Under the pieces are notes generated by a model. That model had not been told where the DNA came from. It worked only from the letters and a program-made list of their open reading frames with translations, and ran no database searches. The translations under genes were made by a program, and so were the position numbers. From positions 62,001 through 126,000 of the forward strand of contig NZ_JAESVA010000004.1 in NCBI RefSeq assembly GCF_020621385.1: a stretch of DNA of 64,000 bases. Direction: 5' to 3'. Each line of letters begins with the position of its first letter. Position 1 is the stretch's first letter. The DNA comes from Acidisoma cellulosilyticum. Lineage in GTDB: Bacteria > Pseudomonadota > Alphaproteobacteria > Acetobacterales > Acetobacteraceae. Of this stretch, positions 1 to 64,000 are shown in pieces.

Positions 1-60
1 ATTGACTTCCTTCTGCCGGATACGCCCGGTCTGGAAAAAGTAAAGGCGAATGTAGCTCAT
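1..60 (-). CDS. Partial CDS (N-terminus only), possibly a metallo-beta-lactamase-fold lactonase
   Basis: An ATG at 58-60 (minus strand) opens a frame that reads MSYIRLYFFQTGRIRQKEVN and runs off the window edge. A strong ribosome binding site (AAGGAGCGAG) precedes it, and the GMC oxidoreductase gene stops only 34 bases upstream, so it is the next gene of that operon. The opening LYFFQTG pattern resembles the first strand of AHL-lactonase-type metallo-hydrolases, but 20 residues cannot settle the family. Confidence 0.5.
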   Translation of the reverse strand, partial: MSYIRLYFFQTGRIRQKEVN

Positions 61-94
61 TGTCGCTCGCTCCTTCTTTCTTGGTTTTGTTTGA

Positions 95-1717
95 TCAGGC
101 AGCGCGGGCATCGGCCAGGATCATATCGGCGGCCTTTTCGCCGATCATGATGATGGCCGCGTTGGTATTGGCCGATATGAGGCGCGGCATGATTGATCCG
201 TCCACGACCCGAAGGCCGCTGGCACCATGGACCTTGAGCTCGGGGGAGACGACCGTGCCCGGTCCTTCCCCCATGGTGCAGGTACAGGTCGGGTGGTAGA
301 TCGTGCTGCCGCGTTCCCGGCAATAGGCGAGCAGTTCATCATCGCTGTTGACGGCCTTACCCGGCTCGATCTCTTCCAGCAGATAATCGCCCATGGCAGG
401 CGCATGCACGATCTGCCGCAGGCGGCGGAGCGATGCGATATTCGCCTGCTTGTCGGCGTCACTCGCGAGGTAGTTGACGCGGATTTCCGGGGCGACGGTG
501 GGGTCCGCGCTTTTGATGCGCAGGCTGCCGCGGCTTTCGGGGCGCAATTGGCAGACGGAGGCGGTGAAGCCTGAGAATTTGTGCAGGGTCTCACCCATCT
601 TGTCCGTGCTGAACAGGATGAAATGGACCTCGCAATCCGCTGTCGCGTAGCGCGGGTCCGTCTTGAAAAAGGCCGTCGCATAGCCGGCAGCCGAGGTCAG
701 CGGGCCACGGTGATGACGGAAATAATCGTAGGCCATGCGCATGCGCCCCATCGGGCTGTGATAGGAATCGTTGATGGTGACTTTCTGTTTGCTTTTGAAG
801 ACCATACGCACCTGCAGGTGATCCTGCAGATTGGCGCCGACCGCGGGCGCGTCCTCGATCACCGGGATATTATATTGGCGGAGCAGGTCTGCCGGACCCC
901 AGCCGGAAAGTTGCAGCAGTTGCGGGGAGTTGATGGCGCCACCCGAGAGAATGACCTCGCGTGCCGCGCCGGCACGTTCAATTCGGCCCTGATGTTCGTA
1001 TTCCACCCCGACGGCCCGCTTGCCTTCAAAGATCACCTTATGGGCGAGGGCATGGGTGCGGAGCGTGAGATTGGCACGGCCGAGCGCCGGGTGCAGAAAG
1101 GCAACAGCGGCACTACAGCGCCGACCATGACGGGAGGTGAGCGGGAAATAGCCGACGCCCTCCTGCTCGCCGGCATTGAACTCCTCCCGATGGGGCAGGC
1201 CGGTTTCCATGCCGGCGCGAATAAAGGCATCGCAGAGCGGATGCGGATCGGGATAGGAGACGGAGAGACCGCCGCCGGTGCCGTGATATTGGTCCGCGCC
1301 GCGCTGATGATCCTCGGATTTGCGGAAATAGGGCAGGACGTCGTCAAATCCCCAGCCGGGATTGCCGAGTTGCCGCCAGAGATCGAAATCCTCGCGTTGG
1401 CCGCGCAAATAGACGAGACCGTTGATCGAGCTTGAGCCGCCCAATACCTTGCCGCGCGGCTGAAAGATGCGCCGGTTGTTCAGCTCGGGTTCCGGCTCCG
1501 TCTGGTACATCCAGTTGACGGTCGCGTCCTTGAACAGCTTGCCATAGCCGATCGGGATATGGATCCACATATTCCTGTCCCAGCCGCCGGCTTCAAGAAG
1601 CAGCACGCGATAGCGACCGGATTCCGTCAGCCGATTGGCAAGCACGCAGCCGGCGGAGCCGGCGCCGACGATGATATAGTCATAGGTCGCAATCGGTTCC
1701 GGCTGCGTCTTGGGCAT
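95..1717 (-). CDS. GMC family FAD-dependent oxidoreductase (choline/alcohol dehydrogenase type)
   Basis: The 540-residue protein has the usual GMC length. The N-terminal Rossmann motif VGAGSAGCVLANRL (about residues 17-30) binds FAD, the GMC signature GGSSSINGLVYLRGQ lies near residue 95, and the C-terminus carries the YHPTCTCTMG segment and NTNAAIIMIGEKAADMI, which supply the catalytic His/Asn pair. It should oxidise a primary alcohol to an aldehyde in the cytoplasm; there is no signal peptide. The start is preceded by GGGAGATGAG. It lies 81 bases downstream of the GntR gene on the same strand and is followed by the truncated gene at the window edge. The substrate is unknown; possibly it acts on a compound imported by the divergent ABC system. 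Confidence 0.9.
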   Translation of the reverse strand: MPKTQPEPIATYDYIIVGAGSAGCVLANRLTESGRYRVLLLEAGGWDRNMWIHIPIGYGKLFKDATVNWMYQTEPEPELNNRRIFQPRGKVLGGSSSINGLVYLRGQREDFDLWRQLGNPGWGFDDVLPYFRKSEDHQRGADQYHGTGGGLSVSYPDPHPLCDAFIRAGMETGLPHREEFNAGEQEGVGYFPLTSRHGRRCSAAVAFLHPALGRANLTLRTHALAHKVIFEGKRAVGVEYEHQGRIERAGAAREVILSGGAINSPQLLQLSGWGPADLLRQYNIPVIEDAPAVGANLQDHLQVRMVFKSKQKVTINDSYHSPMGRMRMAYDYFRHHRGPLTSAAGYATAFFKTDPRYATADCEVHFILFSTDKMGETLHKFSGFTASVCQLRPESRGSLRIKSADPTVAPEIRVNYLASDADKQANIASLRRLRQIVHAPAMGDYLLEEIEPGKAVNSDDELLAYCRERGSTIYHPTCTCTMGEGPGTVVSPELKVHGASGLRVVDGSIMPRLISANTNAAIIMIGEKAADMILADARAA

Positions 1718-1798
1718 TGTCTCATCTCCCAGTCTTTTTATGCGGCGTGCTTTGTCGCCTTGGCCTTGCGGCAGATCGTCAATCGTCAGGCAGGCCGG

Positions 1799-2500
1799 TC
1801 AGCCAGTCGTATTCCTTGATATCCAGCCACCATGGGCGGCCTTGAAGGCAGCGAGAGCGGGCTGCATATGATCGACAGACAGCGTCTCGAAACTTTCCCG
1901 ATCCCCGATCCGCATGGCCTGGATCATAAGGGCATGCTCCTCCCGCGACTGATCCGCGAGAGAGGGATTGGCGATGGCATAGCAATGGATGGCCGCGGTC
2001 TTGATCCAATATTGCTGGATGAGCTCGGCCAGATGGCGGTTGCGGCATTCGTTGAAGATCAGCTGATGGAACTGGTCATTGGCGATGGCCGCCTTATCGA
2101 GGTCGCCGGCCTTGCCGCAGCGCACATAGTCGTCGTTCACGGCGATCAGGGTGGCAATGAAATCCGGGGAGGCGGGCAGGGGCACGCGGCGTGCGGCTTC
2201 GCGTTGCAGGATGGCACGGATGTCGTAAAGTTCGTCGACCTCCTCAGGCGAATAGTCGCTGACGACAGCACCGCGATTCTGGCGCCGCCGTACGAGACCG
2301 TTGCGGTCAAGCTCGTCCAAGGCCGCACGGATGACATGGCGGCCGACGGCAAAGCGCTCGCTCAACTCCTCCTCCACCAGCCGCTCGCGCGGCTTCAGGC
2401 GGCCGAAGACGATATCGTGCTGCAGCGCACTGACGACAGCGGCAAGCCTTGCATCGGATCTTGTATTGGCCTGCCGGTCTTCCGTCTCGGCACTTGCCAT
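1799..2500 (-). CDS. GntR family transcriptional regulator, FCD (FadR/VanR) subfamily
   Basis: This 233-residue regulator has an N-terminal winged helix (RLVEEELSERFAVGRHVIRAALDELDRNGLV, a typical GntR recognition region) and a C-terminal all-helical FCD domain with the metal-site pattern NDQFHQLIFNECRNRH and EEHALMIQAM. The start at 2500 is chosen over an upstream in-frame start because GGAGAAAGG sits 4-5 bases before it. It is divergent from the ABC operon at 2648 and upstream of the GMC gene, so it probably controls both. A palindrome at 2536-2551 that overlaps a good -35 box is its likely operator. Confidence 0.88.
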   Translation of the reverse strand: MASAETEDRQANTRSDARLAAVVSALQHDIVFGRLKPRERLVEEELSERFAVGRHVIRAALDELDRNGLVRRRQNRGAVVSDYSPEEVDELYDIRAILQREAARRVPLPASPDFIATLIAVNDDYVRCGKAGDLDKAAIANDQFHQLIFNECRNRHLAELIQQYWIKTAAIHCYAIANPSLADQSREEHALMIQAMRIGDRESFETLSVDHMQPALAAFKAAHGGWISRNTTG

Positions 2501-2535
2501 CAGCCTTTCTCCCGTTCGGCAAAATTTGGTCGCCG

Positions 2536-2551
2536 AAATTGTTGACAATTT
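2536..2551. promoter_or_regulatory. Putative GntR operator overlapping a promoter -35 box
   Basis: AAATTGTTGACAATTT is a perfect 16-base palindrome (arms 6 bases, spacer TTGA). Its core TTGT..ACAA matches the TTGT/ACAA half-site style of FadR-type GntR proteins. It contains the consensus -35 hexamer TTGACA (2542-2547), so bound repressor would occlude the promoter of the ABC operon. Confidence 0.6.
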
Positions 2552-2570
2552 TGGTAACACGATTGATAAG
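2542..2570 (+). promoter_or_regulatory. Putative sigma70-type promoter of the ABC transporter operon
   Basis: TTGACA at 2542-2547 is followed after 16-17 bases by TGATAAG (2564-2570), a moderate -10 box. The predicted transcript starts about 70 bases before the ATG at 2648. The -35 lies inside the palindrome at 2536-2551. Confidence 0.45.
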
Positions 2571-2647
2571 CGCGAGGCAAGCTGCCTTCACCGCTTATTG
2601 CGGTGCAAAAAAGACCAAAGAAAAACAACAAGAAGGGTCTATCCACA

Positions 2648-3733
2648 ATGGATGAAACCATGCCGACCGGCGACCAGACATCGACCGCGGTCGATCGTCG
2701 CCGCTTGCTCGCGGGCCTGGCTATGGGTGTCGGGGCTGCGGCATTGGTCGCGGGCTCCAGCCGCCGGGCGGTCGCGGCGGAAGCCTTTCCGACCATCACG
2801 TCCAACGGCAAGAAGGTGAAAGTCGGGATCGGCCTGAACTACGGGCCCTTCAATCAGCCATGGCGTCGGGGTTGCTGGCGCATCGCCCAGACCGTCAAGG
2901 ATATGGGCGGCGAGTTGGTGACGATCCGCGGCCAGCCGTCCAAGCAGAGCGAGCAGGATGTTGCGCGCCAGTTGCTTGACCGTGGCATCGACGTTCTGGT
3001 CCTGGGTATCTATTCGGGCGAGTCCGAGACCGCCTATATCGTCGACCAAGCCCATAGCCGTGGCATCAAGACGGTTGGTTTCATGGTCAATGCCAAGGAT
3101 TCCCCGGCGGTGCTGGAAGATACCTGGGGCACCGGCGCGGTGATGGGCAACTGGATTCAAAACCGCCTGCAGCGCCAGGGCGCCATCGTGCAGACAGCCG
3201 AGGATCGCGGCTTCTATGCGCCCTTCGATATGGAAGTGGACATGCTGTCGCTGATGACCAAGTTTCAACCGCGCATGAGCATGCTGCCATTCATGACCGG
3301 TAGCGTCTCGACGACCGATGAAATTTCCAAAGGTCGTGAAAACTGCTTGTCGCTTCTGCAAGCGCATCCCGATCCGAACTCGCTTCAGCTTCTGACGTCC
3401 TGGTGGTGGCCGCTGACCATCGGCGCGGTGCAGGCGCTGCAGCAGATGAACCGCAAGGTGATCGTCACCAATCACTATTTCTCGGACCAGCTGCTGGACG
3501 AGATGAGCGATCCTTCGACGCCGATCGCCTTCAGCACGGATGTGCCTTACCACATCGCCGGCGACCGCGTCGGGCAATTGGCCATCGCACTCGGCCAAGG
3601 GCAGAACGTCCCGAACGACTCCTACTTCACCCCGGTGGCCTATATCGACAAGTCGCAGGCGGCGGCGGCTCATGCGGAGTTGAAGGAAATGGATAAGAAG
3701 GCGATCGCCTTGCTTGGACAATACGGCGGCTAA
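2648..3733 (+). CDS. Sugar-type ABC transporter periplasmic binding protein (Peripla_BP_4 class)
   Basis: 361 residues. The N-terminus has a twin-arginine-like export signal, DRRRLLAGLAMGVGAAALVAG followed by RRAVAAE, suggesting Tat or Sec export with cleavage near residue 45. The mature part (VKVGIGLNYGPFNQPWRRGC, then DVLVLGIYSGES) has the alternating fold of RbsB/XylF-like proteins, which capture sugars or polyols for import. I chose the ATG at 2648, with AGAAGGG upstream, over an in-frame start at 2603 that would add a lysine-rich leader. It heads a five-gene operon with permease, ATPase, an LhgO-like oxidase and an SDR. The ligand cannot be read from sequence. Confidence 0.85.
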   Translation: MDETMPTGDQTSTAVDRRRLLAGLAMGVGAAALVAGSSRRAVAAEAFPTITSNGKKVKVGIGLNYGPFNQPWRRGCWRIAQTVKDMGGELVTIRGQPSKQSEQDVARQLLDRGIDVLVLGIYSGESETAYIVDQAHSRGIKTVGFMVNAKDSPAVLEDTWGTGAVMGNWIQNRLQRQGAIVQTAEDRGFYAPFDMEVDMLSLMTKFQPRMSMLPFMTGSVSTTDEISKGRENCLSLLQAHPDPNSLQLLTSWWWPLTIGAVQALQQMNRKVIVTNHYFSDQLLDEMSDPSTPIAFSTDVPYHIAGDRVGQLAIALGQGQNVPNDSYFTPVAYIDKSQAAAAHAELKEMDKKAIALLGQYGG

Positions 3734-3791
3734 GACTGCTCTCATTCGTGCCTGCCTGCCTGCGACGCCGGCCTGTGCCAGAGGAAAAGCC

Positions 3792-4808
3792 ATGACCATG
3801 ACAACAACCGCTGTTGTACCTCCTCCGACCCAAGCCGGCGCCAAAGGCCGGTCACGCAACGGATTGCACTTCCTCCGTCGTTGGGGAACGATCATCGTGA
3901 TCGTGCTGGTCGGGCTTCTGTTCTCGAAATTGTCGCCCTATTTCCCGACCATCTCCAATTTCAACAATATTCTGTTTTCGATGATCGTCAGCGCCCTGGT
4001 CTCCATGGGCCTGACATTCGTGGTGGCCGCCGGCAGCTTCGATCTTTCGGTCGGCGTGACGGTGACGACGGTGTCCATCGTGACCGCGCTGCTTATTCCC
4101 TATACCGGCATGGCGGGTGGGATCATTCTGGCGTTGATCGCCGCCTGTCTCATTGGTCTTGTCAACGGTTTGCTTGTCACCTACGCGCGCCTGTCCGGAA
4201 TCGTGTCCACGCTTGGCATGATGTTCGTGCTGGGCGGCATCAATCAATATCTGACCAATGGCTATCAGGTTCCGGTCGCCTATGGCGAAGTCGCCTTCCG
4301 CTATATCGGTCAAGGTCGTGTGGGTCCGATCGCCTTCCCGGTCATTCTACTGGCTTTGGTCTTCATCGCCGGCCATATCCTGGCCACGCGCAGCAAGGCC
4401 GGCCACTATATCGGTGCCGTCGGCGACAATCCGATGGCGGCCTATTATTCCGGCATTCTCGTCTACCGATGGGTGACGGTCTCCTTCGTGCTGTCGGCCC
4501 TGTTCGCTGGGATCGGCGGCATCATCCTGACCTCGATCTCCTCCTCCGCGCAGCCGGTGGGCGGAGAGGGATATTTGCTGGAAGCTTTCGCGGCGGTCTT
4601 CCTGGGGGCGACCATCCTGGGCAAGGGCAAGCCGCATCTGCTCGGCACGCTGCTGGGCGTCTTTTTCCTCTACATGGTCAGTTCGGGCATGAATATGGTC
4701 GGCATTTCCTTCGCCACCCGACAGCTGTTCAACGGTCTTGTCCTCATCCTGGCGGTCGGTGCGAATGCATTGCTCAACCGGGAAGAAATCCACCTCAAAT
4801 TCATCTGA
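3792..4808 (+). CDS. Sugar ABC transporter permease (RbsC/XylH family)
   Basis: A 338-residue integral membrane protein with about eight to ten hydrophobic segments. The segment GLTFVVAAGSFDLSVGVTVT corresponds to the conserved region of ribose-type permeases, and the EAFAAVFLGATILGKGKPHL stretch to the ATPase-coupling loop. The start at 3792 has GAGGAAAAG eight bases upstream and follows the binding-protein gene by 58 bases; a start further upstream would only add a non-hydrophobic leader. It should form the homodimeric channel of the importer. Confidence 0.88.
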   Translation: MTMTTTAVVPPPTQAGAKGRSRNGLHFLRRWGTIIVIVLVGLLFSKLSPYFPTISNFNNILFSMIVSALVSMGLTFVVAAGSFDLSVGVTVTTVSIVTALLIPYTGMAGGIILALIAACLIGLVNGLLVTYARLSGIVSTLGMMFVLGGINQYLTNGYQVPVAYGEVAFRYIGQGRVGPIAFPVILLALVFIAGHILATRSKAGHYIGAVGDNPMAAYYSGILVYRWVTVSFVLSALFAGIGGIILTSISSSAQPVGGEGYLLEAFAAVFLGATILGKGKPHLLGTLLGVFFLYMVSSGMNMVGISFATRQLFNGLVLILAVGANALLNREEIHLKFI

Positions 4809-4822
4809 GCGGGAGACGGGAT

Positions 4823-6322
4823 ATGAGCGTACCGCTGATCGCGCTGCTTGACCTGCGCAAGGATTTTTCCGGTGTGCATGTTCTGAAGGGCATCGATCTT
4901 GCCTTCGAGGCAGGTGAAATTCACGGATTGCTGGGCGAGAATGGCGCCGGCAAATCGACGCTCATCAAGATCCTGACCGGTGTCTATGCACCGTCCAGCG
5001 GTCAGGTGTTGATGGACGGAAAGCCGGTCACCATCCATCGGCCGATCGACGCGCATCGCCTGGGGCTTGGCGCCGTCTATCAGGATTCCGAACTCGTCGG
5101 CTCCTATACGGTCGCAGAGAATATCGTGCTGGGCAATGAGCCGCGCGGGCCTTGGATCAACCGTCGCAGGATTCGCGCCGAGGCGGTCGGCATCATGGAC
5201 CAGATCGGCCTGACGCTGGACCCCGATCGCCCGGCCGCGAGCCTGACGGCGGCCGAGATGCAAATGGTGACGCTGGCCACGCTGTTCCATCGTAAATATC
5301 GACTGATCATCCTGGACGAGCCGACCGCCCGCCTTTCCGCGCCGGAAACGCGGCTGCTGTTCCAGCTTATCGCGCGGTTCCGGCAGCAGGGCATCAGCAT
5401 CGTCTATATTTCCCACCGGTTGAACGAGATCAAGGAACTATGCGACCGCGCCACCATTCTGCGGGACGGCATGGTTTCGGGTAGTTTGCAGCGCCACGAG
5501 ATCGAGGAAGAGATCGTCACCAAGCTGATGGTCAATCGCAGCATGGCGGAACTGGATATCGGCAATCCCGGTCTGGCGCAGGATCGCGTGGTGCTGGAAT
5601 TGGATGGGCTGACGACGGACCGCCTGTCGCCACTGTCGCTGACCGTCCGCGCGGGAGAGATCCTCGGCATCACCGGTCCCTTGGGCGCCGGGATGGAGCA
5701 GATCGAGCGCAGCCTTGGCGGTCTTGGCGCCTATCGGGGTGATATCCGTGTGGATGGGGTGGTGCGACCCATTCGCTCACCCCATGATTCGCGGAAGGCG
5801 GGCATTGCTTTGATTCCGGAAGACCGGCGTAAGCAGGCGCTGTTTCCCAATCTGTCGCTCGCCGAGAATGTCAGCCTGCCGGCCATGAGTGAGCTTGCAA
5901 AGCTTGGTCTTATCGCCCACGCGGCCGCCAATGCCTATGCAAACAGCGTGGTGCAGCGGCTGGCCATTCATCCGCAGGCGCCGGAGCGGCCGATGCGCTA
6001 TTTCTCCGGCGGCAATCAGCAAAAGGCCGTGATCGGCAAATGGCTGAAGCGGGAGGCAAGGGCCTATATCTTCGTCGAACCGACATCCGGCGTCGATGTC
6101 GGCGCGATCCGGCAGATCTACGAAATCATTCTAGGGCTGGCGCGGTCCGGCGCTGCGGTTATTGTCATCTCGACATCGGTTAAGGAACTGCTTGCCTTGT
6201 CGGAGACGATAGCCGTCATTCATCATGGCGCGATTTCGGCGCTTCTGCCGCGTGCGGATTGCACAAGAGACAGCCTGCTGGCCATGACCATCAGCGCGAC
6301 CGCCCCCAGCGTCGCCGCATGA
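4823..6322 (+). CDS. Sugar ABC transporter ATP-binding protein, tandem nucleotide-binding domains (RbsA-like)
   Basis: 499 residues with two ABC domains. NBD1 has a normal Walker A (GENGAGKSTLIKIL) and Walker B (LIILDEPTARLS), but its signature is LTAAEMQMVTLA instead of the usual LSVGQQQ-type motif. NBD2 has the expected degenerate P-loop (GPLGAGMEQ), a normal SGGNQQK signature, and Walker B reading IFVEPTSGVDVG, with Val in place of the Asp but the Glu kept. It energises uptake by the adjacent permease. GGGAGACGGG precedes the ATG at 4823, and its stop overlaps the next ATG by 4 bases. Confidence 0.88.
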   Translation: MSVPLIALLDLRKDFSGVHVLKGIDLAFEAGEIHGLLGENGAGKSTLIKILTGVYAPSSGQVLMDGKPVTIHRPIDAHRLGLGAVYQDSELVGSYTVAENIVLGNEPRGPWINRRRIRAEAVGIMDQIGLTLDPDRPAASLTAAEMQMVTLATLFHRKYRLIILDEPTARLSAPETRLLFQLIARFRQQGISIVYISHRLNEIKELCDRATILRDGMVSGSLQRHEIEEEIVTKLMVNRSMAELDIGNPGLAQDRVVLELDGLTTDRLSPLSLTVRAGEILGITGPLGAGMEQIERSLGGLGAYRGDIRVDGVVRPIRSPHDSRKAGIALIPEDRRKQALFPNLSLAENVSLPAMSELAKLGLIAHAAANAYANSVVQRLAIHPQAPERPMRYFSGGNQQKAVIGKWLKREARAYIFVEPTSGVDVGAIRQIYEIILGLARSGAAVIVISTSVKELLALSETIAVIHHGAISALLPRADCTRDSLLAMTISATAPSVAA

Positions 6323-7521
6323 GCTATGACTTCTGCATTATCGGGGGCGGTATCGTCGGGTTGGCGACGGCCCGCGCGCTGATCCAGCTGCGGCCCGAGG
6401 CGCGCATTGTTCTGCTGGAAAAGGAAGCGCTGCTTGCGACCCATCAGACCGGGCATAATAGCGGCGTGATCCATGCCGGCATCTATTACAAGCCCGGCAG
6501 CCTGAAAGCCGATCTTTGCCGGCGCGGGGCGATTGCGACCAAGGAATTCTGCACCGAACACGGCATTCCTTTCGAGACGCCGGGCAAACTTGTGGTCGCG
6601 ACCGACGATTTGGAGTTGCAGCGCATGGCAGCGCTGGCCGCCAATGCGCGGCAGAACGGGATCGATTTCGAGATTCTGGACGAGGCCGGGCTGCGCCGGC
6701 AGGAGCCGAACGTGCGCGGCCTCGGCGCGATTTTTGTGCCGTCGAGCGGGATCGTGAATTACCGCGAAGTCTGCCGGGCCATGGCCGATGAAATCCGCGC
6801 GGCCGGCGCCGTGATCGAACTGGGCGTCAAGGTGGATCGGATCGACGAAACCGCCCAGGGTGTGACTGTGGGGGCAGGCGAGCGGTCATGGACCGCCGGC
6901 AAGCTGGTTGCCTGCGCCGGGCTGCAATCGGACCGGCTGGCCAGGCTGGCGGGAATGGCGATCGAGCATCAGATCGTGCCGTTCCGCGGCGAATATTATC
7001 TGGTGCGCCCGGAAAAAAGCGGCATCGTGCGGCATCTTATCTATCCGGTGCCGGACCCGGATCTGCCGTTCCTGGGTATTCACCTGACACCGATGATGGG
7101 TGGCGCGCTGACTGCCGGGCCCAATGCGGTTCTGGGCATGGCGCGGGAAGGCTATGCACGCTTTTCGGTGTCACCGGCGGATGTGGCGGCCTATCTGCGC
7201 TTTCCGGGTTTCTGGCGGGTGATGCGTCAGCATCTGCGGTCCGGCCTGGGCGAGATGCGACGCAGCCTCTCGAAATCGCTCTATCTCAAGGAATGCCAGA
7301 AATACTGTCCGGGGCTGACGGAAGCCGATCTATTGCCCTATGAGGCCGGCATCCGCGCCCAGGCAGTGATGAAGGACGGGACGCTGGTGCATGACTTTCT
7401 GTTCCTGGCGACCGAGCGGATGCTGCATGTATGCAACGCGCCGTCCCCCGCCGCGACCTCGGCCATTCCGATCGGCGAGATGATTGCACGACGATCCATG
7501 GGGATGGCGAATGCGGCCTGA
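6319..7521 (+). CDS. lhgO: L-2-hydroxyglutarate oxidase-like FAD enzyme (DAO family, LhgO-like)
   Basis: 400 residues, the length of LhgO. It opens with the FAD-binding motif DFCIIGGGIVGLATARAL and continues with the LhgO-type stretches HQTGHNSGVIHAGIYYKPGS and KADLCRRGA; the FAD domain closes with the C-terminal VCNAPSPAATSAIPIG. Such enzymes oxidise (S)-2-hydroxyglutarate to 2-oxoglutarate and pass electrons to the membrane quinone pool. The ATG overlaps the ATPase stop (ATGA), so it is translationally coupled to the importer. In this context the true substrate may be another 2-hydroxy acid or polyol; family assignment is firmer than the substrate. Confidence 0.82.
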   Translation: MSYDFCIIGGGIVGLATARALIQLRPEARIVLLEKEALLATHQTGHNSGVIHAGIYYKPGSLKADLCRRGAIATKEFCTEHGIPFETPGKLVVATDDLELQRMAALAANARQNGIDFEILDEAGLRRQEPNVRGLGAIFVPSSGIVNYREVCRAMADEIRAAGAVIELGVKVDRIDETAQGVTVGAGERSWTAGKLVACAGLQSDRLARLAGMAIEHQIVPFRGEYYLVRPEKSGIVRHLIYPVPDPDLPFLGIHLTPMMGGALTAGPNAVLGMAREGYARFSVSPADVAAYLRFPGFWRVMRQHLRSGLGEMRRSLSKSLYLKECQKYCPGLTEADLLPYEAGIRAQAVMKDGTLVHDFLFLATERMLHVCNAPSPAATSAIPIGEMIARRSMGMANAA

Positions 7522-8281
7522 TCTGTTCAGTCTGAGCGGCCGGGTGGCGCTTGTCACCGGCGGCAATGGCGGCATTGGCCTGGCCATGGCGCGCGGGTTG
7601 GCGCAAGCTGGGGCCGATGTCGTGATCACCGGTCGCGATGCCGAGAAGGGCAAGGCGGCGGTCGCGAGCCTGGAAGCCCTGGGCGGCCGCGCGGCCTTTC
7701 TGGCGGGCGATTTGGCGGAAGCCGAGGATTGCAAAGGGCTGGCGGACAAGGCCGCCGATCGCTTCGATCGGCTGGATATCCTGATCAACAATGCCGGGAT
7801 CGTCGCGCGCAAAAGGCCTGAGGCGCTGACGCTGGAAGAATGGAACCAGGTTCTGGCGACCAATCTGAGTTCCGCCTTCCTGTGCGCCCAAGGCGCTTAT
7901 CCGCATATGCTGGCGGCCGGTGGCGGCAAGATCATCAATATCGGCTCGATGCTGTCGCTGTTCGGCACGGCCTTCGGCGCGGCCTATGGCGCGAGCAAGG
8001 GCGGCCTCGTGCAACTCACGCGCTCCCTGGCGGCAGCCTGGGGGCCAGAGAATATCCAGGTGAATGCGGTACTGCCCGGCTGGATTGCGACGGCAATGGG
8101 GGCAACGGCGCGCGCGGAAGTCACGGGCCTGGAAGCGCGTGTGACGGAGCGGACCTTCGCGCGGCGTTGGGGTGAGCCGGACGATCTTGAAGGCATTGCC
8201 GTGTTTCTGGCGAGCAATGCCTCCAACTATATTACGGGCGCGGCGATCCCTGTGGATGGCGGCTATGCCGCTGCCGGATGA
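7511..8281 (+). CDS. Short-chain dehydrogenase/reductase (SDR), gluconate-5-dehydrogenase-like
   Basis: A classical 256-residue SDR: TGGNGGIG cofactor loop (residues 16-23), NNAG motif (INNAGIV), the catalytic Ser in IGSMLSLFG, and YGASKGG with Tyr and Lys of the active site; it ends with the usual GAAIPVDGGYAAAG. The Arg in ITGRDAEKG after strand 2 could favour NADP, but this is weak. The start at 7511 overlaps the end of the LhgO-like gene by 11 bases, making it the last gene of the ABC operon. It probably oxidises a hydroxyl on the imported sugar or acid. Confidence 0.87.
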   Translation: MRPDLFSLSGRVALVTGGNGGIGLAMARGLAQAGADVVITGRDAEKGKAAVASLEALGGRAAFLAGDLAEAEDCKGLADKAADRFDRLDILINNAGIVARKRPEALTLEEWNQVLATNLSSAFLCAQGAYPHMLAAGGGKIINIGSMLSLFGTAFGAAYGASKGGLVQLTRSLAAAWGPENIQVNAVLPGWIATAMGATARAEVTGLEARVTERTFARRWGEPDDLEGIAVFLASNASNYITGAAIPVDGGYAAAG

Positions 8282-8700
8282 GCAAGGGTCGCGCGCATTC
8301 TCCCCAAAACAGACAGTCTTTTGTCGGAATTTGATTTGGCAATCAGCGTCGGTCAGGTGTCATAGACCTGAAGGTTCTATAATTTCGAAGCGACCTGGGA
8401 CTATGTCTTCAGAGACGCAATCCACAAGTAAAACCACAAATAAACGTGTATTTATCTTTGATCGCCCCCGCGTCCGAACCTGCGGCGATTCGGCCAAGCC
8501 GTCTCTTGCCCTTGGCGCCGTAAGATGCTGTTTCTGGCGTGACTTCGTGAGGTTGCTTGTTCCATTCTGAAGGCCCCGGACGGCGAACCGGACCTGGCAC
8601 GGCCGATACGAGATTGACGACGATAGCGTGCATGCAGGTAAAATAATCGGTGCCGCCGGAAACCGCGCGCCGACCTATTGTGAGACATAGAGAGACGAGC
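8282..8700. other. 419-base non-coding stretch before the subtilase/Hint gene
   Basis: No credible gene is seen here. A perfect TATAAT lies at 8378-8383 but no convincing -35 stands before it; if used, it would leave a leader of about 310 bases before the ATG at 8701. TGATT-TGGC-AATCA (8332-8345) is a short inverted repeat. No terminator with a U-tract was found after the SDR gene. Confidence 0.5.
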
Positions 8701-11700
8701 ATGGCGACAGTGAGCAATGCGAACGCGGTCGCCTTGGGCGCGAATGTGGCAACCGCACTCTACGGGGTTACCGGGGCGGGGGTGAAGATCGGCATCATCT
8801 CGGACAGTTTCGACGCGCTCGGCGGCGCGGCCCAGGATATGGCCGACGGCAATCTGCCGACCACCGTCACGGTCCTGAACGACAACCCGACGGGCGCGGA
8901 CGAAGGGCGGGCGATGACGGAACTGGCGTATCAGATTGCGCCAGGGGCTTCCTATTATTTTGCCGCCGGTGGCGACACGGTCGCGAGCTGTGCCGCCGCC
9001 GTGGCCGCGCTGCAGGCCGCCGGCTGCACCATCATCATCGACGATCTTGGTTATGGCAGCAGCGAATCTTTCTTTCAGACGGGCACCGTGCTGGATAACG
9101 CTATTCAGACCGCCGTGGCCGCCGGGGTGAGCTATTTCTCGGCCGCCGGCAATGACGGTCAGAACTTTATCGAACAAGGCTTCACCCCGCTCAGCGTGAC
9201 GGTTCCAGGCATTGGGGATGTGGTGGCGAATGATTTTGGCGACGGCAGCCCCTATACGACCATCACGCTCGCTGAAGGCGAGGCGACCACGCTTCTGCTG
9301 GAATGGGCGCAGCCCTTCGCGACGATCGGCACCGCAGGCGCCGGTGCGCAGAACAGCCTGGCCTTCTATCTGATCGACAGCGAGGGGAACGTCGTTGCCG
9401 AGTCGACCGAATCCGAACTCGGCGGCGATCCGACGCAAGGCATTGCGTTTACAAACACCACGACCTCCACTCAGTTCACGCTCGTCGTCGTACAGAATGG
9501 CGGCGTGGTGCCAACCGGCCAGCAATTCATCATCGACCAGATCACCGGCAGCGCGACCTTCGATAGTGCTGACGCAGGGACGGGCTCGGGCAATATTCTG
9601 GGCCATGAGCTTTTGACGGATACGAATGTCGTCGGCGCCGTCACCTACAGCAACACGCCCGCCTACGGACAGACGCCGGTTCCCGCCGCCTATACCTCGA
9701 CCGGCCCGGGCGAGATCCTGTTCGACGTGCAGGGCAATCCGCTTGCCACCCCGATCGTCGCGGACGAGCCGAATTTCGTGGGTGTTTCCGGTTCCGACAC
9801 CTCTGTGCCCGGTTTCGCGCCATTCAGCGGCACGTCGGCGGCGGCGCCGAATGTGGGCGCGGTCGGCGCCCTGATGCTGCAGGCAAATAGCGGGTTGACG
9901 ACGACCGAGGTCACCGCGCTTCTGGAGCAATCCACCATTCCGGTCGATACGACGATCGCCAATGCCGGGGAGGGGCTGGTGCAGGCCCGCGCGGCCGTGG
10001 AACTCGCCGCCGCCGCGCTCGGCGCACGCTGGTCCGACAGCGCGGGCGGCAACTGGAATGACGCGGCGGCATGGTCCACCGGAACGGCGCCGACTACCGA
10101 TGGCGCGGCCATGCTGAGCGATGATCTGGGCGCCATCACCGGCAGCTATACGGTGACCGTCGATACCGCGTCCGACGCGGCGGGGTCGCTGACCTTGTCC
10201 GCGCCCGCAGGGTCATCCGTGACGCTGGCGGTGGCGGCGACAGGCGTGCTCGCGATCGGCGGCCCGGCCACCAGCAATATCACCGCCGGGGATTTTCTGG
10301 TCGCGACGGGAGGCACCCTGTCGATCGGCGGCGGTACCCTGAACGTCGCTGGGTCATTGAACGTCAATGATGGCATCGTTCTGCTCGCGGCCGGGCAGAT
10401 CACGGCCAATAACTATGCCCAGATTGCCGGCGGCATCGCGATCGGCGGCGCCAGTGGCGATGGCGCGGGTGCGACCATCTCTCTCACCGGCACGCTCGGC
10501 ATCTTTGAAACCGGTGGCGAATTCGCGCTGTACGACGAGGCCGTCGTCAATACGACGACGGCTCTTTTTTCGGATTCGACATTCAGCATCGGTAGCGCGA
10601 GCGACAGCTTCAACGATGCGGGACAGGCGACGTTCTACAATACCGGCTTCATCGATGCGGGCAGCTTCACCAGTACGGCGCTGGAATATTACGGCGGTGA
10701 GGCCTCGATCATCGAGGCGGCGCTGCTGTCGACCAGTTCGCTCTCGATCGGGTCCGCCACCTCCGTCTTCACCCTGGCGGGCACGCTGGACGATGCGGGC
10801 GAGCTTAATATCGGCATGGGCACGACCGGCGGCACGATCGGCATTGAGGAGACGGGCTCGCTGACCATTGGCAGCAGTGCGAGCGGCGTCGGCATTACCT
10901 TTTCCAGCGACGGCGGATGGCTGGACTTCGCCTCTGCCGACAGCGCGGTGCTGGCTACCGGCCTGACCTCCATCATTTCCGGGTTCCAATATGGGTCAAG
11001 CGTGATCGAGTTCGGCGCTCTCACCTATGATGCCAATGACAGCTACAGCTTCGATGATGGCGCATTGTCGATCTATGACGGGTCGACACTTCTGGCCGCC
11101 CTGGCGCTTGACTCCGCCGCAAGCTATGCGGGTTTCGATCTCAAGGCGGGCGCGGATGATCAACTGGAAATCTCGGCGATGCCGTGTTTTGCGGCTGGAA
11201 CGCAGATCCTGACCGAGCGCGGGCCTGTGGCGGTGGAGCATTTGACCCTGGACGATCGCGCCATCACGGCGGATGGCCGCAGGGAGGCGATCGTCTGGAT
11301 CGGCTCGCGGCGGGTCGATTGCCGGCGCCATGCCATGCCGGGCCAAGTTCTGCCGGTTCGCGTGGCAGCCCAGGCCTTCGGGCCTCAACAGCCCGCGCGC
11401 GACCTGTATCTGTCACCCGATCACGCGCTGTTCGTCGATGGGGTGCTTATTCCCGTCAAGCACCTGATCGACGGCGCGGCGATCCGGCAGGTCGATGTCG
11501 ACGCAGTCACCTATTTCCATGTCGAACTCGGCCGCCATCAGATCGTCCTGGCGGAAGGGCTGGCTGTGGAAAGCTATCTGGATACCGGTGACCGCGCTGC
11601 CTTCGCGGCGGGGCAGGTCGTTGCTCTGCATCCGGCCTGGGGGCCGTCTGGCATCGACGCATCGCTCATAATGGAGGCGATGGGCTATGCTCCTCTGCGC

Positions 11701-11802
11701 GTGGCGGGCGTTGAGCTCGATCGTGCCCGTGCGATGCTGGCAAAGTCTCGGCACGCGACCGAAGATTGTGTCAGTGAGAAGAGAGCATGGCGCGCACCAT
11801 AA
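8701..11802 (+). CDS. Subtilase-like (S8) peptidase with beta-rich passenger and C-terminal Hint domain
   Basis: 1033 residues. Residues 1-440 form a subtilase-like domain: Asp35 in GVKIGIISDSFD, Asn151 in SAAGNDGQ (oxyanion hole) and Ser379 in FSGTSAAAPN. The HGTHVAG motif is absent; in its place is DEGRAMTELAYQIAPG with Glu68. Residues 450-825 are low-complexity Gly/Ala/Ser/Thr beta repeats like strand-loop-strand adhesin passengers. A Hint_2-type domain starts at Cys829 (PCFAAGTQILTERG) and includes LSPDHALFVDG, suggesting self-cleavage before the Cys. No N-terminal signal peptide is visible, so the export route is unclear. The ATG at 8701 follows GAGAGACGAG; an upstream in-frame start at 8650 is less likely. 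Confidence 0.82.
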   Translation: MATVSNANAVALGANVATALYGVTGAGVKIGIISDSFDALGGAAQDMADGNLPTTVTVLNDNPTGADEGRAMTELAYQIAPGASYYFAAGGDTVASCAAAVAALQAAGCTIIIDDLGYGSSESFFQTGTVLDNAIQTAVAAGVSYFSAAGNDGQNFIEQGFTPLSVTVPGIGDVVANDFGDGSPYTTITLAEGEATTLLLEWAQPFATIGTAGAGAQNSLAFYLIDSEGNVVAESTESELGGDPTQGIAFTNTTTSTQFTLVVVQNGGVVPTGQQFIIDQITGSATFDSADAGTGSGNILGHELLTDTNVVGAVTYSNTPAYGQTPVPAAYTSTGPGEILFDVQGNPLATPIVADEPNFVGVSGSDTSVPGFAPFSGTSAAAPNVGAVGALMLQANSGLTTTEVTALLEQSTIPVDTTIANAGEGLVQARAAVELAAAALGARWSDSAGGNWNDAAAWSTGTAPTTDGAAMLSDDLGAITGSYTVTVDTASDAAGSLTLSAPAGSSVTLAVAATGVLAIGGPATSNITAGDFLVATGGTLSIGGGTLNVAGSLNVNDGIVLLAAGQITANNYAQIAGGIAIGGASGDGAGATISLTGTLGIFETGGEFALYDEAVVNTTTALFSDSTFSIGSASDSFNDAGQATFYNTGFIDAGSFTSTALEYYGGEASIIEAALLSTSSLSIGSATSVFTLAGTLDDAGELNIGMGTTGGTIGIEETGSLTIGSSASGVGITFSSDGGWLDFASADSAVLATGLTSIISGFQYGSSVIEFGALTYDANDSYSFDDGALSIYDGSTLLAALALDSAASYAGFDLKAGADDQLEISAMPCFAAGTQILTERGPVAVEHLTLDDRAITADGRREAIVWIGSRRVDCRRHAMPGQVLPVRVAAQAFGPQQPARDLYLSPDHALFVDGVLIPVKHLIDGAAIRQVDVDAVTYFHVELGRHQIVLAEGLAVESYLDTGDRAAFAAGQVVALHPAWGPSGIDASLIMEAMGYAPLRVAGVELDRARAMLAKSRHATEDCVSEKRAWRAP

Positions 11803-12137
11803 AGCCGTTGAGCAGCACGATCCTGGACCGCCTGACCCATGTGTTGGTGCGCTATTTGGGGATTCGCCCCTCCAGCCCCGAGGCCCTCGCGGCGGTGGTG
11901 GAGCCAAACCAGAATTTCGTCAGAATGCTGAAGGCCTCGTATTGGGAGCCGGGCCAGGATCTGGATACGGCGGATAGGAGCGCGTTTTTCACCCTGATCG
12001 CGCTTCGCTTCGCGGGCGAGGCTTGGCCGTCTCAGGAACAAGGCAAGGCCTATTTCACCAAGACCTTTTTGCCGCGCCTGCATGAGGGTGCGGAGGCAGC
12101 CGGTTGGGCCGTCGTCGAACCGGGGGAGCAAGATTGA
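11787..12137 (+). CDS. Small hypothetical protein overlapping the subtilase/Hint gene
   Basis: 116 residues, acidic and helical-looking, with no signal peptide, membrane segment or Cys. I recognise no family. The start (ATG at 11787, with GAGAAGAGAG upstream) lies 16 bases inside the end of the subtilase/Hint gene, which implies translational coupling and a linked role such as a chaperone, cofactor or immunity-like partner for that protein. The latter is inference from position only. Confidence 0.7.
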   Translation: MARTIKPLSSTILDRLTHVLVRYLGIRPSSPEALAAVVEPNQNFVRMLKASYWEPGQDLDTADRSAFFTLIALRFAGEAWPSQEQGKAYFTKTFLPRLHEGAEAAGWAVVEPGEQD

Positions 12138-12218
12138 CGCCTGACGATCAGGGCAATATTGCGCCCTATCCGGCGCGGCATGTGGTTGGCCGCGTCGGTT
12201 GCCGCGGCCCGACTCGCA

Positions 12219-12431
12219 TCATTTCTTCTCGGAACGGGCTTTCCAGAAGGTCATGTCAGCTTCTTTGGTGAACATGACCCTGGCCCCCGTGGCCCCCAGG
12301 CTGACGCGAATATTGCCGCCATTGCGCTCGCGGTGATCGGCGGTCCAGGACTGGAACTTCGGATCATCCGCCGTCATTCCCTTAAATTCGAGAACGCCCA
12401 CGACCTCGTCCTGCTTCCGACGTTTCACCAT
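12219..12431 (-). CDS. Small hypothetical protein
   Basis: A 70-residue basic protein beginning MVKRRKQDEVVGVLEF. The start at 12431 is supported by AATGAGGATC eight bases upstream; an alternative start at 12530 would add 33 Arg/Ala-rich residues of doubtful coding character. It converges on the 116-residue gene. No domain recognised. Confidence 0.45.
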   Translation of the reverse strand: MVKRRKQDEVVGVLEFKGMTADDPKFQSWTADHRERNGGNIRVSLGATGARVMFTKEADMTFWKARSEKK

Positions 12432-12736
12432 GTCATGATCCTCATTCTGTCGTGCGGACCGTCTCACGGCAGCAAGCGAGCGGCCAGCGAGCCGTCCGGC
12501 GTTACGGGCGTGGGCGGTGCGTGAAGGCAAATCTGTCTGGCAGCGGCCTTGAAGGACGGCGGCAACAGCGCGGCAGGACAGTCACTTGCGCACCGAAGCT
12601 TCGCCGCGCGATCGCAGGCTCTTCGGGCGGAGCTTTAGCCCAGCTTCAGAAACCGCACAAGTTGGGCCGTTTTCAGGCCGTGCCGGGTCATCCGTTTGCC
12701 TGGGCGGCAGCGGTCTATCGACGGGACGGGGGACGT
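12432..12736. other. 305-base stretch without a recognised gene
   Basis: It lies between the small hypothetical gene and the end of the MdtG-like gene. Short open frames here have no ribosome binding site or recognisable motif. I see no terminator hairpin with a T-run and no repeat. Confidence 0.4.
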
Positions 12737-13939
12737 CTATCGCTTTTTCAACAAGCCGATAACCTGCCAATTATAGGCGGCGCCGAACAGGAGCAGCAGG
12801 CAGGTGCCAAGGAATACGGCCCGCATGCCGATATGGCCGCCGATCAATCCTCCGACCAGGGGGCCGGCCACCTGTCCCGCGAATTGCGCAGAAAGCGAAT
12901 AGCCCATGATGGCCCCGACGCTGCGATCGGGGACATTGTGGCGGATGACGGCGGCGATGCAGGGCAGCAGACCACCCAAGGCCAGACCCATGCAGAAGCG
13001 CAGAAGGATGAGTTGCCAGCCCGCGGTGACAAAGGCCTGGGGAATGAGCAAGAGGCCTGCCAAGGTCAGCGCCAGGACGATCACGATCGGATGGCCGATC
13101 CTGTCCGCGAGTTTGCCGAGCTGCGACGCTGACAGAATACTGCCCAGGGCGGCGGCCGACATGACGAAGCCGGCGACAACCGTGACGCGTCTGGGATCAT
13201 CGATCAGGCTGCCGACATAGACGGTGATGATCGGCTCTATGGACATATTGGCGAACATCAACAGCATGCCCGTGCCGAGCATGATGGCGACGACCTTTTT
13301 ATGCGGGATCTGCGACCATCCGCCCTTGGGTCGGGTTTTGGAAACACCGGGAGCGGACGGTGGCTCTCGGATCAAAAACAGCGTCGCCAGGAAGGCCAGG
13401 AAGATGAGGGCGCCCGCCCCCCAGAAGGTCGCGCGGATGCCGATCACCGGCGGCAATGCGCCGCCGACCAGAGGGCCGAGCAGATTGCCGGCCATGACGC
13501 CGGAGGAGAGCATGCCGAGCGCCCAGGCGGAGCGGGCTTTCGGCGTCTGCACCGCGACCAGGATGGTCGAGCCCGAGGCATAGCCGCCGGCGATGCCGGC
13601 AAGGAGCCGCAATCCCACGAGTTGCCAGATATTCGTCGACAGGCCGATCAGCGACATGGTCACCGCCATGCCGAGACTGGCGCGGACCAGCATGAGCTTG
13701 CGGCCGAAGCGGTCGCCGAGATGGCCCCAAAGCGGGGCCGTCAGCCCCGCCGTGATGAAGGTCGCGCTATAGGCCAGGCCAGAAAATTGCACGATTGCGG
13801 CATGGCCCCGCACGCCGAGCTGGGCGACGTAGATCGGCAGGAAGGGCAGAAGGAGGGTCATCGCAAACACGGTTGCGAAGGAGCCGAAAACGCAGACGGC
13901 GAGATTGCGTCGCCAGTAGACGTTGTGATCCGTTTGCAT
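12737..13939 (-). CDS. mdtG: MFS drug/metabolite exporter, MdtG-like (DHA1, 12 TM)
   Basis: 400 residues with about twelve membrane helices. Segments YWRRNLAVCVFGSF, PFLPIYVAQLGV, GRKLMLVRASLGM and NIWQLVGLRLLAGI match the layout of E. coli MdtG, a proton-driven exporter. GHLGDRFGRK is the MFS signature between helices 2 and 3. The start at 13939 (MQTDHNVYW) follows GAAGAAG and is preferred because longer frames would translate the operator at 13985-13996. It is divergent from the GntR gene at 14066, whose product probably represses it. Confidence 0.85.
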   Translation of the reverse strand: MQTDHNVYWRRNLAVCVFGSFATVFAMTLLLPFLPIYVAQLGVRGHAAIVQFSGLAYSATFITAGLTAPLWGHLGDRFGRKLMLVRASLGMAVTMSLIGLSTNIWQLVGLRLLAGIAGGYASGSTILVAVQTPKARSAWALGMLSSGVMAGNLLGPLVGGALPPVIGIRATFWGAGALIFLAFLATLFLIREPPSAPGVSKTRPKGGWSQIPHKKVVAIMLGTGMLLMFANMSIEPIITVYVGSLIDDPRRVTVVAGFVMSAAALGSILSASQLGKLADRIGHPIVIVLALTLAGLLLIPQAFVTAGWQLILLRFCMGLALGGLLPCIAAVIRHNVPDRSVGAIMGYSLSAQFAGQVAGPLVGGLIGGHIGMRAVFLGTCLLLLFGAAYNWQVIGLLKKR

Positions 13940-13981
13940 CAGGACTTCTTCGGTCTTGTGTCGCACATTGTCTGGCGTCCC

Positions 13982-13999
13982 ATTTTGGTATACCAAGAT
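13982..13999. promoter_or_regulatory. Putative GntR/FCD operator, TTGGTATACCAA
   Basis: TTGGTATACCAA (13985-13996) is a perfect 12-base palindrome; with one mismatch it extends to 13982-13999 (ATTTTGGTATACCAAGAT). The TGGTATACCA core is typical of FCD-type GntR operators. It sits between the exporter start (13939) and the divergent GntR start (14066), just downstream of a predicted exporter promoter. Confidence 0.7.
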
Positions 14000-14003
14000 G
14001 GTC

Positions 14004-14033
14004 GACATAAGATAGGGATCGGCTTTCTGTCAA
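14004..14033 (-). promoter_or_regulatory. Putative promoter of the MdtG-like gene
   Basis: On the minus strand TTGACA (14033-14028) is followed after 18 bases by TATGTC (14009-14004), a weak -10. The transcript would begin just before the TTGGTATACCAA operator, a layout that allows roadblock repression. Confidence 0.35.
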
Positions 14034-14065
14034 TTGAGGGGGATTGGGCTGAAATCGTGACGCAG

Positions 14066-14716
14066 ATGCAGGAGATGGAGGACAAGCTGCGCCGGATGAT
14101 TCTCGACATGGAGATCGGTCCCGGCGAGCGGTTGACCGAGCGCTGGGTCGAAGGGCAATTGGGCGCTTCCCGGACGTCGGTACGGACCGCCTTGTTTCGG
14201 TTGGAAGCGGAAGGGCTTGTCAGCCGGGACGGGCGTGGCTGGATCGTGCCGCCCATCGACCTGGAAGAGATCGACCAGCTTTTTACCTATCGCGCGGTGC
14301 TTGAGACCGCGGCGATCAGGCTCGGTGGCGCCAAGGCGCATGCGAGCGATCTAAACGACATAGAAGCCGTGCTGGATTCGGTCGATGCCGACGCCTCTCC
14401 CGATCTGGCGCACCGGGCGGGCCAGGACTTTCATGTCAGGATCGCGCGCCTTTCCGGCAACGACTTCATCACCCGCGCTGTCTCGGATGCCATGACACGC
14501 CTGTCACGCGTGCGTTGGCTTGAAAGCAATCCGAAGCACCGTGGTTGGGACGAGCATCGCGCGGTGCTGAATGCCATACGCGACAAAGAAATTGATCTCG
14601 CAATAAAATTGATCGAGGCCCATATAATCGATACGCGAGATCGGCTCATTGCCAGCCTTCAAGGCAGCCGACGCAGTCTGCGCGCGCGGGGGATCGGGCT
14701 TAAAGCCGAGACCTGA
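14066..14716 (+). CDS. GntR family transcriptional regulator, FCD subfamily
   Basis: 216 residues. The winged helix (GERLTERWVEGQLGASRTSVRTALFRLEAEGLV) is followed by an FCD ligand domain with DFHVRIARLSGN and WDEHRAVLNAI, which carry the usual metal-binding His residues. The start is uncertain: ATG 14066 is used here, while GTG 14057 and ATG 14075 are alternatives in the same frame. Its position opposite the MdtG-like exporter with a palindrome between them suggests ligand-relieved repression of that exporter and probably of itself. Confidence 0.85.
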   Translation: MQEMEDKLRRMILDMEIGPGERLTERWVEGQLGASRTSVRTALFRLEAEGLVSRDGRGWIVPPIDLEEIDQLFTYRAVLETAAIRLGGAKAHASDLNDIEAVLDSVDADASPDLAHRAGQDFHVRIARLSGNDFITRAVSDAMTRLSRVRWLESNPKHRGWDEHRAVLNAIRDKEIDLAIKLIEAHIIDTRDRLIASLQGSRRSLRARGIGLKAET

Positions 14717-14758
14717 AGCCCTTGGCCGCTGGCGCGGGACCGGCAGTCTGTGCGCGCC

Positions 14759-15640
14759 TCACGCAGGGACCTCGGCCAGCACAATCTTTTCCGCCTCACC
14801 GACGAAGCGCCGGATCAGCGGCAGGGCATTGCTGGCGCGCGACCAGGCGATGCCGATCTCACGCTCCGGGGCGTCAGGCAGAACAAGCTTGCGCAGGCGA
14901 ATGCCTTCGGGCCAGGGCGACATCCAATCGGGCACGACGGCGACACCGACGCCGAGGCTGACCAGGCGGGCGATCGCTTCCAGAGAGTTCAGCTCATAAA
15001 GCTCGGCCAGCCAAAGCTTGTGCTTGCGAAGCCAACCATCGACCAGCCGCCCGCCCCAATAGTTACGGTCATAGCGGATGAAGGGATATTGCCGGAGCAG
15101 CTGCATGGGATCCTCGCCCGTGCTGTCCTCGGGCGCCAGCAGCACCATCTTCTCGCGCCGCAGGACGTGCCAGTCCGTATCCTTGGGCAGATAGAATTGC
15201 GGTCGCGTGATGATCGCCAGATCGATCTCGCGGTCGCGGACCGCCTGATAGAGCTGGCCGGAAACATCGGTCAGGATGCGGATCTCGATCCGGGGGAAAT
15301 TCCGGTGCATCGCGTGCAGCGTGCCGGGCAGGATGCCGAGCAATACGCTTTGCACGACGCCGATCCGCAGGAGGCCGCTATCGAGATCGCTGGCGGCGGC
15401 GGATTTCAGATCGCGTTCGGCCGCGAGCAGTCGGTGGATGTCGGTCAGCGCGGCCGTGGCGGCGGGGCTCGGGCGCATGGCATGCCCCGCACGCAGGATC
15501 AGCGGCTGGCCGATTTCGTCCTCCAGCGCCTTGATACGCTGAACGACGGCCGAGGGCGTGATGTTCATCCGCCGCGCCGTCTCGGAGATCGACCCGGTTT
15601 CAATGACGGTGATCAGGGTCTGCAGGAAGCGGGTTTCCAT
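14759..15640 (-). CDS. LysR family transcriptional regulator
   Basis: 293 residues, the normal length. The N-terminal helix-turn-helix (FLQTLITVIETGSISETARRMNITPSAVVQRIKALEDEIG) is followed by a type-2 periplasmic-binding-fold effector domain (LRIGVVQSVLLGIL to the C-terminus). It is divergent from the operon beginning at 15855 (ModA-like, MFS, racemase-like, otnK, otnC) and is the obvious regulator of that operon, probably sensing a pathway acid. Confidence 0.9.
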   Translation of the reverse strand: METRFLQTLITVIETGSISETARRMNITPSAVVQRIKALEDEIGQPLILRAGHAMRPSPAATAALTDIHRLLAAERDLKSAAASDLDSGLLRIGVVQSVLLGILPGTLHAMHRNFPRIEIRILTDVSGQLYQAVRDREIDLAIITRPQFYLPKDTDWHVLRREKMVLLAPEDSTGEDPMQLLRQYPFIRYDRNYWGGRLVDGWLRKHKLWLAELYELNSLEAIARLVSLGVGVAVVPDWMSPWPEGIRLRKLVLPDAPEREIGIAWSRASNALPLIRRFVGEAEKIVLAEVPA

Positions 15641-15714
15641 GGTTTTTCGACCCTATCCCGACTGGCGATCCTGCCGGTGCATTCGCCTGAGCCTAAAGCG
15701 GTTTGAACTTTAAG

Positions 15715-15728
15715 GAAATCTGAATTTC
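15715..15728. promoter_or_regulatory. Possible LysR recognition site
   Basis: GAAAT-CTGA-ATTTC is a perfect 5-4-5 inverted repeat in the control region between lysR and the divergent acid-sugar operon. It is short and AT-rich, so it may occur by chance. Confidence 0.3.
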
Positions 15729-15854
15729 GAAAGCGATAATACGCATATTCCCTTGGGTTTGTCTTCCGTGGGAGACAACACCCTGGCCAAGTGACGGCAG
15801 GGTCGGTCCACCGATCCGTCGCCATCGGCACAAAAACAAAGATCCGGGGGATGC

Positions 15855-16556
15855 ATGAGCGACGCGCAGACGACACTGAGAATCTTCAGCGGCCTGGCCG
15901 TGCGCGCGGCTTTCGACGATGGGCTGCTGGACGCCTTCGAACGCTCCGGCATTGCGGTCGATGTGGCCTGGAATCCGACCACCGTTATCGAGGCGAAGAT
16001 CGCCCGTGGCGAGACTGCCGATCTGATCATCGCGACGACCGGGTCCATCCAGAAGCTGGTCGATAAGGGTGTGGTTGACGGCGATAGCTGCCAGCCGCTC
16101 GTCGACGCCTGTCTGGGCGTCGCCGTCGCCCAGGGCGCGCCGAAGCCCCGGATCGGCTCCACGGTCGAATTCTTCTCGGCGCTGAAGAACGCGCGTTCCG
16201 TTGCCTGGTCGCTCGGTGGGCAGAGCGGGATCTATCTTGAGACGCTGCTGGCCGGGCAGGGGCTGCTGGATGAGGTCAAGGCGCGCGCCTCGACGATCCC
16301 CGAAGGCTTCACCGCCGAACAGATCGTCAAGGGCGATGCCGACCTGGCCATACAGCAGGTCAGCGAGTTGATGGTCGTGAAGGGTGTCGACATCGTCGGC
16401 CCCTTTCCCGAGGAGCTGCAGACCTGGACGCCGTTCCGGATCGGCATTTTCACCCAGTCCGCGAACAAGGAAGCGGCGGAAGCCTTCATCGCTTTCCTGC
16501 AAGGCGCCGAGGCACAGGACAGTTTCCTGCGCAACGGCGTCAGACTGGCCGCCTGA
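15855..16556 (+). CDS. ModA-like substrate-binding-fold protein without signal peptide
   Basis: 233 residues with the fold of the molybdate/sulfate-type binding proteins: LRIFSGLAVRAAFDDGLLDAF at the N-terminus, then ADLIIATTGSIQKLVDKG, and a C-terminal FLQGAEAQDSFLRNGVRLA that matches the end of ModA-type proteins. It starts directly with the first beta strand, with no hydrophobic leader, so it should be cytoplasmic. No permease or ATPase for it is nearby. It heads the acid-sugar operon and may act as a ligand sensor or carrier rather than a transporter component. Function is unresolved. Confidence 0.75.
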   Translation: MSDAQTTLRIFSGLAVRAAFDDGLLDAFERSGIAVDVAWNPTTVIEAKIARGETADLIIATTGSIQKLVDKGVVDGDSCQPLVDACLGVAVAQGAPKPRIGSTVEFFSALKNARSVAWSLGGQSGIYLETLLAGQGLLDEVKARASTIPEGFTAEQIVKGDADLAIQQVSELMVVKGVDIVGPFPEELQTWTPFRIGIFTQSANKEAAEAFIAFLQGAEAQDSFLRNGVRLAA

Positions 16557-16561
16557 CGGGG

Positions 16562-16593
16562 ATGACGCGGCCGAAACCAAAAAGGCGCGTCAT
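16562..16593 (+). other. mRNA hairpin between the ModA-like and MFS genes
   Basis: ATGACGCG (16562-16569) pairs perfectly with CGCGTCAT (16586-16593) around a 16-base A-rich loop, followed by TTTAA. It could be a weak terminator or attenuator, or a stabilising hairpin that separates expression of the first gene from the rest of the operon. Confidence 0.4.
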
Positions 16594-16656
16594 TTAACGG
16601 CAACCGACGTCCGGGACAACGGACCAAAAAAGACTTAGCTGGAGGACAGGAAACCC

Positions 16657-17958
16657 GTGGCCCAAGCGGATACCGGAGGACAGGTCGCGGCGCCGAGCCG
16701 TGGCTTCGCATATGAGGCGAAACTGATGTTCACCACGACCGGCGGTCGTGTGGTGCTGCTGGTGTCGCTCTGCTATCTGCTGAACATGATCGACCGCAAT
16801 GTCGTGTCGATCGCGGCCCCTGCGATCAGCGCGGAATTTGGCCTGTCGAAAACCGAGATGGGCCTGGCCTTCTCGATCTTTGGCGTTGCCTACCTGCTGC
16901 AGACCCCGGCCGGCTGGGTCTGCGACCGCTTCGGCCCGCGCGTCGGTCTGACCCTCTTCGGCCTCATCTGGATGGTCGCCATCCTGATCTGCGGTCTGGC
17001 GCCCAGCCTGGGCGTGCTGATCCTGGGCCGCGCGCTGCTGGGTCTGGGTGAGGCCGCAACCTCCCCCGCCATCACCCGTGTGATCGCCGATTGGACGCCA
17101 CCGACCCGGCGCGGTTTCGTGATCGGACTGACCCATAGTTTCATTTCCCTGGGCAATACGGCAGCCCCGCCGCTGATGGCCTTTCTGATGGGCTATTTGG
17201 CCTGGCGCGGTGCTTTTCTGGTGCTCGCCGCCGTGACGCTGGTCTGGGTGGTCTGGTGGTATGTGGTTTATCGCGACGACCCGCGCGATGCGAAGGGCGT
17301 GACCGCCGCCGAACTGGCGCAATTGTCCAGGCCGCGCAGTGCCAAGGCCAAGGCGCCCTGGGGGCCGCTGACCAAGGCGATGCTGGCCGCGACCTTCATC
17401 TATCTTTGCGTCAGCGCGTCATTCTGGACCTTCTGGACCTGGCTGCCCTCCTATTTCTTCGAGACCTATCATCTCAATCTGAAAAGCTCCGCCATCTTCA
17501 CGCTCAGCGTGCTGTTCGCGGGTGTTTTCGGCGATATTTTCGGCGGCTGGACCAGTGACGCGATCTTCCGCAAGACGGGCAATATCCGCCTGGCGCGCAG
17601 CGGGTTCGTGGCCTGCACCATGACGCTGGCCGCTATCTCGGTCGCCCCGGTGCTTGTTCTGAAAGACGTGAACCATGCCGCGATGGCCTTGGCGGCGGGC
17701 TTCTTCTTTACCCGCGCCTCGGTCTCTCCGCTCTGGGCCGTCTGCACCGATATCGCGCCGGGCTGGGCGGGGTCGGCCGGCGGCATCCTGAATACCGGCT
17801 CGGCGGTTTCCGCGATCATCGCGCCGCTGGCCTTCGGCTTCATTGCCGACGCGACCGGCAATCTGTCGACGCCTTTCGTCGCCTCGATCGCGCTTCTGCT
17901 GCTGGGTGCAGTGCTGACCATCTGGATGCGGCCTGACCGGCAGTTGCAGGGAGCTTAG
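16657..17958 (+). CDS. MFS transporter, anion:cation symporter (ACS) type
   Basis: 433 residues, about twelve membrane helices. The N-terminal MIDRNVVSIAAPAISAEFGLS and AYLLQTPAGWVCDRFGPR are typical of the ACS family, which imports organic anions such as hexuronates, galactarate or tartrate with protons. The start is GTG at 16657, chosen because GGAGGACAGG lies nine bases upstream. It ends two bases before the racemase-like gene, so it very likely imports the substrate of the OtnK/OtnC pathway. Confidence 0.88.
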   Translation: MAQADTGGQVAAPSRGFAYEAKLMFTTTGGRVVLLVSLCYLLNMIDRNVVSIAAPAISAEFGLSKTEMGLAFSIFGVAYLLQTPAGWVCDRFGPRVGLTLFGLIWMVAILICGLAPSLGVLILGRALLGLGEAATSPAITRVIADWTPPTRRGFVIGLTHSFISLGNTAAPPLMAFLMGYLAWRGAFLVLAAVTLVWVVWWYVVYRDDPRDAKGVTAAELAQLSRPRSAKAKAPWGPLTKAMLAATFIYLCVSASFWTFWTWLPSYFFETYHLNLKSSAIFTLSVLFAGVFGDIFGGWTSDAIFRKTGNIRLARSGFVACTMTLAAISVAPVLVLKDVNHAAMALAAGFFFTRASVSPLWAVCTDIAPGWAGSAGGILNTGSAVSAIIAPLAFGFIADATGNLSTPFVASIALLLLGAVLTIWMRPDRQLQGA

Positions 17959-17960
17959 TC

Positions 17961-18668
17961 ATGGCGAAACCGAGAATCGTATTGCTGCACGCGACCCCGG
18001 TCGCCATGGACCCCATCGGCCGGGCGATGGCCGCCCTTTGGCCCGAGGCGGAGGCGGTGAACCTGCTCGATGACGGGTTGAGCATCGACCGCGCCGAGGA
18101 GGGTGAAACGCTGTCGGCCGCGCTGACCGGGCGCTTTCTGACGCTCGGCGATTATGCCGTCGGGCCGATGCATGCGGCCGGAATTCTGGCCACCTGCTCG
18201 GCCTTCGGTCCCGCGCTCGACCAGCTGAAGGCCAAATTGCCGGTGCCGGTGGTCAAGCCGAACGAACCGATGTTCCGGGCCGCGCTCGCGTCCGGCCGGC
18301 GGATTGCGATGCTCGCAACCTTCGCCCCGGCGGTCGCGAGTATGGAGGAGGAGTTTCGCGGTCTGGCCGCGGACCTGCGCCCCGGTGCTTCGCTGACCAG
18401 CATCGTCGTGCCGGGGGCGATCGCGGCTTTGCGCGCGGGCGACGCCGAGACCCATAACCGCCTGGTTGCCGCGGCCGCCGCCGGGCTGGACGATTTCGAC
18501 GCCATCATGCTCGCCCATTTCTCAACCTCGCGGGCGCTGGAAGCGGTGCGTGCCGCGACCGATATTCCGGTTTTCGCCGCGCCCGAAGCGGCGGTCGCGG
18601 CGATGAGAGCGGCGGTGGAGGCAGCCTTCGCCGACTATGACGCAGAGAAAGGCCCAGTCACACGATGA
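17961..18668 (+). CDS. Asp/Glu racemase superfamily protein with a single catalytic-type Cys
   Basis: 235 residues. The start MAKPRIVLLHATPVAMDPI and the segment AAGILATCSAFGPALDQL place it in the aspartate/glutamate/hydantoin racemase and arylmalonate decarboxylase superfamily. The first-half Cys (in ATCSAFG) is present, but the second-half position expected to hold the partner Cys reads MLAHFSTSRALEAV, so a two-Cys racemization mechanism is unlikely. It is coupled to otnK by a 4-base overlap, which suggests that it isomerises, epimerises or decarboxylates a sugar-acid intermediate before phosphorylation. Confidence 0.82.
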   Translation: MAKPRIVLLHATPVAMDPIGRAMAALWPEAEAVNLLDDGLSIDRAEEGETLSAALTGRFLTLGDYAVGPMHAAGILATCSAFGPALDQLKAKLPVPVVKPNEPMFRAALASGRRIAMLATFAPAVASMEEEFRGLAADLRPGASLTSIVVPGAIAALRAGDAETHNRLVAAAAAGLDDFDAIMLAHFSTSRALEAVRAATDIPVFAAPEAAVAAMRAAVEAAFADYDAEKGPVTR

Positions 18669-19936
18669 CGGTTCTTGGTTGTATTGCCGATGATTTTACG
18701 GGTGCGACCGATCTTGCGGGGCTGCTCGCACGGTCTGGGGTCAGGGTCAGGCTGCATACGGGCCTGCCCGAGGCAGCGCCGGGGGCAGACACTGCCGCTT
18801 TCGAGGTGATCGCGCTGAAGATCCGCACGGCGCCGGTTGAGGTGGCGGTGGCCGAGGCACGAGCGGCGCTCGATTGGCTGAAGCGGGCCGGGGCGACGCG
18901 CTTCTTCTGGAAATATTGCTCGACCTTCGATTCGACGGCCAAGGGCAATATCGGCCCTGTGGCGGAGGCGTTGATGGCCGATCTTGGCATCGGCGGCACG
19001 ATCTATTGCCCGGCCTTTCCCGAAAACGGCCGGCGGGTCTTCATGGGCAATCTGTTCGTGCAGCAACAGCCTTTGGCCGAAAGCCCGATGAAGGACCATC
19101 CCTTGACGCCGATGCGCGACAGCAACCTGATGCGGCTGCTGGAACCGCAGGTGACGGCGCCCGTGCATCTGGCGGACCGCACCCAAGTCGCCCTGGGTGC
19201 TGCGGCGCTGCGTGCCCGGATCGACGCGCTGATGGGGGAAGGCCGCGCGCATGTCGTGGTCGATGCGGTCGATAACGGCGATCTGCGCGTGGTCGCCGAG
19301 GCCTGCCGCGATATGGTGCTGATGACCGGCGGCTCGGCTTTGGCGATGCCCTTGCCGAGCCTCTATCTCGCGGACGGCACACTGTCTGCGGATGCGGAAA
19401 AGGCGGCGAAACCTGTGCTCGGTCGTGGTGCGGTGGTGCTGTCAGGCAGTGCGTCCGCGATGACCAATGCGCAGGTGGCCGATTATCTGGGTCGCGGCGG
19501 TCCCGCTTTGCAGCTCGATCCGCTGGACCTGGCCGAGAACGGCCATGGCGCTGGGCTCGACTGGTTGGCCGCGCAGGATCTGGCGCGCGCCCCGCTGATC
19601 TATGCGACTGCCAAGCCCGACCGGGTGCGCGCCGTGCAGGAGACGCTGGGCGTCGAGAAAGCCGGTGCGATCGTCGAGGCAGCGCTGGCGGCCCTGGCCG
19701 TGCGGGCGCGGGATCTGGGCGCGTCGCGCATCGTCGTGGCCGGGGGCGAGACCTCGGGCGCGGTCACGAAGGCGCTTGGCGTCACGCAGATGGATATCGG
19801 TCCCGAAATCGCGCCCGGCGTGCCCTGGTGCTTCTGCCGTTCTGGCGGCTATCAGATCGCGCTCACCCTCAAGTCAGGGAATTTCGGCAAGGTCAGTTTC
19901 TTTGCCGATGCCCTCGGCCTGCTGGAGGTCGCATGA
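18665..19936 (+). CDS. otnK: 3-oxo-tetronate kinase OtnK (DUF1537, four-carbon acid-sugar kinase)
   Basis: 423 residues, full length. The N-terminal domain opens with the family motif LGCIADDFTGATDLAGLLA and includes WKYCSTFDSTAKGNIGPV; the C-terminal nucleotide-binding domain has VLSGSASAMTNAQ and VVAGGETSGAVTKALGV. DUF1537 kinases phosphorylate 3-oxo-tetronates at C4 (OtnK), or D-threonate, D-erythronate and related acids. OtnK is favoured because a class II aldolase-type decarboxylase (OtnC) follows with a 4-base overlap. Its ATG also overlaps the stop of the racemase-like gene. Confidence 0.9.
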   Translation: MTVLGCIADDFTGATDLAGLLARSGVRVRLHTGLPEAAPGADTAAFEVIALKIRTAPVEVAVAEARAALDWLKRAGATRFFWKYCSTFDSTAKGNIGPVAEALMADLGIGGTIYCPAFPENGRRVFMGNLFVQQQPLAESPMKDHPLTPMRDSNLMRLLEPQVTAPVHLADRTQVALGAAALRARIDALMGEGRAHVVVDAVDNGDLRVVAEACRDMVLMTGGSALAMPLPSLYLADGTLSADAEKAAKPVLGRGAVVLSGSASAMTNAQVADYLGRGGPALQLDPLDLAENGHGAGLDWLAAQDLARAPLIYATAKPDRVRAVQETLGVEKAGAIVEAALAALAVRARDLGASRIVVAGGETSGAVTKALGVTQMDIGPEIAPGVPWCFCRSGGYQIALTLKSGNFGKVSFFADALGLLEVA

Positions 19937-20580
19937 GCGCGGAGGCGAAGCTGCGCGAGCAGATGTGCCTGCTGGCGAAGTCGATCTTCGATCGGGGGCT
20001 GACCGGCGGATCGACCGGCAATATCTCGGCCCGGACGCCGGACGGCGGGCTGCTGGTGAGCCCGACGGGATCGAGCTTTGGCAGGCTGGACCCCGCCCGG
20101 CTCAGCCGGTTCGACGTATCGGGCCGGCTGATCGCGGGTGACAAGCCCACGAAGGAGATGCCGCTTCATGCGGCCTTCTATGAAACGCGCGCGGCGACGG
20201 GCGCGGTGGTGCATCTGCATTCCTGCCATTCGGTTGCCTTGTCCATGCTGCCGGAGACGGACCCCGACAATTTTCTGCCGCCGCTGACGCCCTATGGCAT
20301 CATGCGGCTCGGCAAGGTGGTTCTGCTGCCCTATTTCATGCCGGGCGATGCGGCGATGGGGGAGGCCGTGCGTGGTCTGGCGGGACGGCGCTCCGCCGTC
20401 ATGCTGGCCAATCACGGTCCCGTGGTCGCGGGTAAGGATGTCGAGGCAGCGTGCAATGCGATCGAGGAGCTGGAGGATACCGCCCGGCTCGCGATTTTGA
20501 CGCGCGGCCTGTCACCCCGCATGCTGACCGAGGCGCAGATCCAGGCGCTGGTGACGACGTTTGCGCCCGATTGGGATTGA
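19933..20580 (+). CDS. otnC: 3-oxo-tetronate 4-phosphate decarboxylase OtnC (class II aldolase family)
   Basis: 215 residues with the class II aldolase/adducin fold: LTGGSTGNISARTPDG binds the phosphate, KEMPLHAAFYE and VVHLHSCHSVAL supply the catalytic acid and His-x-His metal ligands, and MLANHGPVVAG gives the third His. In the OtnK pathway it decarboxylates 3-oxo-tetronate 4-phosphate to dihydroxyacetone phosphate and CO2. The ATG overlaps the otnK stop (ATGA). A fuculose-phosphate aldolase-like activity is the alternative; the otnK partner favours decarboxylation. Confidence 0.88.
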   Translation: MSAEAKLREQMCLLAKSIFDRGLTGGSTGNISARTPDGGLLVSPTGSSFGRLDPARLSRFDVSGRLIAGDKPTKEMPLHAAFYETRAATGAVVHLHSCHSVALSMLPETDPDNFLPPLTPYGIMRLGKVVLLPYFMPGDAAMGEAVRGLAGRRSAVMLANHGPVVAGKDVEAACNAIEELEDTARLAILTRGLSPRMLTEAQIQALVTTFAPDWD

Positions 20581-20614
20581 GCCGCGTCACGCGATCCCTG
20601 TGAAGCGAAGCCCG

Positions 20615-22009
20615 ATGTCAGCGATGCCGCCAGATAGCCAATCTTCCGCGGCCGACGGGCTGGCGAAATCCGCGCGCCTTCGGGCCATGACGGCGGTGGC
20701 GACGGCGGTCTTGCTGTCGGCGCTGGACTACACCGTGGTCAATGTCGCCATGCCCAGTATCGGGCATGACGTCCATGCGAGCGATTCCGCCGCGATATGG
20801 ATCATCAACGCCTATCAGGTCACCAGCCTTGTCGCTTTGCTGCCGGTGGCGTCGCTGGGCGAGAAATTCGGCCATGCGCGGATGTGCCGCATCGGCCTGG
20901 TTCTGTTCGTCCTGGCCTCGCTGCTATGCGCTGCCTCTCAGTCCCTGCCGGAACTTGCCTTGGCCAGAGCGCTGCAAGGATTGGGCAGCGCCTGCATATT
21001 GGGTGTGAATGCGGCGCTGATCCGGTTTATCTACCCGGCGCGGATCCTGGGTCGGGGCATCGCCTTGAACGCCCTGGTCATCGCGCTCGGCACTGCCTTG
21101 GGACCATCCGTTGCCGCCGCCGTCCTGTCCTTCGCCAGTTGGAAATGGCTGTTTCTGATCAATCTGCCCTTGGGCGGCCTGGCCATGTATTTTGCGGCGA
21201 CCGCTTTGCCGGCGACGCCCAGGGCGCGCGTCACATTCGATTGGCAGAGTGCCGTTCTGCTGGCGATCGGCCTGGTGGCACTCGTCGCCGGGGGCGATAA
21301 TTTTGCGCAAGGCAAGGGCGGCGTCTTCGGGTTTCTGTTGCTGGCACTCAGCTTTGTCAGCCTAGGCCTTATGGTGAGAATGCAACTCGCCCGTTCGCAC
21401 CCCCTGCTGCCGGTGGATCTTTTGGCGCGGCCGGACTTCGCCATTGCCTTCACGACCAGCGTTCTGGCCTTCATCGCGTCCAATTTCTTCATCATCTCGA
21501 TGCCCTTCAATCTTGCCAATGTGCTGCATCGAAACCCGGTGGAGACCGGCCTTATCATCACGGCCTGGCCGGTCGCGATCGTGCTGACCGCGCCTTTGGT
21601 CGGCCGGCTGGCGGATCGCTATCCCGCCGCCACCTTGACGTCATTGGGCATGGTGATCGTCAGCCTGGGCTTTCTTCTGCTGTGTTTTCTGCCGGCCCAT
21701 CCGAGCGATATCGACATTGTCTGGCGGATCGCGCTCGCCGGCTGCGGATTTTCCCTGGTGCAGCCGCCGAATAACCGGGCGATGCTGACGGCCGCGCCGA
21801 AGCACCGGATTTCCGGCGCCAGCGGCATGATCTCCGTCTCCCGATTGTCCGGCCAGACATTCGGCGGCATGCTGGTGGCGCTGACCTTGGGCCTGGTCCA
21901 TTCGTCACCGAACAAGACCTGCCTGGCGCTTGCCGCCTTGGCCGCTTTCACCGGTGCGGCGTTGAGCTTCAGCCGCGTCTTTTTCGAGACGGGCCGGCAA
22001 ATCGGGTGA
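20615..22009 (+). CDS. MFS transporter, DHA2 (EmrB/QacA-like) family
   Basis: 464 residues, with about 14 membrane helices. LSALDYTVVNVAMPSIGHDV is the typical first-helix motif D-x-TVVNVALP of DHA2 exporters, and LGSACILGVNAALIRFIYP matches the helix-5 antiporter motif region. The start is uncertain: ATG 20615 has a weak GAAG upstream and ATG 20624 is also possible. It lies 34 bases after otnC and may be cotranscribed. Usually a proton-driven efflux pump; here it could export a toxic intermediate or be unrelated. Confidence 0.82.
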   Translation: MSAMPPDSQSSAADGLAKSARLRAMTAVATAVLLSALDYTVVNVAMPSIGHDVHASDSAAIWIINAYQVTSLVALLPVASLGEKFGHARMCRIGLVLFVLASLLCAASQSLPELALARALQGLGSACILGVNAALIRFIYPARILGRGIALNALVIALGTALGPSVAAAVLSFASWKWLFLINLPLGGLAMYFAATALPATPRARVTFDWQSAVLLAIGLVALVAGGDNFAQGKGGVFGFLLLALSFVSLGLMVRMQLARSHPLLPVDLLARPDFAIAFTTSVLAFIASNFFIISMPFNLANVLHRNPVETGLIITAWPVAIVLTAPLVGRLADRYPAATLTSLGMVIVSLGFLLLCFLPAHPSDIDIVWRIALAGCGFSLVQPPNNRAMLTAAPKHRISGASGMISVSRLSGQTFGGMLVALTLGLVHSSPNKTCLALAALAAFTGAALSFSRVFFETGRQIG

Positions 22010-22042
22010 CATAACAAATGCGGCCGCACGTCGGGTCAAACT

Positions 22043-23422
22043 TCAGGCCGTCAGCCGGTCGCCGAGCCAGCGCAGAAACGTGGGGTCGCTGCCATAGGCG
22101 ACGTTGATGCGCATCGTCGTCGCATCCTCGCCCGAGACGGAAAAGGCGCGGGCGGGCGCGATGAAGATCCCGTTTTTTGCCGCATCGGCGACAAGGTCGA
22201 CCTCCGCCGCGCGATCCCTGGCATGGAGCCAGAGATAGAATCCGGTATTCGCCGGCCGTGCAATCTGGAAGCCTAGCCCTTCCAAACCCTCGATCGTTTT
22301 CGCGACGGCCTCGGCGAGGCGAAGCGTCAGCCGGCGCAGGTGCCGCAGATAATGCCCTTGTTCCATCAGCGCATGGATGAGCCGCTCATTATGGGCTGAG
22401 GTCGAGACCATGGTGACGACCGCAAGTTCAGTGAGTTCGTCCGTACGGCTGCGGCTGGCCGCGATATAGCCGGAGCGGAAGCTGCCCGCGAGCGTCTTCG
22501 AAAACGATCCGATATAGATCACCCGTTCGAGTTGATCGAGCGAGGCCAGCCTTGGTGTCGCATAGGGCAGGATATCGGCGAAAGGATCGTCTTCGATGAT
22601 GAGCATATCCTCGGACGCCGCCGCCTTCAGCAAGGCGAAGGCGCGGGCCAAGGTGATGGACCCACCCGTGGGATTATGCGCGAGCGACTGGGTGAAAAAA
22701 AGCAGGGCGCCGCTGCTGCGGGCCTTGGCGACGAAATCATCCACATCCGGCCCGTCATGCTGCCGCCGGACGCCGATGATGCGGGCACCGGCTATGTGGA
22801 GCTTGGAAAAGAGCGGGTAATAGCCGGGCTCATCGACGAGCACCGCGTCACCCGGACGCACATAGCTGCGAATGATGAGATCCATGGCGTGATTGGCACC
22901 ATGGGTCATCAAAATCTGGTCGGGCGTGCAGTCAATGCCGCGCTCACCCAAGGTGCCGCACAGACGCTCGCGCAGCAGTGGAAAGCCGCGTGCCGTATTG
23001 TAGTTATAGGCTTCCGGTGAGGTCAGCTTGATGGCGGAGAGGGCGCGTCGCAATTGCGCGTCCCCCAGCCAATCGGCAGGCAGGCGTCCGTCACCGGGGC
23101 GGATGAGCAGGCGCCGCTCCAACTGCTCCGTCAGGAGGGCCGCACCGTTCGGGATGCCGGCGAAGGGCGAGATCTTGCTGCGGACGGGTGCTGCCGCACC
23201 GCGGCTGACGTAATAGCCCGATCCCGGCCGGGATTGCAGAACGCCTTGCGCCACGAGGCGGATATAGGCGTCCACCACGGTATTCTTTGCGACGCCGAGG
23301 AGTTGTGCCTCGTCACGGATGGAACGCACGCGGTCACCCGGTCTCAGCACACCGGTCGCGATCTGTTGCAGGATGCCCTGAGCGACGAGATCGATCTTCG
23401 AGCCGGGCAGACCGCTGTCCAT
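22043..23422 (-). CDS. MocR family regulator 1 (GntR helix-turn-helix fused to PLP aminotransferase-like domain)
   Basis: 459 residues. Residues 1-75 form the GntR winged helix (PGDRVRSIRDEAQLLGVAKNTVVDAYIRLVAQGVL); the rest is a fold-type I aminotransferase domain with the PLP lysine in IGSFSKTLAGSFRSGY, the NPTGG motif, and an Arg for a carboxylate in TTMRINVAYGS. Such proteins bind PLP and an amine or amino-aldehyde effector rather than catalysing transamination. It is divergent from HMG-CoA reductase 1, with an inverted GTACC/GGTAC repeat between them, so it should regulate that half of the mevalonate island. It is paralogous to the MocR at 33313. Confidence 0.9.
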   Translation of the reverse strand: MDSGLPGSKIDLVAQGILQQIATGVLRPGDRVRSIRDEAQLLGVAKNTVVDAYIRLVAQGVLQSRPGSGYYVSRGAAAPVRSKISPFAGIPNGAALLTEQLERRLLIRPGDGRLPADWLGDAQLRRALSAIKLTSPEAYNYNTARGFPLLRERLCGTLGERGIDCTPDQILMTHGANHAMDLIIRSYVRPGDAVLVDEPGYYPLFSKLHIAGARIIGVRRQHDGPDVDDFVAKARSSGALLFFTQSLAHNPTGGSITLARAFALLKAAASEDMLIIEDDPFADILPYATPRLASLDQLERVIYIGSFSKTLAGSFRSGYIAASRSRTDELTELAVVTMVSTSAHNERLIHALMEQGHYLRHLRRLTLRLAEAVAKTIEGLEGLGFQIARPANTGFYLWLHARDRAAEVDLVADAAKNGIFIAPARAFSVSGEDATTMRINVAYGSDPTFLRWLGDRLTA

Positions 23423-23425
23423 ATT

Positions 23426-23447
23426 GTACCCCTTTTTTGTCTGGTAC
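23426..23447. promoter_or_regulatory. Putative MocR operator (inverted GTACC/GGTAC repeat)
   Basis: GTACC (23426-23430) and GGTAC (23443-23447) form a perfect inverted repeat with a 12-base T-rich spacer, directly upstream of the MocR 1 start codon. Read on the minus strand the proximal half is GGTACAAT next to the ATG; the same eight bases occur at the start of MocR 2 (33307-33314). Confidence 0.5.
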
Positions 23448-23581
23448 GGAGGCCACCAGTTTCTGCAAATCTGTCTCTGTCACACTCTTAGGCGCTCTCC
23501 TACATAGGAGGAAAGGCCGGTTCGCGGTCAGTGGGAGAAATTGGCCGGGAAGGCTGTCCCAAAATCCAAGGGAGCGCCGCT

Positions 23582-24868
23582 ATGCAGCCAGAGACTATCA
23601 AGACCCAGCAACCGGATCTGACGGGTGCCGCGCCTGCCGCGCGGCTTCATCAAGTGGCGGCCTTTGCGGGCCTGTCGGCCGATCAGACCGCCCATCTGGC
23701 GCAGCCCTCCAATATCGAGCGCTCGATCGCGGACCATATGATCGAGAATATGGTCACGACCCTTGCGATTCCGGTGGGCGTCGCGACTGGCTTGCTGGTC
23801 GACGGTCAGGAAGTGATGGTGCCGCTCGCGATCGAGGAGACCTCGATCGTCAGTTTCGTGACGGACTCGGCGCGGAAGTGCCGTCCGGCCGGCGGGATCA
23901 CAACCTCGATGTCCGGCACGGTGATGATCGCCCAGATCCAACTGGTCCATGTGCCCGATCCTTACCGCACCAGGACCCTGATCCTGGAACGTCGGGATGA
24001 GATCGGCGCGCTATGCGATGCCTGCGACCCGACCCTTTTGCGAATGGGTGGCGGCTTTCGGGATATCGAGGTTCGCATCATCGATACTGCGGCCGGGCCC
24101 ATGGTCGTGCTGCATCTTCTGATCGATACCCGCGACGCCATGGGCGCGAATACGGTCAATACCATGGCGGAGGCGGTGGCGCCCCGGCTGAAGGAATGGA
24201 CCGGGGCGCAGCCGCTGCTGCGTATCTTGTCCAATCTCGCTGACCGGCGCTTGGCGCGCGCGCACGCGACCTGGCGCCCCGCGGATATCGGCGGGGAGGC
24301 TGTGCGCGACGCGATCGTTTTGGCTTACCGCTTCGCCGATGCGGACCCTTACCGCGCGACGACCAACAATAAGGGCATCATGAACGGCATATCGGCCGTT
24401 GTGCTCGCGACCGGAAACGATACCCGCGCGGTGGAAGCCGGCGCCCATGCCTATGCCGCCAGGAGCGGCCGTTACCGCAGCCTGTCGCAATGGGAGGTCG
24501 ACGCCGAGGGCAATCTGTGCGGCTCGATCGAATTGCCGATGGCCGTGGGCCTGGTCGGCGGGGCGACGCGCACGCATCCGACGGCGCGGGTGTTGCTGGC
24601 CATTACCGGCGCCAAGACGGCCGAGGGACTGGCGCGTATCATCGCGGCGGTCGGGCTGGTGCAGAATTTCGGTGCCCTGCATGCGCTGACGACGGACGGC
24701 ATTCAGAAAGGGCATATGGCCCGCCATGCCTCAAACGTCGCGATCGATGCCGGCGCGGTCGGGGAGGATGTGGCGCAGGTCGCACAGGAAATGATCGCGC
24801 GTCGTAGCATCAATGTGGAGACGGCAAAGGCCATTCTTGCCGAAAGGCAGAGCCAGCGCGCCGATTGA
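23582..24868 (+). CDS. mvaA: HMG-CoA reductase, class II (degradative type), copy 1
   Basis: 428 residues, the size of the Pseudomonas mevalonii enzyme. All four catalytic residues are visible: Glu near 85 (PLAIEETSIV), Lys264 (TNNKGIMNG), Asp280 (GNDTRAVEAGA) and His382 (GHMARHASNVA). Other class II landmarks are HMIENMVTTLAIPVGVA and DTRDAMGANTVNTMAE. The reaction is mevalonate + CoA + 2 NAD to HMG-CoA + 2 NADH; the degradative direction is inferred from HMG-CoA lyase in the same island and the absence of isoprenoid genes. GGGAG precedes the ATG at 23582. It heads an operon with a lactonase, an SDR and a PEP-mutase-family gene. Confidence 0.93.
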   Translation: MQPETIKTQQPDLTGAAPAARLHQVAAFAGLSADQTAHLAQPSNIERSIADHMIENMVTTLAIPVGVATGLLVDGQEVMVPLAIEETSIVSFVTDSARKCRPAGGITTSMSGTVMIAQIQLVHVPDPYRTRTLILERRDEIGALCDACDPTLLRMGGGFRDIEVRIIDTAAGPMVVLHLLIDTRDAMGANTVNTMAEAVAPRLKEWTGAQPLLRILSNLADRRLARAHATWRPADIGGEAVRDAIVLAYRFADADPYRATTNNKGIMNGISAVVLATGNDTRAVEAGAHAYAARSGRYRSLSQWEVDAEGNLCGSIELPMAVGLVGGATRTHPTARVLLAITGAKTAEGLARIIAAVGLVQNFGALHALTTDGIQKGHMARHASNVAIDAGAVGEDVAQVAQEMIARRSINVETAKAILAERQSQRAD

Positions 24869-24928
24869 GCCGATAAGCAGGCCCCCAAGGCTTGCGCTAA
24901 AAACCAATAAAACAGGGAAACGCCAAGA

Positions 24929-25873
24929 ATGACCAAGGGATTCGACAAGACACCGGACCTTCGCTTTGTGCCGATACCGCCTTCGGAGCAGGGGCTGCAA
25001 ACCCTGACCGCCGAACCTTGGTTCAAGGTATCCGACAAGACGTTGCAGCTTGAGGGGCTTTGTTTCGACCGCGACGGCAACCTCGTTTTCTGCGATGTCT
25101 TCGGCGGCACGATCTTTCGGCTCGACCTGGCATCGATGGCCTTGAGCGAGGTCTACAAGGCGCCCCGCGAGATGCCGGCATCGGTCAAAGTACATCAGGA
25201 CGGACGGCTTTTCGTCTGCTGTCTGGGTGATTTCGAGACCGGCCATATTTTCGCGATCAATCCGGACGGCAGCGGACGGGAGACGATCTTGGAAGGCTAT
25301 GTCGCCGATGACATGGTCTTTGCGCCGGACGGGAGCTTCTATTTCACGCATTTCGTTGGAAAATCGACCGAACCGACCGGGGGCGTCTATCACGTCTCAG
25401 CGGACGGCAAGCAGGTGACGCCGATCCTGGAGAGGATGGCCGGCCCTAACGGCGTGGCACTTTCCAAGAATAATCGCGTCCTGTGGGTGACGGAGACGAA
25501 TGCCAACCGCCTGCATCTGATCGAATTGAATGACGGCGGAACCTCGATCGCGCATTACGGCACCTGCGTGCCTTATCATTTCACCGGCTTTCATGGGCCG
25601 GATTCCTGCAGCATCGACGACGAGGACAACCTTTATGTCGCGATGTATTCGCAAGGGCGGGTGATGATCTTCAATCCGGGTGGCTATCCGATCGGGCAGG
25701 TTCTGATCCCCGGACGGGAAAAGGGGCAGCATCTGCGGACAACGCATCCGATGCTTATCCCCGGCAGCGATGATCTGATCATCTGCACCAATGACGGCGC
25801 CGGCGACCAGGGGTCATGGCTGTTCCGCAGCAAGGGTTTCGCCCAAGCCCATCAAAGCTTCCAGTTCAGCTGA
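24929..25873 (+). CDS. SMP-30/gluconolactonase family lactonase
   Basis: 314 residues of beta-propeller. Family landmarks are LEGLCFDRDGNLVFCDVFGG, where the Glu is a metal ligand, GPNGVALSKNNRVLWVTET with the metal-binding Asn, and the DSCSIDDEDNLYVAMY strand carrying the catalytic Asp. These calcium- or zinc-dependent enzymes hydrolyse lactones. No signal peptide, so cytoplasmic. It lies 60 bases after HMG-CoA reductase 1 with an AGGGAAA ribosome binding site. In this operon the most economical substrate is mevalonolactone, opened to mevalonate; this is inference. Confidence 0.87.
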   Translation: MTKGFDKTPDLRFVPIPPSEQGLQTLTAEPWFKVSDKTLQLEGLCFDRDGNLVFCDVFGGTIFRLDLASMALSEVYKAPREMPASVKVHQDGRLFVCCLGDFETGHIFAINPDGSGRETILEGYVADDMVFAPDGSFYFTHFVGKSTEPTGGVYHVSADGKQVTPILERMAGPNGVALSKNNRVLWVTETNANRLHLIELNDGGTSIAHYGTCVPYHFTGFHGPDSCSIDDEDNLYVAMYSQGRVMIFNPGGYPIGQVLIPGREKGQHLRTTHPMLIPGSDDLIICTNDGAGDQGSWLFRSKGFAQAHQSFQFS

Positions 25874-25887
25874 TCGAGAGTATCGCC

Positions 25888-26634
25888 ATGCGATTGCAAA
25901 ACCAGACTGCCGTTGTGACGGGTGCCGCGCGGGGCATCGGGTTTGCGATAGCGCAGCGTTTCCTGCGCGAGGGCGCGCAGGTGATGATTGCGGATCTTGA
26001 CGGAGCGGCGGCGGCAGAGGCCGTGGCGCGGCTTGACGAGGAAGCGCCCGGCCGCAGTGCGGCGGTCGCCGTCGACGTGTCATCCAAGCCCGATTGCATG
26101 CGGATGATGGCAAGCGCCGCGGAGCGGTTCGGCGCTGTCGATATTCTGGTCTGCAATGCGGGCATCGTGCGGCGGGCCGCGCCGATCGAAGATATCGCGC
26201 CGGAGACATGGGACAAGGTGATTGGCGTGAACCTGATGGGATGCATCTATCCCACCCAGATTTTCGCGCCGATCGCCAAAGCCCGTGGCACCGGCAGGAT
26301 CATCTATATGGCCTCGGTCGCGGGCGAGGTCGGTGGCGTCAGCGCGGAAATCACCTATTCCGTGACCAAGGCCGGCGTGCTTTGCCTGACCAAGGCGGTC
26401 GCCAAACAGCTTGCGCCGCATGGCATCACGGTCAATGCCATCGCGCCCGGCGCGGTGCGGACAGCGATGACGGATGTGCTGCAATATGATGCCTCGGTCC
26501 AGAAATCGATTCCGCTCGGCACCTACGGCGATGTCGAGGATATCGCGAGTGCCGCCGCCTATCTTGCTTCCGCCGATGCCAAATACGTGACGGGCGCGAC
26601 GCTGGACGTGAACGGCGGCCTGTTCATGCGCTGA
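25888..26634 (+). CDS. Short-chain dehydrogenase/reductase
   Basis: A classical 248-residue SDR with TGAARGIGFAIA (NAD-binding), Asp in MIADLDGAAAAE after strand 2 (NAD preference), CNAGIVRR, catalytic Ser in MASVAGE and TYSVTKAG with the Tyr-Lys pair, and the C-terminal VTGATLDVNGG. The start at 25888 lies 14 bases after the lactonase stop. It is a member of the HMG-CoA reductase 1 operon. It could oxidise a hydroxylated precursor or side product of the mevalonate pathway; the substrate is not evident. Confidence 0.88.
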   Translation: MRLQNQTAVVTGAARGIGFAIAQRFLREGAQVMIADLDGAAAAEAVARLDEEAPGRSAAVAVDVSSKPDCMRMMASAAERFGAVDILVCNAGIVRRAAPIEDIAPETWDKVIGVNLMGCIYPTQIFAPIAKARGTGRIIYMASVAGEVGGVSAEITYSVTKAGVLCLTKAVAKQLAPHGITVNAIAPGAVRTAMTDVLQYDASVQKSIPLGTYGDVEDIASAAAYLASADAKYVTGATLDVNGGLFMR

Positions 26635-26675
26635 TTTCGGCGCCCGATTTTTGCCAGATGAATGGAGTGACGCTT

Positions 26676-27557
26676 ATGGATATGTACGAAAAGCGCGTGC
26701 GTCTGCGCCAGCTTGTCGCGGAACCCGACTGCACGCCTTTGATGGGCGCCTATGATGTGCTCAGCGCCAAGATCATCGAAAGCACGGGATTTCCGGTGCT
26801 TTATACCGGCAGCCTGGTCACGGGGGCGAGCGCTTTCGGCCTGCCCGATGTCGGGCTTGTCCAGCTTCATGACCTGCTCGGCCTGGCGCGGGAAATTGCC
26901 AAGGAAACCAATATTCCGATCGTCTGCGACGCGGATAGCGGCTGGTTCCATGCCGGCAATATCTGGCGGACGGTGCATGAATTCGAATCGGCCGGCGTCT
27001 CGGCCATTCATATCGAAGACCAGATTTTCGGCAAGCATACGACGCATGAGGCGATCCTGACCGATCCGGCAGAGATGGCCGAGCGCATCCGCGCCTGCTG
27101 CGACGCGCGGCGCGACCCCAATATGATGATCATCGCGCGAACCGATGCCTTGTATCTGCGCGACGATGTGGAGGACGCCATCGCCCGCGCCAATACCTAT
27201 CTGGCCGCCGGCGCTGACGCCGCCTTCATGGTCTTCAAGGGCTCCGTGCGGTCGCTGGCCGAATTCAGGCATCGTATCAAGGGACCGCTGGCCATTACCA
27301 GCGTGGATTTCCAGGATTCGATGGCCGACGAAACCAAGGCTGGCGCCAATATGTCGGTCTATTGGCCTTTGACGATTTTCGCGGCCTTCAAGGCCGTGAA
27401 GCAGGTTTGCGAAAGCTTCTGGCGGGACCGGGACGCGACCAAGCTTCAGGAATATTGCTTCGACGAAGGCGCGCTCAACAAGATCATGCCTTATGAGCGC
27501 TTCTACGAGAATGTGGAAAAATACAACGTCCGTGAGAGTCTGGCGAAGCGCGGCTGA
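26676..27557 (+). CDS. Isocitrate lyase/PEP mutase superfamily protein lacking the lyase Cys motif
   Basis: 293 residues of TIM barrel. LMGAYDVLSAKIIESTGF, CDADSGWFHAGNI and AIHIEDQIFGKH are family landmarks for Mg-oxoacid binding. The KKCGH catalytic loop of isocitrate and methylisocitrate lyases is replaced by FGKHTTHEA, with no Cys, so true C-C lyase chemistry of that type is unlikely; oxaloacetate-decarboxylase or phosphonopyruvate-hydrolase-like relatives also lack it. The start at 26676 follows GGAGTG; ATG 26658 is the alternative. Last gene of the HMG-CoA reductase 1 operon, ending before a strong terminator. Confidence 0.85.
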   Translation: MDMYEKRVRLRQLVAEPDCTPLMGAYDVLSAKIIESTGFPVLYTGSLVTGASAFGLPDVGLVQLHDLLGLAREIAKETNIPIVCDADSGWFHAGNIWRTVHEFESAGVSAIHIEDQIFGKHTTHEAILTDPAEMAERIRACCDARRDPNMMIIARTDALYLRDDVEDAIARANTYLAAGADAAFMVFKGSVRSLAEFRHRIKGPLAITSVDFQDSMADETKAGANMSVYWPLTIFAAFKAVKQVCESFWRDRDATKLQEYCFDEGALNKIMPYERFYENVEKYNVRESLAKRG

Positions 27558-27582
27558 TCTGGCGCAGGACAGGCGAAAGGGA

Positions 27583-27616
27583 AGGGCGGTCGCCAGGCAG
27601 CGACCGCCCTTTTTTT
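27583..27616 (+). terminator. Rho-independent terminator of the HMG-CoA reductase 1 operon
   Basis: AGGGCGGTCGC (27583-27593) and GCGACCGCCCT (27600-27610) form a perfect 11-bp stem with a 6-base loop, followed by T up to 27616. It sits 26 bases after the PEP-mutase-family stop and right at the end of the converging MFS gene; the T-run is on the plus strand only. Confidence 0.92.
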
Positions 27617-27617
27617 G

Positions 27618-28952
27618 TCAGCGGTGCACATGCTCCAAGATCGTCCGCGGCGGCACATGCTTCATGCAAAGCGCGCAGACGGCGGCGATGAGGGGAGCGG
27701 CCACGCACCACATCACCAAAGTCGCCGAATAGCCGGCATGGGAGAGTAGCCAGGGGCCAGTGATGGCCGCGACCATGAAGCCGAACCATTCCGAGGCGCC
27801 GACCAGGTTGCAGCCGGTGCCGCGCACGCGGGTCGGGAAGACCTCCGTCGCGAAACCAGCGGCCGAGGTGACATGGCCGAGCGTGAAGAAGTAGAAGCCA
27901 GCATAGAAGATCGTCAGCAAGATCCAGCTTGTCGCGGCGAAGGCAAGCAGGGCGCCGGCGCCGGCACCGAGAACCAGAAACAGCGCGCAGATCTCGCGCC
28001 GGCCGAACCGCTCGCCGAGGAAGGCTGCCAGAACATAGCCGATGGCGGCGATCGCCGTGGCGATGGCGGAGGAGGTGAAAGTGCCGGTCAGGGAAATGCC
28101 GAAATGCTTATAGACGGTCGGGAGATAGCTGATGATGCCCGCCGCGCCGAAAGCATAGACGAAATGCCAGATGGAGATGAAAATCGAGGAGCGGCGCAGA
28201 TCCGGTTCGAAAAGCTGGCTGATGCGGCTGCCGCGCAGTTCCGTATGCTGCCGCTCGATCGCGACTTCCTCCTGAAAGCGCTTTGTGTCCTCCACATTGC
28301 GCCGCGCCCAGATCATCATCAGGACGGGGATCAGGCCGCAGACGAACAGCACACGCCAGCCCCAGCGATCGACGATGGCAAGGGACATCAGCGCGCCCAG
28401 GAAGAAGCCGAGCGGATAGCCGATCTGCGCGATGCCGATGAGCCGACCCCTGACAGGCGCCGGTGCTTCCTCGGCCACCATCACCTGACCGGACATCCAT
28501 TCCGTGGCAGCGCCCACCTGCGTGATCGCGCGGCCCAGCAGCAATACGGCGAAGCCCGGGGCTGCCGCCGTGACGACGCTGCCGAGGGCGGCGGCGAAAA
28601 GACAGGCCTGGTAGATGGGCTTGCGGCCGATGCGGTCCATCATCGGGCCGGAGAAAAAGGTCGAGATGGCGCCGACCGCGTAAAGCAGCGTGTAGATCAG
28701 CGCGATGTCATTGTCGGAAAGGCCGAGATCCTTCTGGATCAGCGGATAGGTGAAATTGAACAAGCTGCCGTCTGCGTTGACCAGCAGCCAGCCACCCAAA
28801 GACAGGATCGTGACGAGCCAGGCGCGGCGCGGCACGCCGGCGAGGCCGAAGACGCCGAGGAAGCCCGTTTGGCGCACGGTGGTGAGGCGGGCTTCCATCG
28901 CGCCGCTGGGCTCGAACTGCTCCCGCGCTTTGACGATTTGACTTGGGTCCAT
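27618..28952 (-). CDS. MFS transporter, metabolite:H+ symporter type
   Basis: 444 residues, about twelve membrane helices. GPMMDRIGRKPIYQ is the MFS loop 2-3 signature, and AEEAPAPVRGRLIGIAQIGYPLG matches the helix 4-6 region of sialate/metabolite symporters. A near-ideal GGAGGAAAC precedes the ATG at 28952. It is the last gene of the minus-strand operon containing HMG-CoA reductase 2 and HMG-CoA lyase, 74 bases after the lyase stop. Likely importer of mevalonate or a related hydroxy acid, by context. Confidence 0.86.
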   Translation of the reverse strand: MDPSQIVKAREQFEPSGAMEARLTTVRQTGFLGVFGLAGVPRRAWLVTILSLGGWLLVNADGSLFNFTYPLIQKDLGLSDNDIALIYTLLYAVGAISTFFSGPMMDRIGRKPIYQACLFAAALGSVVTAAAPGFAVLLLGRAITQVGAATEWMSGQVMVAEEAPAPVRGRLIGIAQIGYPLGFFLGALMSLAIVDRWGWRVLFVCGLIPVLMMIWARRNVEDTKRFQEEVAIERQHTELRGSRISQLFEPDLRRSSIFISIWHFVYAFGAAGIISYLPTVYKHFGISLTGTFTSSAIATAIAAIGYVLAAFLGERFGRREICALFLVLGAGAGALLAFAATSWILLTIFYAGFYFFTLGHVTSAAGFATEVFPTRVRGTGCNLVGASEWFGFMVAAITGPWLLSHAGYSATLVMWCVAAPLIAAVCALCMKHVPPRTILEHVHR

Positions 28953-29026
28953 GAAAGTTTCCTCCGTTGTTGTTGTTTTTGGAAAGGGCGCGGTTGGTCA
29001 GGATTGCGCTATCATCGCTTTGGCCG

Positions 29027-29929
29027 TCACGGCGCCTGCGCCCGTGCTGCCGCCAGTTTCGAACGCGCCGGGTGGCCCAGACCAGCGACCGCGATTTGTC
29101 CGGCCGCGATCAATGCCTCCCGGTCGATCCCGGTCTCGATCCCCATGCCGTCCAGCATGGTGACGAGGTCTTCCGTGGAGACATTGCCGCTGGCGCCGGC
29201 GGCATAGGGACAGCCGCCGAGACCGCCGACAGCGGCATCGATCACGGAAACGCCGAGTTCCAGACAGGCAAAGATATTGGCCAAGGCCATGCCGTAGGTG
29301 TCGTGGAAATGCAGAGCGAGTGCGGCCATCGGGATGGCCTCAGCCACGGTTTGCAGCATCGCCCGCGCCTTCAGCGGCGTGCCGACGCCGATCGTGTCAC
29401 CCAGGGAGACTTCGTAGCAGCCAAGCTGCATCAAGGCCTGCGAGACATCCCGGACGCGGCTGACCGGTACATCGCCCTCATAGGGGCAGCCGAGCACGCA
29501 GGAGACATAGCCGCGCAGCCGAACGCCGTCCTGTGCTGCCGCTTCCGCGACCGGACGAAACCGGTCCAGGCTCTCGGCGATCGAGCAATTGATGTTGCGT
29601 TGGCTGAAGCTTTCGGATGCGGCCGCGAAGATGGCAACCTCCCGCGCGCCGGCAGCACGGGCCTCGCTATAGCCTTTCATATTGGGTGCCAGCACCGGAT
29701 AGGCGATGCCGGCATCAAGATCGAGCCCGGCCAGGACCGAAGCGGTATCCGCCATCTGCGGCACCCATTTGGGGGAGACGAAGCTGCCGGCCTCGATAAT
29801 GGTGAGGCCGGCTTGCACGAGGCCCTGAATGAGGGCGATTCGCCTCTCGGTCGGCAGGATGCGCGCTTCGTTCTGCAGCCCGTCACGCGGGCCGACCTCG
29901 ACGATGCGCACCCGCCGGGGGAAGGACAT
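29027..29929 (-). CDS. mvaB: Hydroxymethylglutaryl-CoA lyase
   Basis: 300 residues, full length for the family. The first strand VRIVEVGPRDGLQNEARIL carries the catalytic Arg-Asp pair; LALHFHDTYGMALAN gives the His-x-His metal ligands, and GGLGGCPYAAGASGNVSTED includes the catalytic-loop Cys. It cleaves HMG-CoA to acetoacetate and acetyl-CoA. It starts three bases after the stop of HMG-CoA reductase 2, so the two are cotranscribed exactly as in the mvaAB operon of Pseudomonas mevalonii, a gene order that indicates mevalonate breakdown. Confidence 0.95.
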   Translation of the reverse strand: MSFPRRVRIVEVGPRDGLQNEARILPTERRIALIQGLVQAGLTIIEAGSFVSPKWVPQMADTASVLAGLDLDAGIAYPVLAPNMKGYSEARAAGAREVAIFAAASESFSQRNINCSIAESLDRFRPVAEAAAQDGVRLRGYVSCVLGCPYEGDVPVSRVRDVSQALMQLGCYEVSLGDTIGVGTPLKARAMLQTVAEAIPMAALALHFHDTYGMALANIFACLELGVSVIDAAVGGLGGCPYAAGASGNVSTEDLVTMLDGMGIETGIDREALIAAGQIAVAGLGHPARSKLAAARAQAP

Positions 29930-29932
29930 GGC

Positions 29933-31210
29933 TCAGCCCTCGCCGCGCAGGCGCGCAAGCTCTTCGGCTGCGACATCCTGTCGGACCTGGCGCTTCTCCA
30001 CGAGGATTTTGGCGAGGCGCTGCACCTCATCCCCCACGGCGCCTACAACCATCGCCACGTTATGCGCATGCAAGGCCATATGGCCCTGCTGGATGCCGAC
30101 GGTCGCCAGCGCCTTCAGGGCGCCGAAATTCTGGGCGAGGCCGACCGCCGCGATGATGCGCGCCAGTTCCGAGGCCGTGGCGACGCCCATGATCTTCAGC
30201 GCGGCCTGGGCGGAGGGATGCACTTTGGTGGCGCCGCCCACCAGACCCACCGGCATCGGCATTTCCAAGGTGCCGACCAGCGATCCATCGGCGTCCACTT
30301 CATAGGTGCTGAGGCTGGTATAGCGGCCGGAACGCGCCGCGAAGGAATGGGCGCCGGCCTCGACCGCGCGGGTGTCGTTGCCGGTTGCCAGAACAATGGC
30401 GCTGACGCCGTTCATGATGCCCTTGTTATGCGTCGCCGCGCGGTAGGGGTCCGCCGCCGCGAAGCGATAGGCAGAGATCATACCGTCCCGCACCGCTTCG
30501 CCGCCGATCGCATCCAGCGTCCAAGTGGCCCGCGCGCGCGCCAGGCGACGATCCGCGAGATTGGACAAAATGCGCAGATAAACCTTGCCGCCGGTCCATT
30601 CCGCGATGGACGGGGCAAGCCGCTCCGCCATGGTATTGACCGTATTCGCGCCCATGGCATCGCGCGTATCGACGATGATATGCGTGATCACCATGGGGCC
30701 GCCTTCGGCTTCGATGACGCGAACCTCAAGATCCCGGAAGCCGCCGCCAAGGCGTACCAGCATCGGGTCGCAGCCGTTGCAGACCTCCTCGATTTTGTCG
30801 CGCTGTTCCAGAATGCGGATGCGGGCGGCCTTCGGGTCACTGACGCCGACAAGCTGGATCTGCGCGATCATCAGCGTGCCGGACATCGACGTGATGAAGC
30901 CGCCGGAATCGTAGCACTGGCGCGCGGAATTGCAGACGGCGGCGACGACGGAGGATTCCTCGGTCGCCATCGGCACCAATACGTCCCGTCCGTCGACCTT
31001 CACATTGGTCGCGATGCCGATCGGAATGCTGATGGAGGAGATGACATTCTCGATCATGTGGTCGGCGGTATGAAGGTCAAGGCTGCCGGGCTTGCCAAGC
31101 TGTTCGACACTGGCGCCATCAAGCCCCACCGCGCGCTGCACGGTCGCGAGCCTCTCGGCCGGCGTCATTTTATGAAAACCGCTGATGCGCGAATTAACGG
31201 TATTGGACAT
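29933..31210 (-). CDS. mvaA: HMG-CoA reductase, class II (degradative type), copy 2
   Basis: 425 residues. Catalytic residues are intact: Glu near 84 (MATEESSVV), Lys in THNKGIMNG, Asp in GNDTRAVEAGA and His in GHMALHAHNVA. It is clearly homologous to copy 1 along its whole length but differs at very many positions, so the two are diverged paralogues rather than a recent duplication. The ATG at 31210 is preceded by GGAGATGATTTG; an in-frame TTG directly before it is a less likely start. It is followed after two bases by the HMG-CoA lyase gene and preceded by a permease pair. Confidence 0.94.
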   Translation of the reverse strand: MSNTVNSRISGFHKMTPAERLATVQRAVGLDGASVEQLGKPGSLDLHTADHMIENVISSISIPIGIATNVKVDGRDVLVPMATEESSVVAAVCNSARQCYDSGGFITSMSGTLMIAQIQLVGVSDPKAARIRILEQRDKIEEVCNGCDPMLVRLGGGFRDLEVRVIEAEGGPMVITHIIVDTRDAMGANTVNTMAERLAPSIAEWTGGKVYLRILSNLADRRLARARATWTLDAIGGEAVRDGMISAYRFAAADPYRAATHNKGIMNGVSAIVLATGNDTRAVEAGAHSFAARSGRYTSLSTYEVDADGSLVGTLEMPMPVGLVGGATKVHPSAQAALKIMGVATASELARIIAAVGLAQNFGALKALATVGIQQGHMALHAHNVAMVVGAVGDEVQRLAKILVEKRQVRQDVAAEELARLRGEG

Positions 31211-31270
31211 CAAATCATCTCCATGATGTATGCGGAAGGTTGAGCTGTCCCCGTCTTGATCCGGGACAGG

Positions 31271-32656
31271 TCAACCAACGAAAAGCTTGATGAGTGCGGG
31301 CATGCCGAGAGCGGCCGCGTAATAGCCCATGAACTGGACCCCGGTATTGAAACCGATCACGCGATAGAGCAGACCACCGAAGAGCCCGACGGTGAGGATC
31401 ACCAGCAGGCCGAGCGCGCCGCCTTCCCACAATCCGATGACGAGGACGAGGCCGAAGAAGGTGCCGATGATGGCTTCGTGGCTGACCCTGCGGGACACGA
31501 AAGAGGCGGCGGCATGGGCATAGTTCATGGCGAAGGGATAGGCGACGACCGCACCGAGGATGACGGCGAGAAGGCCGTACAGCAGAAACTGCATCGGCGT
31601 CATCATCGTATGCAGGTTGACGACATGGCCGGTTGCCGAATCCACCGAAAAGCGCGGCGGCGCGTTGAACAGGGGGGCCGCCGGCCCTGCGGCCACTGGG
31701 CTGAGCGGCAAGCCGAAGGCGACGAGCGGGATCAGGGCTTCGGCGATATAGGTCGCTTCCGTCACGCCGTTGCGCACGCTGATGACGGTGGTCAGCCGAT
31801 GATAGGCATGTTTGATGCGGGAGGCGACGACTTCACCCAGAATGACCGTCATCGCGACCGGGCTGAAGACGAAGGTGGCGCTGGAGATGGCGGCTGCCGC
31901 GATGGTCCAGCGGATCTGAACGCCGTCGAGCACGCGGAACGGGTTCGGAAAATACCCCGACCAACTCTTCACATCCGGTGCAAGCGAGAAGCGGCGCGGT
32001 GCGTCGCGCAGCATATGGCGGCGCTCGACGGGGGAGAGGACCGCGATAAGGTCCGCGATCAGCGGGCTGACCGCGATGCCGAGGAAGTAGCTGACCCCGA
32101 GCTTGACGCCGAATTTCGCCGTGAAGCTCTGCAGCGCGCTGATGACGAGCACGAAGGGGATGAGCGCCAGAACCGAAGCCCAACGCCCGGCCGAGAAATA
32201 GGCGATGAGGAGGGCAGCCGCGAGAAAGATCCAAGGCGCGCCCTTCATGATCATCTGGCCGAAGGGTGCCAGCAGCAGCGCGAAGCCGATCGACAGCGGC
32301 ACGGCAACCACGGCCGCGATGACGGCGCTGGAGATCATCTTGCGCAATGCGATATGCGGAATCCCGAGGCGCTTGAGGGCCGTCGCCTGCGGCATCAGCG
32401 GCACGGCCATGGTGTCGCCCGGAATGCCCAGGAGCGCGGTCGGCACGGCATGCGTGATGTGTTTGGAGACCGCGGCGGCCAGCCAGAAGGTGAAAATGCC
32501 GGTGGGCGGCACGCCCAGCAGGACGACGAGCAGGGTGAGGGGCGCGATGGTCGTCGTCTCATCCGTGCCGGAGACGAGGCCGATGGCCGAGAACAGCACC
32601 GAGCCGACGAGGCCCATGCCAAGACCCCAGAACAGATCGGGCAGGAAGCTGTGCAT
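31271..32656 (-). CDS. Multi-pass permease, tentatively TctA-like (tripartite tricarboxylate transporter family)
   Basis: 461 residues with roughly ten to twelve membrane helices. TALLGIPGDTMAVPLMPQA and LKRLGIPHIALRKMISSAVI resemble the PGE and DG-MAKQG repeat region of TctA permeases, but the match is divergent. Its ATG overlaps the stop of the two-helix membrane protein gene by one base (TGATG), like the TctB-TctA pairing. No TctC-type periplasmic binding protein is present. Context (HMG-CoA reductase and lyase downstream) suggests import of mevalonate or another branched hydroxy acid. Confidence 0.7.
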   Translation of the reverse strand: MHSFLPDLFWGLGMGLVGSVLFSAIGLVSGTDETTTIAPLTLLVVLLGVPPTGIFTFWLAAAVSKHITHAVPTALLGIPGDTMAVPLMPQATALKRLGIPHIALRKMISSAVIAAVVAVPLSIGFALLLAPFGQMIMKGAPWIFLAAALLIAYFSAGRWASVLALIPFVLVISALQSFTAKFGVKLGVSYFLGIAVSPLIADLIAVLSPVERRHMLRDAPRRFSLAPDVKSWSGYFPNPFRVLDGVQIRWTIAAAAISSATFVFSPVAMTVILGEVVASRIKHAYHRLTTVISVRNGVTEATYIAEALIPLVAFGLPLSPVAAGPAAPLFNAPPRFSVDSATGHVVNLHTMMTPMQFLLYGLLAVILGAVVAYPFAMNYAHAAASFVSRRVSHEAIIGTFFGLVLVIGLWEGGALGLLVILTVGLFGGLLYRVIGFNTGVQFMGYYAAALGMPALIKLFVG

Positions 32657-33129
32657 CAGACAACCTCCCCACGCGCGGCCCGGTTTGCGACGTCAAGCAG
32701 TCCGAGGGCCCGCATTTCGCGCTCGACGGCGGGGGTGAGGTGGGCCGAGAGGCCAAGCGGACCGCTTTCGGCCTCAAGCAACGCGATGGCTTCCTGGCGC
32801 CAGGCGATGTCGTCTTCCTCCACCATTTGCCGCTTGGGCTTGAAGCGCCAGGCGCAGACGGTGCCACCGACAACGCAACCGACCAGCCCGGCCAGCATGG
32901 CGTAGGCATGCGCGACGGAGGGCTTTGCGACGAAACTCGCAAAGACGAAGCCCGCGAGGATGTAGATGGCAAGGCTGATGACAGCGCCGATGACCATGGC
33001 CCCAGCCAGATGCCGCAGATCGACGACGTCACCCCAAAGCTCCGCATAGATGGGATCGGTGCCAGGTCGCGCCGCCTGCACATCTCGAATAGCCTGGTCC
33101 TGTCCCGCCACCGCTTCCCCCTTCACCAT
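32656..33129 (-). CDS. Small two-helix membrane protein coupled to the TctA-like permease
   Basis: 157 residues. Two hydrophobic segments, around AGAMVIGAVISLAIYILAG and HAYAMLAGLVGCVVGGTV, are flanked by a soluble N-terminus of about 45 residues and a C-terminal acidic/helical tail of about 65 residues (QMVEEDDIAWRQEAIALLE). TctB proteins usually have four helices, so this would be a shorter partner, or a different family. The start ATG at 33129 has only a weak ribosome binding site and is uncertain. First gene of the HMG-CoA reductase 2 operon, divergent from MocR 2. Confidence 0.62.
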   Translation of the reverse strand: MVKGEAVAGQDQAIRDVQAARPGTDPIYAELWGDVVDLRHLAGAMVIGAVISLAIYILAGFVFASFVAKPSVAHAYAMLAGLVGCVVGGTVCAWRFKPKRQMVEEDDIAWRQEAIALLEAESGPLGLSAHLTPAVEREMRALGLLDVANRAARGEVV

Positions 33130-33266
33130 TGCGTTCGCGCGGGGAAACAGGACCGGAGGGTCTGGGCAGACTATGCCAAGCCTTGTCGATCCTCCCGCGG
33201 ACGAGCCGGTTTCCCCAGCCAATTGACGTAAGGTGACCAAGTCTGCGTAGCATGCACAAGAGACAA

Positions 33267-33312
33267 TTCGGGCCCTTCGGACCCGACCTGTCCCAGTCAG
33301 TTGGGTGGTACA
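33267..33312. promoter_or_regulatory. Putative MocR 2 control region
   Basis: An imperfect inverted repeat, TCGGG at 33267-33271 and CCCGA at 33281-33285 with partly paired interior, is followed by TGGTACA (33306-33312) immediately before the MocR 2 ATG. GGTACAAT is shared with the MocR 1 start region. The 183-base gap also has to hold the promoter of the opposite permease/HMG-CoA reductase 2 operon. Confidence 0.35.
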
Positions 33313-34704
33313 ATGCCGCGTCACGAAAACGATCTGGGTGCCAGTCGCACGCAGCGCCTGGTGGCGACGCTGGCGCGCATGCTGGAAGCGGGTGCGCCCA
33401 AGCCGGGTGAGCGGCTGCCTTCGGTCCGTCAGGCGGCAGAGACCCATGGCGTATCCAAGAACACCATGGCCGAAGTCTATGACAGGCTGGTCGCGTCCGG
33501 CCATCTGGAGGCAAGACGGGGGGCGGGATATTTCGCCCGCACCCATCCCGCCAAGTCCCCTCGTTGGGAGGCGCCGCATGTCTCCCAGGCGATCGACCTT
33601 GTGTCGCTGTTGCGGGAGCAACTGGACCAGCATTACGCCGTGCGCCCGGGTGACGGCCGGCCGCCGGCCTCCTGGATGGAAAAATCGGAGCTCGGGGCGC
33701 ATTTCCGGGCCGTGCGGGACGGGCAGTCCGGTTCCGTGGAATTCGGCTATGGCAGTTCCTGGGGCTATCTGCCGCTGCGCGAAAGGATCAGCCTCATGCT
33801 GGAGGAACGCTCCATCCAGAGCGGCCTGGACCAGCTGTTGCTGACGCATGGCGCCAATCATGCGTTGGACCTTATCATCCGCCGCTTCGTCGAGCCGGGC
33901 GACGTGGTTTTTGTCGATAGCCCCGGCTATTACCCGTTATTTGGCAAGCTGAAACTGGCCAAGGCCCAGATCATCGGCATCACGCGTCGGCCCGACGGGC
34001 CGGATCTGGACGAGCTCGCCGCACAGTTGAAAGATCATCAACCGCGCTTGTTCTTTACCCAGTCACTGGCGCATAACCCGACCGGCGGTTCCATGGGCAT
34101 GCATGTCGCCCACAGCTTGCTGCGTGCCGCCGAAACGCATGATTTTCAAATCGTGGAGGATGACGCATTCGCGGATATTCTGCCGCCCCTTCTGCCGCGA
34201 CTGGCAGCCTTCGATCAATTGCGCCGCGTCATCTATGTCGGCACGTTTGCCAAGACACTCTCAGCCTCGCTCAGGGTGGGCTATATCGCGGGCGACCGGG
34301 AAACGGTATCGGCCCTCAGCGATATCAAGCTTGTGACGACGGTCGCGACCTCGGACTTTGCCGAGCGTCGGGTCTATGATCTGATCGCCGGCGGACATTA
34401 CCTGCGGCATCTGAGGCGATTAAGACAGCGCGTGAAAGACGCGACCGCCGAGGCGCTGCAGCAGTTACGGGAAACGCCGCTGGTCTTTCCGCAGACGAGC
34501 TATGGCGGTTTCTATCTATGGGCGGAGCTTCCCCACAATGCAGATGAACTGGCGCTCTGTGCCAGGGCCGCCAATGAAGGCATATTCCTGGCACCCGGTT
34601 GCGTCTTCCGCCCGGACAGATCAACGACCAATCCAGCCCTGCGATTGAATGTCGCACACGCGAACGATCCACGATTTCTCGAATTTCTGCGCCAGGCCCT
34701 GTGA
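33313..34704 (+). CDS. MocR family regulator 2 (GntR helix-turn-helix fused to PLP aminotransferase-like domain)
   Basis: 463 residues. The winged helix (PGERLPSVRQAAETHGVSKNTMAEVYDRLVASG) leads into an aminotransferase fold with the PLP lysine in VGTFAKTLSASLRVGY, the motif LAHNPTGGSMG and PALRLNVAHAN. It matches MocR 1 closely in architecture and in several stretches (TQSLAHNPTGGS, HYLRHLRRL, LLTHGANHALDLIIR), so the pair arose by duplication. It is divergent from the permease/HMG-CoA reductase 2/lyase operon and should control it. Start ATG 33313, with GGGTGG five bases upstream; an in-frame TTG at 33301 is less likely. Confidence 0.9.
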   Translation: MPRHENDLGASRTQRLVATLARMLEAGAPKPGERLPSVRQAAETHGVSKNTMAEVYDRLVASGHLEARRGAGYFARTHPAKSPRWEAPHVSQAIDLVSLLREQLDQHYAVRPGDGRPPASWMEKSELGAHFRAVRDGQSGSVEFGYGSSWGYLPLRERISLMLEERSIQSGLDQLLLTHGANHALDLIIRRFVEPGDVVFVDSPGYYPLFGKLKLAKAQIIGITRRPDGPDLDELAAQLKDHQPRLFFTQSLAHNPTGGSMGMHVAHSLLRAAETHDFQIVEDDAFADILPPLLPRLAAFDQLRRVIYVGTFAKTLSASLRVGYIAGDRETVSALSDIKLVTTVATSDFAERRVYDLIAGGHYLRHLRRLRQRVKDATAEALQQLRETPLVFPQTSYGGFYLWAELPHNADELALCARAANEGIFLAPGCVFRPDRSTTNPALRLNVAHANDPRFLEFLRQAL

Positions 34705-34757
34705 GGGGAGCCGCGCGCGACAGATTTGGGGGCGTTTCCAACTCAACCTGACGGCCT

Positions 34758-35630
34758 CTAAGAGGACGCCAAGTCCGCCACGCCCACGAGGCCTGCATCG
34801 GCACCGAGCCTGGCTGCGCGGATGCCAAGCCGCAACCGCGCCGGCGCCTGCGCCATGGCGGTGTCGATGCGCGCGAGAAAACCCGTCGCGAGGCCAACGC
34901 TGCCACCGATGACCGCGCAATCCAGCTCCAGCGCTGCATGCAGGCTGCAGAGGACCGAAGCAATCGACTGGGCAGCGTCATCCAACACCGCCGCCGCCTG
35001 CGCGTCGGTTGTGGCCGCCCGGAACAAGTCTTCGCAGGTCAATGCCCGCCCCAGACGGCGCGCGCCCGCGCGTTCCAAGGCAGGGCCGGACGCCACGGCC
35101 TCCAGACAGCCATATCGGCCGCAGCCGCATAACGGGCCTGCGGGGTCGGCCAGGATATGGCCCACATGTCCGGCGAGGCCGCCCGATCCGGTTCGCAGCC
35201 TGCCATCCAGCACCAGCCCGCCGCCGATCCCGGTGGAGACGGTGAGGAAGAGCATGGAGCCGGTGCCCTGGCCCGCGCCGTGGCGGTATTCGCCCCAGGC
35301 CGCGGCCTGTGCGTCATTCATCGCGCGCACCGGCACGCCGAGGCGCGCGCCGAGCAGCGCCTCGATCGGCAGGCCGAAGGGCACATCGAGCGTCTTGGGG
35401 TTGATGGCCGTCAGCCGCCCCTGATCGACGAGCCCCGTCGTCGCGAGGGCGACCACACCATCCGCCCAGTCGCCCGCAAGGCCAGCGATCGCCGCCAGGA
35501 CATCGTCGAAATTTCCGGTGCGGGGCGTCGGCACCTGGCGCCGTTCCAGAATCCGCGCGCCTTGCACCCGTGCGGCGGCGATTTTGGTGCCGCCGAGGTC
35601 GATCGCGGTCGTGGGCCCATCAATAGCCAC
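34758..35630 (-). CDS. nanK: ROK family sugar kinase, probable N-acetylmannosamine kinase NanK
   Basis: 290 residues. AIDLGGTKIAAARV is the ATP-phosphate motif, MNDAQAAAWGEYR and LTVSTGIGGGLV are the ROK signature, and GHVGHILADPAG with LCGCGRYGCLEAVASG forms the ROK zinc site. It phosphorylates N-acetylmannosamine (or glucose-type sugars) at C6. NanE in the same operon makes NanK the best assignment. The GTG at 35630 is chosen: it overlaps the rpiR stop by 11 bases and removes a poorly conserved 12-residue leader. Confidence 0.85.
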   Translation of the reverse strand: MAIDGPTTAIDLGGTKIAAARVQGARILERRQVPTPRTGNFDDVLAAIAGLAGDWADGVVALATTGLVDQGRLTAINPKTLDVPFGLPIEALLGARLGVPVRAMNDAQAAAWGEYRHGAGQGTGSMLFLTVSTGIGGGLVLDGRLRTGSGGLAGHVGHILADPAGPLCGCGRYGCLEAVASGPALERAGARRLGRALTCEDLFRAATTDAQAAAVLDDAAQSIASVLCSLHAALELDCAVIGGSVGLATGFLARIDTAMAQAPARLRLGIRAARLGADAGLVGVADLASS

Positions 35631-36474
35631 GGTCGGCCACACTCCGCGCGGTATTGGCGATCGCATCCCGCGTTGCGGGATCTGCCCGCGCCATGGTCTC
35701 GAACAGAAGATCGACGACCAGGAACTGGCTGACCTTGGATGCGAAGGCGCCGCCGGTCAGCGGCGTTTCCGCCGCCGCCGCCAGCAGCACGGCATCGGCC
35801 TGCGCCGTCAGCGGGCTGCGCGACCGGTTGGTGATGGCGACGACATAGGCGCCGGCATCCCGCGCTAATTGTGCCGCGCGCACGGCGTCCAGCGTCGAGC
35901 CGGAACTGGAGACGATGATGGCGACATCGCCGGCCGCAAGGCCCGCCGCCGCCATGGCACCCATATGCGCGTCCTCATGCGCGACCGCCGCCTGACCAAG
36001 CCTTGTCAGCTTGTATTGCATATACCGCATGGTGACCGCGGAGGCGCCGACACCGAGCACCAGCACGCGCCTTGCATTGGCCAGGCGGTCGGCGACGGTG
36101 GTGATGAGGTCGGGGTCGAGCAGCGCCTCCGTCTCGCGCAACGCCGTCACCGCCTGTTCCACCATGCCGCCAAGGCGGCCCCATTTGCCGGAAGGCACAG
36201 TGCGCGGTTCCGTCGTCGCCAATTCGGTCGCGAGTGCCAGTTTGAAGCCCTGGAAGCTCTCATAGCCCTGGTCGCGGCAGAAACGGATGACGCTGGCGTC
36301 TGACGAGCCCGCCGCTTCGGCCAGTTCAATGACCGTCTGGCTGAGGATGCGCTCCGGCGCCTCCAGCACAGTCTCGGCGATACGGGCAAGTGCCGGCGAC
36401 AAGGCGGGCAGGGAGGCGCGCAGCTCCGCCAATACCCGCCGTCCTGTCGTTACCGGTTTGCGCATCACGCTCAT
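35620..36474 (-). CDS. RpiR family transcriptional regulator (HTH + SIS domain)
   Basis: 284 residues. An N-terminal HTH_6 domain (ETVLEAPERILSQTVIELAEAAGSSDASVIRFCRDQGYESFQGFK) precedes a SIS sugar-phosphate isomerase domain (ARRVLVLGVGASAVTMRYMQYKL, and DVAIIVSSSGSTLDAVRAAQL). Such regulators sense a phosphosugar. Embedded in the amino-sugar operon between a permease gene (4-base overlap) and nanK, it probably represses the operon and responds to N-acetylmannosamine 6-phosphate or a downstream phosphosugar. Confidence 0.9.
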   Translation of the reverse strand: MSVMRKPVTTGRRVLAELRASLPALSPALARIAETVLEAPERILSQTVIELAEAAGSSDASVIRFCRDQGYESFQGFKLALATELATTEPRTVPSGKWGRLGGMVEQAVTALRETEALLDPDLITTVADRLANARRVLVLGVGASAVTMRYMQYKLTRLGQAAVAHEDAHMGAMAAAGLAAGDVAIIVSSSGSTLDAVRAAQLARDAGAYVVAITNRSRSPLTAQADAVLLAAAAETPLTGGAFASKVSQFLVVDLLFETMARADPATRDAIANTARSVADRGY

Positions 36475-37307
36475 CCCTTGACAGCGCCGGCCGTCGTCGC
36501 GCGGGCTAGGAACCGGTGGCTTGCCAGGCCCAGCAGCAGCGGCGGCAGGACGCTGACGACCATGGCCGCCGCCGTCGCGCCCCAGCGCACGCCCCAGGAG
36601 GTGATGAAATAGGTGGCGCCCACGGTCACCGGCGTCGCGTGACGCGTGGTCAGGATGAGCGCGAACAGGAATTCGTTCCAGGCATAGATGAAGCTGAGGA
36701 TCGCGACCGCCATGATGCTGGGTCGCGCCAGGGGAATGATGACGAGGCGCAGAATGCCGAGCAGGGTGGCGCCATCCACCCGCGCGGCCTCGTCCAGCTC
36801 GCGCGGCAATTCGCGCAGGAAGCCGACCAGCATGATGAGGGCGAGCGGCAGGTTGATGAGACAGCCGATGATCATCATGCCCAGCCGCGTGTCCAGCAGC
36901 CCCAGCGCCTGATAGGCGAGATAGAAGGGAATGGCGAAGATCACCAGCGGCAGAACGCGCAGGTTGGTCACCGCCGGCAGCAGGAAGCTTGCGCCGATAC
37001 CAAGCCGTGCGATGGCATAGGCCGCCGGAAGCGCCAGCGCGATCGTCAGCAGCGTGGCGCCGAGCGCGATGCTGGTGGAATTGACGAGGTAATGCGGAAA
37101 ATCGAGCGTCGGATCGCTGAAGATCTCGGCGTAATGCATAAAGGTCGGGTGGAAGAGCCAGATCGGCGGCGAGGCGTTGATATCGGCATCCGTCTTCAGC
37201 GAGGTCAGCAGCGTCACGATGACGGGCAGGTTCAGCAGCAGAACTGCCAGAAGATAGACGAGCCAGCGCAGCCCCTGCGCCGCGCGGGTGCGATGGCGGC
37301 GTTTCAT
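36471..37307 (-). CDS. ABC transporter permease, MalG-like (CUT1 family)
   Basis: 278 residues, six predicted membrane helices. The coupling-helix motif ELDEAARVDGATLLGILRLVIIPLARP near residue 190 is the EAA loop of CUT1 permeases. The start at 37307 overlaps the stop of the first permease (ATGA), and its own stop overlaps the rpiR start (ATGA). With the adjacent MalF-like permease it forms the heterodimeric channel for the solute bound by the protein at 38191-39528. Confidence 0.9.
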   Translation of the reverse strand: MKRRHRTRAAQGLRWLVYLLAVLLLNLPVIVTLLTSLKTDADINASPPIWLFHPTFMHYAEIFSDPTLDFPHYLVNSTSIALGATLLTIALALPAAYAIARLGIGASFLLPAVTNLRVLPLVIFAIPFYLAYQALGLLDTRLGMMIIGCLINLPLALIMLVGFLRELPRELDEAARVDGATLLGILRLVIIPLARPSIMAVAILSFIYAWNEFLFALILTTRHATPVTVGATYFITSWGVRWGATAAAMVVSVLPPLLLGLASHRFLARATTAGAVKG

Positions 37308-38194
37308 GCGGGCTCGTTCCGTAGCAGACGGGTCAGGCTGACGCGCAGCAGGAGCACGGCGGCGACGAGCAGAAGCAGCGAGGCCGCGACCGCCAGGCCG
37401 ATCTGCTGCTTTTCGAAAAAGGCTCGGTAGATATAAAGGCTCATGCTCGTCGTCATGGTGCCGGGCCCGCCGCCTGTCAGCACATAGATCTGATCGAAGA
37501 CGCGGAAACTGTCGATGAAACGGATGAAGGCCGTAATGCCGAGTGCCGGCAGCATCAGCGGCCAGGTCACGAAGCGGAACACGGACAGCGACCCGCCCCC
37601 GTCGATACGTGCGGCCTCGACGAGTTCGGCGGGAATGGCCTGATAGGCTGCGAGCAGCGCCAGCAACGCGAAGGGAGTCCATTGCAGCACCTCGATGACA
37701 ACGAGCGTGCCGAAGACGCATTGCGGGCCGAGCAGATTGGCGTCGATCCCGATCATGTCGAGATATTGCGGAATGATGCCGACGAAATCATTCAGCATCA
37801 GGCGGTACATGATGCCGATCAGCGCGGGTGAGATCATCATCGGCAGGATGAGGAAAGCGATCAGCCAGCCGTGACGTTCCAGCAGCGGGTTGAGGATCAG
37901 GACGAGCGCGAAACCCAGCGCCACTTCCGCGACGGTCGCGATGACGGCGAAGCGGAGCGAAAAGCCGGCGGCCTGCCAGAAGACCGGGTCTTGCAGCACA
38001 TCCACGAAATTGCCGAGCCCCCGCCAATGCGGCGACCACAGCGCGGTGAAGCTGACCGTGCTGACGCTATAGACAAGGTCGGTCGCCAAGGGAAAGCCGA
38101 GGGTGATGACGAGGAAGGCGATAAGCGGGGCGAGCAGCCAATAGCCCGCCCGTCGTTCCTGCCCGAAGGCGATGGTGCGCCCCGCTGCGCTCAC
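37304..38194 (-). CDS. ABC transporter permease, MalF/UgpA-like (CUT1 family)
   Basis: 296 residues, six membrane helices, with the EAA loop AELVEAARIDGGGSLSVFRFVTWPL in the second half. The start is taken as GTG at 38194, which overlaps the binding-protein stop as GTGA; a longer frame from 38269 would lie inside that gene. It pairs with the MalG-like protein to import an amino sugar or sialic acid derivative. Confidence 0.88.
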   Translation of the reverse strand: MSAAGRTIAFGQERRAGYWLLAPLIAFLVITLGFPLATDLVYSVSTVSFTALWSPHWRGLGNFVDVLQDPVFWQAAGFSLRFAVIATVAEVALGFALVLILNPLLERHGWLIAFLILPMMISPALIGIMYRLMLNDFVGIIPQYLDMIGIDANLLGPQCVFGTLVVIEVLQWTPFALLALLAAYQAIPAELVEAARIDGGGSLSVFRFVTWPLMLPALGITAFIRFIDSFRVFDQIYVLTGGGPGTMTTSMSLYIYRAFFEKQQIGLAVAASLLLLVAAVLLLRVSLTRLLRNEPA

Positions 38195-39528
38195 TTCTGC
38201 GCCATGGCCGCGGTCATGCCCGCCTGCGCTTGTGCCATGGCCTTCTCGACGGGAACCTGGCCCGCCCAATAGGCGGAAAAGGCATCGGCCAGCGCGGTAT
38301 AGACCGGCAAAGCGTAAGGCGCCGTGCCGCCCTTGACGACGAAACCGTATTGCGACGCGTAGTTGCCGATCAGTTTGAATTCCGGCCGCTTTGTAGACAG
38401 GGCCTGCAGGACAGAAGGCATGGGCGGCGTGCCGCCGGCTTCGCCATAGACGGTCATGGCGGCCGGCGTCGCCAGCCAGGCGAGGAACTTCCCGGCATCG
38501 GCCTGATGCAGGGAGGCCTTGTTCAGCCCGATGCCGAGCGAATGCACATGCGTCTTATGGCCAAGACTGCCGGCCGGCAGCGGCGCCAAACCGATCTTGC
38601 CCGCGACGACGGGCGATTTCGTGGGATCGTTCAACTCGGCATAGGCCGCGTTCCATTGCAGGATCATCGCCGTCTGGCCGGATTGGAACGCCTCGTTCGT
38701 CTCAGGGAATTCGTAGGAGATCGAAGCCGGCGATGTCGCCTTGTCATCGACCAGCGTCTTGTAGATTTCGAGGCCGGTTTTGGTGGCCGGGCTATCGATC
38801 TCGGGCTTGCCCGCCGCATCCAGCCAGTTGCCGCCGTTGGAGACCAGCGTCGCCTGCCAGAGCATGATATTGAAGATAAGGTCCTTCATCTGCAGCGCGG
38901 TGCCGTAGCGTGTGGGGCTGGCCTTATTGTCGGCGCGGCTGAAGAACAGGGCCGCCGCCTCGAAATCCTGCCAGGTCCAATCCGCCGGGTCCTTGGGTGT
39001 GAGCGCTGCGCCGAGCTTTGCCTGTGCGATCGCCGTGTATGTCTTCTGCCAGGCGGGATCGGCCAGAAGCTTGGCGATGAGGTCCTTGCGGTAATAGAGG
39101 AAATGCAGCGAAATATCGGTCGGCACGCCATAAAGCTTACCGTTATAGCTCAGCGAATTGAGGGAGACCGGCGCGAATTGTGCGCTCATTTCCGGCGTCA
39201 CATATGGGTTGATCGGCGCGAGATAAGGCGCGTAGCGGCCGATCGTATAGGTCGTTACCAGCGAGAGATCGAAATCCTTGGAGCCGGCTGCAAGGTCCAG
39301 CAGCTCCTTATCGAAATAGCCCTGTCGGCTGAACAGAAGCTGCTTCACCGTGACATGATCGGTCTTGCCCTGGCCGGCATTATAGGCGTCGATCGCCTTC
39401 TGCATGGCCTCGCTTTCCGGCCCCGGCCAGAACAGCAGCGTGACGTCCCCAGCGAAGGCCGGACGGATGGCGGCGGCGGCGGCAAGGGCCGCGCCGGCGA
39501 GCAGGCTCAATCTCAGGCTCTTCCACAT
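38191..39528 (-). CDS. Extracellular solute-binding protein, family 1 (CUT1 ABC importer)
   Basis: 445 residues. A clear Sec signal peptide (KSLRLSLLAGAALAAAAA, cleavage after PAFA near residue 26) is followed by DVTLLFWPGPESEAMQKAIDAY, typical of family-1 carbohydrate-binding proteins. It is 27 bases downstream of nanE and overlaps the permease start by 4 bases. The neighbours nanE and nanK suggest N-acetylneuraminate, N-acetylmannosamine or a related amino sugar as ligand; no ATPase gene is present in the operon. Confidence 0.9.
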   Translation of the reverse strand: MWKSLRLSLLAGAALAAAAAIRPAFAGDVTLLFWPGPESEAMQKAIDAYNAGQGKTDHVTVKQLLFSRQGYFDKELLDLAAGSKDFDLSLVTTYTIGRYAPYLAPINPYVTPEMSAQFAPVSLNSLSYNGKLYGVPTDISLHFLYYRKDLIAKLLADPAWQKTYTAIAQAKLGAALTPKDPADWTWQDFEAAALFFSRADNKASPTRYGTALQMKDLIFNIMLWQATLVSNGGNWLDAAGKPEIDSPATKTGLEIYKTLVDDKATSPASISYEFPETNEAFQSGQTAMILQWNAAYAELNDPTKSPVVAGKIGLAPLPAGSLGHKTHVHSLGIGLNKASLHQADAGKFLAWLATPAAMTVYGEAGGTPPMPSVLQALSTKRPEFKLIGNYASQYGFVVKGGTAPYALPVYTALADAFSAYWAGQVPVEKAMAQAQAGMTAAMAQK

Positions 39529-39555
39529 AGAGAGATCCTCGGGCCTTGGTCAGGG

Positions 39556-40248
39556 TTAAGGGGTCAACGCATCCAGGAACCAGCGGGTGACATGCTCGGG
39601 CCGCGTGATGGCGGAGCCGACGACGACGGCATGCGCGCCAGCCGCGATGGCCGCAGCCGCGTTCGCCGGCGTGCGGACATTGCCTTCGGCAATCACGGTA
39701 AAGCCCCGCGCGGCGAGGCTCGCAACAAGATCGAGGTCCGGCGCCGTCCGTTCGGGGGCTTCCGGGTCCGTATAGCCCGACAAGGTCGAGGCCAGGATCT
39801 CGGCGCCTGCTGCCGCCGCCGCCTCGCCTTCGGCGACGGTCGAGACATCCGCCATGGCGATGGCGCCATGGGCATGGATAAGCGCGATCATCTCGGCGAC
39901 CGGAACCGGCCGGTGGCGATCCGTGGCGTCGAAGGCGATGATGGGCGCGCCGGCGCGGACGAGCCCGTCGATATCCGACAGCCGCGGGGTGATGCGCACC
40001 GGGCTGTCCGGCAGATCGACCTTCACGATGCCGATGACAGGCCGGGTAACGGCCGCGCAGACTGCCGCGACACGCGCAACACCTTCGATACGCAGCCCGA
40101 CGGCGCCTTCCCCCAGCACGGCTTGGGCCAAGGCGACGACGAAGGCGGTCTCGTCCAAGGGCCCGCCGGTGACCGGCTGGCAGGAGACGATAAGGCCGCC
40201 ACGCAGCGGCGCCAGGACGTCCAGGATGGTGGAGGGGCTCGCGGGCAT
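39556..40248 (-). CDS. nanE: N-acetylmannosamine-6-phosphate 2-epimerase NanE
   Basis: 230 residues of TIM barrel. RGGLIVSCQPVTGGPLDE is the NanE opening, GIVKVDLPDSPVRITP carries the catalytic Lys, ADVSTVAEGEAAAAAGAEIL and FTVIAEGNVRTPANAAAAI complete the family pattern. It converts ManNAc-6-P to GlcNAc-6-P. First gene of the operon nanE, binding protein, two permeases, rpiR, nanK. The promoter should lie in the 191-base gap upstream (40249-40439), where I saw no clear operator. Confidence 0.92.
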   Translation of the reverse strand: MPASPSTILDVLAPLRGGLIVSCQPVTGGPLDETAFVVALAQAVLGEGAVGLRIEGVARVAAVCAAVTRPVIGIVKVDLPDSPVRITPRLSDIDGLVRAGAPIIAFDATDRHRPVPVAEMIALIHAHGAIAMADVSTVAEGEAAAAAGAEILASTLSGYTDPEAPERTAPDLDLVASLAARGFTVIAEGNVRTPANAAAAIAAGAHAVVVGSAITRPEHVTRWFLDALTP

Positions 40249-40439
40249 CGGCGCTCTAAAGTTTTACGACATAAATATGGCGCTTCGTGAAAATTCCCGT
40301 CAAGAAATTTGTGCGATGGCGGCTTGTGATGATTCTGCCCGATCCCGGGTGCAGGAATCGGATCTCAGCTTCAAGCGTGTTGCGTCCATCCGCCTGTTAC
40401 GCGAGCGGACGATGCTGGCCGACCTGACTGTGATCTACT

Positions 40440-41807
40440 CTAACCGTCGCGTCCAAGACCGCTCGTCACCGCTTCCAGCGCTGCGCCCTTTGTCTCGACG
40501 CCCAGGATCATGACCACCAGACCCTGCACGAGCAGTCCGAGGGAAATGAGGCCGAGCACTGCCGTGACGCCGCCATGGGCGTAAAGCAGCGCGATCAGGA
40601 AGGGGATGCCGACATTGGCAAGCCGTCCTGTCGTGCTGCACAGGCCCACGCCACGCAGCCTTATCTCCGTCGGGAAAAGCTCCGGCACATAGCCGCCGAT
40701 GCTGAGCGCCCCGAGCACGAAGATAGAAGCCACCAGGAAAAAGCCGATCGTCATGACAAGATAGGGGGCTAAGGCGAAGGGGTAGATGAGGCCGAGCACA
40801 AGCGCCAGGAAGGAGAAGATGACTGTCCCCTGCCGGCGCCCGAGCGATTCCGAGACCGCGTATCCCAACAGTGAGCCGCAAGGCGCGCCGAGCGTCATGA
40901 CGGCGGTAAAGCTGAGTGAGCGCGTGACCGTCAATCCATGCGCGATAAAGAATGTCGGCATCCAGGTGATGAAGCCATGGGTGATGAGGTTGTTGACGAC
41001 GTTGATGCACATGCCCGTGACCGTGCGGCTGAGCATGCCGCCTTGGAACAAGCGTGACAGGGGCAGGACAGGGGCCTGCGCGGGCGGCGCCGCTGGTGCC
41101 GGAAACTCCGGCAAGGGCTCATGCGCCGGCCCAAGTGCGTCTTGCTCGATCCGGCGCAGGATCTCCTCCGCTTCCGCGTAACGCCCCTTCGACTCAAGCC
41201 AGCGCGGGGATTCCGGCATGGTCTTGCGCAGGAACCAGATGAATCCGGCGCCGACCGCCGCCAAGGCAAACATCCAGCGCCATCCGAGATAAGGGATGAT
41301 GATCAGCCCACCGAAGGTCGAGACCAGCAGGGCAGAGTTGGTAAAGAGATTGAGCAGCGCGGCATAGCGGCCGCGAAGGCGGGGCGGCATGAATTCGGCC
41401 ATGGTGCCATAGCCCACGACGATTTCCGCGCCGAGGCCCAGTCCCATCACGAAGCGGAAGACGATCAACCATCCGATGGATGGCGCGAGTGCCGCGCAGA
41501 GCGACGCGAGGGCGAAGATCGCGAGATTGAACTGGTACGAGAAGCGGCGCCCGAAGCGGTCTCCGAGCACGCCGGAGAACCAGGCCCCTATCGTCATGCC
41601 CGCGAAGGTCGCCGACAGGAACAAGGCATTACCGTCGACGGTGGAGACACCGGTATGGACAAGCGCCCCGAGCACCCCGCCCGCCAGATAGATGTCGAAA
41701 CCGTCGAAAAACATGCCTGAACCGATCAGGAACAGCATCCGCCGGTGAAACCGGCTTGGCGGCAGACGATCGAGCCTCTCACCGACCGAACGGCTCATGC
41801 CATGCAT
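40440..41807 (-). CDS. MFS transporter, AAHS/sugar-porter-like
   Basis: 455 residues, twelve predicted helices. GMFFDGFDIYLAGGVLGAL carries the DGFDxY motif of aromatic-acid/H+ symporters, ALGDRFGRR-type loop reads GVLGDRFGRRFSY, and MPESPRWLESKGRYAEAEEIL is the central-loop signature of sugar porters. ATG 41807 is used because AAAGGGAAAAG lies just upstream; a frame from 41867 is less likely. It is the last gene of the putative DUF1446/DUF4387 operon, 90 bases after DUF4387, and probably imports that pathway's substrate. Confidence 0.85.
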   Translation of the reverse strand: MHGMSRSVGERLDRLPPSRFHRRMLFLIGSGMFFDGFDIYLAGGVLGALVHTGVSTVDGNALFLSATFAGMTIGAWFSGVLGDRFGRRFSYQFNLAIFALASLCAALAPSIGWLIVFRFVMGLGLGAEIVVGYGTMAEFMPPRLRGRYAALLNLFTNSALLVSTFGGLIIIPYLGWRWMFALAAVGAGFIWFLRKTMPESPRWLESKGRYAEAEEILRRIEQDALGPAHEPLPEFPAPAAPPAQAPVLPLSRLFQGGMLSRTVTGMCINVVNNLITHGFITWMPTFFIAHGLTVTRSLSFTAVMTLGAPCGSLLGYAVSESLGRRQGTVIFSFLALVLGLIYPFALAPYLVMTIGFFLVASIFVLGALSIGGYVPELFPTEIRLRGVGLCSTTGRLANVGIPFLIALLYAHGGVTAVLGLISLGLLVQGLVVMILGVETKGAALEAVTSGLGRDG

Positions 41808-41897
41808 GGCGCTTTTCCCTTTTGGATTGGTCGATTTGCCGGCGTATTTGCCCCGGGCGGAAGGCAAGGCGGATTGCGCCTTCCGCCACCGATGAGG

Positions 41898-42233
41898 CTA
41901 GCGGGGTAGAGTGTTCAACGGAATCTCGACGTCGAGCAGCGGCGCATGCTGCTGAGCGCCATAGACATCCGTATCCCCGATGTCGCCGGCGGGGACGAGA
42001 CGCGGCAGCGTCGCCTTGAAGGCCGAGGCCGCGTCATAGGGCGTGAACAGAACGTCGGCTTCAGCGACCCCGTAGAGCTTGGCGAATAGGGCAGCGTTCA
42101 ATACGCCCGTCGCCTTGACTTGCCGATAGAGATGCGGGTCCTCGAACAGGACGTCGATCGTCACCATGAAGGGGCCGGCATTCTTGCTTTTGCAGATTTG
42201 CGCAATGTCTTTGATACGGGGCATGGCACTCAC
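41898..42233 (-). CDS. DUF4387 family protein
   Basis: 111 residues beginning around MPRIKDIAQICKSKNAGPF, with TIDVLFEDPHLYRQVKATG, the characteristic DUF4387 pattern. The family is almost always found next to DUF1446 (AtuA-like) proteins and presumably forms a complex with them; no reaction is established that I know of. The GTG at 42233 overlaps the DUF1446 stop by 4 bases (GTGA); ATG 42224 is the alternative start. Confidence 0.85.
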   Translation of the reverse strand: MSAMPRIKDIAQICKSKNAGPFMVTIDVLFEDPHLYRQVKATGVLNAALFAKLYGVAEADVLFTPYDAASAFKATLPRLVPAGDIGDTDVYGAQQHAPLLDVEIPLNTLPR

Positions 42234-43591
42234 ACGGTTTCGTATTCGATGGGGAACATTTCGTACGGATCGCGGGGGGCGACGACATGAAAGACGCTGA
42301 ACCGGAACATCGGCCCAAGCTCGATGTCGGACGGGCTGAAGGGAAAGGCCATATTGCCTTCCTTGCAGAGCCGGCCAGGGAAATCGGCGTGAAGCATGGA
42401 AGTTCTGGCCATGGCGACTACCGCATTCGCGATATCCTGCGTCTTCCCGACGACTTCGATGACAAAGCCGAGTTCGTGGGAGCGGATCTCCGTCTCAGGC
42501 TCCCAGCCGGCCATGACGCCGTTCTTCCCGTAAGTCCGCACGACCATGGTATAGTCCGAGGCCGGCACGCCGAAAGCTGCTGCCTTGATGGCTATTTTGC
42601 TGCGATGTGTTTCCAGATAATCGTCGATTTGACTGATCAGAACCGGGTCACGCGTCCCACAAATCGTGATGGCACGATAGCCCGCGCGTTCGACACCTTC
42701 GAGCTTGACTGTATAGGTCTCCGCCGGGGTCCAGGTCATGCCGCTGATCTTCACGGCGCGGTCGCTCACCGCTTCGAAGACGCAATCGGTCGTGTCCAGC
42801 ATGCCGCCGGGTTCGGTATGGTGGATCGGGCTGCTATTCTCATGCAACGCGAAATTGGCAACCGCGAGCGGCGTCGACCGGCGGATCGGGTTCGGTGGCT
42901 CGCAGATGATGTGATCCGGGCGGACACGGAGAAAGATATTGTCCGGCTCCTTGGGCACGGTCGGCTCGGCCCCGCATTCCAGCATCTTGCCGGCATACCA
43001 GGAGGGGGCCGGCGGCAGGCCGGCGCGAATAGCGGGCGCGGCCCATTGCGCTGGGTCGCTGCTGCGGCCTGCGAGAATGACCTGCGCGCCTTGGTCGAGG
43101 GCGCGCGCGATGGGTTCGGGACCCATCATGCCAACGATTCTCTCGGCACGCCGCACCGTCTCGGCGTCGAGCGGTTTCATCCGCGCGAGCGGCCGCGTTG
43201 TCCCCGCATCGATATAGTGTATCAGCGTCTCGGCGCTTTGTTCGGCATGGATCAAGGCCATGCGGAAGGACAGGCCTTCCTCGCGCGCAATCTCACGCAC
43301 GATGGCCGCCGTATCCTGCAGATGCGGCTCACCGCCCGCGCCGCCCGAGGTCCCGATGATGCAGGGAATGCGGGCTGCGACGGCGGCCAGCAGCATCAGC
43401 CGCAGATCGCGCTTGACCGAAAGGCGGGAGGTGAAGGATTTGCCGGCGCCGAGGTAATAAGGGCCGGGGTCCGTGCTGCCGCCGTCGCAGCCGATGACAT
43501 GCGGTTCCCATGTCATGCCGATTTTCAGCGATTCCTCGGCATACCCGTAGCCCAGGATGCCGCTTGTCGAGAGCATTCTATATTCGTTCAA
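42230..43591 (-). CDS. DUF1446 / acyclic terpene utilization AtuA-like protein
   Basis: 453 residues. GCDGGSTDPGPYYLGAGKSF and IPCIIGTSGGAGGEPHLQDT near the N-terminus, VILAGRSSDPAQWAAPAIRAG in the middle, and the C-terminal LGPMFRFSVFHVV are DUF1446 landmarks. The AtuA name derives from a Pseudomonas citronellol/geraniol cluster, but the biochemical role is not settled. A TTG start at 43591 is favoured because AGGAG lies six bases upstream; ATG 43576 has no ribosome binding site. It is coupled to DUF4387 and follows the flavin monooxygenase gene by 48 bases. Confidence 0.87.
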   Translation of the reverse strand: MNEYRMLSTSGILGYGYAEESLKIGMTWEPHVIGCDGGSTDPGPYYLGAGKSFTSRLSVKRDLRLMLLAAVAARIPCIIGTSGGAGGEPHLQDTAAIVREIAREEGLSFRMALIHAEQSAETLIHYIDAGTTRPLARMKPLDAETVRRAERIVGMMGPEPIARALDQGAQVILAGRSSDPAQWAAPAIRAGLPPAPSWYAGKMLECGAEPTVPKEPDNIFLRVRPDHIICEPPNPIRRSTPLAVANFALHENSSPIHHTEPGGMLDTTDCVFEAVSDRAVKISGMTWTPAETYTVKLEGVERAGYRAITICGTRDPVLISQIDDYLETHRSKIAIKAAAFGVPASDYTMVVRTYGKNGVMAGWEPETEIRSHELGFVIEVVGKTQDIANAVVAMARTSMLHADFPGRLCKEGNMAFPFSPSDIELGPMFRFSVFHVVAPRDPYEMFPIEYETV

Positions 43592-43639
43592 GGCAAGCTC
43601 CTGTTCGATCCTATCGGAATGAATGATGCGGTCGCAAAA

Positions 43640-45019
43640 TCAGGACGCTTTCCGCAGATCCGAGATCTTCCAGTCTCCCGCCGCAGGACGCGGAAGACCG
43701 AGATTTTCCCGCAGCGTGGTGCCAGTATAATCGCGATGATAGAGGCCACGGCGCTGAAGTTCCGGCACCACGTAATGGACGAAATCCTCGAAGGCGCCGG
43801 GCGTATGCGTGGCGGCGAGCACGAAACCGTCGCAGGCGCGCGCCGTGAACCACTCCTCCATCTGATCGGCGACCATGCTGGGCGTGCCGCAGAAGATCGG
43901 AAATTCGCCGATCGTGCCGCGACCCGAGAAATGGACGAAGTCGCGCACGGTGGGGTTGGGCTTGCCGCTAAGGGAAATCACGCGTTCGCGGAAGCCGGTC
44001 CAGGAGATTGTCTTCAGTTCCTCATCGGTGAATTCGGAGTCCAGATCCTTGCTGCCGAAATCGAAATTCAGCGCTTCGGAGAGGAGCACGACGGCATCGA
44101 TCGGTTTGGCCAGCGCACGGATATATTCCCGCTTCTCCTCGGCCGCGGACTGGCTGTCGGCGACGCAGACGTAACAGGCCGGGCAGACGCTGACGAGGTC
44201 GGGGTCGCGCCCCGCCGCTGCGGCAGCGGCCTTCACCGCGGCATATTGCTCCTTGCCGGCGGCAAGATTGGGGTAGACTACGAAAATCAACTCGCCCCAG
44301 CGGCCGGCAAAGGCTCGCCCGCGACCGCTTTGGCCGGCCTGGATCAGCACCGGCTGTCCCTGCGGCGACCGGGGTACCGGCAGCGGTCCCTTGGCGGAAA
44401 AGTACTGGCCCTTGTGGTTCAAGGCATGAACCTTCGCGGGATCGGCGAATCGTCCGCTTGCCTTATCGATGATCAGCGCATCATCCTGCCAACTGTCCCA
44501 AAGGCCGAGGACAACTTCCATGAACTCATCAGCGCGATCATAGCGCACGTCATGCGGCAAATGACCGACGCGCCCGAAATTCTCCGCCTCGGAATTATTG
44601 AGCGAGGTGACGACATTCCATGCCGCACGCCCCTTCGTCATCAGATCCAGGGTCGCGAACATGCGCGCGACGTGGAACGGCTCGTAATAGGTTGTGGAAT
44701 AGGTGATACCGAGGCCGAGACGGCTGGTGACGGCCCCTATCATGGTGATGATCGTAGCTGGATCCATCTTGACGACGCGCACGCCGTTGGCAACCGCATC
44801 GCGGTAATCATCGCTGTAGATATCAGGCAAGGCGAGGCGGTCATCGAAGAAGGTCAGGTGGAAGCGGCCGTCCTCCATCAATCGTCCCAGGCGCTGGAAA
44901 TATTCAGGCGATGTAAAGTCGACGGCACCGGCGGGATGCCGCCAGGAGCCGGGTGCGATGGAGCAGTTCTGTGCCTGCAGGAAACCGACCATTTTGATCT
45001 GTCGCTTGGCATTGCTCAT
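43640..45019 (-). CDS. FMN-dependent monooxygenase, NtaA/SnaA/DszA (bacterial luciferase-like) family
   Basis: 459 residues, full length. IKMVGFLQAQNCSIAPGSWRH, LTFFDDRLALPD, ATLDLMTKGRAAWNVVTSLN and QAGQSGRGRAFAGRWGELIF are landmarks of the NtaA-type flavin monooxygenases, which use FMNH2 and oxygen to cleave C-N, C-S or other bonds. A separate flavin reductase is normally needed and is not seen here. GGAGAGCTCGC precedes ATG 45019. It belongs to the operon with DUF1446 and an amidohydrolase and probably performs the first oxidation of the imported compound. Confidence 0.88.
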   Translation of the reverse strand: MSNAKRQIKMVGFLQAQNCSIAPGSWRHPAGAVDFTSPEYFQRLGRLMEDGRFHLTFFDDRLALPDIYSDDYRDAVANGVRVVKMDPATIITMIGAVTSRLGLGITYSTTYYEPFHVARMFATLDLMTKGRAAWNVVTSLNNSEAENFGRVGHLPHDVRYDRADEFMEVVLGLWDSWQDDALIIDKASGRFADPAKVHALNHKGQYFSAKGPLPVPRSPQGQPVLIQAGQSGRGRAFAGRWGELIFVVYPNLAAGKEQYAAVKAAAAAAGRDPDLVSVCPACYVCVADSQSAAEEKREYIRALAKPIDAVVLLSEALNFDFGSKDLDSEFTDEELKTISWTGFRERVISLSGKPNPTVRDFVHFSGRGTIGEFPIFCGTPSMVADQMEEWFTARACDGFVLAATHTPGAFEDFVHYVVPELQRRGLYHRDYTGTTLRENLGLPRPAAGDWKISDLRKAS

Positions 45020-45111
45020 GCGAGCTCTCCTGTCTTGCCACCCGGCGCTGGGCGGCGCGAACGGGCGGGGGTTGATGGGCGAGTACTGGCCTGCGCGTCC
45101 GGCTAGGGACG

Positions 45112-46425
45112 TCATGCGCGGGCCTGACGGTCCGCGAGCCTTGAGCGGCCGGCCTGCCGCGGGTCGGCGATGCCGCCGCGCGTCAGCGTGAGGCAACTCA
45201 CCATGCCGATGAACAGAATGACGCCGGCCAGCACGAAGGCGGACGAGAAGCTGCCGGTAAAGGCGACGATATAGCCTGTCACGATCGGCGCGAGGATCGC
45301 GAAGAAGGCGCCGCCGGTGATGAGAAGGCCTGTCGCCTTCCCGGCCTGGCCAGCTTCCGCCAGCAGATCATTGGTGAGCGCGATATTGAGCGTGATGGCA
45401 GTCGAAACGCCGGTCAGCGACAGCGATATGATCGCTTCGATCAGCCAGATGGAATTGGCAAAGGGCAGGGCAAAGATGACGGAAGCGAGGATCAATGCCG
45501 CCACGATCAGTAGGCGCCGCCGCCCCTTGTGCAGGCTATTGTGATCCAGAGCCATGTCGCTGAGGCGGCCAAGGATCACCCCGAGCACGACGCAGACCGC
45601 ATAAGGCAGCGCCGTGAACAGGCCGGTCTTCATGATCGTGAGATGGCGTGCGGCCGCCAGATAACTGGGCAGCCAGGTCAGGAACAGAAATTGCGAGTAG
45701 GAGGTGCAGCCCTGTGTCAGCAACAGACCCCACATCGATAGATTGCCGAGAAGGCTGAGCACGCCGATTTTGGGACCGGCCGCGCTCGTCTCCTCCAGAT
45801 GGGTGCGCGCGCCGTCACGTGTCGCAAGAATGAAGGCGCGTTCCTGATCATTGAGAAAGCGCGCCTCTTCCGGCTTGCGATAGATCAGCAGCCAGGCCGC
45901 GAGCCACACGAAGCCGAAAAGCCCTGTCGCGATAAAGCCGCCGCGCCATCCGGTCAGCGATACGATGGCAGCGACGATCACGGCGCCGACCGCCGGCCCC
46001 GCGTAGGAGCCGCCGTTCAGCGAGGCCGCAGCGAAGGCGCGTTCCGAGGCCGGTATCCATTCGCGAATGATTTTGCCGCCGGTCGGAAAGCTTGATGCCT
46101 CACCCGCGCCCATGACGAGTCGTGAGACGAGCACGGACGAAAAGTTCCAGCAGAATCCGGTCGCGATCGTTGCCAAGGAAAAGATCGCCATTCCGGCGGC
46201 ATTGGCGGTGCGTGTTCCCCAGCGATCCGCTGCCAGCCCCCAGAGGATGAGGCAGGCGAAATATCCCCAGATGAAAGACGAGAAAAGATAACCCATTTCG
46301 ACCGTGCCGATATGAAACGCTTCCGACAGGGGTTTGGCAGCGACGGAGAGCGCAACGCGGTCGATATAGTTGATCGAGGTCAGGGTGAATAAAAATACAA
46401 ATATACGCCATCTCTTGACCGGCAT
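45112..46425 (-). CDS. MFS transporter, anion:cation symporter (ACS) type
   Basis: 437 residues, twelve helices. FTLTSINYIDRVALSVAAKPL and GYFACLILWGLAADRWGTR are the ACS first-helix and loop 2-3 motifs; GAGEASSFPTGGKIIREWIP is the helix-4 signature. It lies 22 bases after the amidohydrolase and 92 bases before the flavin monooxygenase, so it is inside the same operon. Likely imports a carboxylate. Confidence 0.88.
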   Translation of the reverse strand: MPVKRWRIFVFLFTLTSINYIDRVALSVAAKPLSEAFHIGTVEMGYLFSSFIWGYFACLILWGLAADRWGTRTANAAGMAIFSLATIATGFCWNFSSVLVSRLVMGAGEASSFPTGGKIIREWIPASERAFAAASLNGGSYAGPAVGAVIVAAIVSLTGWRGGFIATGLFGFVWLAAWLLIYRKPEEARFLNDQERAFILATRDGARTHLEETSAAGPKIGVLSLLGNLSMWGLLLTQGCTSYSQFLFLTWLPSYLAAARHLTIMKTGLFTALPYAVCVVLGVILGRLSDMALDHNSLHKGRRRLLIVAALILASVIFALPFANSIWLIEAIISLSLTGVSTAITLNIALTNDLLAEAGQAGKATGLLITGGAFFAILAPIVTGYIVAFTGSFSSAFVLAGVILFIGMVSCLTLTRGGIADPRQAGRSRLADRQARA

Positions 46426-46447
46426 GATGGAACCCTCATTATTTTTA

Positions 46448-47470
46448 TTATTTTATTTTGTAAAAATTAGCAGCCGTTTCTGAGAAGAGGGCGTTCTTTT
46501 CTGTGGCGCTATACTGTGAGGAGGCAAGCTTCAGCGCGTTCCAGAGAATGGGATAGCTGATGGCGCCCTTGTCGACCGGAAAATTGCTCTCGAACATGCA
46601 GCGGTTCGGGCCGAAAGCCTCGATGCAGGCGGCGAAATAGGGTCCCCAGGCGGTGGCGACTGTCTGGGAATCGGGCGGCGCTTCGCGCTTCTGAAATCCG
46701 AAACCGATCCGGGGCATGCCGAGCCCGCCGAGCTTGACATGCAGATTGTCGAACCGCGTCAGACTTGCCAGGTCCTTTTGCCAGGACTGGAACACTTCCG
46801 TTCGCTGGCCCTGGAACGGTCCGATGCCCAAGGGGCCGCCGCAATGGTTGATGACCATGGGAAGATCCGGCAAGGCGCGGGCAAGTGCCGCGACCTCAGG
46901 AAGTTGCGTGTGAAAGACCCAGATATCGAGGGTCAGCCCCATCTGTGCGAGTTGGGCAGCGCCTTGCTGGAAGGCAGGATCGGCCAGCAGGCCCGCCGGA
47001 GGTCCATCGGCGGGCGGCCGCAACGCGGGATGCGCGTGCCAGGCCGCGCGAGCGCGAACGCCGCGAAAGCGGCCTTGCCCAGCCGCGACATGCGCCTCCA
47101 GACATTCCTGCGTGAAACCGCCGCATGTCAGATCGGTGAAGCCGACGATGGCAGCGCAAAAGCGGGTTTCCCCCACAACCCGATAGCAGCCGGCCGCAAA
47201 TTCGGTCTCACCGACAGGTTTGAGATGATCCGGGCCGCTATCACGGAGATGCGATTTGGCCTCGACATAGACGGTGGCGGCGATGCGGTGGCCCGCCTTG
47301 GCATCGGCGATCAGGTCAGGCAATTGATACGGCGCAAGCGGTTCATCCCAAAGGTGATGATGCGCGTCGATAATCGGCTGGCCCGCGTCGATGACATCTT
47401 CACGCCGGAGGGCAAGCCAGTCAGGCCGGACGACAGGGAAATTCGCTTCCCTGTAGGCATCGTCGAACAT
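46448..47470 (-). CDS. Amidohydrolase family protein (PDC lactonase-like TIM barrel)
   Basis: 340 residues. IIDAHHHLWDEPLAPYQLPDL has the His-x-His metal motif of the amidohydrolase_2 family (2-pyrone-4,6-dicarboxylate and L-fuconolactone hydrolases); PMVINHCGGPLG and MFESNFPVDKGAISY carry the later His and the catalytic Asp. It hydrolyses a lactone or decarboxylates an acid. ATG 47470 is preferred because AAGGA sits seven bases upstream; ATG 47476 is too close to it. First gene of the operon, divergent from LysR, 60 bases from a long palindrome. Confidence 0.88.
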   Translation of the reverse strand: MFDDAYREANFPVVRPDWLALRREDVIDAGQPIIDAHHHLWDEPLAPYQLPDLIADAKAGHRIAATVYVEAKSHLRDSGPDHLKPVGETEFAAGCYRVVGETRFCAAIVGFTDLTCGGFTQECLEAHVAAGQGRFRGVRARAAWHAHPALRPPADGPPAGLLADPAFQQGAAQLAQMGLTLDIWVFHTQLPEVAALARALPDLPMVINHCGGPLGIGPFQGQRTEVFQSWQKDLASLTRFDNLHVKLGGLGMPRIGFGFQKREAPPDSQTVATAWGPYFAACIEAFGPNRCMFESNFPVDKGAISYPILWNALKLASSQYSATEKNALFSETAANFYKIK

Positions 47471-47535
47471 GGACATTTCCTTACAGACCGCGGCTCTATT
47501 GGCCGTCTTTGGAGGTCGATATTGACGCGATTGCC

Positions 47536-47576
47536 CCTCCGGCGCATTCGATAACAGTTATCGAATGCGCCGGAGG
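47536..47576. repeat. 41-base perfect inverted repeat in the lysR/amidohydrolase control region
   Basis: CCTCCGGCGCATTCGATAA (47536-47554) is followed by CAG and then its exact reverse complement (47558-47576). Arms are 19 bases without mismatch. It lies between the divergent amidohydrolase (start 47470) and lysR (start 47642). It may be a LysR-type operator with nested T-N11-A symmetry, or fold as a strong hairpin in either transcript. There is no T-run, so it is not a standard terminator. Confidence 0.85.
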
Positions 47577-47641
47577 CAGCGCGGCCGGGCCGGCACGGCG
47601 TCCCGCGCGTCAAAAGAAACTTGGCTTGGGGAAGAAAGCGG

Positions 47642-48601
47642 ATGGAACTGCATCAGCTGCGGTATTTCACCGTCATCGCGACGGAAGGCAGTTTCTCGCG
47701 CGCATCGGCGCTGCTCGGCGTCAGCCAATCTGCCCTGACACGACAGATCCAATTGCTTGAAGAGGAAGCCGGTTCCCGTTTGTTGCACCGCAACGGACAT
47801 GGTGTGACCCTGACCATGGCCGGGGCGAAATTCCTGGCCTCGACGGAAAAGGTTCTCAGCGGGGCCGAGCACGCCCTTCTCGAAGTTCAGGCGATGAGCG
47901 CCACGCCCTCCGGCAAGGTCGTGCTCGGCATTCCCCCGATGCTGGGCGAACATCTTCTGGTGCCGCTGGTGCGGCGGTTCCGCGAGGATTATCCTGAGGC
48001 AAAGCTGCAAATTCGCGAAGGCATCAGTGGTTATGTGATGGATTGGCTGATGTCAGGTCAGGTTGATGTTGCAATCGTGTATAATGCCCCCAGGCGAGCG
48101 ACCTTAAATGTGGAGACCTTGGTTACCGACCAGCTTCTGCTCGTCGGTGCCACACAAGGAAAAACCCGCCTGGGCGATCCCATTCGCTTCGCCGATGCCG
48201 TTCGCATGCCGCTGATCCTGCCGTCCGGACATCACGGTCTTCGCTATATCGTCGATCAGGCAGCGCGCGATGCGAAGCTGGAACCCAATGTCGTGATCGA
48301 GGTGGACGGTTTCGCCGCCATCAACAAGCTGGTCGCGGCGGGTTTGGGCATGACGCTGCTGCCTTACCCTTTCGCCAGCGCGGGCCTTGCGCGGGGCGAG
48401 GTCACCATGTCGCCCATCATCGAACCGAGCCTTATCGGCGTATTCTCGATCGGTATGACGACGCATCGGCCCGTTACGGCCGCGATGCGAGCGCTGTACA
48501 ATGCCCTGCGTAACGAGATGCGTCAGCTATTGACGGATGGGGGCTGGAAGTCCGGGCGGGACGTGTTTCCCGCCGACACGGACAAGGTCGCTCAAGCGTG
48601 A
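47642..48601 (+). CDS. LysR family transcriptional regulator
   Basis: 319 residues. MELHQLRYFTVIATEGSFSRASALLGVSQSALTRQIQLLEEEAG is a textbook LysR helix-turn-helix of the CynR/NocR-like group; the effector domain follows from about residue 90 (GKVVLGIPPMLGEHL). ATG 47642 is used, 7 codons after an in-frame start with no conservation. Divergent from the amidohydrolase/MFS/monooxygenase/DUF1446 operon, it should activate that operon in response to its substrate. Confidence 0.9.
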   Translation: MELHQLRYFTVIATEGSFSRASALLGVSQSALTRQIQLLEEEAGSRLLHRNGHGVTLTMAGAKFLASTEKVLSGAEHALLEVQAMSATPSGKVVLGIPPMLGEHLLVPLVRRFREDYPEAKLQIREGISGYVMDWLMSGQVDVAIVYNAPRRATLNVETLVTDQLLLVGATQGKTRLGDPIRFADAVRMPLILPSGHHGLRYIVDQAARDAKLEPNVVIEVDGFAAINKLVAAGLGMTLLPYPFASAGLARGEVTMSPIIEPSLIGVFSIGMTTHRPVTAAMRALYNALRNEMRQLLTDGGWKSGRDVFPADTDKVAQA

Positions 48602-48614
48602 ATCCGCAAAAGGT

Positions 48615-49379
48615 TCACTCCGCCGTCCATCCGCCGTCCAGCATCATCGACGAGCCGGTCATCAGCGCGGACGCGTCCGAGGCGAGATAGACGACCGCGC
48701 CCATGATATCCTCGACCTGCCCAACCCGGCCGATTTTGATTCGCCGCAAGACGTCCGACGCAAAGGCCGGGTCTTCGAAATAAGGCCGGGTGAGGGGCGT
48801 TTCGATGAAGGTGGGGCAGATCGTATTGACCCGAATGCCGTAGGGACCGAGCTCGATCGCCATGGCTTTGGTCAACCCTTCCAGTGCATGTTTGCTGGCG
48901 CAATAGACGGTACGGTTCGGCGCGCCGACATGGCCCATCTGGCTGGAGACATGGATGATGGAGCCGCCGCGGCCGGCATCGTGCAGCCTGCGCGCCACGG
49001 CCTGGGCCAGCGCGAAGGGGGCGCGCAGGTTGAGGTTCATGATGGCGTCGAAATCCTCCATCGGCACCTCCAGAAACGGGCGCGGGCGGTTGGTGCCGGC
49101 ATTGTTGACGAGAATGTCGAAGGGAAGCTGGCCCGCGATTGCGGCGGCAGCGGCTTCGGTATCGAGAACGTCGAGCACCATCGTGTCAGCGTGGCCGCGG
49201 GCCGCGCGGATGGCCTCGGCGCCCGCCTCGATCTCGGGGCGCGAGCGCGCCAGCAAGGTCACGGCCGCGCCGGCCTGGGCCAAAGCGGCGGCGCAGGCGA
49301 GGCCGATGCCGCGCCCGGCGCCGGTGACGAGGGCGCGGCGCCCGTCCAGTCTCATGTCAGGCAGGCGAGGAAGGATCAT
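48615..49379 (-). CDS. Short-chain dehydrogenase/reductase
   Basis: A classical 254-residue SDR: TGAGRGIGLACA, Asp in MVLDVLDTEAAAA, VNNAGTNRPRP, Ser in IHVSSQMGH, YCASKHALEG with Tyr and Lys, and the terminal MTGSSMMLDGGW. The ATG at 49379 overlaps the lacI end by 23 bases and is supported by GGAGCGGAC just upstream; ATG 49355 lacks a ribosome binding site. Third gene of the HisD-like/LacI/SDR operon; probably carries out the second oxidation of the alcohol handled by the HisD-like enzyme. Confidence 0.88.
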   Translation of the reverse strand: MILPRLPDMRLDGRRALVTGAGRGIGLACAAALAQAGAAVTLLARSRPEIEAGAEAIRAARGHADTMVLDVLDTEAAAAAIAGQLPFDILVNNAGTNRPRPFLEVPMEDFDAIMNLNLRAPFALAQAVARRLHDAGRGGSIIHVSSQMGHVGAPNRTVYCASKHALEGLTKAMAIELGPYGIRVNTICPTFIETPLTRPYFEDPAFASDVLRRIKIGRVGQVEDIMGAVVYLASDASALMTGSSMMLDGGWTAE

Positions 49380-50496
49380 GTCCGCTCCGTGATGATGCGC
49401 GGCGCCGGTTGGTCCGGGGCGGGGTGAGACCGGTTGAGGCGCGCTCGATCAACTGGCCGGGCAGCACGTGTATTTCCGGCGGCGCCGCGCTTTCCATATG
49501 CGCCGTGAGATAGGAGACGGTCGCCGCGATCATCGCCTCCACCGGCTGGCGCAAAGTCGTCAGCCGATAGGCGGGCCAGGCGGCCATCGGGATATCGTCG
49601 AAGCCGACGACCGCCACGTCCTCCGGCACGCGCAGGCGCAATTCCTGGCGCAGCGCGTCCATTCCGCCGAGGGCGGTGATGTCATTCGCGTAGAAGATGG
49701 CGTCCGGCTTGGACGGCGCGATCCGCAGCGTGGCCGCATAGCCTTGTTCGTAGCCATAGTCGGTGCCGGCGGTATGCGCATGCAATGGCAAGCCGAGCGC
49801 GTTGAGGCGGTCGGTGAAGCCGCGCTCGCGGTCGGCATTCGTGGAGGTATCGGCACGACCGCCGACGAAGCCGATGCGCTTGCGGCCGAGGCGCGCGAAG
49901 AGGTCGGCGACTGCCGCGCCGCCCGCGACATTGTCGCAGGCGACGGTGGTGACATCCGTGCCGGGCACCGAGCGGTTGAACAGGATGGCCGGCCGGCCGG
50001 TGGCGAGCCAGGTCTGCGCCATGCCGGAGGAGATCGGCGCGGAGGCGATGATGACGGCATCGACCTGATACTGCATCAGCAGCGGCAACTGCCCATCGAC
50101 ATCCTCCCCCGGCGGGGCGTGGAACAGCAGCGTCTGCAATCCCACTTCCTGCAAGGCACGTGTCAGACGCTCCAACAATTCCGGGTAAAAGGGATTGGTC
50201 ATCCCGGCCATGACGATGCCGACGATATTGCTGCGGCGGGTGGAGAGGCTGCGCGCCACCACATTCGGCCGGTAGCCGGCAGCGGCGGCGGCATCCATGA
50301 TCTGCATCCGCATGGCGGGCGCGATGCTGGCCTGGCTGCTGAAGGCGCGCGAGATCATCGATTGCGACACGCCCAAAGCCCGCGCGAGATCCCGCGACGT
50401 CATCGGGCGATGCGGTTTGGTTTGTTCCGCTATGGGGCGCGGTTCTTTGACCGACGCCCCCGCGACCGATGGGTCAGGTGCTGTTGCGTCCGCCAT
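49357..50496 (-). CDS. LacI family transcriptional regulator
   Basis: 379 residues. The helix-turn-helix ([53 protein letters not shown]) begins at residue 32 after an unusual Pro/Ala-rich leader, and the hinge runs into a periplasmic-binding-like sugar domain ([21 protein letters not shown]). It overlaps the HisD-like gene by 23 bases and the SDR gene by 23 bases, so all three are one transcript. Its likely operator is the palindrome at 51864-51879 upstream of the HisD-like gene. Confidence 0.9.
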
Positions 50497-51760
50497 AGCG
50501 TCTCACCCGCAGGTCTGCCTGCGCCTGATGTCCGGCGAAATTCTCGATCGCGCAGAGGCGCGAACAATATTCGCCGATCATGGCCGAGGCCTCGTCATCC
50601 ACCTCCTGAAAGGTGCAGGTCTTGAGGAATTTGCCGACCCAGAGACCGCCGGTATAGCGGGCGGCCTTCTTTGTGGGCAGCGTATGGTTGGTTCCGATCA
50701 CCTTGTCACCATAGGCGACATTGGTCTGCTTGCCGAGGAAAAGCGCGCCGTAGTTGGAGAGATTTTCCAGGAACCAGCGCGGATTGCGCGTGAGTATCTG
50801 GACATGTTCAGAGGCGATCCTGTCGGCTTCCTGCAGCATCTCCTGCTCCGTATCGCAGAGGATGATCTGTCCATGGTCGCGCCAGGCGGCGCCGGCGACG
50901 TCTGCCGTCGCCAATCGGGTCAGCTGCTGTGCGATCTCGGCCTCGATCTCGTCAGCGATGCGGGCTGAGGTCGTGAGCAGGATGGCGGGCGACGTCGGCC
51001 CATGCTCGGCCTGCCCCAGCAGATCAGTCGCGCACATTTCAGCGTCCGCGCTGTCATCGGCGATGATGAGCGTCTCCGTCGGTCCCGCGAAAAGATCGAT
51101 GCCGACCCGGCCGTAGAGCTGCCGCTTCGCTTCCGCCACGAAGGCGTTGCCGGGCCCCACGAGCATATCGACGGGGGCGATGGTCTTGGTGCCGATCGCC
51201 ATGGCCGCCACGGCCTGGATGCCGCCCAGGACATAGATCTCATCCGCGCCGGCCATGGACATGGCGGCGATGGTCGCGATGGGGATTTCGCCGCCGATGG
51301 GCGGCGTGCAGGCGATGATCCGCTTCACCCCGGCGACCTTGGCGGTGACGATGCTCATATGGGCCGAGGCCACCATGGGATAGCGCCCGCCCGGCACATA
51401 GCAGCCGACGCTCGCGACCGGGATATGGCGATGGCCGAGGCGCACGCCGGGTAAGGTCTCTACCTCCAGGTCCAGCATCGTGGCCCGCTGCGCTTGCGCG
51501 AAGCGCCGGATCTGCGCCTGGGCAAAGGCGATATCTTCGATCACCTGGGCCGGCAAAGTGGCGATCAGCGCGTCGATCTCCGCCTGCGTCAGGCGAAAGG
51601 AGGGGCGATCCCATTTATCGAACCGCAAGGACAGGTCCCGCACGGCCGTGTCGCCGTTACGGGCCACGTCATCGAGAATGCCCTCGACGGTCTGCCGCAC
51701 GCGGCGATCGGCGTCAGCCGTTTCCTGCTCGTTGGCGCCCTGTTTCAGAATGCGGATCAT
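50474..51760 (-). CDS. Histidinol-dehydrogenase-like NAD enzyme, HpsN-like
   Basis: 428 residues. HisD zinc ligands and catalytic residues are kept: Gln and His in [11 protein letters not shown], Glu-His in ASEHVQI, Asp in [11 protein letters not shown] and the C-terminal His in ENFAGHQAQ. The segments [25 protein letters not shown] and [20 protein letters not shown] are typical of the catabolic paralogues annotated as sulfopropanediol dehydrogenase (HpsN), not of biosynthetic HisD. It should oxidise a primary alcohol to a carboxylate in two NAD-dependent steps. Operon with LacI and an SDR supports a catabolic role; the exact substrate is open. Confidence 0.85.
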
Positions 51761-51863
51761 GGTTTCGTCATCTCCCAGCTTCGAGCGGCTTCAGCGCCTT
51801 TTTGCGTCTGTCTTGTGGCGCGCGATGCGATCTGACAGCCGCCGTTCCGAAACAATAGGCGTT

Positions 51864-51879
51864 TTGCATCCGGATGCAA
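51864..51879. promoter_or_regulatory. Putative LacI-family operator
   Basis: TTGCATCCGGATGCAA is a perfect 16-base palindrome with a central CG step, the hallmark of LacI/GalR-family operators. It lies 104 bases upstream of the HisD-like gene, whose operon encodes a LacI regulator, and 74 bases upstream of the divergent BisC-like gene, so it may control both. Confidence 0.75.
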
Positions 51880-51952
51880 GAACGTTGATCCGCGCGACAA
51901 GGCGGGCTGCCGTAAAGCGGTTGCCTTGACCCAGGCCTAGTGCGACATTCCG

Positions 51953-54277
51953 GTGAGGGTTTCCCATCCCGTTGCAGGCCGAGGTGACAGTTTGGACGAT
52001 GGCTTCAAGCCGCATAGCTCCCACTGGGGCGTCTTTTCCGCCCGTTGGCAGAATGACGCGCTGGAGGTCCGCAATCATGCAGGCGACCCCGACCCCAATC
52101 TGATCGTCCAGAATTTTCCGGCGGCGCTGCGCCATCCGGCGCGCATCGCCAAACCCATGATCCGCCGCGGCTGGCTGGAACAAGGGGCCGGTCCCAGTGC
52201 CCGCCGTGGGCGGGACAGTTTCGTGGAAGTCACGTGGGATCAGGCGCTCGATCTTCTGGCCGGCGAATTGCAGCGCGTGAAGGACAGTCATGGACCCGGC
52301 GCGATCTTCGGCGGTTCCTACGGCTGGGCCAGTGCCGGGCGCTTTCACCACGCCCAAAGCCAGGTACATCGCTTCCTCAATCTGACGATGGGTGGCTATG
52401 TCCGCTCCGTCAACAGCTACAGCGCCGGTGCATCCTCCGTCATCGTTCCGCATATCCTGGGCAATTATCACGGCCTGACGATGCATAACGTGACCTGGGA
52501 GCAGGTCGCTGAGCATAGCGAAATCGTGCTCGCCTTCGGCGGCATGGCGTTGAAGAATTCGATGATCGCGGGTGGCGGCATCAGCCAGCATGTCGAGAAG
52601 GGCGCGATGCAAAAGGCCGCAGAACGCGGCTGCGCTTTCCTGCTTGTGGGACCCTTGCGCCAGGATCTGCCGCAGGAGGCGACGGCGGAATGGATCAGCG
52701 CCATCCCCGGCACCGATACGGCGCTGATGCTGGCGCTGGTTCATACGCTGGTGAGCGAAGGACTGCAGGATCAGGCCTTCATCGATCGCTATTGCGAGGG
52801 TTGGCCGGTCTTTCAGGATTATCTGCTGGGCGTGTCGGACGGCCAGCCCAAGGACGCGGCCTGGGCCGCGCCGATCACCGGCCTGCCCGCCGGGGAGATC
52901 ACGGCTTTGGCGCGCCGGCTGCACGGCAAGCGCGTGCTGGTCACTGTCGCGCATTCCCTGCAGCGCGCGGAACATGGCGAGCAGCCGGTCTGGATGGGCG
53001 CGGTGCTTGCCGCCGTGCTGGGGCAGATCGGGCTGCCGGGCGGCGGCTACGGCTATGCCATGGGGGCGATCGGCTATTACGGCCGGCGCAATAATGCCGT
53101 ATCCAGCCCGACGCTGTCACAGGGCCGCAACGGCGTGGCCGATTTCATCCCCGTCGCGCGTATCGCCGATATGCTGCTCAATCCCGGCGGGCAGTACCGC
53201 TATGACGGCGAGACGCGGACCTATCCCGACATCCGGATGATCTATTGGGCGGGCGGCAATCCCTTCCATCACCATCAGGACCTCAATCGTCTTCGCCGCG
53301 CCTTCGCGCAGGTGGATACTGTCGTGGTGCATGAACTGGCCTGGACAGCGACCGCGCGCCAGGCCGATATCGTTCTGCCCGTCACGATGACGCTGGAACG
53401 GGAGGATATCGGCTATAGCGCGAATGATCCGCTGATGGTGGCCATGCATAAGATCGTCGAGCCCTTCGGCGAGGCCAGAGATGACTACGCGATCTTCGCG
53501 GGTCTGGCGCAGCGGCTTGGCAGCGGCGAGCGTTTCACGGAAGGACGCGACGCGCGGGAATGGCTTGCGCATCTATATGACCGCACGCGCAAGTCGCTTG
53601 AGATGCAGGACCTTCCGGCGCCGCGCTTCGATGAATTCTGGGACGCGGGCAGCCTGACCTTGCCGCAGCAACCGGATGACGGCGGCTTCCTGCGGGCCTT
53701 CCGGGATGATCCCGTGGCGCATCCGCTGAAGACGCCGAGCGGCAGGATCGAAATCTTCTCTGCCAGGATCGCGGGATTTGAGGAGCCGGATTGCCCTGGA
53801 CACCCGACCTGGTTGCCGCCCGTGGATGTGCCCCGGCCGGGCGCGTCGCTGTTTCTGGTCGCCAATCAGCCGGCGACGCGCCTGCATAGTCAGCTCGATT
53901 TCGGCGGCCATAGCGCGGAGGCGAAGCGGCGCGGCCGGGAGGTTGCCAGCATGCATCCCGAGGACGCTGCGCGCCGCGGGATCAGTGACGGCGATATCAT
54001 TCGCCTGTTCAATGAGCGTGGTGCTTGTCTTGCCGCGCTTCGCGTGACGACGGATGTCAGGCCCGGCGTGGTGCAATTGCCGACAGGCGCCTGGTACGAC
54101 CCGGACGACCCCGAGGACGAAAACCCCCTTTGCGTACACGGCAATCCGAATGTGCTGACAAGAGATGTCGGCACCTCCGCCCTGGCGCAGGGCTGCACCG
54201 GGCAGTTGACGGCGGTGGAAGTCGAAAAATTCGACGGCAATTTGCCGCCCATCCGCGCTTTCCTGCCGCCGTCCTGA
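51953..54277 (+). CDS. bisC: Molybdopterin-dependent oxidoreductase, biotin/methionine sulfoxide reductase (BisC) type
   Basis: 774 residues of the DMSO-reductase type III family. KPHSSHWGVF near the N-terminus and GGSYGWASAGRFHHAQSQVH, with the Ser that ligates molybdenum, identify it; the C-terminal cofactor domain begins near FLVANQPATRLHSQLDFGG. There is no Tat signal and no iron-sulfur Cys motif, so it is a soluble cytoplasmic enzyme like BisC, reducing S- or N-oxides. The start is uncertain: GTG 51953 is given, while TTG 51992 has a better ribosome binding site (GAGGTGA). Divergent from the HisD-like operon and possibly under the same LacI repressor. Confidence 0.88.
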   Translation: MRVSHPVAGRGDSLDDGFKPHSSHWGVFSARWQNDALEVRNHAGDPDPNLIVQNFPAALRHPARIAKPMIRRGWLEQGAGPSARRGRDSFVEVTWDQALDLLAGELQRVKDSHGPGAIFGGSYGWASAGRFHHAQSQVHRFLNLTMGGYVRSVNSYSAGASSVIVPHILGNYHGLTMHNVTWEQVAEHSEIVLAFGGMALKNSMIAGGGISQHVEKGAMQKAAERGCAFLLVGPLRQDLPQEATAEWISAIPGTDTALMLALVHTLVSEGLQDQAFIDRYCEGWPVFQDYLLGVSDGQPKDAAWAAPITGLPAGEITALARRLHGKRVLVTVAHSLQRAEHGEQPVWMGAVLAAVLGQIGLPGGGYGYAMGAIGYYGRRNNAVSSPTLSQGRNGVADFIPVARIADMLLNPGGQYRYDGETRTYPDIRMIYWAGGNPFHHHQDLNRLRRAFAQVDTVVVHELAWTATARQADIVLPVTMTLEREDIGYSANDPLMVAMHKIVEPFGEARDDYAIFAGLAQRLGSGERFTEGRDAREWLAHLYDRTRKSLEMQDLPAPRFDEFWDAGSLTLPQQPDDGGFLRAFRDDPVAHPLKTPSGRIEIFSARIAGFEEPDCPGHPTWLPPVDVPRPGASLFLVANQPATRLHSQLDFGGHSAEAKRRGREVASMHPEDAARRGISDGDIIRLFNERGACLAALRVTTDVRPGVVQLPTGAWYDPDDPEDENPLCVHGNPNVLTRDVGTSALAQGCTGQLTAVEVEKFDGNLPPIRAFLPPS

Positions 54278-54292
54278 CGTTCTGACAGGGGA

Positions 54293-55597
54293 TCAGGGAT
54301 CGCGCGTCGGCGATCCTTGCGTGACACGCTGCCAATAGTCGTCGGCGCGCTTTTCGAAGGTGGCCGCGTCGCGTGCGTCGCTTTGATAAAAGGCGCCCTT
54401 GCCGATATTCGGTGCGTAGGTCTGCTCGACCCAGCCGCGGGGGTCATCATGCGGGAAGAGATATCCGACATGGCCGAGTTCGGCAGCGCCCTTGTAATGC
54501 GCGTCGCGCAGGTGCAGCGGTACGGCTGCCGGCGGCTGCTTTGCCACGAAGTCGAGTGCGGCCGAGATCCCCCGGCAAGCGGAATTCGATTTGGGAGCGC
54601 GCGCGACATGCAAGGCCGCATGGGCCAGGATGATCCGGGCTTCCGGATAGCCGATTTTCTCGACCGCCTGCGACGCGGCGACGGCCGTCTGCAAGGCAGT
54701 GTTATCGGCCAGGCCGACATCCTCGGAGGCATGGATCATGATGCGCCGGGCGATATAGCGCGGGTCTTCACCGCCCTGGATCAATCGCGCCAGCCAATAG
54801 AGCGTCGCATCCGGATCAGACCCGCGCATCGATTTCACAAATGCCGAGACAACATCGTAATGAGCGTCACCGGAGCGGTCATGATTGACCGGCGCGGCGG
54901 CATAGGCCTCCTCGATCATCGCATCCGTCACAATCGTTGCCTGTGCATCCGAATGACCGACGGCCAGGCTTTCCAACGTCGTCATGGCACGCCGGGCATC
55001 CCCGCCCGAACGGCCGGCGATGCGGCGGATCTGCGCGGGGGCGATTGTGACGGCAATCCCCGTCGCCGCCAGATGGTCGATGCCGCGCTGCACGACCTTC
55101 ATCATGTCCTCGATGGACAGCGGCTCAAGCTTGAAGATCGTCGACCGTGAGACCAGTGCAGGCGTCAGCACGTGATAGGGATTGCCCGTGGTCGCGCCCA
55201 TGAAGTCCAGGATACCGTCCTCGCAGAGCGCCAGCAGATCATCCGCCTGGGTCGCGGAAAATCTGTGAACTTCATCGACGAAGATGAGCGTCGGGCGCAG
55301 TTTGGCTTCGTCGGCGATTTTGCGCAGGTCCGAGACGCCCGCTCTGGTCGCGTTCAGCGGTCGGAAGGTCTTGCCGAGCATTTGGCCCACGGCCCGCGCG
55401 ATCGAGGTTTTGCCCAGGCCGGGCGGTCCATACAGGATGATGCTGCCCAGGCGCCCGGCCGCGATGCGCCGCCGCAGGATCGATCCTTGTCCGACGATCG
55501 GATCCTGACCGATGACCTCATCCAGCGTTTTCGGGCGCAGTTGCACGGCGAGAGGCAGCGGGTTTATCGGCGCGGCGGTTTCAAATAGTCCGGTCAT
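54293..55597 (-). CDS. rarA: Replication-associated recombination protein A (RarA/MgsA), AAA ATPase
   Basis: 434 residues. PLAVQLRPKTLDEVIGQDPIVG opens the clamp-loader-like AAA domain; GPPGLGKTSIARAVG is Walker A, LIFVDEVHRFSATQAD is Walker B, and ATTGNPYHVLTPALVSRS sensor 1. The C-terminal MgsA domain (SMRGSDPDATLYWLARLIQGGEDPRYIARR) is characteristic. It acts at stalled replication forks. ATG 55597 (MTGLFET) is chosen over an upstream frame without conservation. This is the only housekeeping gene in the window and has no evident link to the catabolic neighbours. Confidence 0.95.
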   Translation of the reverse strand: MTGLFETAAPINPLPLAVQLRPKTLDEVIGQDPIVGQGSILRRRIAAGRLGSIILYGPPGLGKTSIARAVGQMLGKTFRPLNATRAGVSDLRKIADEAKLRPTLIFVDEVHRFSATQADDLLALCEDGILDFMGATTGNPYHVLTPALVSRSTIFKLEPLSIEDMMKVVQRGIDHLAATGIAVTIAPAQIRRIAGRSGGDARRAMTTLESLAVGHSDAQATIVTDAMIEEAYAAAPVNHDRSGDAHYDVVSAFVKSMRGSDPDATLYWLARLIQGGEDPRYIARRIMIHASEDVGLADNTALQTAVAASQAVEKIGYPEARIILAHAALHVARAPKSNSACRGISAALDFVAKQPPAAVPLHLRDAHYKGAAELGHVGYLFPHDDPRGWVEQTYAPNIGKGAFYQSDARDAATFEKRADDYWQRVTQGSPTRDP

Positions 55598-55694
55598 GGT
55601 GACGCCAGGGCCTGCTGTCTGGGAAGCGATGGACGCGGGTATCAAATCCACCGGCTTCACGCAAATCCTGGCCGCCAGCCCAGGGCGCAGACTG

Positions 55695-56765
55695 TCAGGC
55701 GGAGGCGAGCTGCGCCTGCAGGGCCATTTGCCGCTGCATCTTGCGCTGCACCTGATCAAGCACGACGGCCGTGATGATCACCACCCCCTTGATCACCATC
55801 TGCCAGAAGGCATTGACGCCCATCATCACCAGACCGTCGCTGAGGACGCCGATGACGAAGGCGCCGACCACGGTGCCCCCGATGGTGCCGCGACCGCCCA
55901 TGAGAGAAGTGCCGCCGAGGACGGTCGCGGCGATGGCATTGAGTTCGAAGCTTTCACCGCTGGCCGGATTGGAGGCCACGAGTTCAGATGAGACAACGAG
56001 GCCAGCGAAGGCCGCACAGAGGCCGGAGATGACATAGACCGCGATCTTGATGCGCGCGATGCGCACGCCCGACAGACGCGCTGCATTCTCATTGCCGCCG
56101 ACGGCATAGACCTGCCGCCCGAAGGAGGTCTGGGTCGCGATATAGCCGGCGACGGCGGTCATCACCACCAAGGCCAGGATCGAGAAGGGCACGCCAAAAA
56201 TGGTACCCGAGCCCAGGAACGGAAAGCCGGTATTGCCATAGGCCGGCGTGCCGACAAGATTGGCGAAGGTCTGGCCGTTGGAGATCAGCAAGGCAGCACC
56301 GCGCGCGATATACAAGGTGCCGAGCGTCGCGATGAAGGGTGCGACATTGAGTTTGGTGACGAGCACGCCGTTGAGGCCGCCGATCACCATGCCGGCGGCG
56401 AGCGTCATGGCCACCGTTTCCACCACATTGGGATAAATGGTGACGCCCAAGGCATTGATCGGAATGCCGACATCGATGAGCCCGCCCGCGACCATGCCGG
56501 CGAGGCCGACGATGGAGCCGACGGAGAGATCGATGCCGCCGGTCAGGATGACGAAGGTCATGCCGATCGCCATGAAGGCATTGATCGCGACATGCTTGGC
56601 CAGAATGATCAGCGTCGACGGGGTCAGGAAGTTCGGCGTCGTGATCGAAAAGAAAAGCACGACGACGATCAGCGCGATGAAGGTGCGCATGCTGATCAGC
56701 AGCATCGGCAGGGAGAGGCTGGTCCCACCGCCAAGGCTAAGTCCACGGAGTTGAGCGATCTTCAT
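55695..56765 (-). CDS. Ribose-type ABC transporter permease (RbsC-like)
   Basis: 356 residues, about eight to ten membrane helices. GMTFVILTGGIDLSVGSIVGLAG is the conserved RbsC stretch, and SSELVASNPASGESFELNAIAATVLGGTSLMGGRGTIGGT the C-terminal signature. ATG 56765 follows the ATPase stop by one base; an in-frame ATG at 56786 inside the ATPase gene is possible. Last gene of the order binding protein, DUF2291, ATPase, permease. Confidence 0.92.
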   Translation of the reverse strand: MKIAQLRGLSLGGGTSLSLPMLLISMRTFIALIVVVLFFSITTPNFLTPSTLIILAKHVAINAFMAIGMTFVILTGGIDLSVGSIVGLAGMVAGGLIDVGIPINALGVTIYPNVVETVAMTLAAGMVIGGLNGVLVTKLNVAPFIATLGTLYIARGAALLISNGQTFANLVGTPAYGNTGFPFLGSGTIFGVPFSILALVVMTAVAGYIATQTSFGRQVYAVGGNENAARLSGVRIARIKIAVYVISGLCAAFAGLVVSSELVASNPASGESFELNAIAATVLGGTSLMGGRGTIGGTVVGAFVIGVLSDGLVMMGVNAFWQMVIKGVVIITAVVLDQVQRKMQRQMALQAQLASA

Positions 56766-56766
56766 C

Positions 56767-58296
56767 TTATGCGGCTTCTCTTGCATGGGATCTTGGCGTG
56801 GAGGCGGCCACAAGCGCTTCTTCTGTCATCGTTTCACGGGTGAATTCGCCGGCGATACGACCCTCCGTCATCACCAAGACCCGATCCGACAAGGCCAGAA
56901 CTTCCTTGAGGTCGGATGTCGCGAAGGCGATCGCCAATCCTTCATCGGCCAGACGTCTGATCGAGCGGAAGACCTCGGCCTTGGCGCCGACATCGATGCC
57001 GCGGCTGGGTTCGTCGAGCAGGAGGAGTTTCGGCAAGGTCAGCAGGGCCTTGCCGATGACGACCTTCTGTTGATTGCCACCGCTCAGCGCCGTGACCTCA
57101 ACCTCCGGGGTGGAGACCTTGATCCACAGCGAACGGATCATGCGCTGGACGCTGGCCTTCTCCAGCACCTTTGACACCCGTGAGAAGCGCGTCAGCCGCC
57201 ATAGCGATGCGAGCGACAGGTTGGCGCCGACCGACATGGATTGCACCAGCCCCTCGCGCTGCCGGTCTTCCGGCACCAAAGCCACGCCCTGACGGATACG
57301 ATCAGGCAGGGCCAGGCCAGCGAGGTTCTTGCCGGCGACGGTGATCTTGCCCTTGGCAGTGGGATGCACGCCCATGATGCATTCGAAAAGCTCGGACCGC
57401 CCGGCCCCGAGCAGGCCGTAAAAGCCGACCACCTCGCCCGCGCGCAGCGTGAAGGAGACGTCATTGACGACGCGACTGCCCTGGGGCCCGATCAGCGCAA
57501 TCCCCTCGGCCTGCAGCACCACGCTTTGGCCGTGATGGATGGTGGGTGTCAGCGCACTTTCCAGCGGGCCGACCATCTGATGGATGATCCAGGGAACCGA
57601 GATATCGGCCTTGGGCGCGCGTGCCTGAATCCGCCCGTCCCGCAGGACCGTGATATAATCGCCGATCCGCACAAGCTCTTCGAGCCGATGCGAAATATAG
57701 ATGATGGCGACGCCCGATTCCTTCAGCTCGGCCACGATGCGGAACAGGATATCGACCTCGGTCGCGCTGAGCGCGGAGGTCGGCTCATCCATGATCAGGA
57801 TGCGTGCATTCTCAACCAGCGCCTTGGCGATTTCCACGATCTGCTGCTGGCCGATACGCAGATCGCCGACCAGCATCTTGGGGTCCAGGCTCTGTCCCAG
57901 GCGCCGCAGAACCGCGCCCGCGCGGCGCACCTGCTCGGCATGATCGATCTTGAGACCGTGCAGACCCAGCGGATGGCCGATGAAGAGATTCTCAGCGATG
58001 CTGAGATTGGGGCAGAGGTTGAGTTCCTGGAAGATGATCGAGATGCCGTGCTCTGCCGCCTGCCGGACCGAACTGAACGAGACGGGCGTGCCGTCCAGGT
58101 CCAGCGTGCCGGTGCTGGGGCGTTCCGCGCCGGCCAGGATCTTCATCAAGGTCGATTTGCCGGCACCATTCTCGCCCACCAGGACATTGACCGCGCCGCG
58201 ATAGACGTCGAAATCGGCGTCGGTCAGCGCTGTGGTGCCGGGATAAACCTTGCCGATACCGCGCGCGCGCAGCACGATCGGGTCCTGCATCTGCAT
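56767..58296 (-). CDS. Ribose-type ABC transporter ATP-binding protein, tandem domains (RbsA-like)
   Basis: 509 residues. NBD1: GENGAGKSTLMKIL (Walker A), LRIGQQQIVEIAKAL (signature), ILIMDEPTSALS (Walker B). NBD2: GLLGAGRSELFECIMG, ALSGGNQQKVVIGKAL and LLLLDEPSRGIDVGAKAEVF. All motifs are standard, unlike the ATPase at 4823. ATG 58296 overlaps the DUF2291 stop by one base (TGATG). Confidence 0.93.
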   Translation of the reverse strand: MQMQDPIVLRARGIGKVYPGTTALTDADFDVYRGAVNVLVGENGAGKSTLMKILAGAERPSTGTLDLDGTPVSFSSVRQAAEHGISIIFQELNLCPNLSIAENLFIGHPLGLHGLKIDHAEQVRRAGAVLRRLGQSLDPKMLVGDLRIGQQQIVEIAKALVENARILIMDEPTSALSATEVDILFRIVAELKESGVAIIYISHRLEELVRIGDYITVLRDGRIQARAPKADISVPWIIHQMVGPLESALTPTIHHGQSVVLQAEGIALIGPQGSRVVNDVSFTLRAGEVVGFYGLLGAGRSELFECIMGVHPTAKGKITVAGKNLAGLALPDRIRQGVALVPEDRQREGLVQSMSVGANLSLASLWRLTRFSRVSKVLEKASVQRMIRSLWIKVSTPEVEVTALSGGNQQKVVIGKALLTLPKLLLLDEPSRGIDVGAKAEVFRSIRRLADEGLAIAFATSDLKEVLALSDRVLVMTEGRIAGEFTRETMTEEALVAASTPRSHAREAA

Positions 58297-58982
58297 CAAG
58301 CGCCGCTCACGACAAGCGTGACCGGCGTCACGTCGGTTTCCCCGGACGCGGCAGGGTCAGCCATGCCGCCCGAGAAGGTGACGGTCTTGCCGACGAGCGC
58401 CCCGAAATCGACGCCATGACGAATGTCGGCGATCGCCTTGGCATTCAGCGCATGGGACACTTCGGCATATTCGATCTGATTGACGAAGGTGGCGAAATCA
58501 AGAAAGGGCAGGCAGTCACGGATGGCGCTGCCGAAGACCACCGGCCCGACCTGAAGGATGACGGGCGACGACACATTCGGAAGGGCCAGCGTCAGCGTGC
58601 CGCGCGCAGATTTGCTATCGGATTGGGTGACGCGCCCTTGGCCCTTGACGGCAAAGGTCCAGGCGCCGCCATCGGCCGCGGGCGGCTGACCGTAAGCCTT
58701 GTCGGCCGCATCGGCATCCTTGGCGAGCCCGGCCAGAACAGTCGAGAGATCATGCGCCTGGGCCTGGAAAAAGGTGCTGACCTTGGGCCATAAACTATCG
58801 ACATAGGCATTGGCGTCGAACGTGTCGGGCTTCTGCGGGTCGGTCTTATCCGCGACGCCATTGCGGACGATCTTGCAACCGGGCAGCAGCGCCAGCAGCG
58901 ACCCCATGATCAGCATGTCACGGCGTGGCAAAGACGCGGCATGCGCAGAGATGCGCATGCCATGGGAGGTCGGGTTTCGCAT
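58296..58982 (-). CDS. DUF2291 family periplasmic lipoprotein
   Basis: 228 residues. After a 25-residue leader with SLPRRDMLIMGSLLALLPGC it has a lipobox (LLPGC), so it should be a lipoprotein anchored in the periplasm; the two Arg before the hydrophobic stretch could also suit Tat. The mature part (NAYVDSLWPKVSTFFQAQAHDL and the GTLTLALPNVSSPVILQVGPVVFGSAIRD region) fits DUF2291, a family found in ribose-type ABC operons with no defined role. ATG 58982 is used; TTG 58991 is an alternative. It sits between the binding protein (20-base gap) and the ATPase. Confidence 0.8.
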   Translation of the reverse strand: MRNPTSHGMRISAHAASLPRRDMLIMGSLLALLPGCKIVRNGVADKTDPQKPDTFDANAYVDSLWPKVSTFFQAQAHDLSTVLAGLAKDADAADKAYGQPPAADGGAWTFAVKGQGRVTQSDSKSARGTLTLALPNVSSPVILQVGPVVFGSAIRDCLPFLDFATFVNQIEYAEVSHALNAKAIADIRHGVDFGALVGKTVTFSGGMADPAASGETDVTPVTLVVSGA

Positions 58983-59002
58983 AAGTCTCAATGACCTGAA
59001 GC

Positions 59003-60057
<1,055 letters not shown>

Positions 60058-60102
60058 CTTTGGGGGCGGGCAGGCGCGGCGACGACCGGAAGCCCGTTCG
60101 TG

Positions 60103-61137
60103 TTAGCGGGACCCGGCGTCCGTGGTGATGAAGCGCTTGCCGGCAGGGTCGTCAGCCCGCTGCAGCCGTCCTTGCCGCAGCATGAGGTTGACATGCGCGA
60201 GGGTCTCAGAAAAAGCGAGACCTTTGTTGCGATTGTCCAACGGGCGGTTAAAAATCTGCTCGTTAATGGCGTTGACATTACACGGATGGGACGCCGCTAT
60301 CGTCGCGATCCGATCGCAGATCGCCGCGTGATGCGCCGCGATCTCGGCGATGCGGGCATGAAGTCCGCGAAAGGGCAGCTTATGGCCCGGCAGGACCAGC
60401 ACGTCATCCGCGATTTCGGCGCGGATCGCGGAGAGCGACGCGAGAAATAGGCCAAGCGGCGAGGCATCAGGCTCGATCGGCCAGACACCGATATGGGGGG
60501 TAATATCGGGCAGAACCTGATCGACGCTGAAAAAGATCTTCTCTTCCACGCAATGGAGCATGACCTGCTGATTGGAATGGCCGCCACCATGCAGGAGTTT
60601 GAAGTTCCGACCGCCGATGGTGAGGATAGCGCCCGCATGCAATGCGGTGAATTGCGGCGGCAGCGGCGTCACCATCTGGCCGTACTGCCGGATCGTATCG
60701 AGGAGATTATTGGCGATGGCGGGCGCCAGACCGTGGCTGGCGTAGAAATTGAGATAGGTGTCGCGCGCCTGCTCGAAAACACCGGCGGCGCGGGCGACCG
60801 TGAGCAGATATTCCGTCTCGCTCATCAGAAGCGGCGCCTCGGCCAGGCGCGCCAGCCAGCCGGCATTGCCGACATGATCGGGGTGGTGATGGGTCGCAAT
60901 CACGCGGGTGATGCGCTGACGACCAATCAGCCCGGCCAGAAGGCTGTGCCAGATCGCCTGGGTTGTCTCATCAGGCCAGCCGGTGTCGATAACGGCGAAA
61001 CCGCCTTCCTCCTCAATGAGGTAGACGTTCACGTGGTCCAGCCGCAAGGGCAGCGGCAGACGCAGCCAAAGGATGCCCTCGGCGATCTCAATCGTTTCGC
61101 CCGGGCGCGGGGGCTGAAGCGCCCCGGCCTCAGACAT
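60103..61137 (-). CDS. MBL-fold metallo-hydrolase
   Basis: 344 residues. VIATHHHPDHVGNAGWL is the metal-binding HxHxDH motif; LLHGGGHSNQQVMLHC, FFSVDQVLPDI and VLPGHKLPF supply the third His, the bridging Asp and the last His. The C-terminal extension after about residue 230 resembles the lactamase_B2-type helical tail (LLACTB2-like), common in thioester- or lactone-cleaving relatives. It follows MaoC by five bases and is the end of the CoA-transferase operon, where a thioesterase-like role is conceivable. Confidence 0.85.
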   Translation of the reverse strand: MSEAGALQPPRPGETIEIAEGILWLRLPLPLRLDHVNVYLIEEEGGFAVIDTGWPDETTQAIWHSLLAGLIGRQRITRVIATHHHPDHVGNAGWLARLAEAPLLMSETEYLLTVARAAGVFEQARDTYLNFYASHGLAPAIANNLLDTIRQYGQMVTPLPPQFTALHAGAILTIGGRNFKLLHGGGHSNQQVMLHCVEEKIFFSVDQVLPDITPHIGVWPIEPDASPLGLFLASLSAIRAEIADDVLVLPGHKLPFRGLHARIAEIAAHHAAICDRIATIAASHPCNVNAINEQIFNRPLDNRNKGLAFSETLAHVNLMLRQGRLQRADDPAGKRFITTDAGSR

Positions 61138-61142
61138 GCCGG

Positions 61143-61613
61143 TCAGTCCGCCGGTTTGCGTTCCACGAGCAGGATATGGTCGCAGGCCAGAACCGTCTCA
61201 CCGCGCTGGTTGATGACACGGCAGGATTCCACAACCCGGCCGAAGCCGTCGCGCTTCGGGTCCGGCTCCTTGGCGGAGATGGTGAGTTGCGTATGCAGCG
61301 TATCACCGATGAAGACGGGCTTGGGAAAGCGCAATCTGTCATAACCATAGGTGAAAGCTTTGGGATTGATCTCCGACGCCGTCAAGCCGATGCCGATCGC
61401 AAAGGTCATCGTGCCATGGGCGATACGCTGCCCGAAGGGCGTCGATTTGGCGAATTCCGCATCCATGTGATGCGGAAAGAAGTCGCCGGTATGGCCAGCA
61501 TGGACGACGAAATCGGTTTCCGTGATCGTTCGACCGGTCGTTTTCCGCGTGTCACCGATCGCATAATCTTCATAATAGCGGTCCGGCGACATGGTTTGGC
61601 GGCTTTCGGTCAA
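61143..61613 (-). CDS. MaoC family acyl-CoA hydratase/dehydratase
   Basis: 156 residues, one hot-dog domain. [37 protein letters not shown] is the R-hydratase motif with catalytic Asp and His. It adds or removes water at an enoyl-CoA or methyl-branched mesaconyl-type CoA double bond. The ATG at 61613 overlaps the stop of the preceding gene by 4 bases. With the CaiB-type CoA-transferase it defines an acyl-CoA pathway. Confidence 0.9.
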
Positions 61614-62743
61614 GGCAGCGTCGATCGATAGAGCGCATTGAGGTCCGCGATGACGGCGGCGGCGGGCGCCCTTTGCATAAGCCCGCTGCGCAGTCTTTCG
61701 GACGCCTCATGCTGGAACGGCATATAGCCGTCATGGCGCGGGCGCAGCCAGGCGCCTTCCAATGTCGCGCGGGTGTTGCGATAGAATTGGCCGACCGGCT
61801 CATTGACGGCCTTGCTGTCCCAGGCGGCGGCATGCCCGGGCTGGCCGCCCGCTTCGGCATAGAGCCCGGCCTGGGCCTCGGCCCCGGCCACCCAATAGGC
61901 GAAGTCGATCGCAGCCTCGGGGTGTTGGGTTCTGGCCGAGACCGCGATGCCGGTGCCGCCCAGGGCCGAGCCGACGGGGCCTGCCGCCCCAAGCCCCGGC
62001 ATATCGGCGAAGGCGATGCGATGCGGGCGGAACCCGGCCGCCGCGTAGCTGACATAGCCGTAGATGAGCGGCGCGCAGGCGATACGCGCCTCTGGCGCCG
62101 CCATGGCTTCGAAAACCGCGATCGGGTCCCAGTCGAAACAGGCGGGATCGATCAGGTCTGCCAGCGCGGCCAGTTGGTCATAGGCGACGGCCGCCAAACT
62201 GGGTGCGAAGAGCGGCGCCGAACCGTCCACCACCGGTGGCGCGCCGAGATTGCCGGTGAGCGTATAGAGGCTCATGAGCGTATGCGGGGACCGCAGCGGG
62301 CAAAGCACCGCGCCCTGCCGGGCGAGGGTCAACACGTCATCCCAGTGCGAGAGGGGGGCAGACAAAAGATCTGGCCGCCAGGCCTGCACTTGTGTTGCCG
62401 CGTCAATCGGGAAGGCCCATTGCCGACCGGCATAGGTATAGCTTGGATAGGAGGCGCCGACGCTACCGGCGGCCAGCGCCTGGGCTTCCGCCTGCCGCCC
62501 CGGCATGTCGAGCGGCAAAAGGCAGTTCTCGGCCGTGATCTGTCCGACATGCGGATGATCGATCACGATCAGGTCATAGCGCGCGGCCAATTCCTCCACC
62601 GGATAGGATTCGAAATCCTGCAGGGAGCGCTTGTCCCAGTCGATCTGTACGCCCGTCCGCTGCTGCCACAGGCGGGCGCAGGTGACCAGCGGATCATAGC
62701 CGCGCGGATGGCTCCACGTCATGCCACGCAGGATGATGCTCAT
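61610..62743 (-). CDS. Extracellular solute-binding-protein-like gene without signal peptide
   Basis: 377 residues. The start [20 protein letters not shown] goes directly into a binding-protein first strand, followed by [35 protein letters not shown] and the C-terminal [18 protein letters not shown], all reminiscent of family-1 sugar-binding proteins. There is no hydrophobic leader, and none is possible upstream because the start overlaps the CoA-transferase gene (ATGA). It is therefore predicted to be cytoplasmic. No permease or ATPase is adjacent. A role as a cytosolic ligand binder or enzyme partner for the CoA pathway is inferred only. Confidence 0.75.
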
Positions 62744-63903
62744 TGGCCGAGTTCCGCACGGATGGCTGCGCTATGTTCCCCGATGCGCGGTGCCGCGCGC
62801 GAAAGCGGCGGCCGTGCGCCATTGACGCGCAGCGGCGAACGGGTCGTGAGGATTTCCACGCCGTCCGAGCGTGACACGCGCTGCAGCATGTCGAGCGCCG
62901 TGAAGCCGTCGCTTTCCAGAAGCTCCGGCCATTGCAGCACGCGGGCGCACCAGACATCGGCGGGTTCGAGGATCGCCAGCCAATGCTCGGTCGTATTCCG
63001 TGCCAAGGCCTCGGCGATGATGGCCTTGATCTCATCCCGCGCTGTGAACCAGCTTGGCGGATCGTCGCGGTAAGGTGCCAGCGCATCAAGGCGGAGAAGA
63101 TCGGCGAGTTTCGGGATGGGCGTCATGGCGATGGCGAGATAGCCGTCCGCCGTCGGGTAGACGCCGTAGGGTGCGGCAAGATAGGCATGGGCGCTGCGGA
63201 AGGCCGAGCGCTTCGGCGGCCGGCGGCCGTCATTGAGATGCGTGCTCAAGACTTCGAACTGGAAATCGACCAGGGCTTCCAGCAGGCTGGTCTCCACATG
63301 GCTGCCGCGGCCCGTGGTGCCGCGACGCACGAGGGCAGCGAGCAGGCCTTGCGCCAAGGCCGCGCCCGCCAGCATATCGGCGATGGCGAGCCCGAAGGGT
63401 ACCGGCCCCTGGGTCTCATCGCCATTCAGCCACATGACGCCGGACCGCGCTTGCGCCAGCAAATCCTGTCCCGGACGCTTCACCCAGGGACCGTCGTCAC
63501 CATAGCCCGTGATGCTGCCATAGACGATGCGCGGATTGAGCGCCGAGACCGCCGCATAGTCCAAGCCCAACCGCTCGATAACGCCGGGTCGGAAATTCTG
63601 GATCACGATATCGGCGCGCAGCAGAAGCTGCCTGAGCGTCGCCAGATCATCTGCGTTCTTGAGGTCGATCGCGAAGCTTTCCTTGTTGCGGTTGATGGCA
63701 TGGAAAATCGTGGAATCGCCGCCGATCTCGGTATCGCTGAGATAAAGGCGGCGAGAGAGGTCACCGCCGTCCGGCCGTTCGATCTTGATGACGCGGGCGC
63801 CGAGATCCATGAGGCGCAGCGAGGCATAGGGGCCGGACAGGAACTGGCTCATATCGACCACCAGTAGGCCGTCAAGGGGAAGGGCAGTATCGTCAGCCAT
63901 CAT
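62740..63903 (-). CDS. CaiB/BaiF family (class III) CoA-transferase
   Basis: 387 residues. LLVVDMSQFLSGPYASLRLMDLGARVIKIERPDGGD is the family opening; NRNKESFAIDLKN and VIQNFRPGVIERLGLDYAAV follow, and the catalytic Asp is in FGLAIADMLAGAALAQGLLAAL. It transfers CoA between acids through an aspartyl-CoA intermediate. An ATG pair at 63903/63900 sits right at the stop of the upstream partial gene. It activates the acid processed by MaoC downstream. Confidence 0.92.
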   Translation of the reverse strand: MMADDTALPLDGLLVVDMSQFLSGPYASLRLMDLGARVIKIERPDGGDLSRRLYLSDTEIGGDSTIFHAINRNKESFAIDLKNADDLATLRQLLLRADIVIQNFRPGVIERLGLDYAAVSALNPRIVYGSITGYGDDGPWVKRPGQDLLAQARSGVMWLNGDETQGPVPFGLAIADMLAGAALAQGLLAALVRRGTTGRGSHVETSLLEALVDFQFEVLSTHLNDGRRPPKRSAFRSAHAYLAAPYGVYPTADGYLAIAMTPIPKLADLLRLDALAPYRDDPPSWFTARDEIKAIIAEALARNTTEHWLAILEPADVWCARVLQWPELLESDGFTALDMLQRVSRSDGVEILTTRSPLRVNGARPPLSRAAPRIGEHSAAIRAELGQ

Positions 63904-64000
63904 TCAGGCGCCCGTATGGTGAGAGATATCGACATCGACAGGCACGGGCGTCGCGGCGCCGGCGCTGGAACGGAAACAGGCTTCGACCAGCGCCATGCTG
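63904..64000 (-). CDS. Partial CDS (C-terminus), possibly Gfo/Idh/MocA family oxidoreductase
   Basis: The last 32 codons end with TGA at 63904-63906, immediately before the CoA-transferase start. The visible residues SMALVEACFRSSAGAATPV are like the final helix of Gfo/Idh/MocA dehydrogenases (pattern A-x-VEA-x-YRS followed by a short strand with VDV). The gene continues beyond the window. Position indicates it is upstream in the same operon. Confidence 0.55.
   Translation of the reverse strand, partial: SMALVEACFRSSAGAATPVPVDVDISHHTGA

Follow-up and report, generated by a model that had tools for sequence, protein, structure and literature searches.

Positions 22043-34704 of the window (the whole 64-kb stretch of DNA analysed) very probably form a composite catabolic island for the use of mevalonate and mevalonolactone, controlled by MocR regulators. 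This reading builds on computed gene content, on a genome in which mevalonate synthesis genes were not recognised, on an operator-like motif that is conserved and present at each of the two promoters, and on the separate ancestry of the two MocR-HMGR pairs. Open reading frames and profile searches recovered every gene named in the initial annotation, with strands and families as named, and confirmed its mirrored layout: in the left half, MocR1 is divergent from HMGR1, a lactonase, an SDR and an ICL-fold gene; in the right half, MocR2 is divergent from a small membrane protein, TctA, HMGR2, HMG-CoA lyase and an MFS carrier. The features are as follows, the likely starts of HMGR1 (23582), the SDR (25888) and MocR2 (33313) being judged by eye:

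22043..23422, minus strand: MocR1, GntR DNA-binding and aminotransferase-fold domains (PF00392, 7.6e-11; PF00155, 9.3e-26), PLP lysine kept
23423..23477, plus strand: predicted left three-box MocR operator, boxes at 0, +20 (reversed) and +47; 19.5 bits
23531..24868, plus strand: HMGR1, assigned by profile to degradative class II HMG-CoA reductase (TIGR00532, 400.7 bits, cut-off 259.95)
24929..25873, plus strand: Drp35-type SMP-30 lactonase, predicted mevalonolactonase (PDB 2dg0, Drp35, E 2.5e-108)
25816-26634 (open reading frame; probable start 25888), plus strand: SDR dehydrogenase (PF13561, 206.8 bits)
26658..27557, plus strand: isocitrate-lyase/PEP-mutase-fold enzyme, the ICL-fold gene (PF13714, 163.4 bits)
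27577..27616, no strand: shared hairpin, probable terminator (fold of 27545-27640, z -3.75)
27618..28952, minus strand: MFS transporter (PF07690, 183.8 bits)
29027..29929, minus strand: HMG-CoA lyase (NF004283, 442.8 bits, cut-off 246)
29933..31213, minus strand: HMGR2, likewise assigned to degradative class II HMG-CoA reductase (TIGR00532, 475.7 bits)
31271..32656, minus strand: divergent TctA-type permease (PF01970, 53.8 bits, cut-off 28.9)
32656..33129, minus strand: small membrane protein, putative TctA partner, two to three hydrophobic segments; TctB-like by position only
33260..33314, minus strand: predicted right three-box MocR operator, 26.5 bits; overlaps the probable MocR2 start
33301..34704 (probable start 33313), plus strand: MocR2 (PF00392, 3e-11; PF00155, 9.6e-25)

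As had been proposed, the halves converge on one probable terminator: the 60-base gap between them holds a strong hairpin with a T-run. Folding of the 96 nt around it gives -46.8 kcal/mol, with a z of -3.75, a value matched by 0 of 200 shuffles. The hairpin was absent from a simple terminator consensus scan, which returned 10 sites in the region with 8.8 expected by shuffling.

HMGR1 and HMGR2 are 59% identical, and the search of the 6.0-Mb genome yielded no further HMGR; by profile and alignment, both are of the degradative type. They match structure 1qax, the HMGR of Pseudomonas mevalonii, at 426.7 and 468.6 bits, respectively, and HMGR2 is 81% identical to the HMGR of a lichen-associated locus (L008). 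Both keep Glu83, Lys267, Asp283 and His381, which we take to be the catalytic residues, and Asp146, presumably the NAD-type residue. In a Ruegeria HMGR, cofactor choice is described as being decided by residue D154, the wild type using mainly NADH (PMC12292504); D154 probably corresponds to Asp146. The island lyase matches two HMG-CoA lyase structures, the human mitochondrial 2cw6 and 2ftp, with E values near 1e-108 and is the only clear HMG-CoA lyase recognised in the genome, where PF00682 matched one further protein, a 569-aa open frame on C1. HMGR and HMG-CoA lyase occur also in isoprenoid and leucine routes, and their presence alone would suit an island for isoprenoid synthesis or leucine-derived HMG-CoA instead of growth on mevalonate. 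Yet the genome search found neither HMG-CoA synthase nor mevalonate kinase, DXS is present, and the operons hold degradative-type HMGRs, a lactonase and transporters, which makes such a role highly improbable. Thus, two HMGRs, a single clear lyase and this genomic background point to a catabolic role; a biosynthetic one was rejected. The earlier proposal of mevalonate/mevalonolactone catabolism is upheld by the same evidence and by the Drp35-type lactonase.

What is the lactonase likely to hydrolyse? The protein is 56.2% identical to Drp35 over 299 columns, has S. epidermidis Drp35 as its sister in the tree and keeps E/D/N/D at Drp35 positions 48/138/185/236, which we take to be metal/catalytic positions. 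Drp35 is described as hydrolysing mevalonolactone with an activity of 478 umol/min/mg, which exceeds that on the other lactones tested at least 100-fold (PMC6052127). Drp35-like genes adjoin HMGR in 4 of 118 non-window HMGR loci (L008, L053, L085 and L179), a set that excludes L194 and L195, where an HMGR reported by profile search had no match in the later locus scan. At the genome level, all four class genomes with a Drp35-like lactonase (of 385) also have HMGR, as against 16 of the 381 without one that have HMGR above cut-off (Fisher 5.4e-6), with the reservations that three of the four belong to one genus, that some HMGRs counted are not of the degradative type and that both counts were treated as one 385-genome sample on the agreement of the listed handles. 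HMGR was not found near Drp35-like genes in seven opened plasmid neighbourhoods (of 15 records) or near the lactonase in three class-genome loci (L143-L145). Family membership alone is therefore no proof of a mevalonolactone substrate, and the seven plasmid neighbourhoods argue against the idea that all Drp35-like lactonases serve mevalonolactone. Position 138 suggests lactonase subgroups: the five HMGR-linked lactonases (window, L008, L053, L085, L179) all have Asp there, whereas of eight relatives without nearby HMGR four have Asn (L138, L139, L140, L142) and four Asp (L136, L137, L141, L143).

The SDR and the ICL-fold gene lie outside the known mevalonate route. Among 25 NCBIfam families shown for the SDR, only the broad subfamily NF005559, which carries the name glucose 1-dehydrogenase, was above cut-off (226.1 bits, cut-off 215); a plasmid match at 1e-50 was not found. 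The ICL-fold enzyme reached the cut-off of 0 of 7 matched NCBIfam families, including the equivalogs for methylisocitrate lyase (169.1 of 354.4 bits) and PEP mutase (135.3 of 319.55 bits), and its loop aligned to KRCGH reads KHTTH, without the Cys that we take to mark the methylisocitrate lyase/PEP mutase motif. Among the matches listed, PEP-mutase-family relatives on plasmids comprise 33 records at 31-41% identity; five others, at 38-43%, occur in 299 order genomes. Neither gene is in the operon of the other four HMGR-linked lactonases, L053 and L085 having SDRs of 32-35% identity on the opposite strand and further off. In addition, HMGR1 forms a long branch (1.06) and carries A88S, A89F, H265N and L384R; these four positions lie close in sequence to the catalytic residues and show 99-100% conservation among the 104 further sequences of the alignment. 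The half of HMGR1 also lacks HMG-CoA lyase. Taken together, these features would fit a left half devoted to some other, related lactone or hydroxy acid and using the lactonase, a changed-pocket HMGR1, the SDR and an ICL-fold lyase, with mevalonate left to the right half only. We regard this as unlikely, if worth keeping in mind: the lactonase is Drp35-type with all four residues kept, mevalonolactone being the preferred substrate of Drp35; HMGR1 retains its catalytic residues; and two of the five closest HMGR1/MocR1 relatives (L178, L179) adjoin an HMG-CoA lyase.

How did the mirrored plan arise? With the same two gene families at both ends, it resembles the outcome of a local inverted duplication, in which a single MocR-HMGR unit was copied and both copies were retained for dosage, and the initial annotation had called it duplicated. 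In the trees, HMGR1 clusters with five sphingomonad HMGRs (100/99), MocR1, 44% identical to MocR2, groups with sphingomonads, and HMGR2 groups with the window's family. AU tests, run after the first trees had been seen, rejected an HMGR1+HMGR2 clade (p 0.0145) and a MocR1+MocR2 clade (p 1.5e-9), the former in particular not being strong because HMGR1 and MocR1 both sit on long branches and because, for the MocRs, the tree program issued a warning about long branches that meet. The separate ancestry of the two pairs argues against local duplication, to which we give very little credence, and the halves are largely complementary (lactonase on the left, transport and lyase on the right), so that "duplicated" has to be dropped. 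The enzymes are of a known kind; the two-part combination with two HMGRs occurs in no other sampled genome, although some of the surveys scored not every first-look candidate and may have missed a weak copy (others scored all). The island is thus lineage-specific, and to that extent the two halves do stand apart elsewhere, which the initial annotation had counted as evidence against its reading. This does not undo the function, since L179, a locus of one module, has the lactonase, permease, reductase and lyase genes together. The 80 HMGR loci were the best 80 of at least 592, chosen by kinship to HMGR2; the loci are 3 to 21 kb long, related and partly redundant (L012 equals L118; L007 equals L129, which was dropped from later analyses).

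MocR1 and MocR2 each join a GntR domain to an aminotransferase-fold domain with the PLP lysine, the definition of a MocR, and the residues that we take to form the PLP site are identical in 61 of 61 aligned MocRs. A PdxR (vitamin B6) identity was rejected, the two proteins scoring 236.2 and 218.1 bits against an NF052282 cut-off of 320. A MocR accompanies HMGR in 59 of 102 loci. MocR proteins are known above all in connection with vitamin B6, GABA and taurine, and their operators are described as multi-box, built of direct or inverted boxes in which a TGT or TGG group is conserved, with the arrangement of three alternating boxes among the reported classes (PMC5320631); the main text of that regulon paper does not contain "HMG", "mva", "TctA" or "isopren", and a mevalonate-type regulon was not seen in it. 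We built a three-box model from 15 other loci picked by eye; at least five of them (L021, L081, L083, L085, L043) lack a recognisable first box, and L043 also has a shifted second box. Across 255,744 placements in the 64 kb, the best match (26.5 bits) lay at the MocR2 promoter, the second (19.5 bits) at that of MocR1, and the next reached 6.2 bits. Of 38 test loci, 31 have the predicted operator upstream of MocR; the 38 exclude L184, L187, L188, L193, L194 and L195, where MocR was not found. Where MocR is not divergent, the operator precedes the HMGR operon in 12 of 18 loci, 8 strongly. One scan used a first-box pre-filter that the other did not; at L121 the best match scores 7.0 bits without the filter and 1.3 bits with it, the latter match lying on the other strand than the operon. 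The model gave no site at MocR in four of five sphingomonad MocR1-type loci (L017, L178, L180, L181). Of the "separate PLP-dependent regulators" proposed earlier, two PLP-fold MocRs stand; their separateness needs care, because the same predicted operator class at both promoters makes cross-regulation possible.

Two import systems had also been proposed, along with two oxidation modules; both import systems are present, and both belong to the right half. Its left counterpart holds neither transporter nor lyase. Six plasmid records carry 69-74% identical copies of TctA, and HMGR was adjacent in all five that were opened. The small membrane protein, whose two to three hydrophobic segments come from a crude scan, reaches no Pfam cut-off and is conserved beside TctA in other loci. 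A TctC binding protein was not found among the ten other island genes; with TctA alone and no recognisable TctB or TctC, we read a TctA-type pair, not a full tripartite tricarboxylate transporter (TctABC). The MFS carrier reaches the cut-off of no NCBIfam family shown, and the one plasmid record of a relative, when opened, had no HMGR nearby. Apart from the MFS of the window, transport genes neighbouring HMGR are of four kinds (TctA type, TRAP, TctC and Peripla_BP_6, one representative each scanned), and the TRAP binding-protein structures do not name mevalonate.

What, then, would the island do? From these sequences we infer substrates, flux direction, operator function, inducer and cross-regulation. 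In the preferred reading, (i) mevalonate or its lactone would enter through the TctA-type permease and its small partner, through the MFS carrier, or through both; (ii) the lactonase would open mevalonolactone to mevalonate; (iii) HMGR2, and probably HMGR1, would convert mevalonate, CoA and NAD+ to HMG-CoA; and (iv) the single lyase would split HMG-CoA into acetyl-CoA and acetoacetate. MocR1 and MocR2 would each bind the three-box alternating operator next to the start codon of its own gene and regulate the operon divergent from it, the inducer probably being mevalonate or a product, and the two MocR-HMGR pairs, from different lineages, would have been brought together in the island. A bolder and doubtful extension is that HMGR-linked MocRs form a widespread family, with a three-box alternating operator and a PLP fold sensing a carboxylate without an amino group (mevalonate or its lactone), and that the left half has also moved to a related lactone via changed-pocket HMGR1 and an SDR and ICL-fold branch.

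Accounts of mevalonate catabolism usually name two genes. The analysis links this catabolism to a widespread MocR association and a predicted operator, to varied transport genes and to a lactonase of published activity, so that regulator, operator, inducer and uptake become directly testable; biosensors for mevalonate or mevalonolactone are a possible use. It also raises the question of how MocR proteins sense a nitrogen-free molecule.

The mvaAB genes of Pseudomonas mevalonii, which we take to be an operon of degradative HMGR and HMG-CoA lyase, have their counterpart in HMGR2 and the lyase, side by side and of the same enzyme types, whereas the island adds a lactonase, a second HMGR, TctA and MFS transport and MocR regulators, in two operons. 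Single MocR-HMGR loci from Roseomonas plasmids (L003, L007), Lichenicola (L004), Rhizobium etli (L005) and Caballeronia and Pseudomonas (L064, L067) share the MocR divergent from HMGR, the small membrane protein, TctA and HMG-CoA lyase (on the MocR side in L005), but have one MocR and one HMGR each and no lactonase. Staphylococcus Drp35 is described from a mevalonate-synthesising host, in contrast to the catabolic operon here (PMC6052127), and the direct and inverted boxes of the predicted operators are shared with described multi-box MocR regulons (PMC5320631). The sphingomonad locus L179 (G1102) differs in being a single module in which nothing matches the SDR, the ICL-fold enzyme or the MFS carrier of the window; its MocR1-type regulator is divergent from HMGR, lyase, a 343-aa frame, a small protein, TctA and a Drp35-like lactonase, and it thus gathers parts common to both island halves in one cluster.

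All eleven genes that the initial annotation had placed in a mevalonate island were found, in the families and on the strands claimed (HMGR, HMG-CoA reductase):

Left half, + strand: HMGR1, SMP-30 lactonase, SDR and ICL/PEP-mutase-fold enzyme, with MocR1 divergent
Right half, - strand: small membrane protein, TctA-type permease, HMGR2, HMG-CoA lyase and MFS carrier, with MocR2 divergent

The halves are mirrored and converge on one probable terminator, as had been proposed: a strong hairpin with a T-run lies in the 60 bases between their stop codons, and is absent from the output of a simple consensus terminator scan. The G+C content of the island resembles that of neighbouring DNA, no tRNA genes were found within the 64-kb window, and other catabolic clusters flank the island on its sides. 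One adjoining cluster (16657-22009) encodes two MFS carriers, an Asp/Glu-racemase family protein, a class II aldolase and an SBD_N/NBD_C protein that we take to be of the four-carbon-acid-sugar kinase type. The other (34758-41867), with a ROK kinase, an RpiR regulator, binding-protein-dependent transport parts, NanE and an MFS carrier, looks like a cluster for amino-sugar/ManNAc use. Farther out, a single 1050-aa protein (8650-11802) joins a subtilase domain to a C-terminal Hint_2 domain, and a luciferase-like monooxygenase adjoins an AtuA-like protein (short partial match) at 42230-45196.

Could the island be biosynthetic? The source genome, 6.0 Mb in 59 contigs and 98.5% complete, gave no model match for HMG-CoA synthase or mevalonate kinase, and DXS was found. 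A search of this genome recovered two HMGRs, both within the island and both above the cut-off for degradative-type HMGR. Thus, a biosynthetic role was rejected. In alignment, HMGR1 and HMGR2 retain the catalytic residues and Asp146, whose numbering and roles we assume. The genome has two PF00682 matches, the island HMG-CoA lyase and a 569-aa open frame elsewhere, taken for an isopropylmalate-synthase type as judged by protein size alone.

Did the two halves arise by local duplication of one MocR-HMGR unit? In the HMGR tree (54 sequences), HMGR1 joins five sphingomonad HMGRs (100/99), and HMGR2 sits in a 21-row group (98/97) of Acetobacteraceae, the family of the window, and closely related sequences. 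A clade of HMGR1 with HMGR2 was rejected (p 0.0145), the weaker of the two clade tests because HMGR1 has a long branch. In the MocR tree (73 sequences), MocR1 joins five sphingomonad MocRs (support 100); MocR2 has no close supported group, its nearest rows coming from a Lichenicola plasmid and from Acetobacteraceae genomes. A MocR1-MocR2 clade was also rejected (p 1.5e-9, with a warning from the tree program of meeting long branches). With paired clades rejected in both trees, local duplication was discarded. The island is real and mostly as first described, except that its modules differ in origin: it is a composite of two predicted MocR-controlled mevalonate/mevalonolactone modules. A search with HMGR1 matched 20 of 395 genomes of the order (one match a fragment) and none of the four same-genus genomes listed. 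Among 385 genomes of the class, 21 have an HMGR match, 20 over the cut-off. In both sets two copies were found in the source genome alone. Five of 298 genomes in the family of Sphingosinicella soli (G425) have a match, each in single copy. The sphingomonad locus L179 holds parts shared with both halves of the island in a single module: a MocR1-type regulator, HMGR, HMG-CoA lyase, small protein, TctA and Drp35-like lactonase form one cluster.

The window lactonase matches the Staphylococcus mevalonolactonase Drp35 (PDB 2dg0; E 2.5e-108, 56% identity) and in alignment retains the residues at positions 48, 138, 185 and 236, presumably the key sites. According to PMC6052127, purified Drp35 hydrolyses mevalonolactone at 478 umol/min/mg and the other lactones assayed at least 100-fold more slowly, and its authors suggest mevalonolactone as the physiological substrate. 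A Drp35-like gene adjoins HMGR in 4 of 118 non-window HMGR loci (102 plus 16 from a second set), namely L053, L085, L179 and the lichen-associated L008. In a lactonase tree built without L179, the window lactonase pairs with that of S. epidermidis (100/99), L053 groups with three genomes of the class (99/98), and the placement of L008 and L085 is unsupported. Because HMGR-linked lactonases scatter across this tree, their association with HMGR probably arose more than once. Among the 385 class genomes, a Drp35-like gene (E 1e-60) occurs in four, all with HMGR, and HMGR is over the cut-off in 16 of the 381 others (Fisher p 5.4e-6; 1.0e-4 without the source genome); three of the four positives are of a single genus, in which lactonase and HMGR lie on separate contigs. 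As counter-evidence, no HMGR was found near plasmid-borne Drp35-like genes in seven neighbourhoods examined (of 15 records). Position 138 is Asp in the five HMGR-linked lactonases (window, L008, L053, L085, L179) and Asn in four plasmid lactonases (L138, L139, L140, L142) whose genes lie close to clusters of the paoABC or SDR type.

Neither the SDR nor the ICL-fold enzyme fits a step of the known mevalonate route; in the latter, KHTTH occupies the loop aligned to the KRCGH type, which we take as the family motif. HMGR1 carries four changes (A88S, A89F, H265N and L384R) at positions 99-100% conserved in 104 other aligned sequences and near catalytic residues in sequence; its sphingomonad relative L017 does not share them. 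These changes, and the two enzymes lacking a role in the route, would fit a less likely reading in which the left half acts on a compound related to mevalonate or mevalonolactone. At locus L193, HMGR adjoins TRAP-type genes, and PEP-mutase-family (35%) and SDR (33%) genes lie less than 5 kb away on the other strand. This could echo the left half of the island or be a chance arrangement.

A MocR above 180 bits was found in 59 of 102 HMGR loci (102 HMGRs), divergent from HMGR in 41, convergent in 14 and on the same strand in four; all 18 non-divergent cases belong, as far as traceable, to the window's own family. Of the HMGR loci that lack a MocR, many come from archaea or Gram-positive bacteria. 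The Lys, Asn, Asp, Tyr and Arg that we take as the PLP site are invariant in 61 of 61 MocRs. Transport genes near HMGR differ by locus (TctA type with small protein, TRAP DctPQM, TctC, Peripla_BP_6), the MFS carrier being the window's addition. At L182, L186 and the sphingomonad loci L017, L178, L180 and L181, a family III CoA-transferase and enoyl-CoA hydratase pair adjoins MocR-HMGR and could supply free HMG or methylglutaconate to the same route.

What might these regulators bind? The word ACTGTACC is present in 24 of 50 non-redundant MocR upstream regions; in 20 shuffles by two-base blocks, any 8-mer reached at most 10 of 50. Many loci share one geometry (forward box, reversed box at +20, forward box at +46 or +47), the remainder having other box spacing or no site. 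An operator model trained on 15 loci, window excluded, was scanned over both strands of the 64-kb window (255,744 placements), and its top sites fell at the MocR2 start (26.5 bits) and the MocR1 start (19.5 bits), the next scoring 6.2:

23423-23477: predicted MocR1 operator
33260-33314: predicted MocR2 operator

The best site of the whole locus (up to 21 kb) lay -60 to 400 bases upstream of MocR in 15 of 15 training loci and in 31 of 38 other MocR loci, some of the latter with low scores (6-11 bits); it lay elsewhere in L017, L054, L075, L082, L178, L180 and L181. At non-divergent loci of the window's family, the best site was at MocR in 0 of 18 and, in 12, 111-210 bases upstream of a TctC gene heading the HMGR operon (eight at 19 bits or more, four at 1.3-9.0, with the 1.3-bit site of L121 on the strand opposite to the operon). 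Thus, the motif seems to track the HMGR operon and not the regulator gene.

How might the island work? Most likely, judging from family knowledge and Drp35 chemistry, substrate would enter via the TctA pair and/or the MFS carrier, the lactonase would open the lactone, one or both HMGRs would make HMG-CoA, and the single lyase would yield acetyl-CoA and acetoacetate. Both MocRs would act at predicted operators of the same class touching their own start codons, which makes autoregulation and cross-talk likely; the inducer, direction of flux and cross-talk are what we infer. The association of MocR, operator and HMGR is of wider reach and use than the island itself. We found no earlier report of a MocR-linked mevalonate/HMGR regulon in openly licensed literature, which is weak evidence of absence, and 'HMG', 'mva', 'TctA' and 'isopren' do not occur in the main text of PMC5320631. 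Among the MocR operator patterns that this article describes are an alternating three-box layout and a TGT core.
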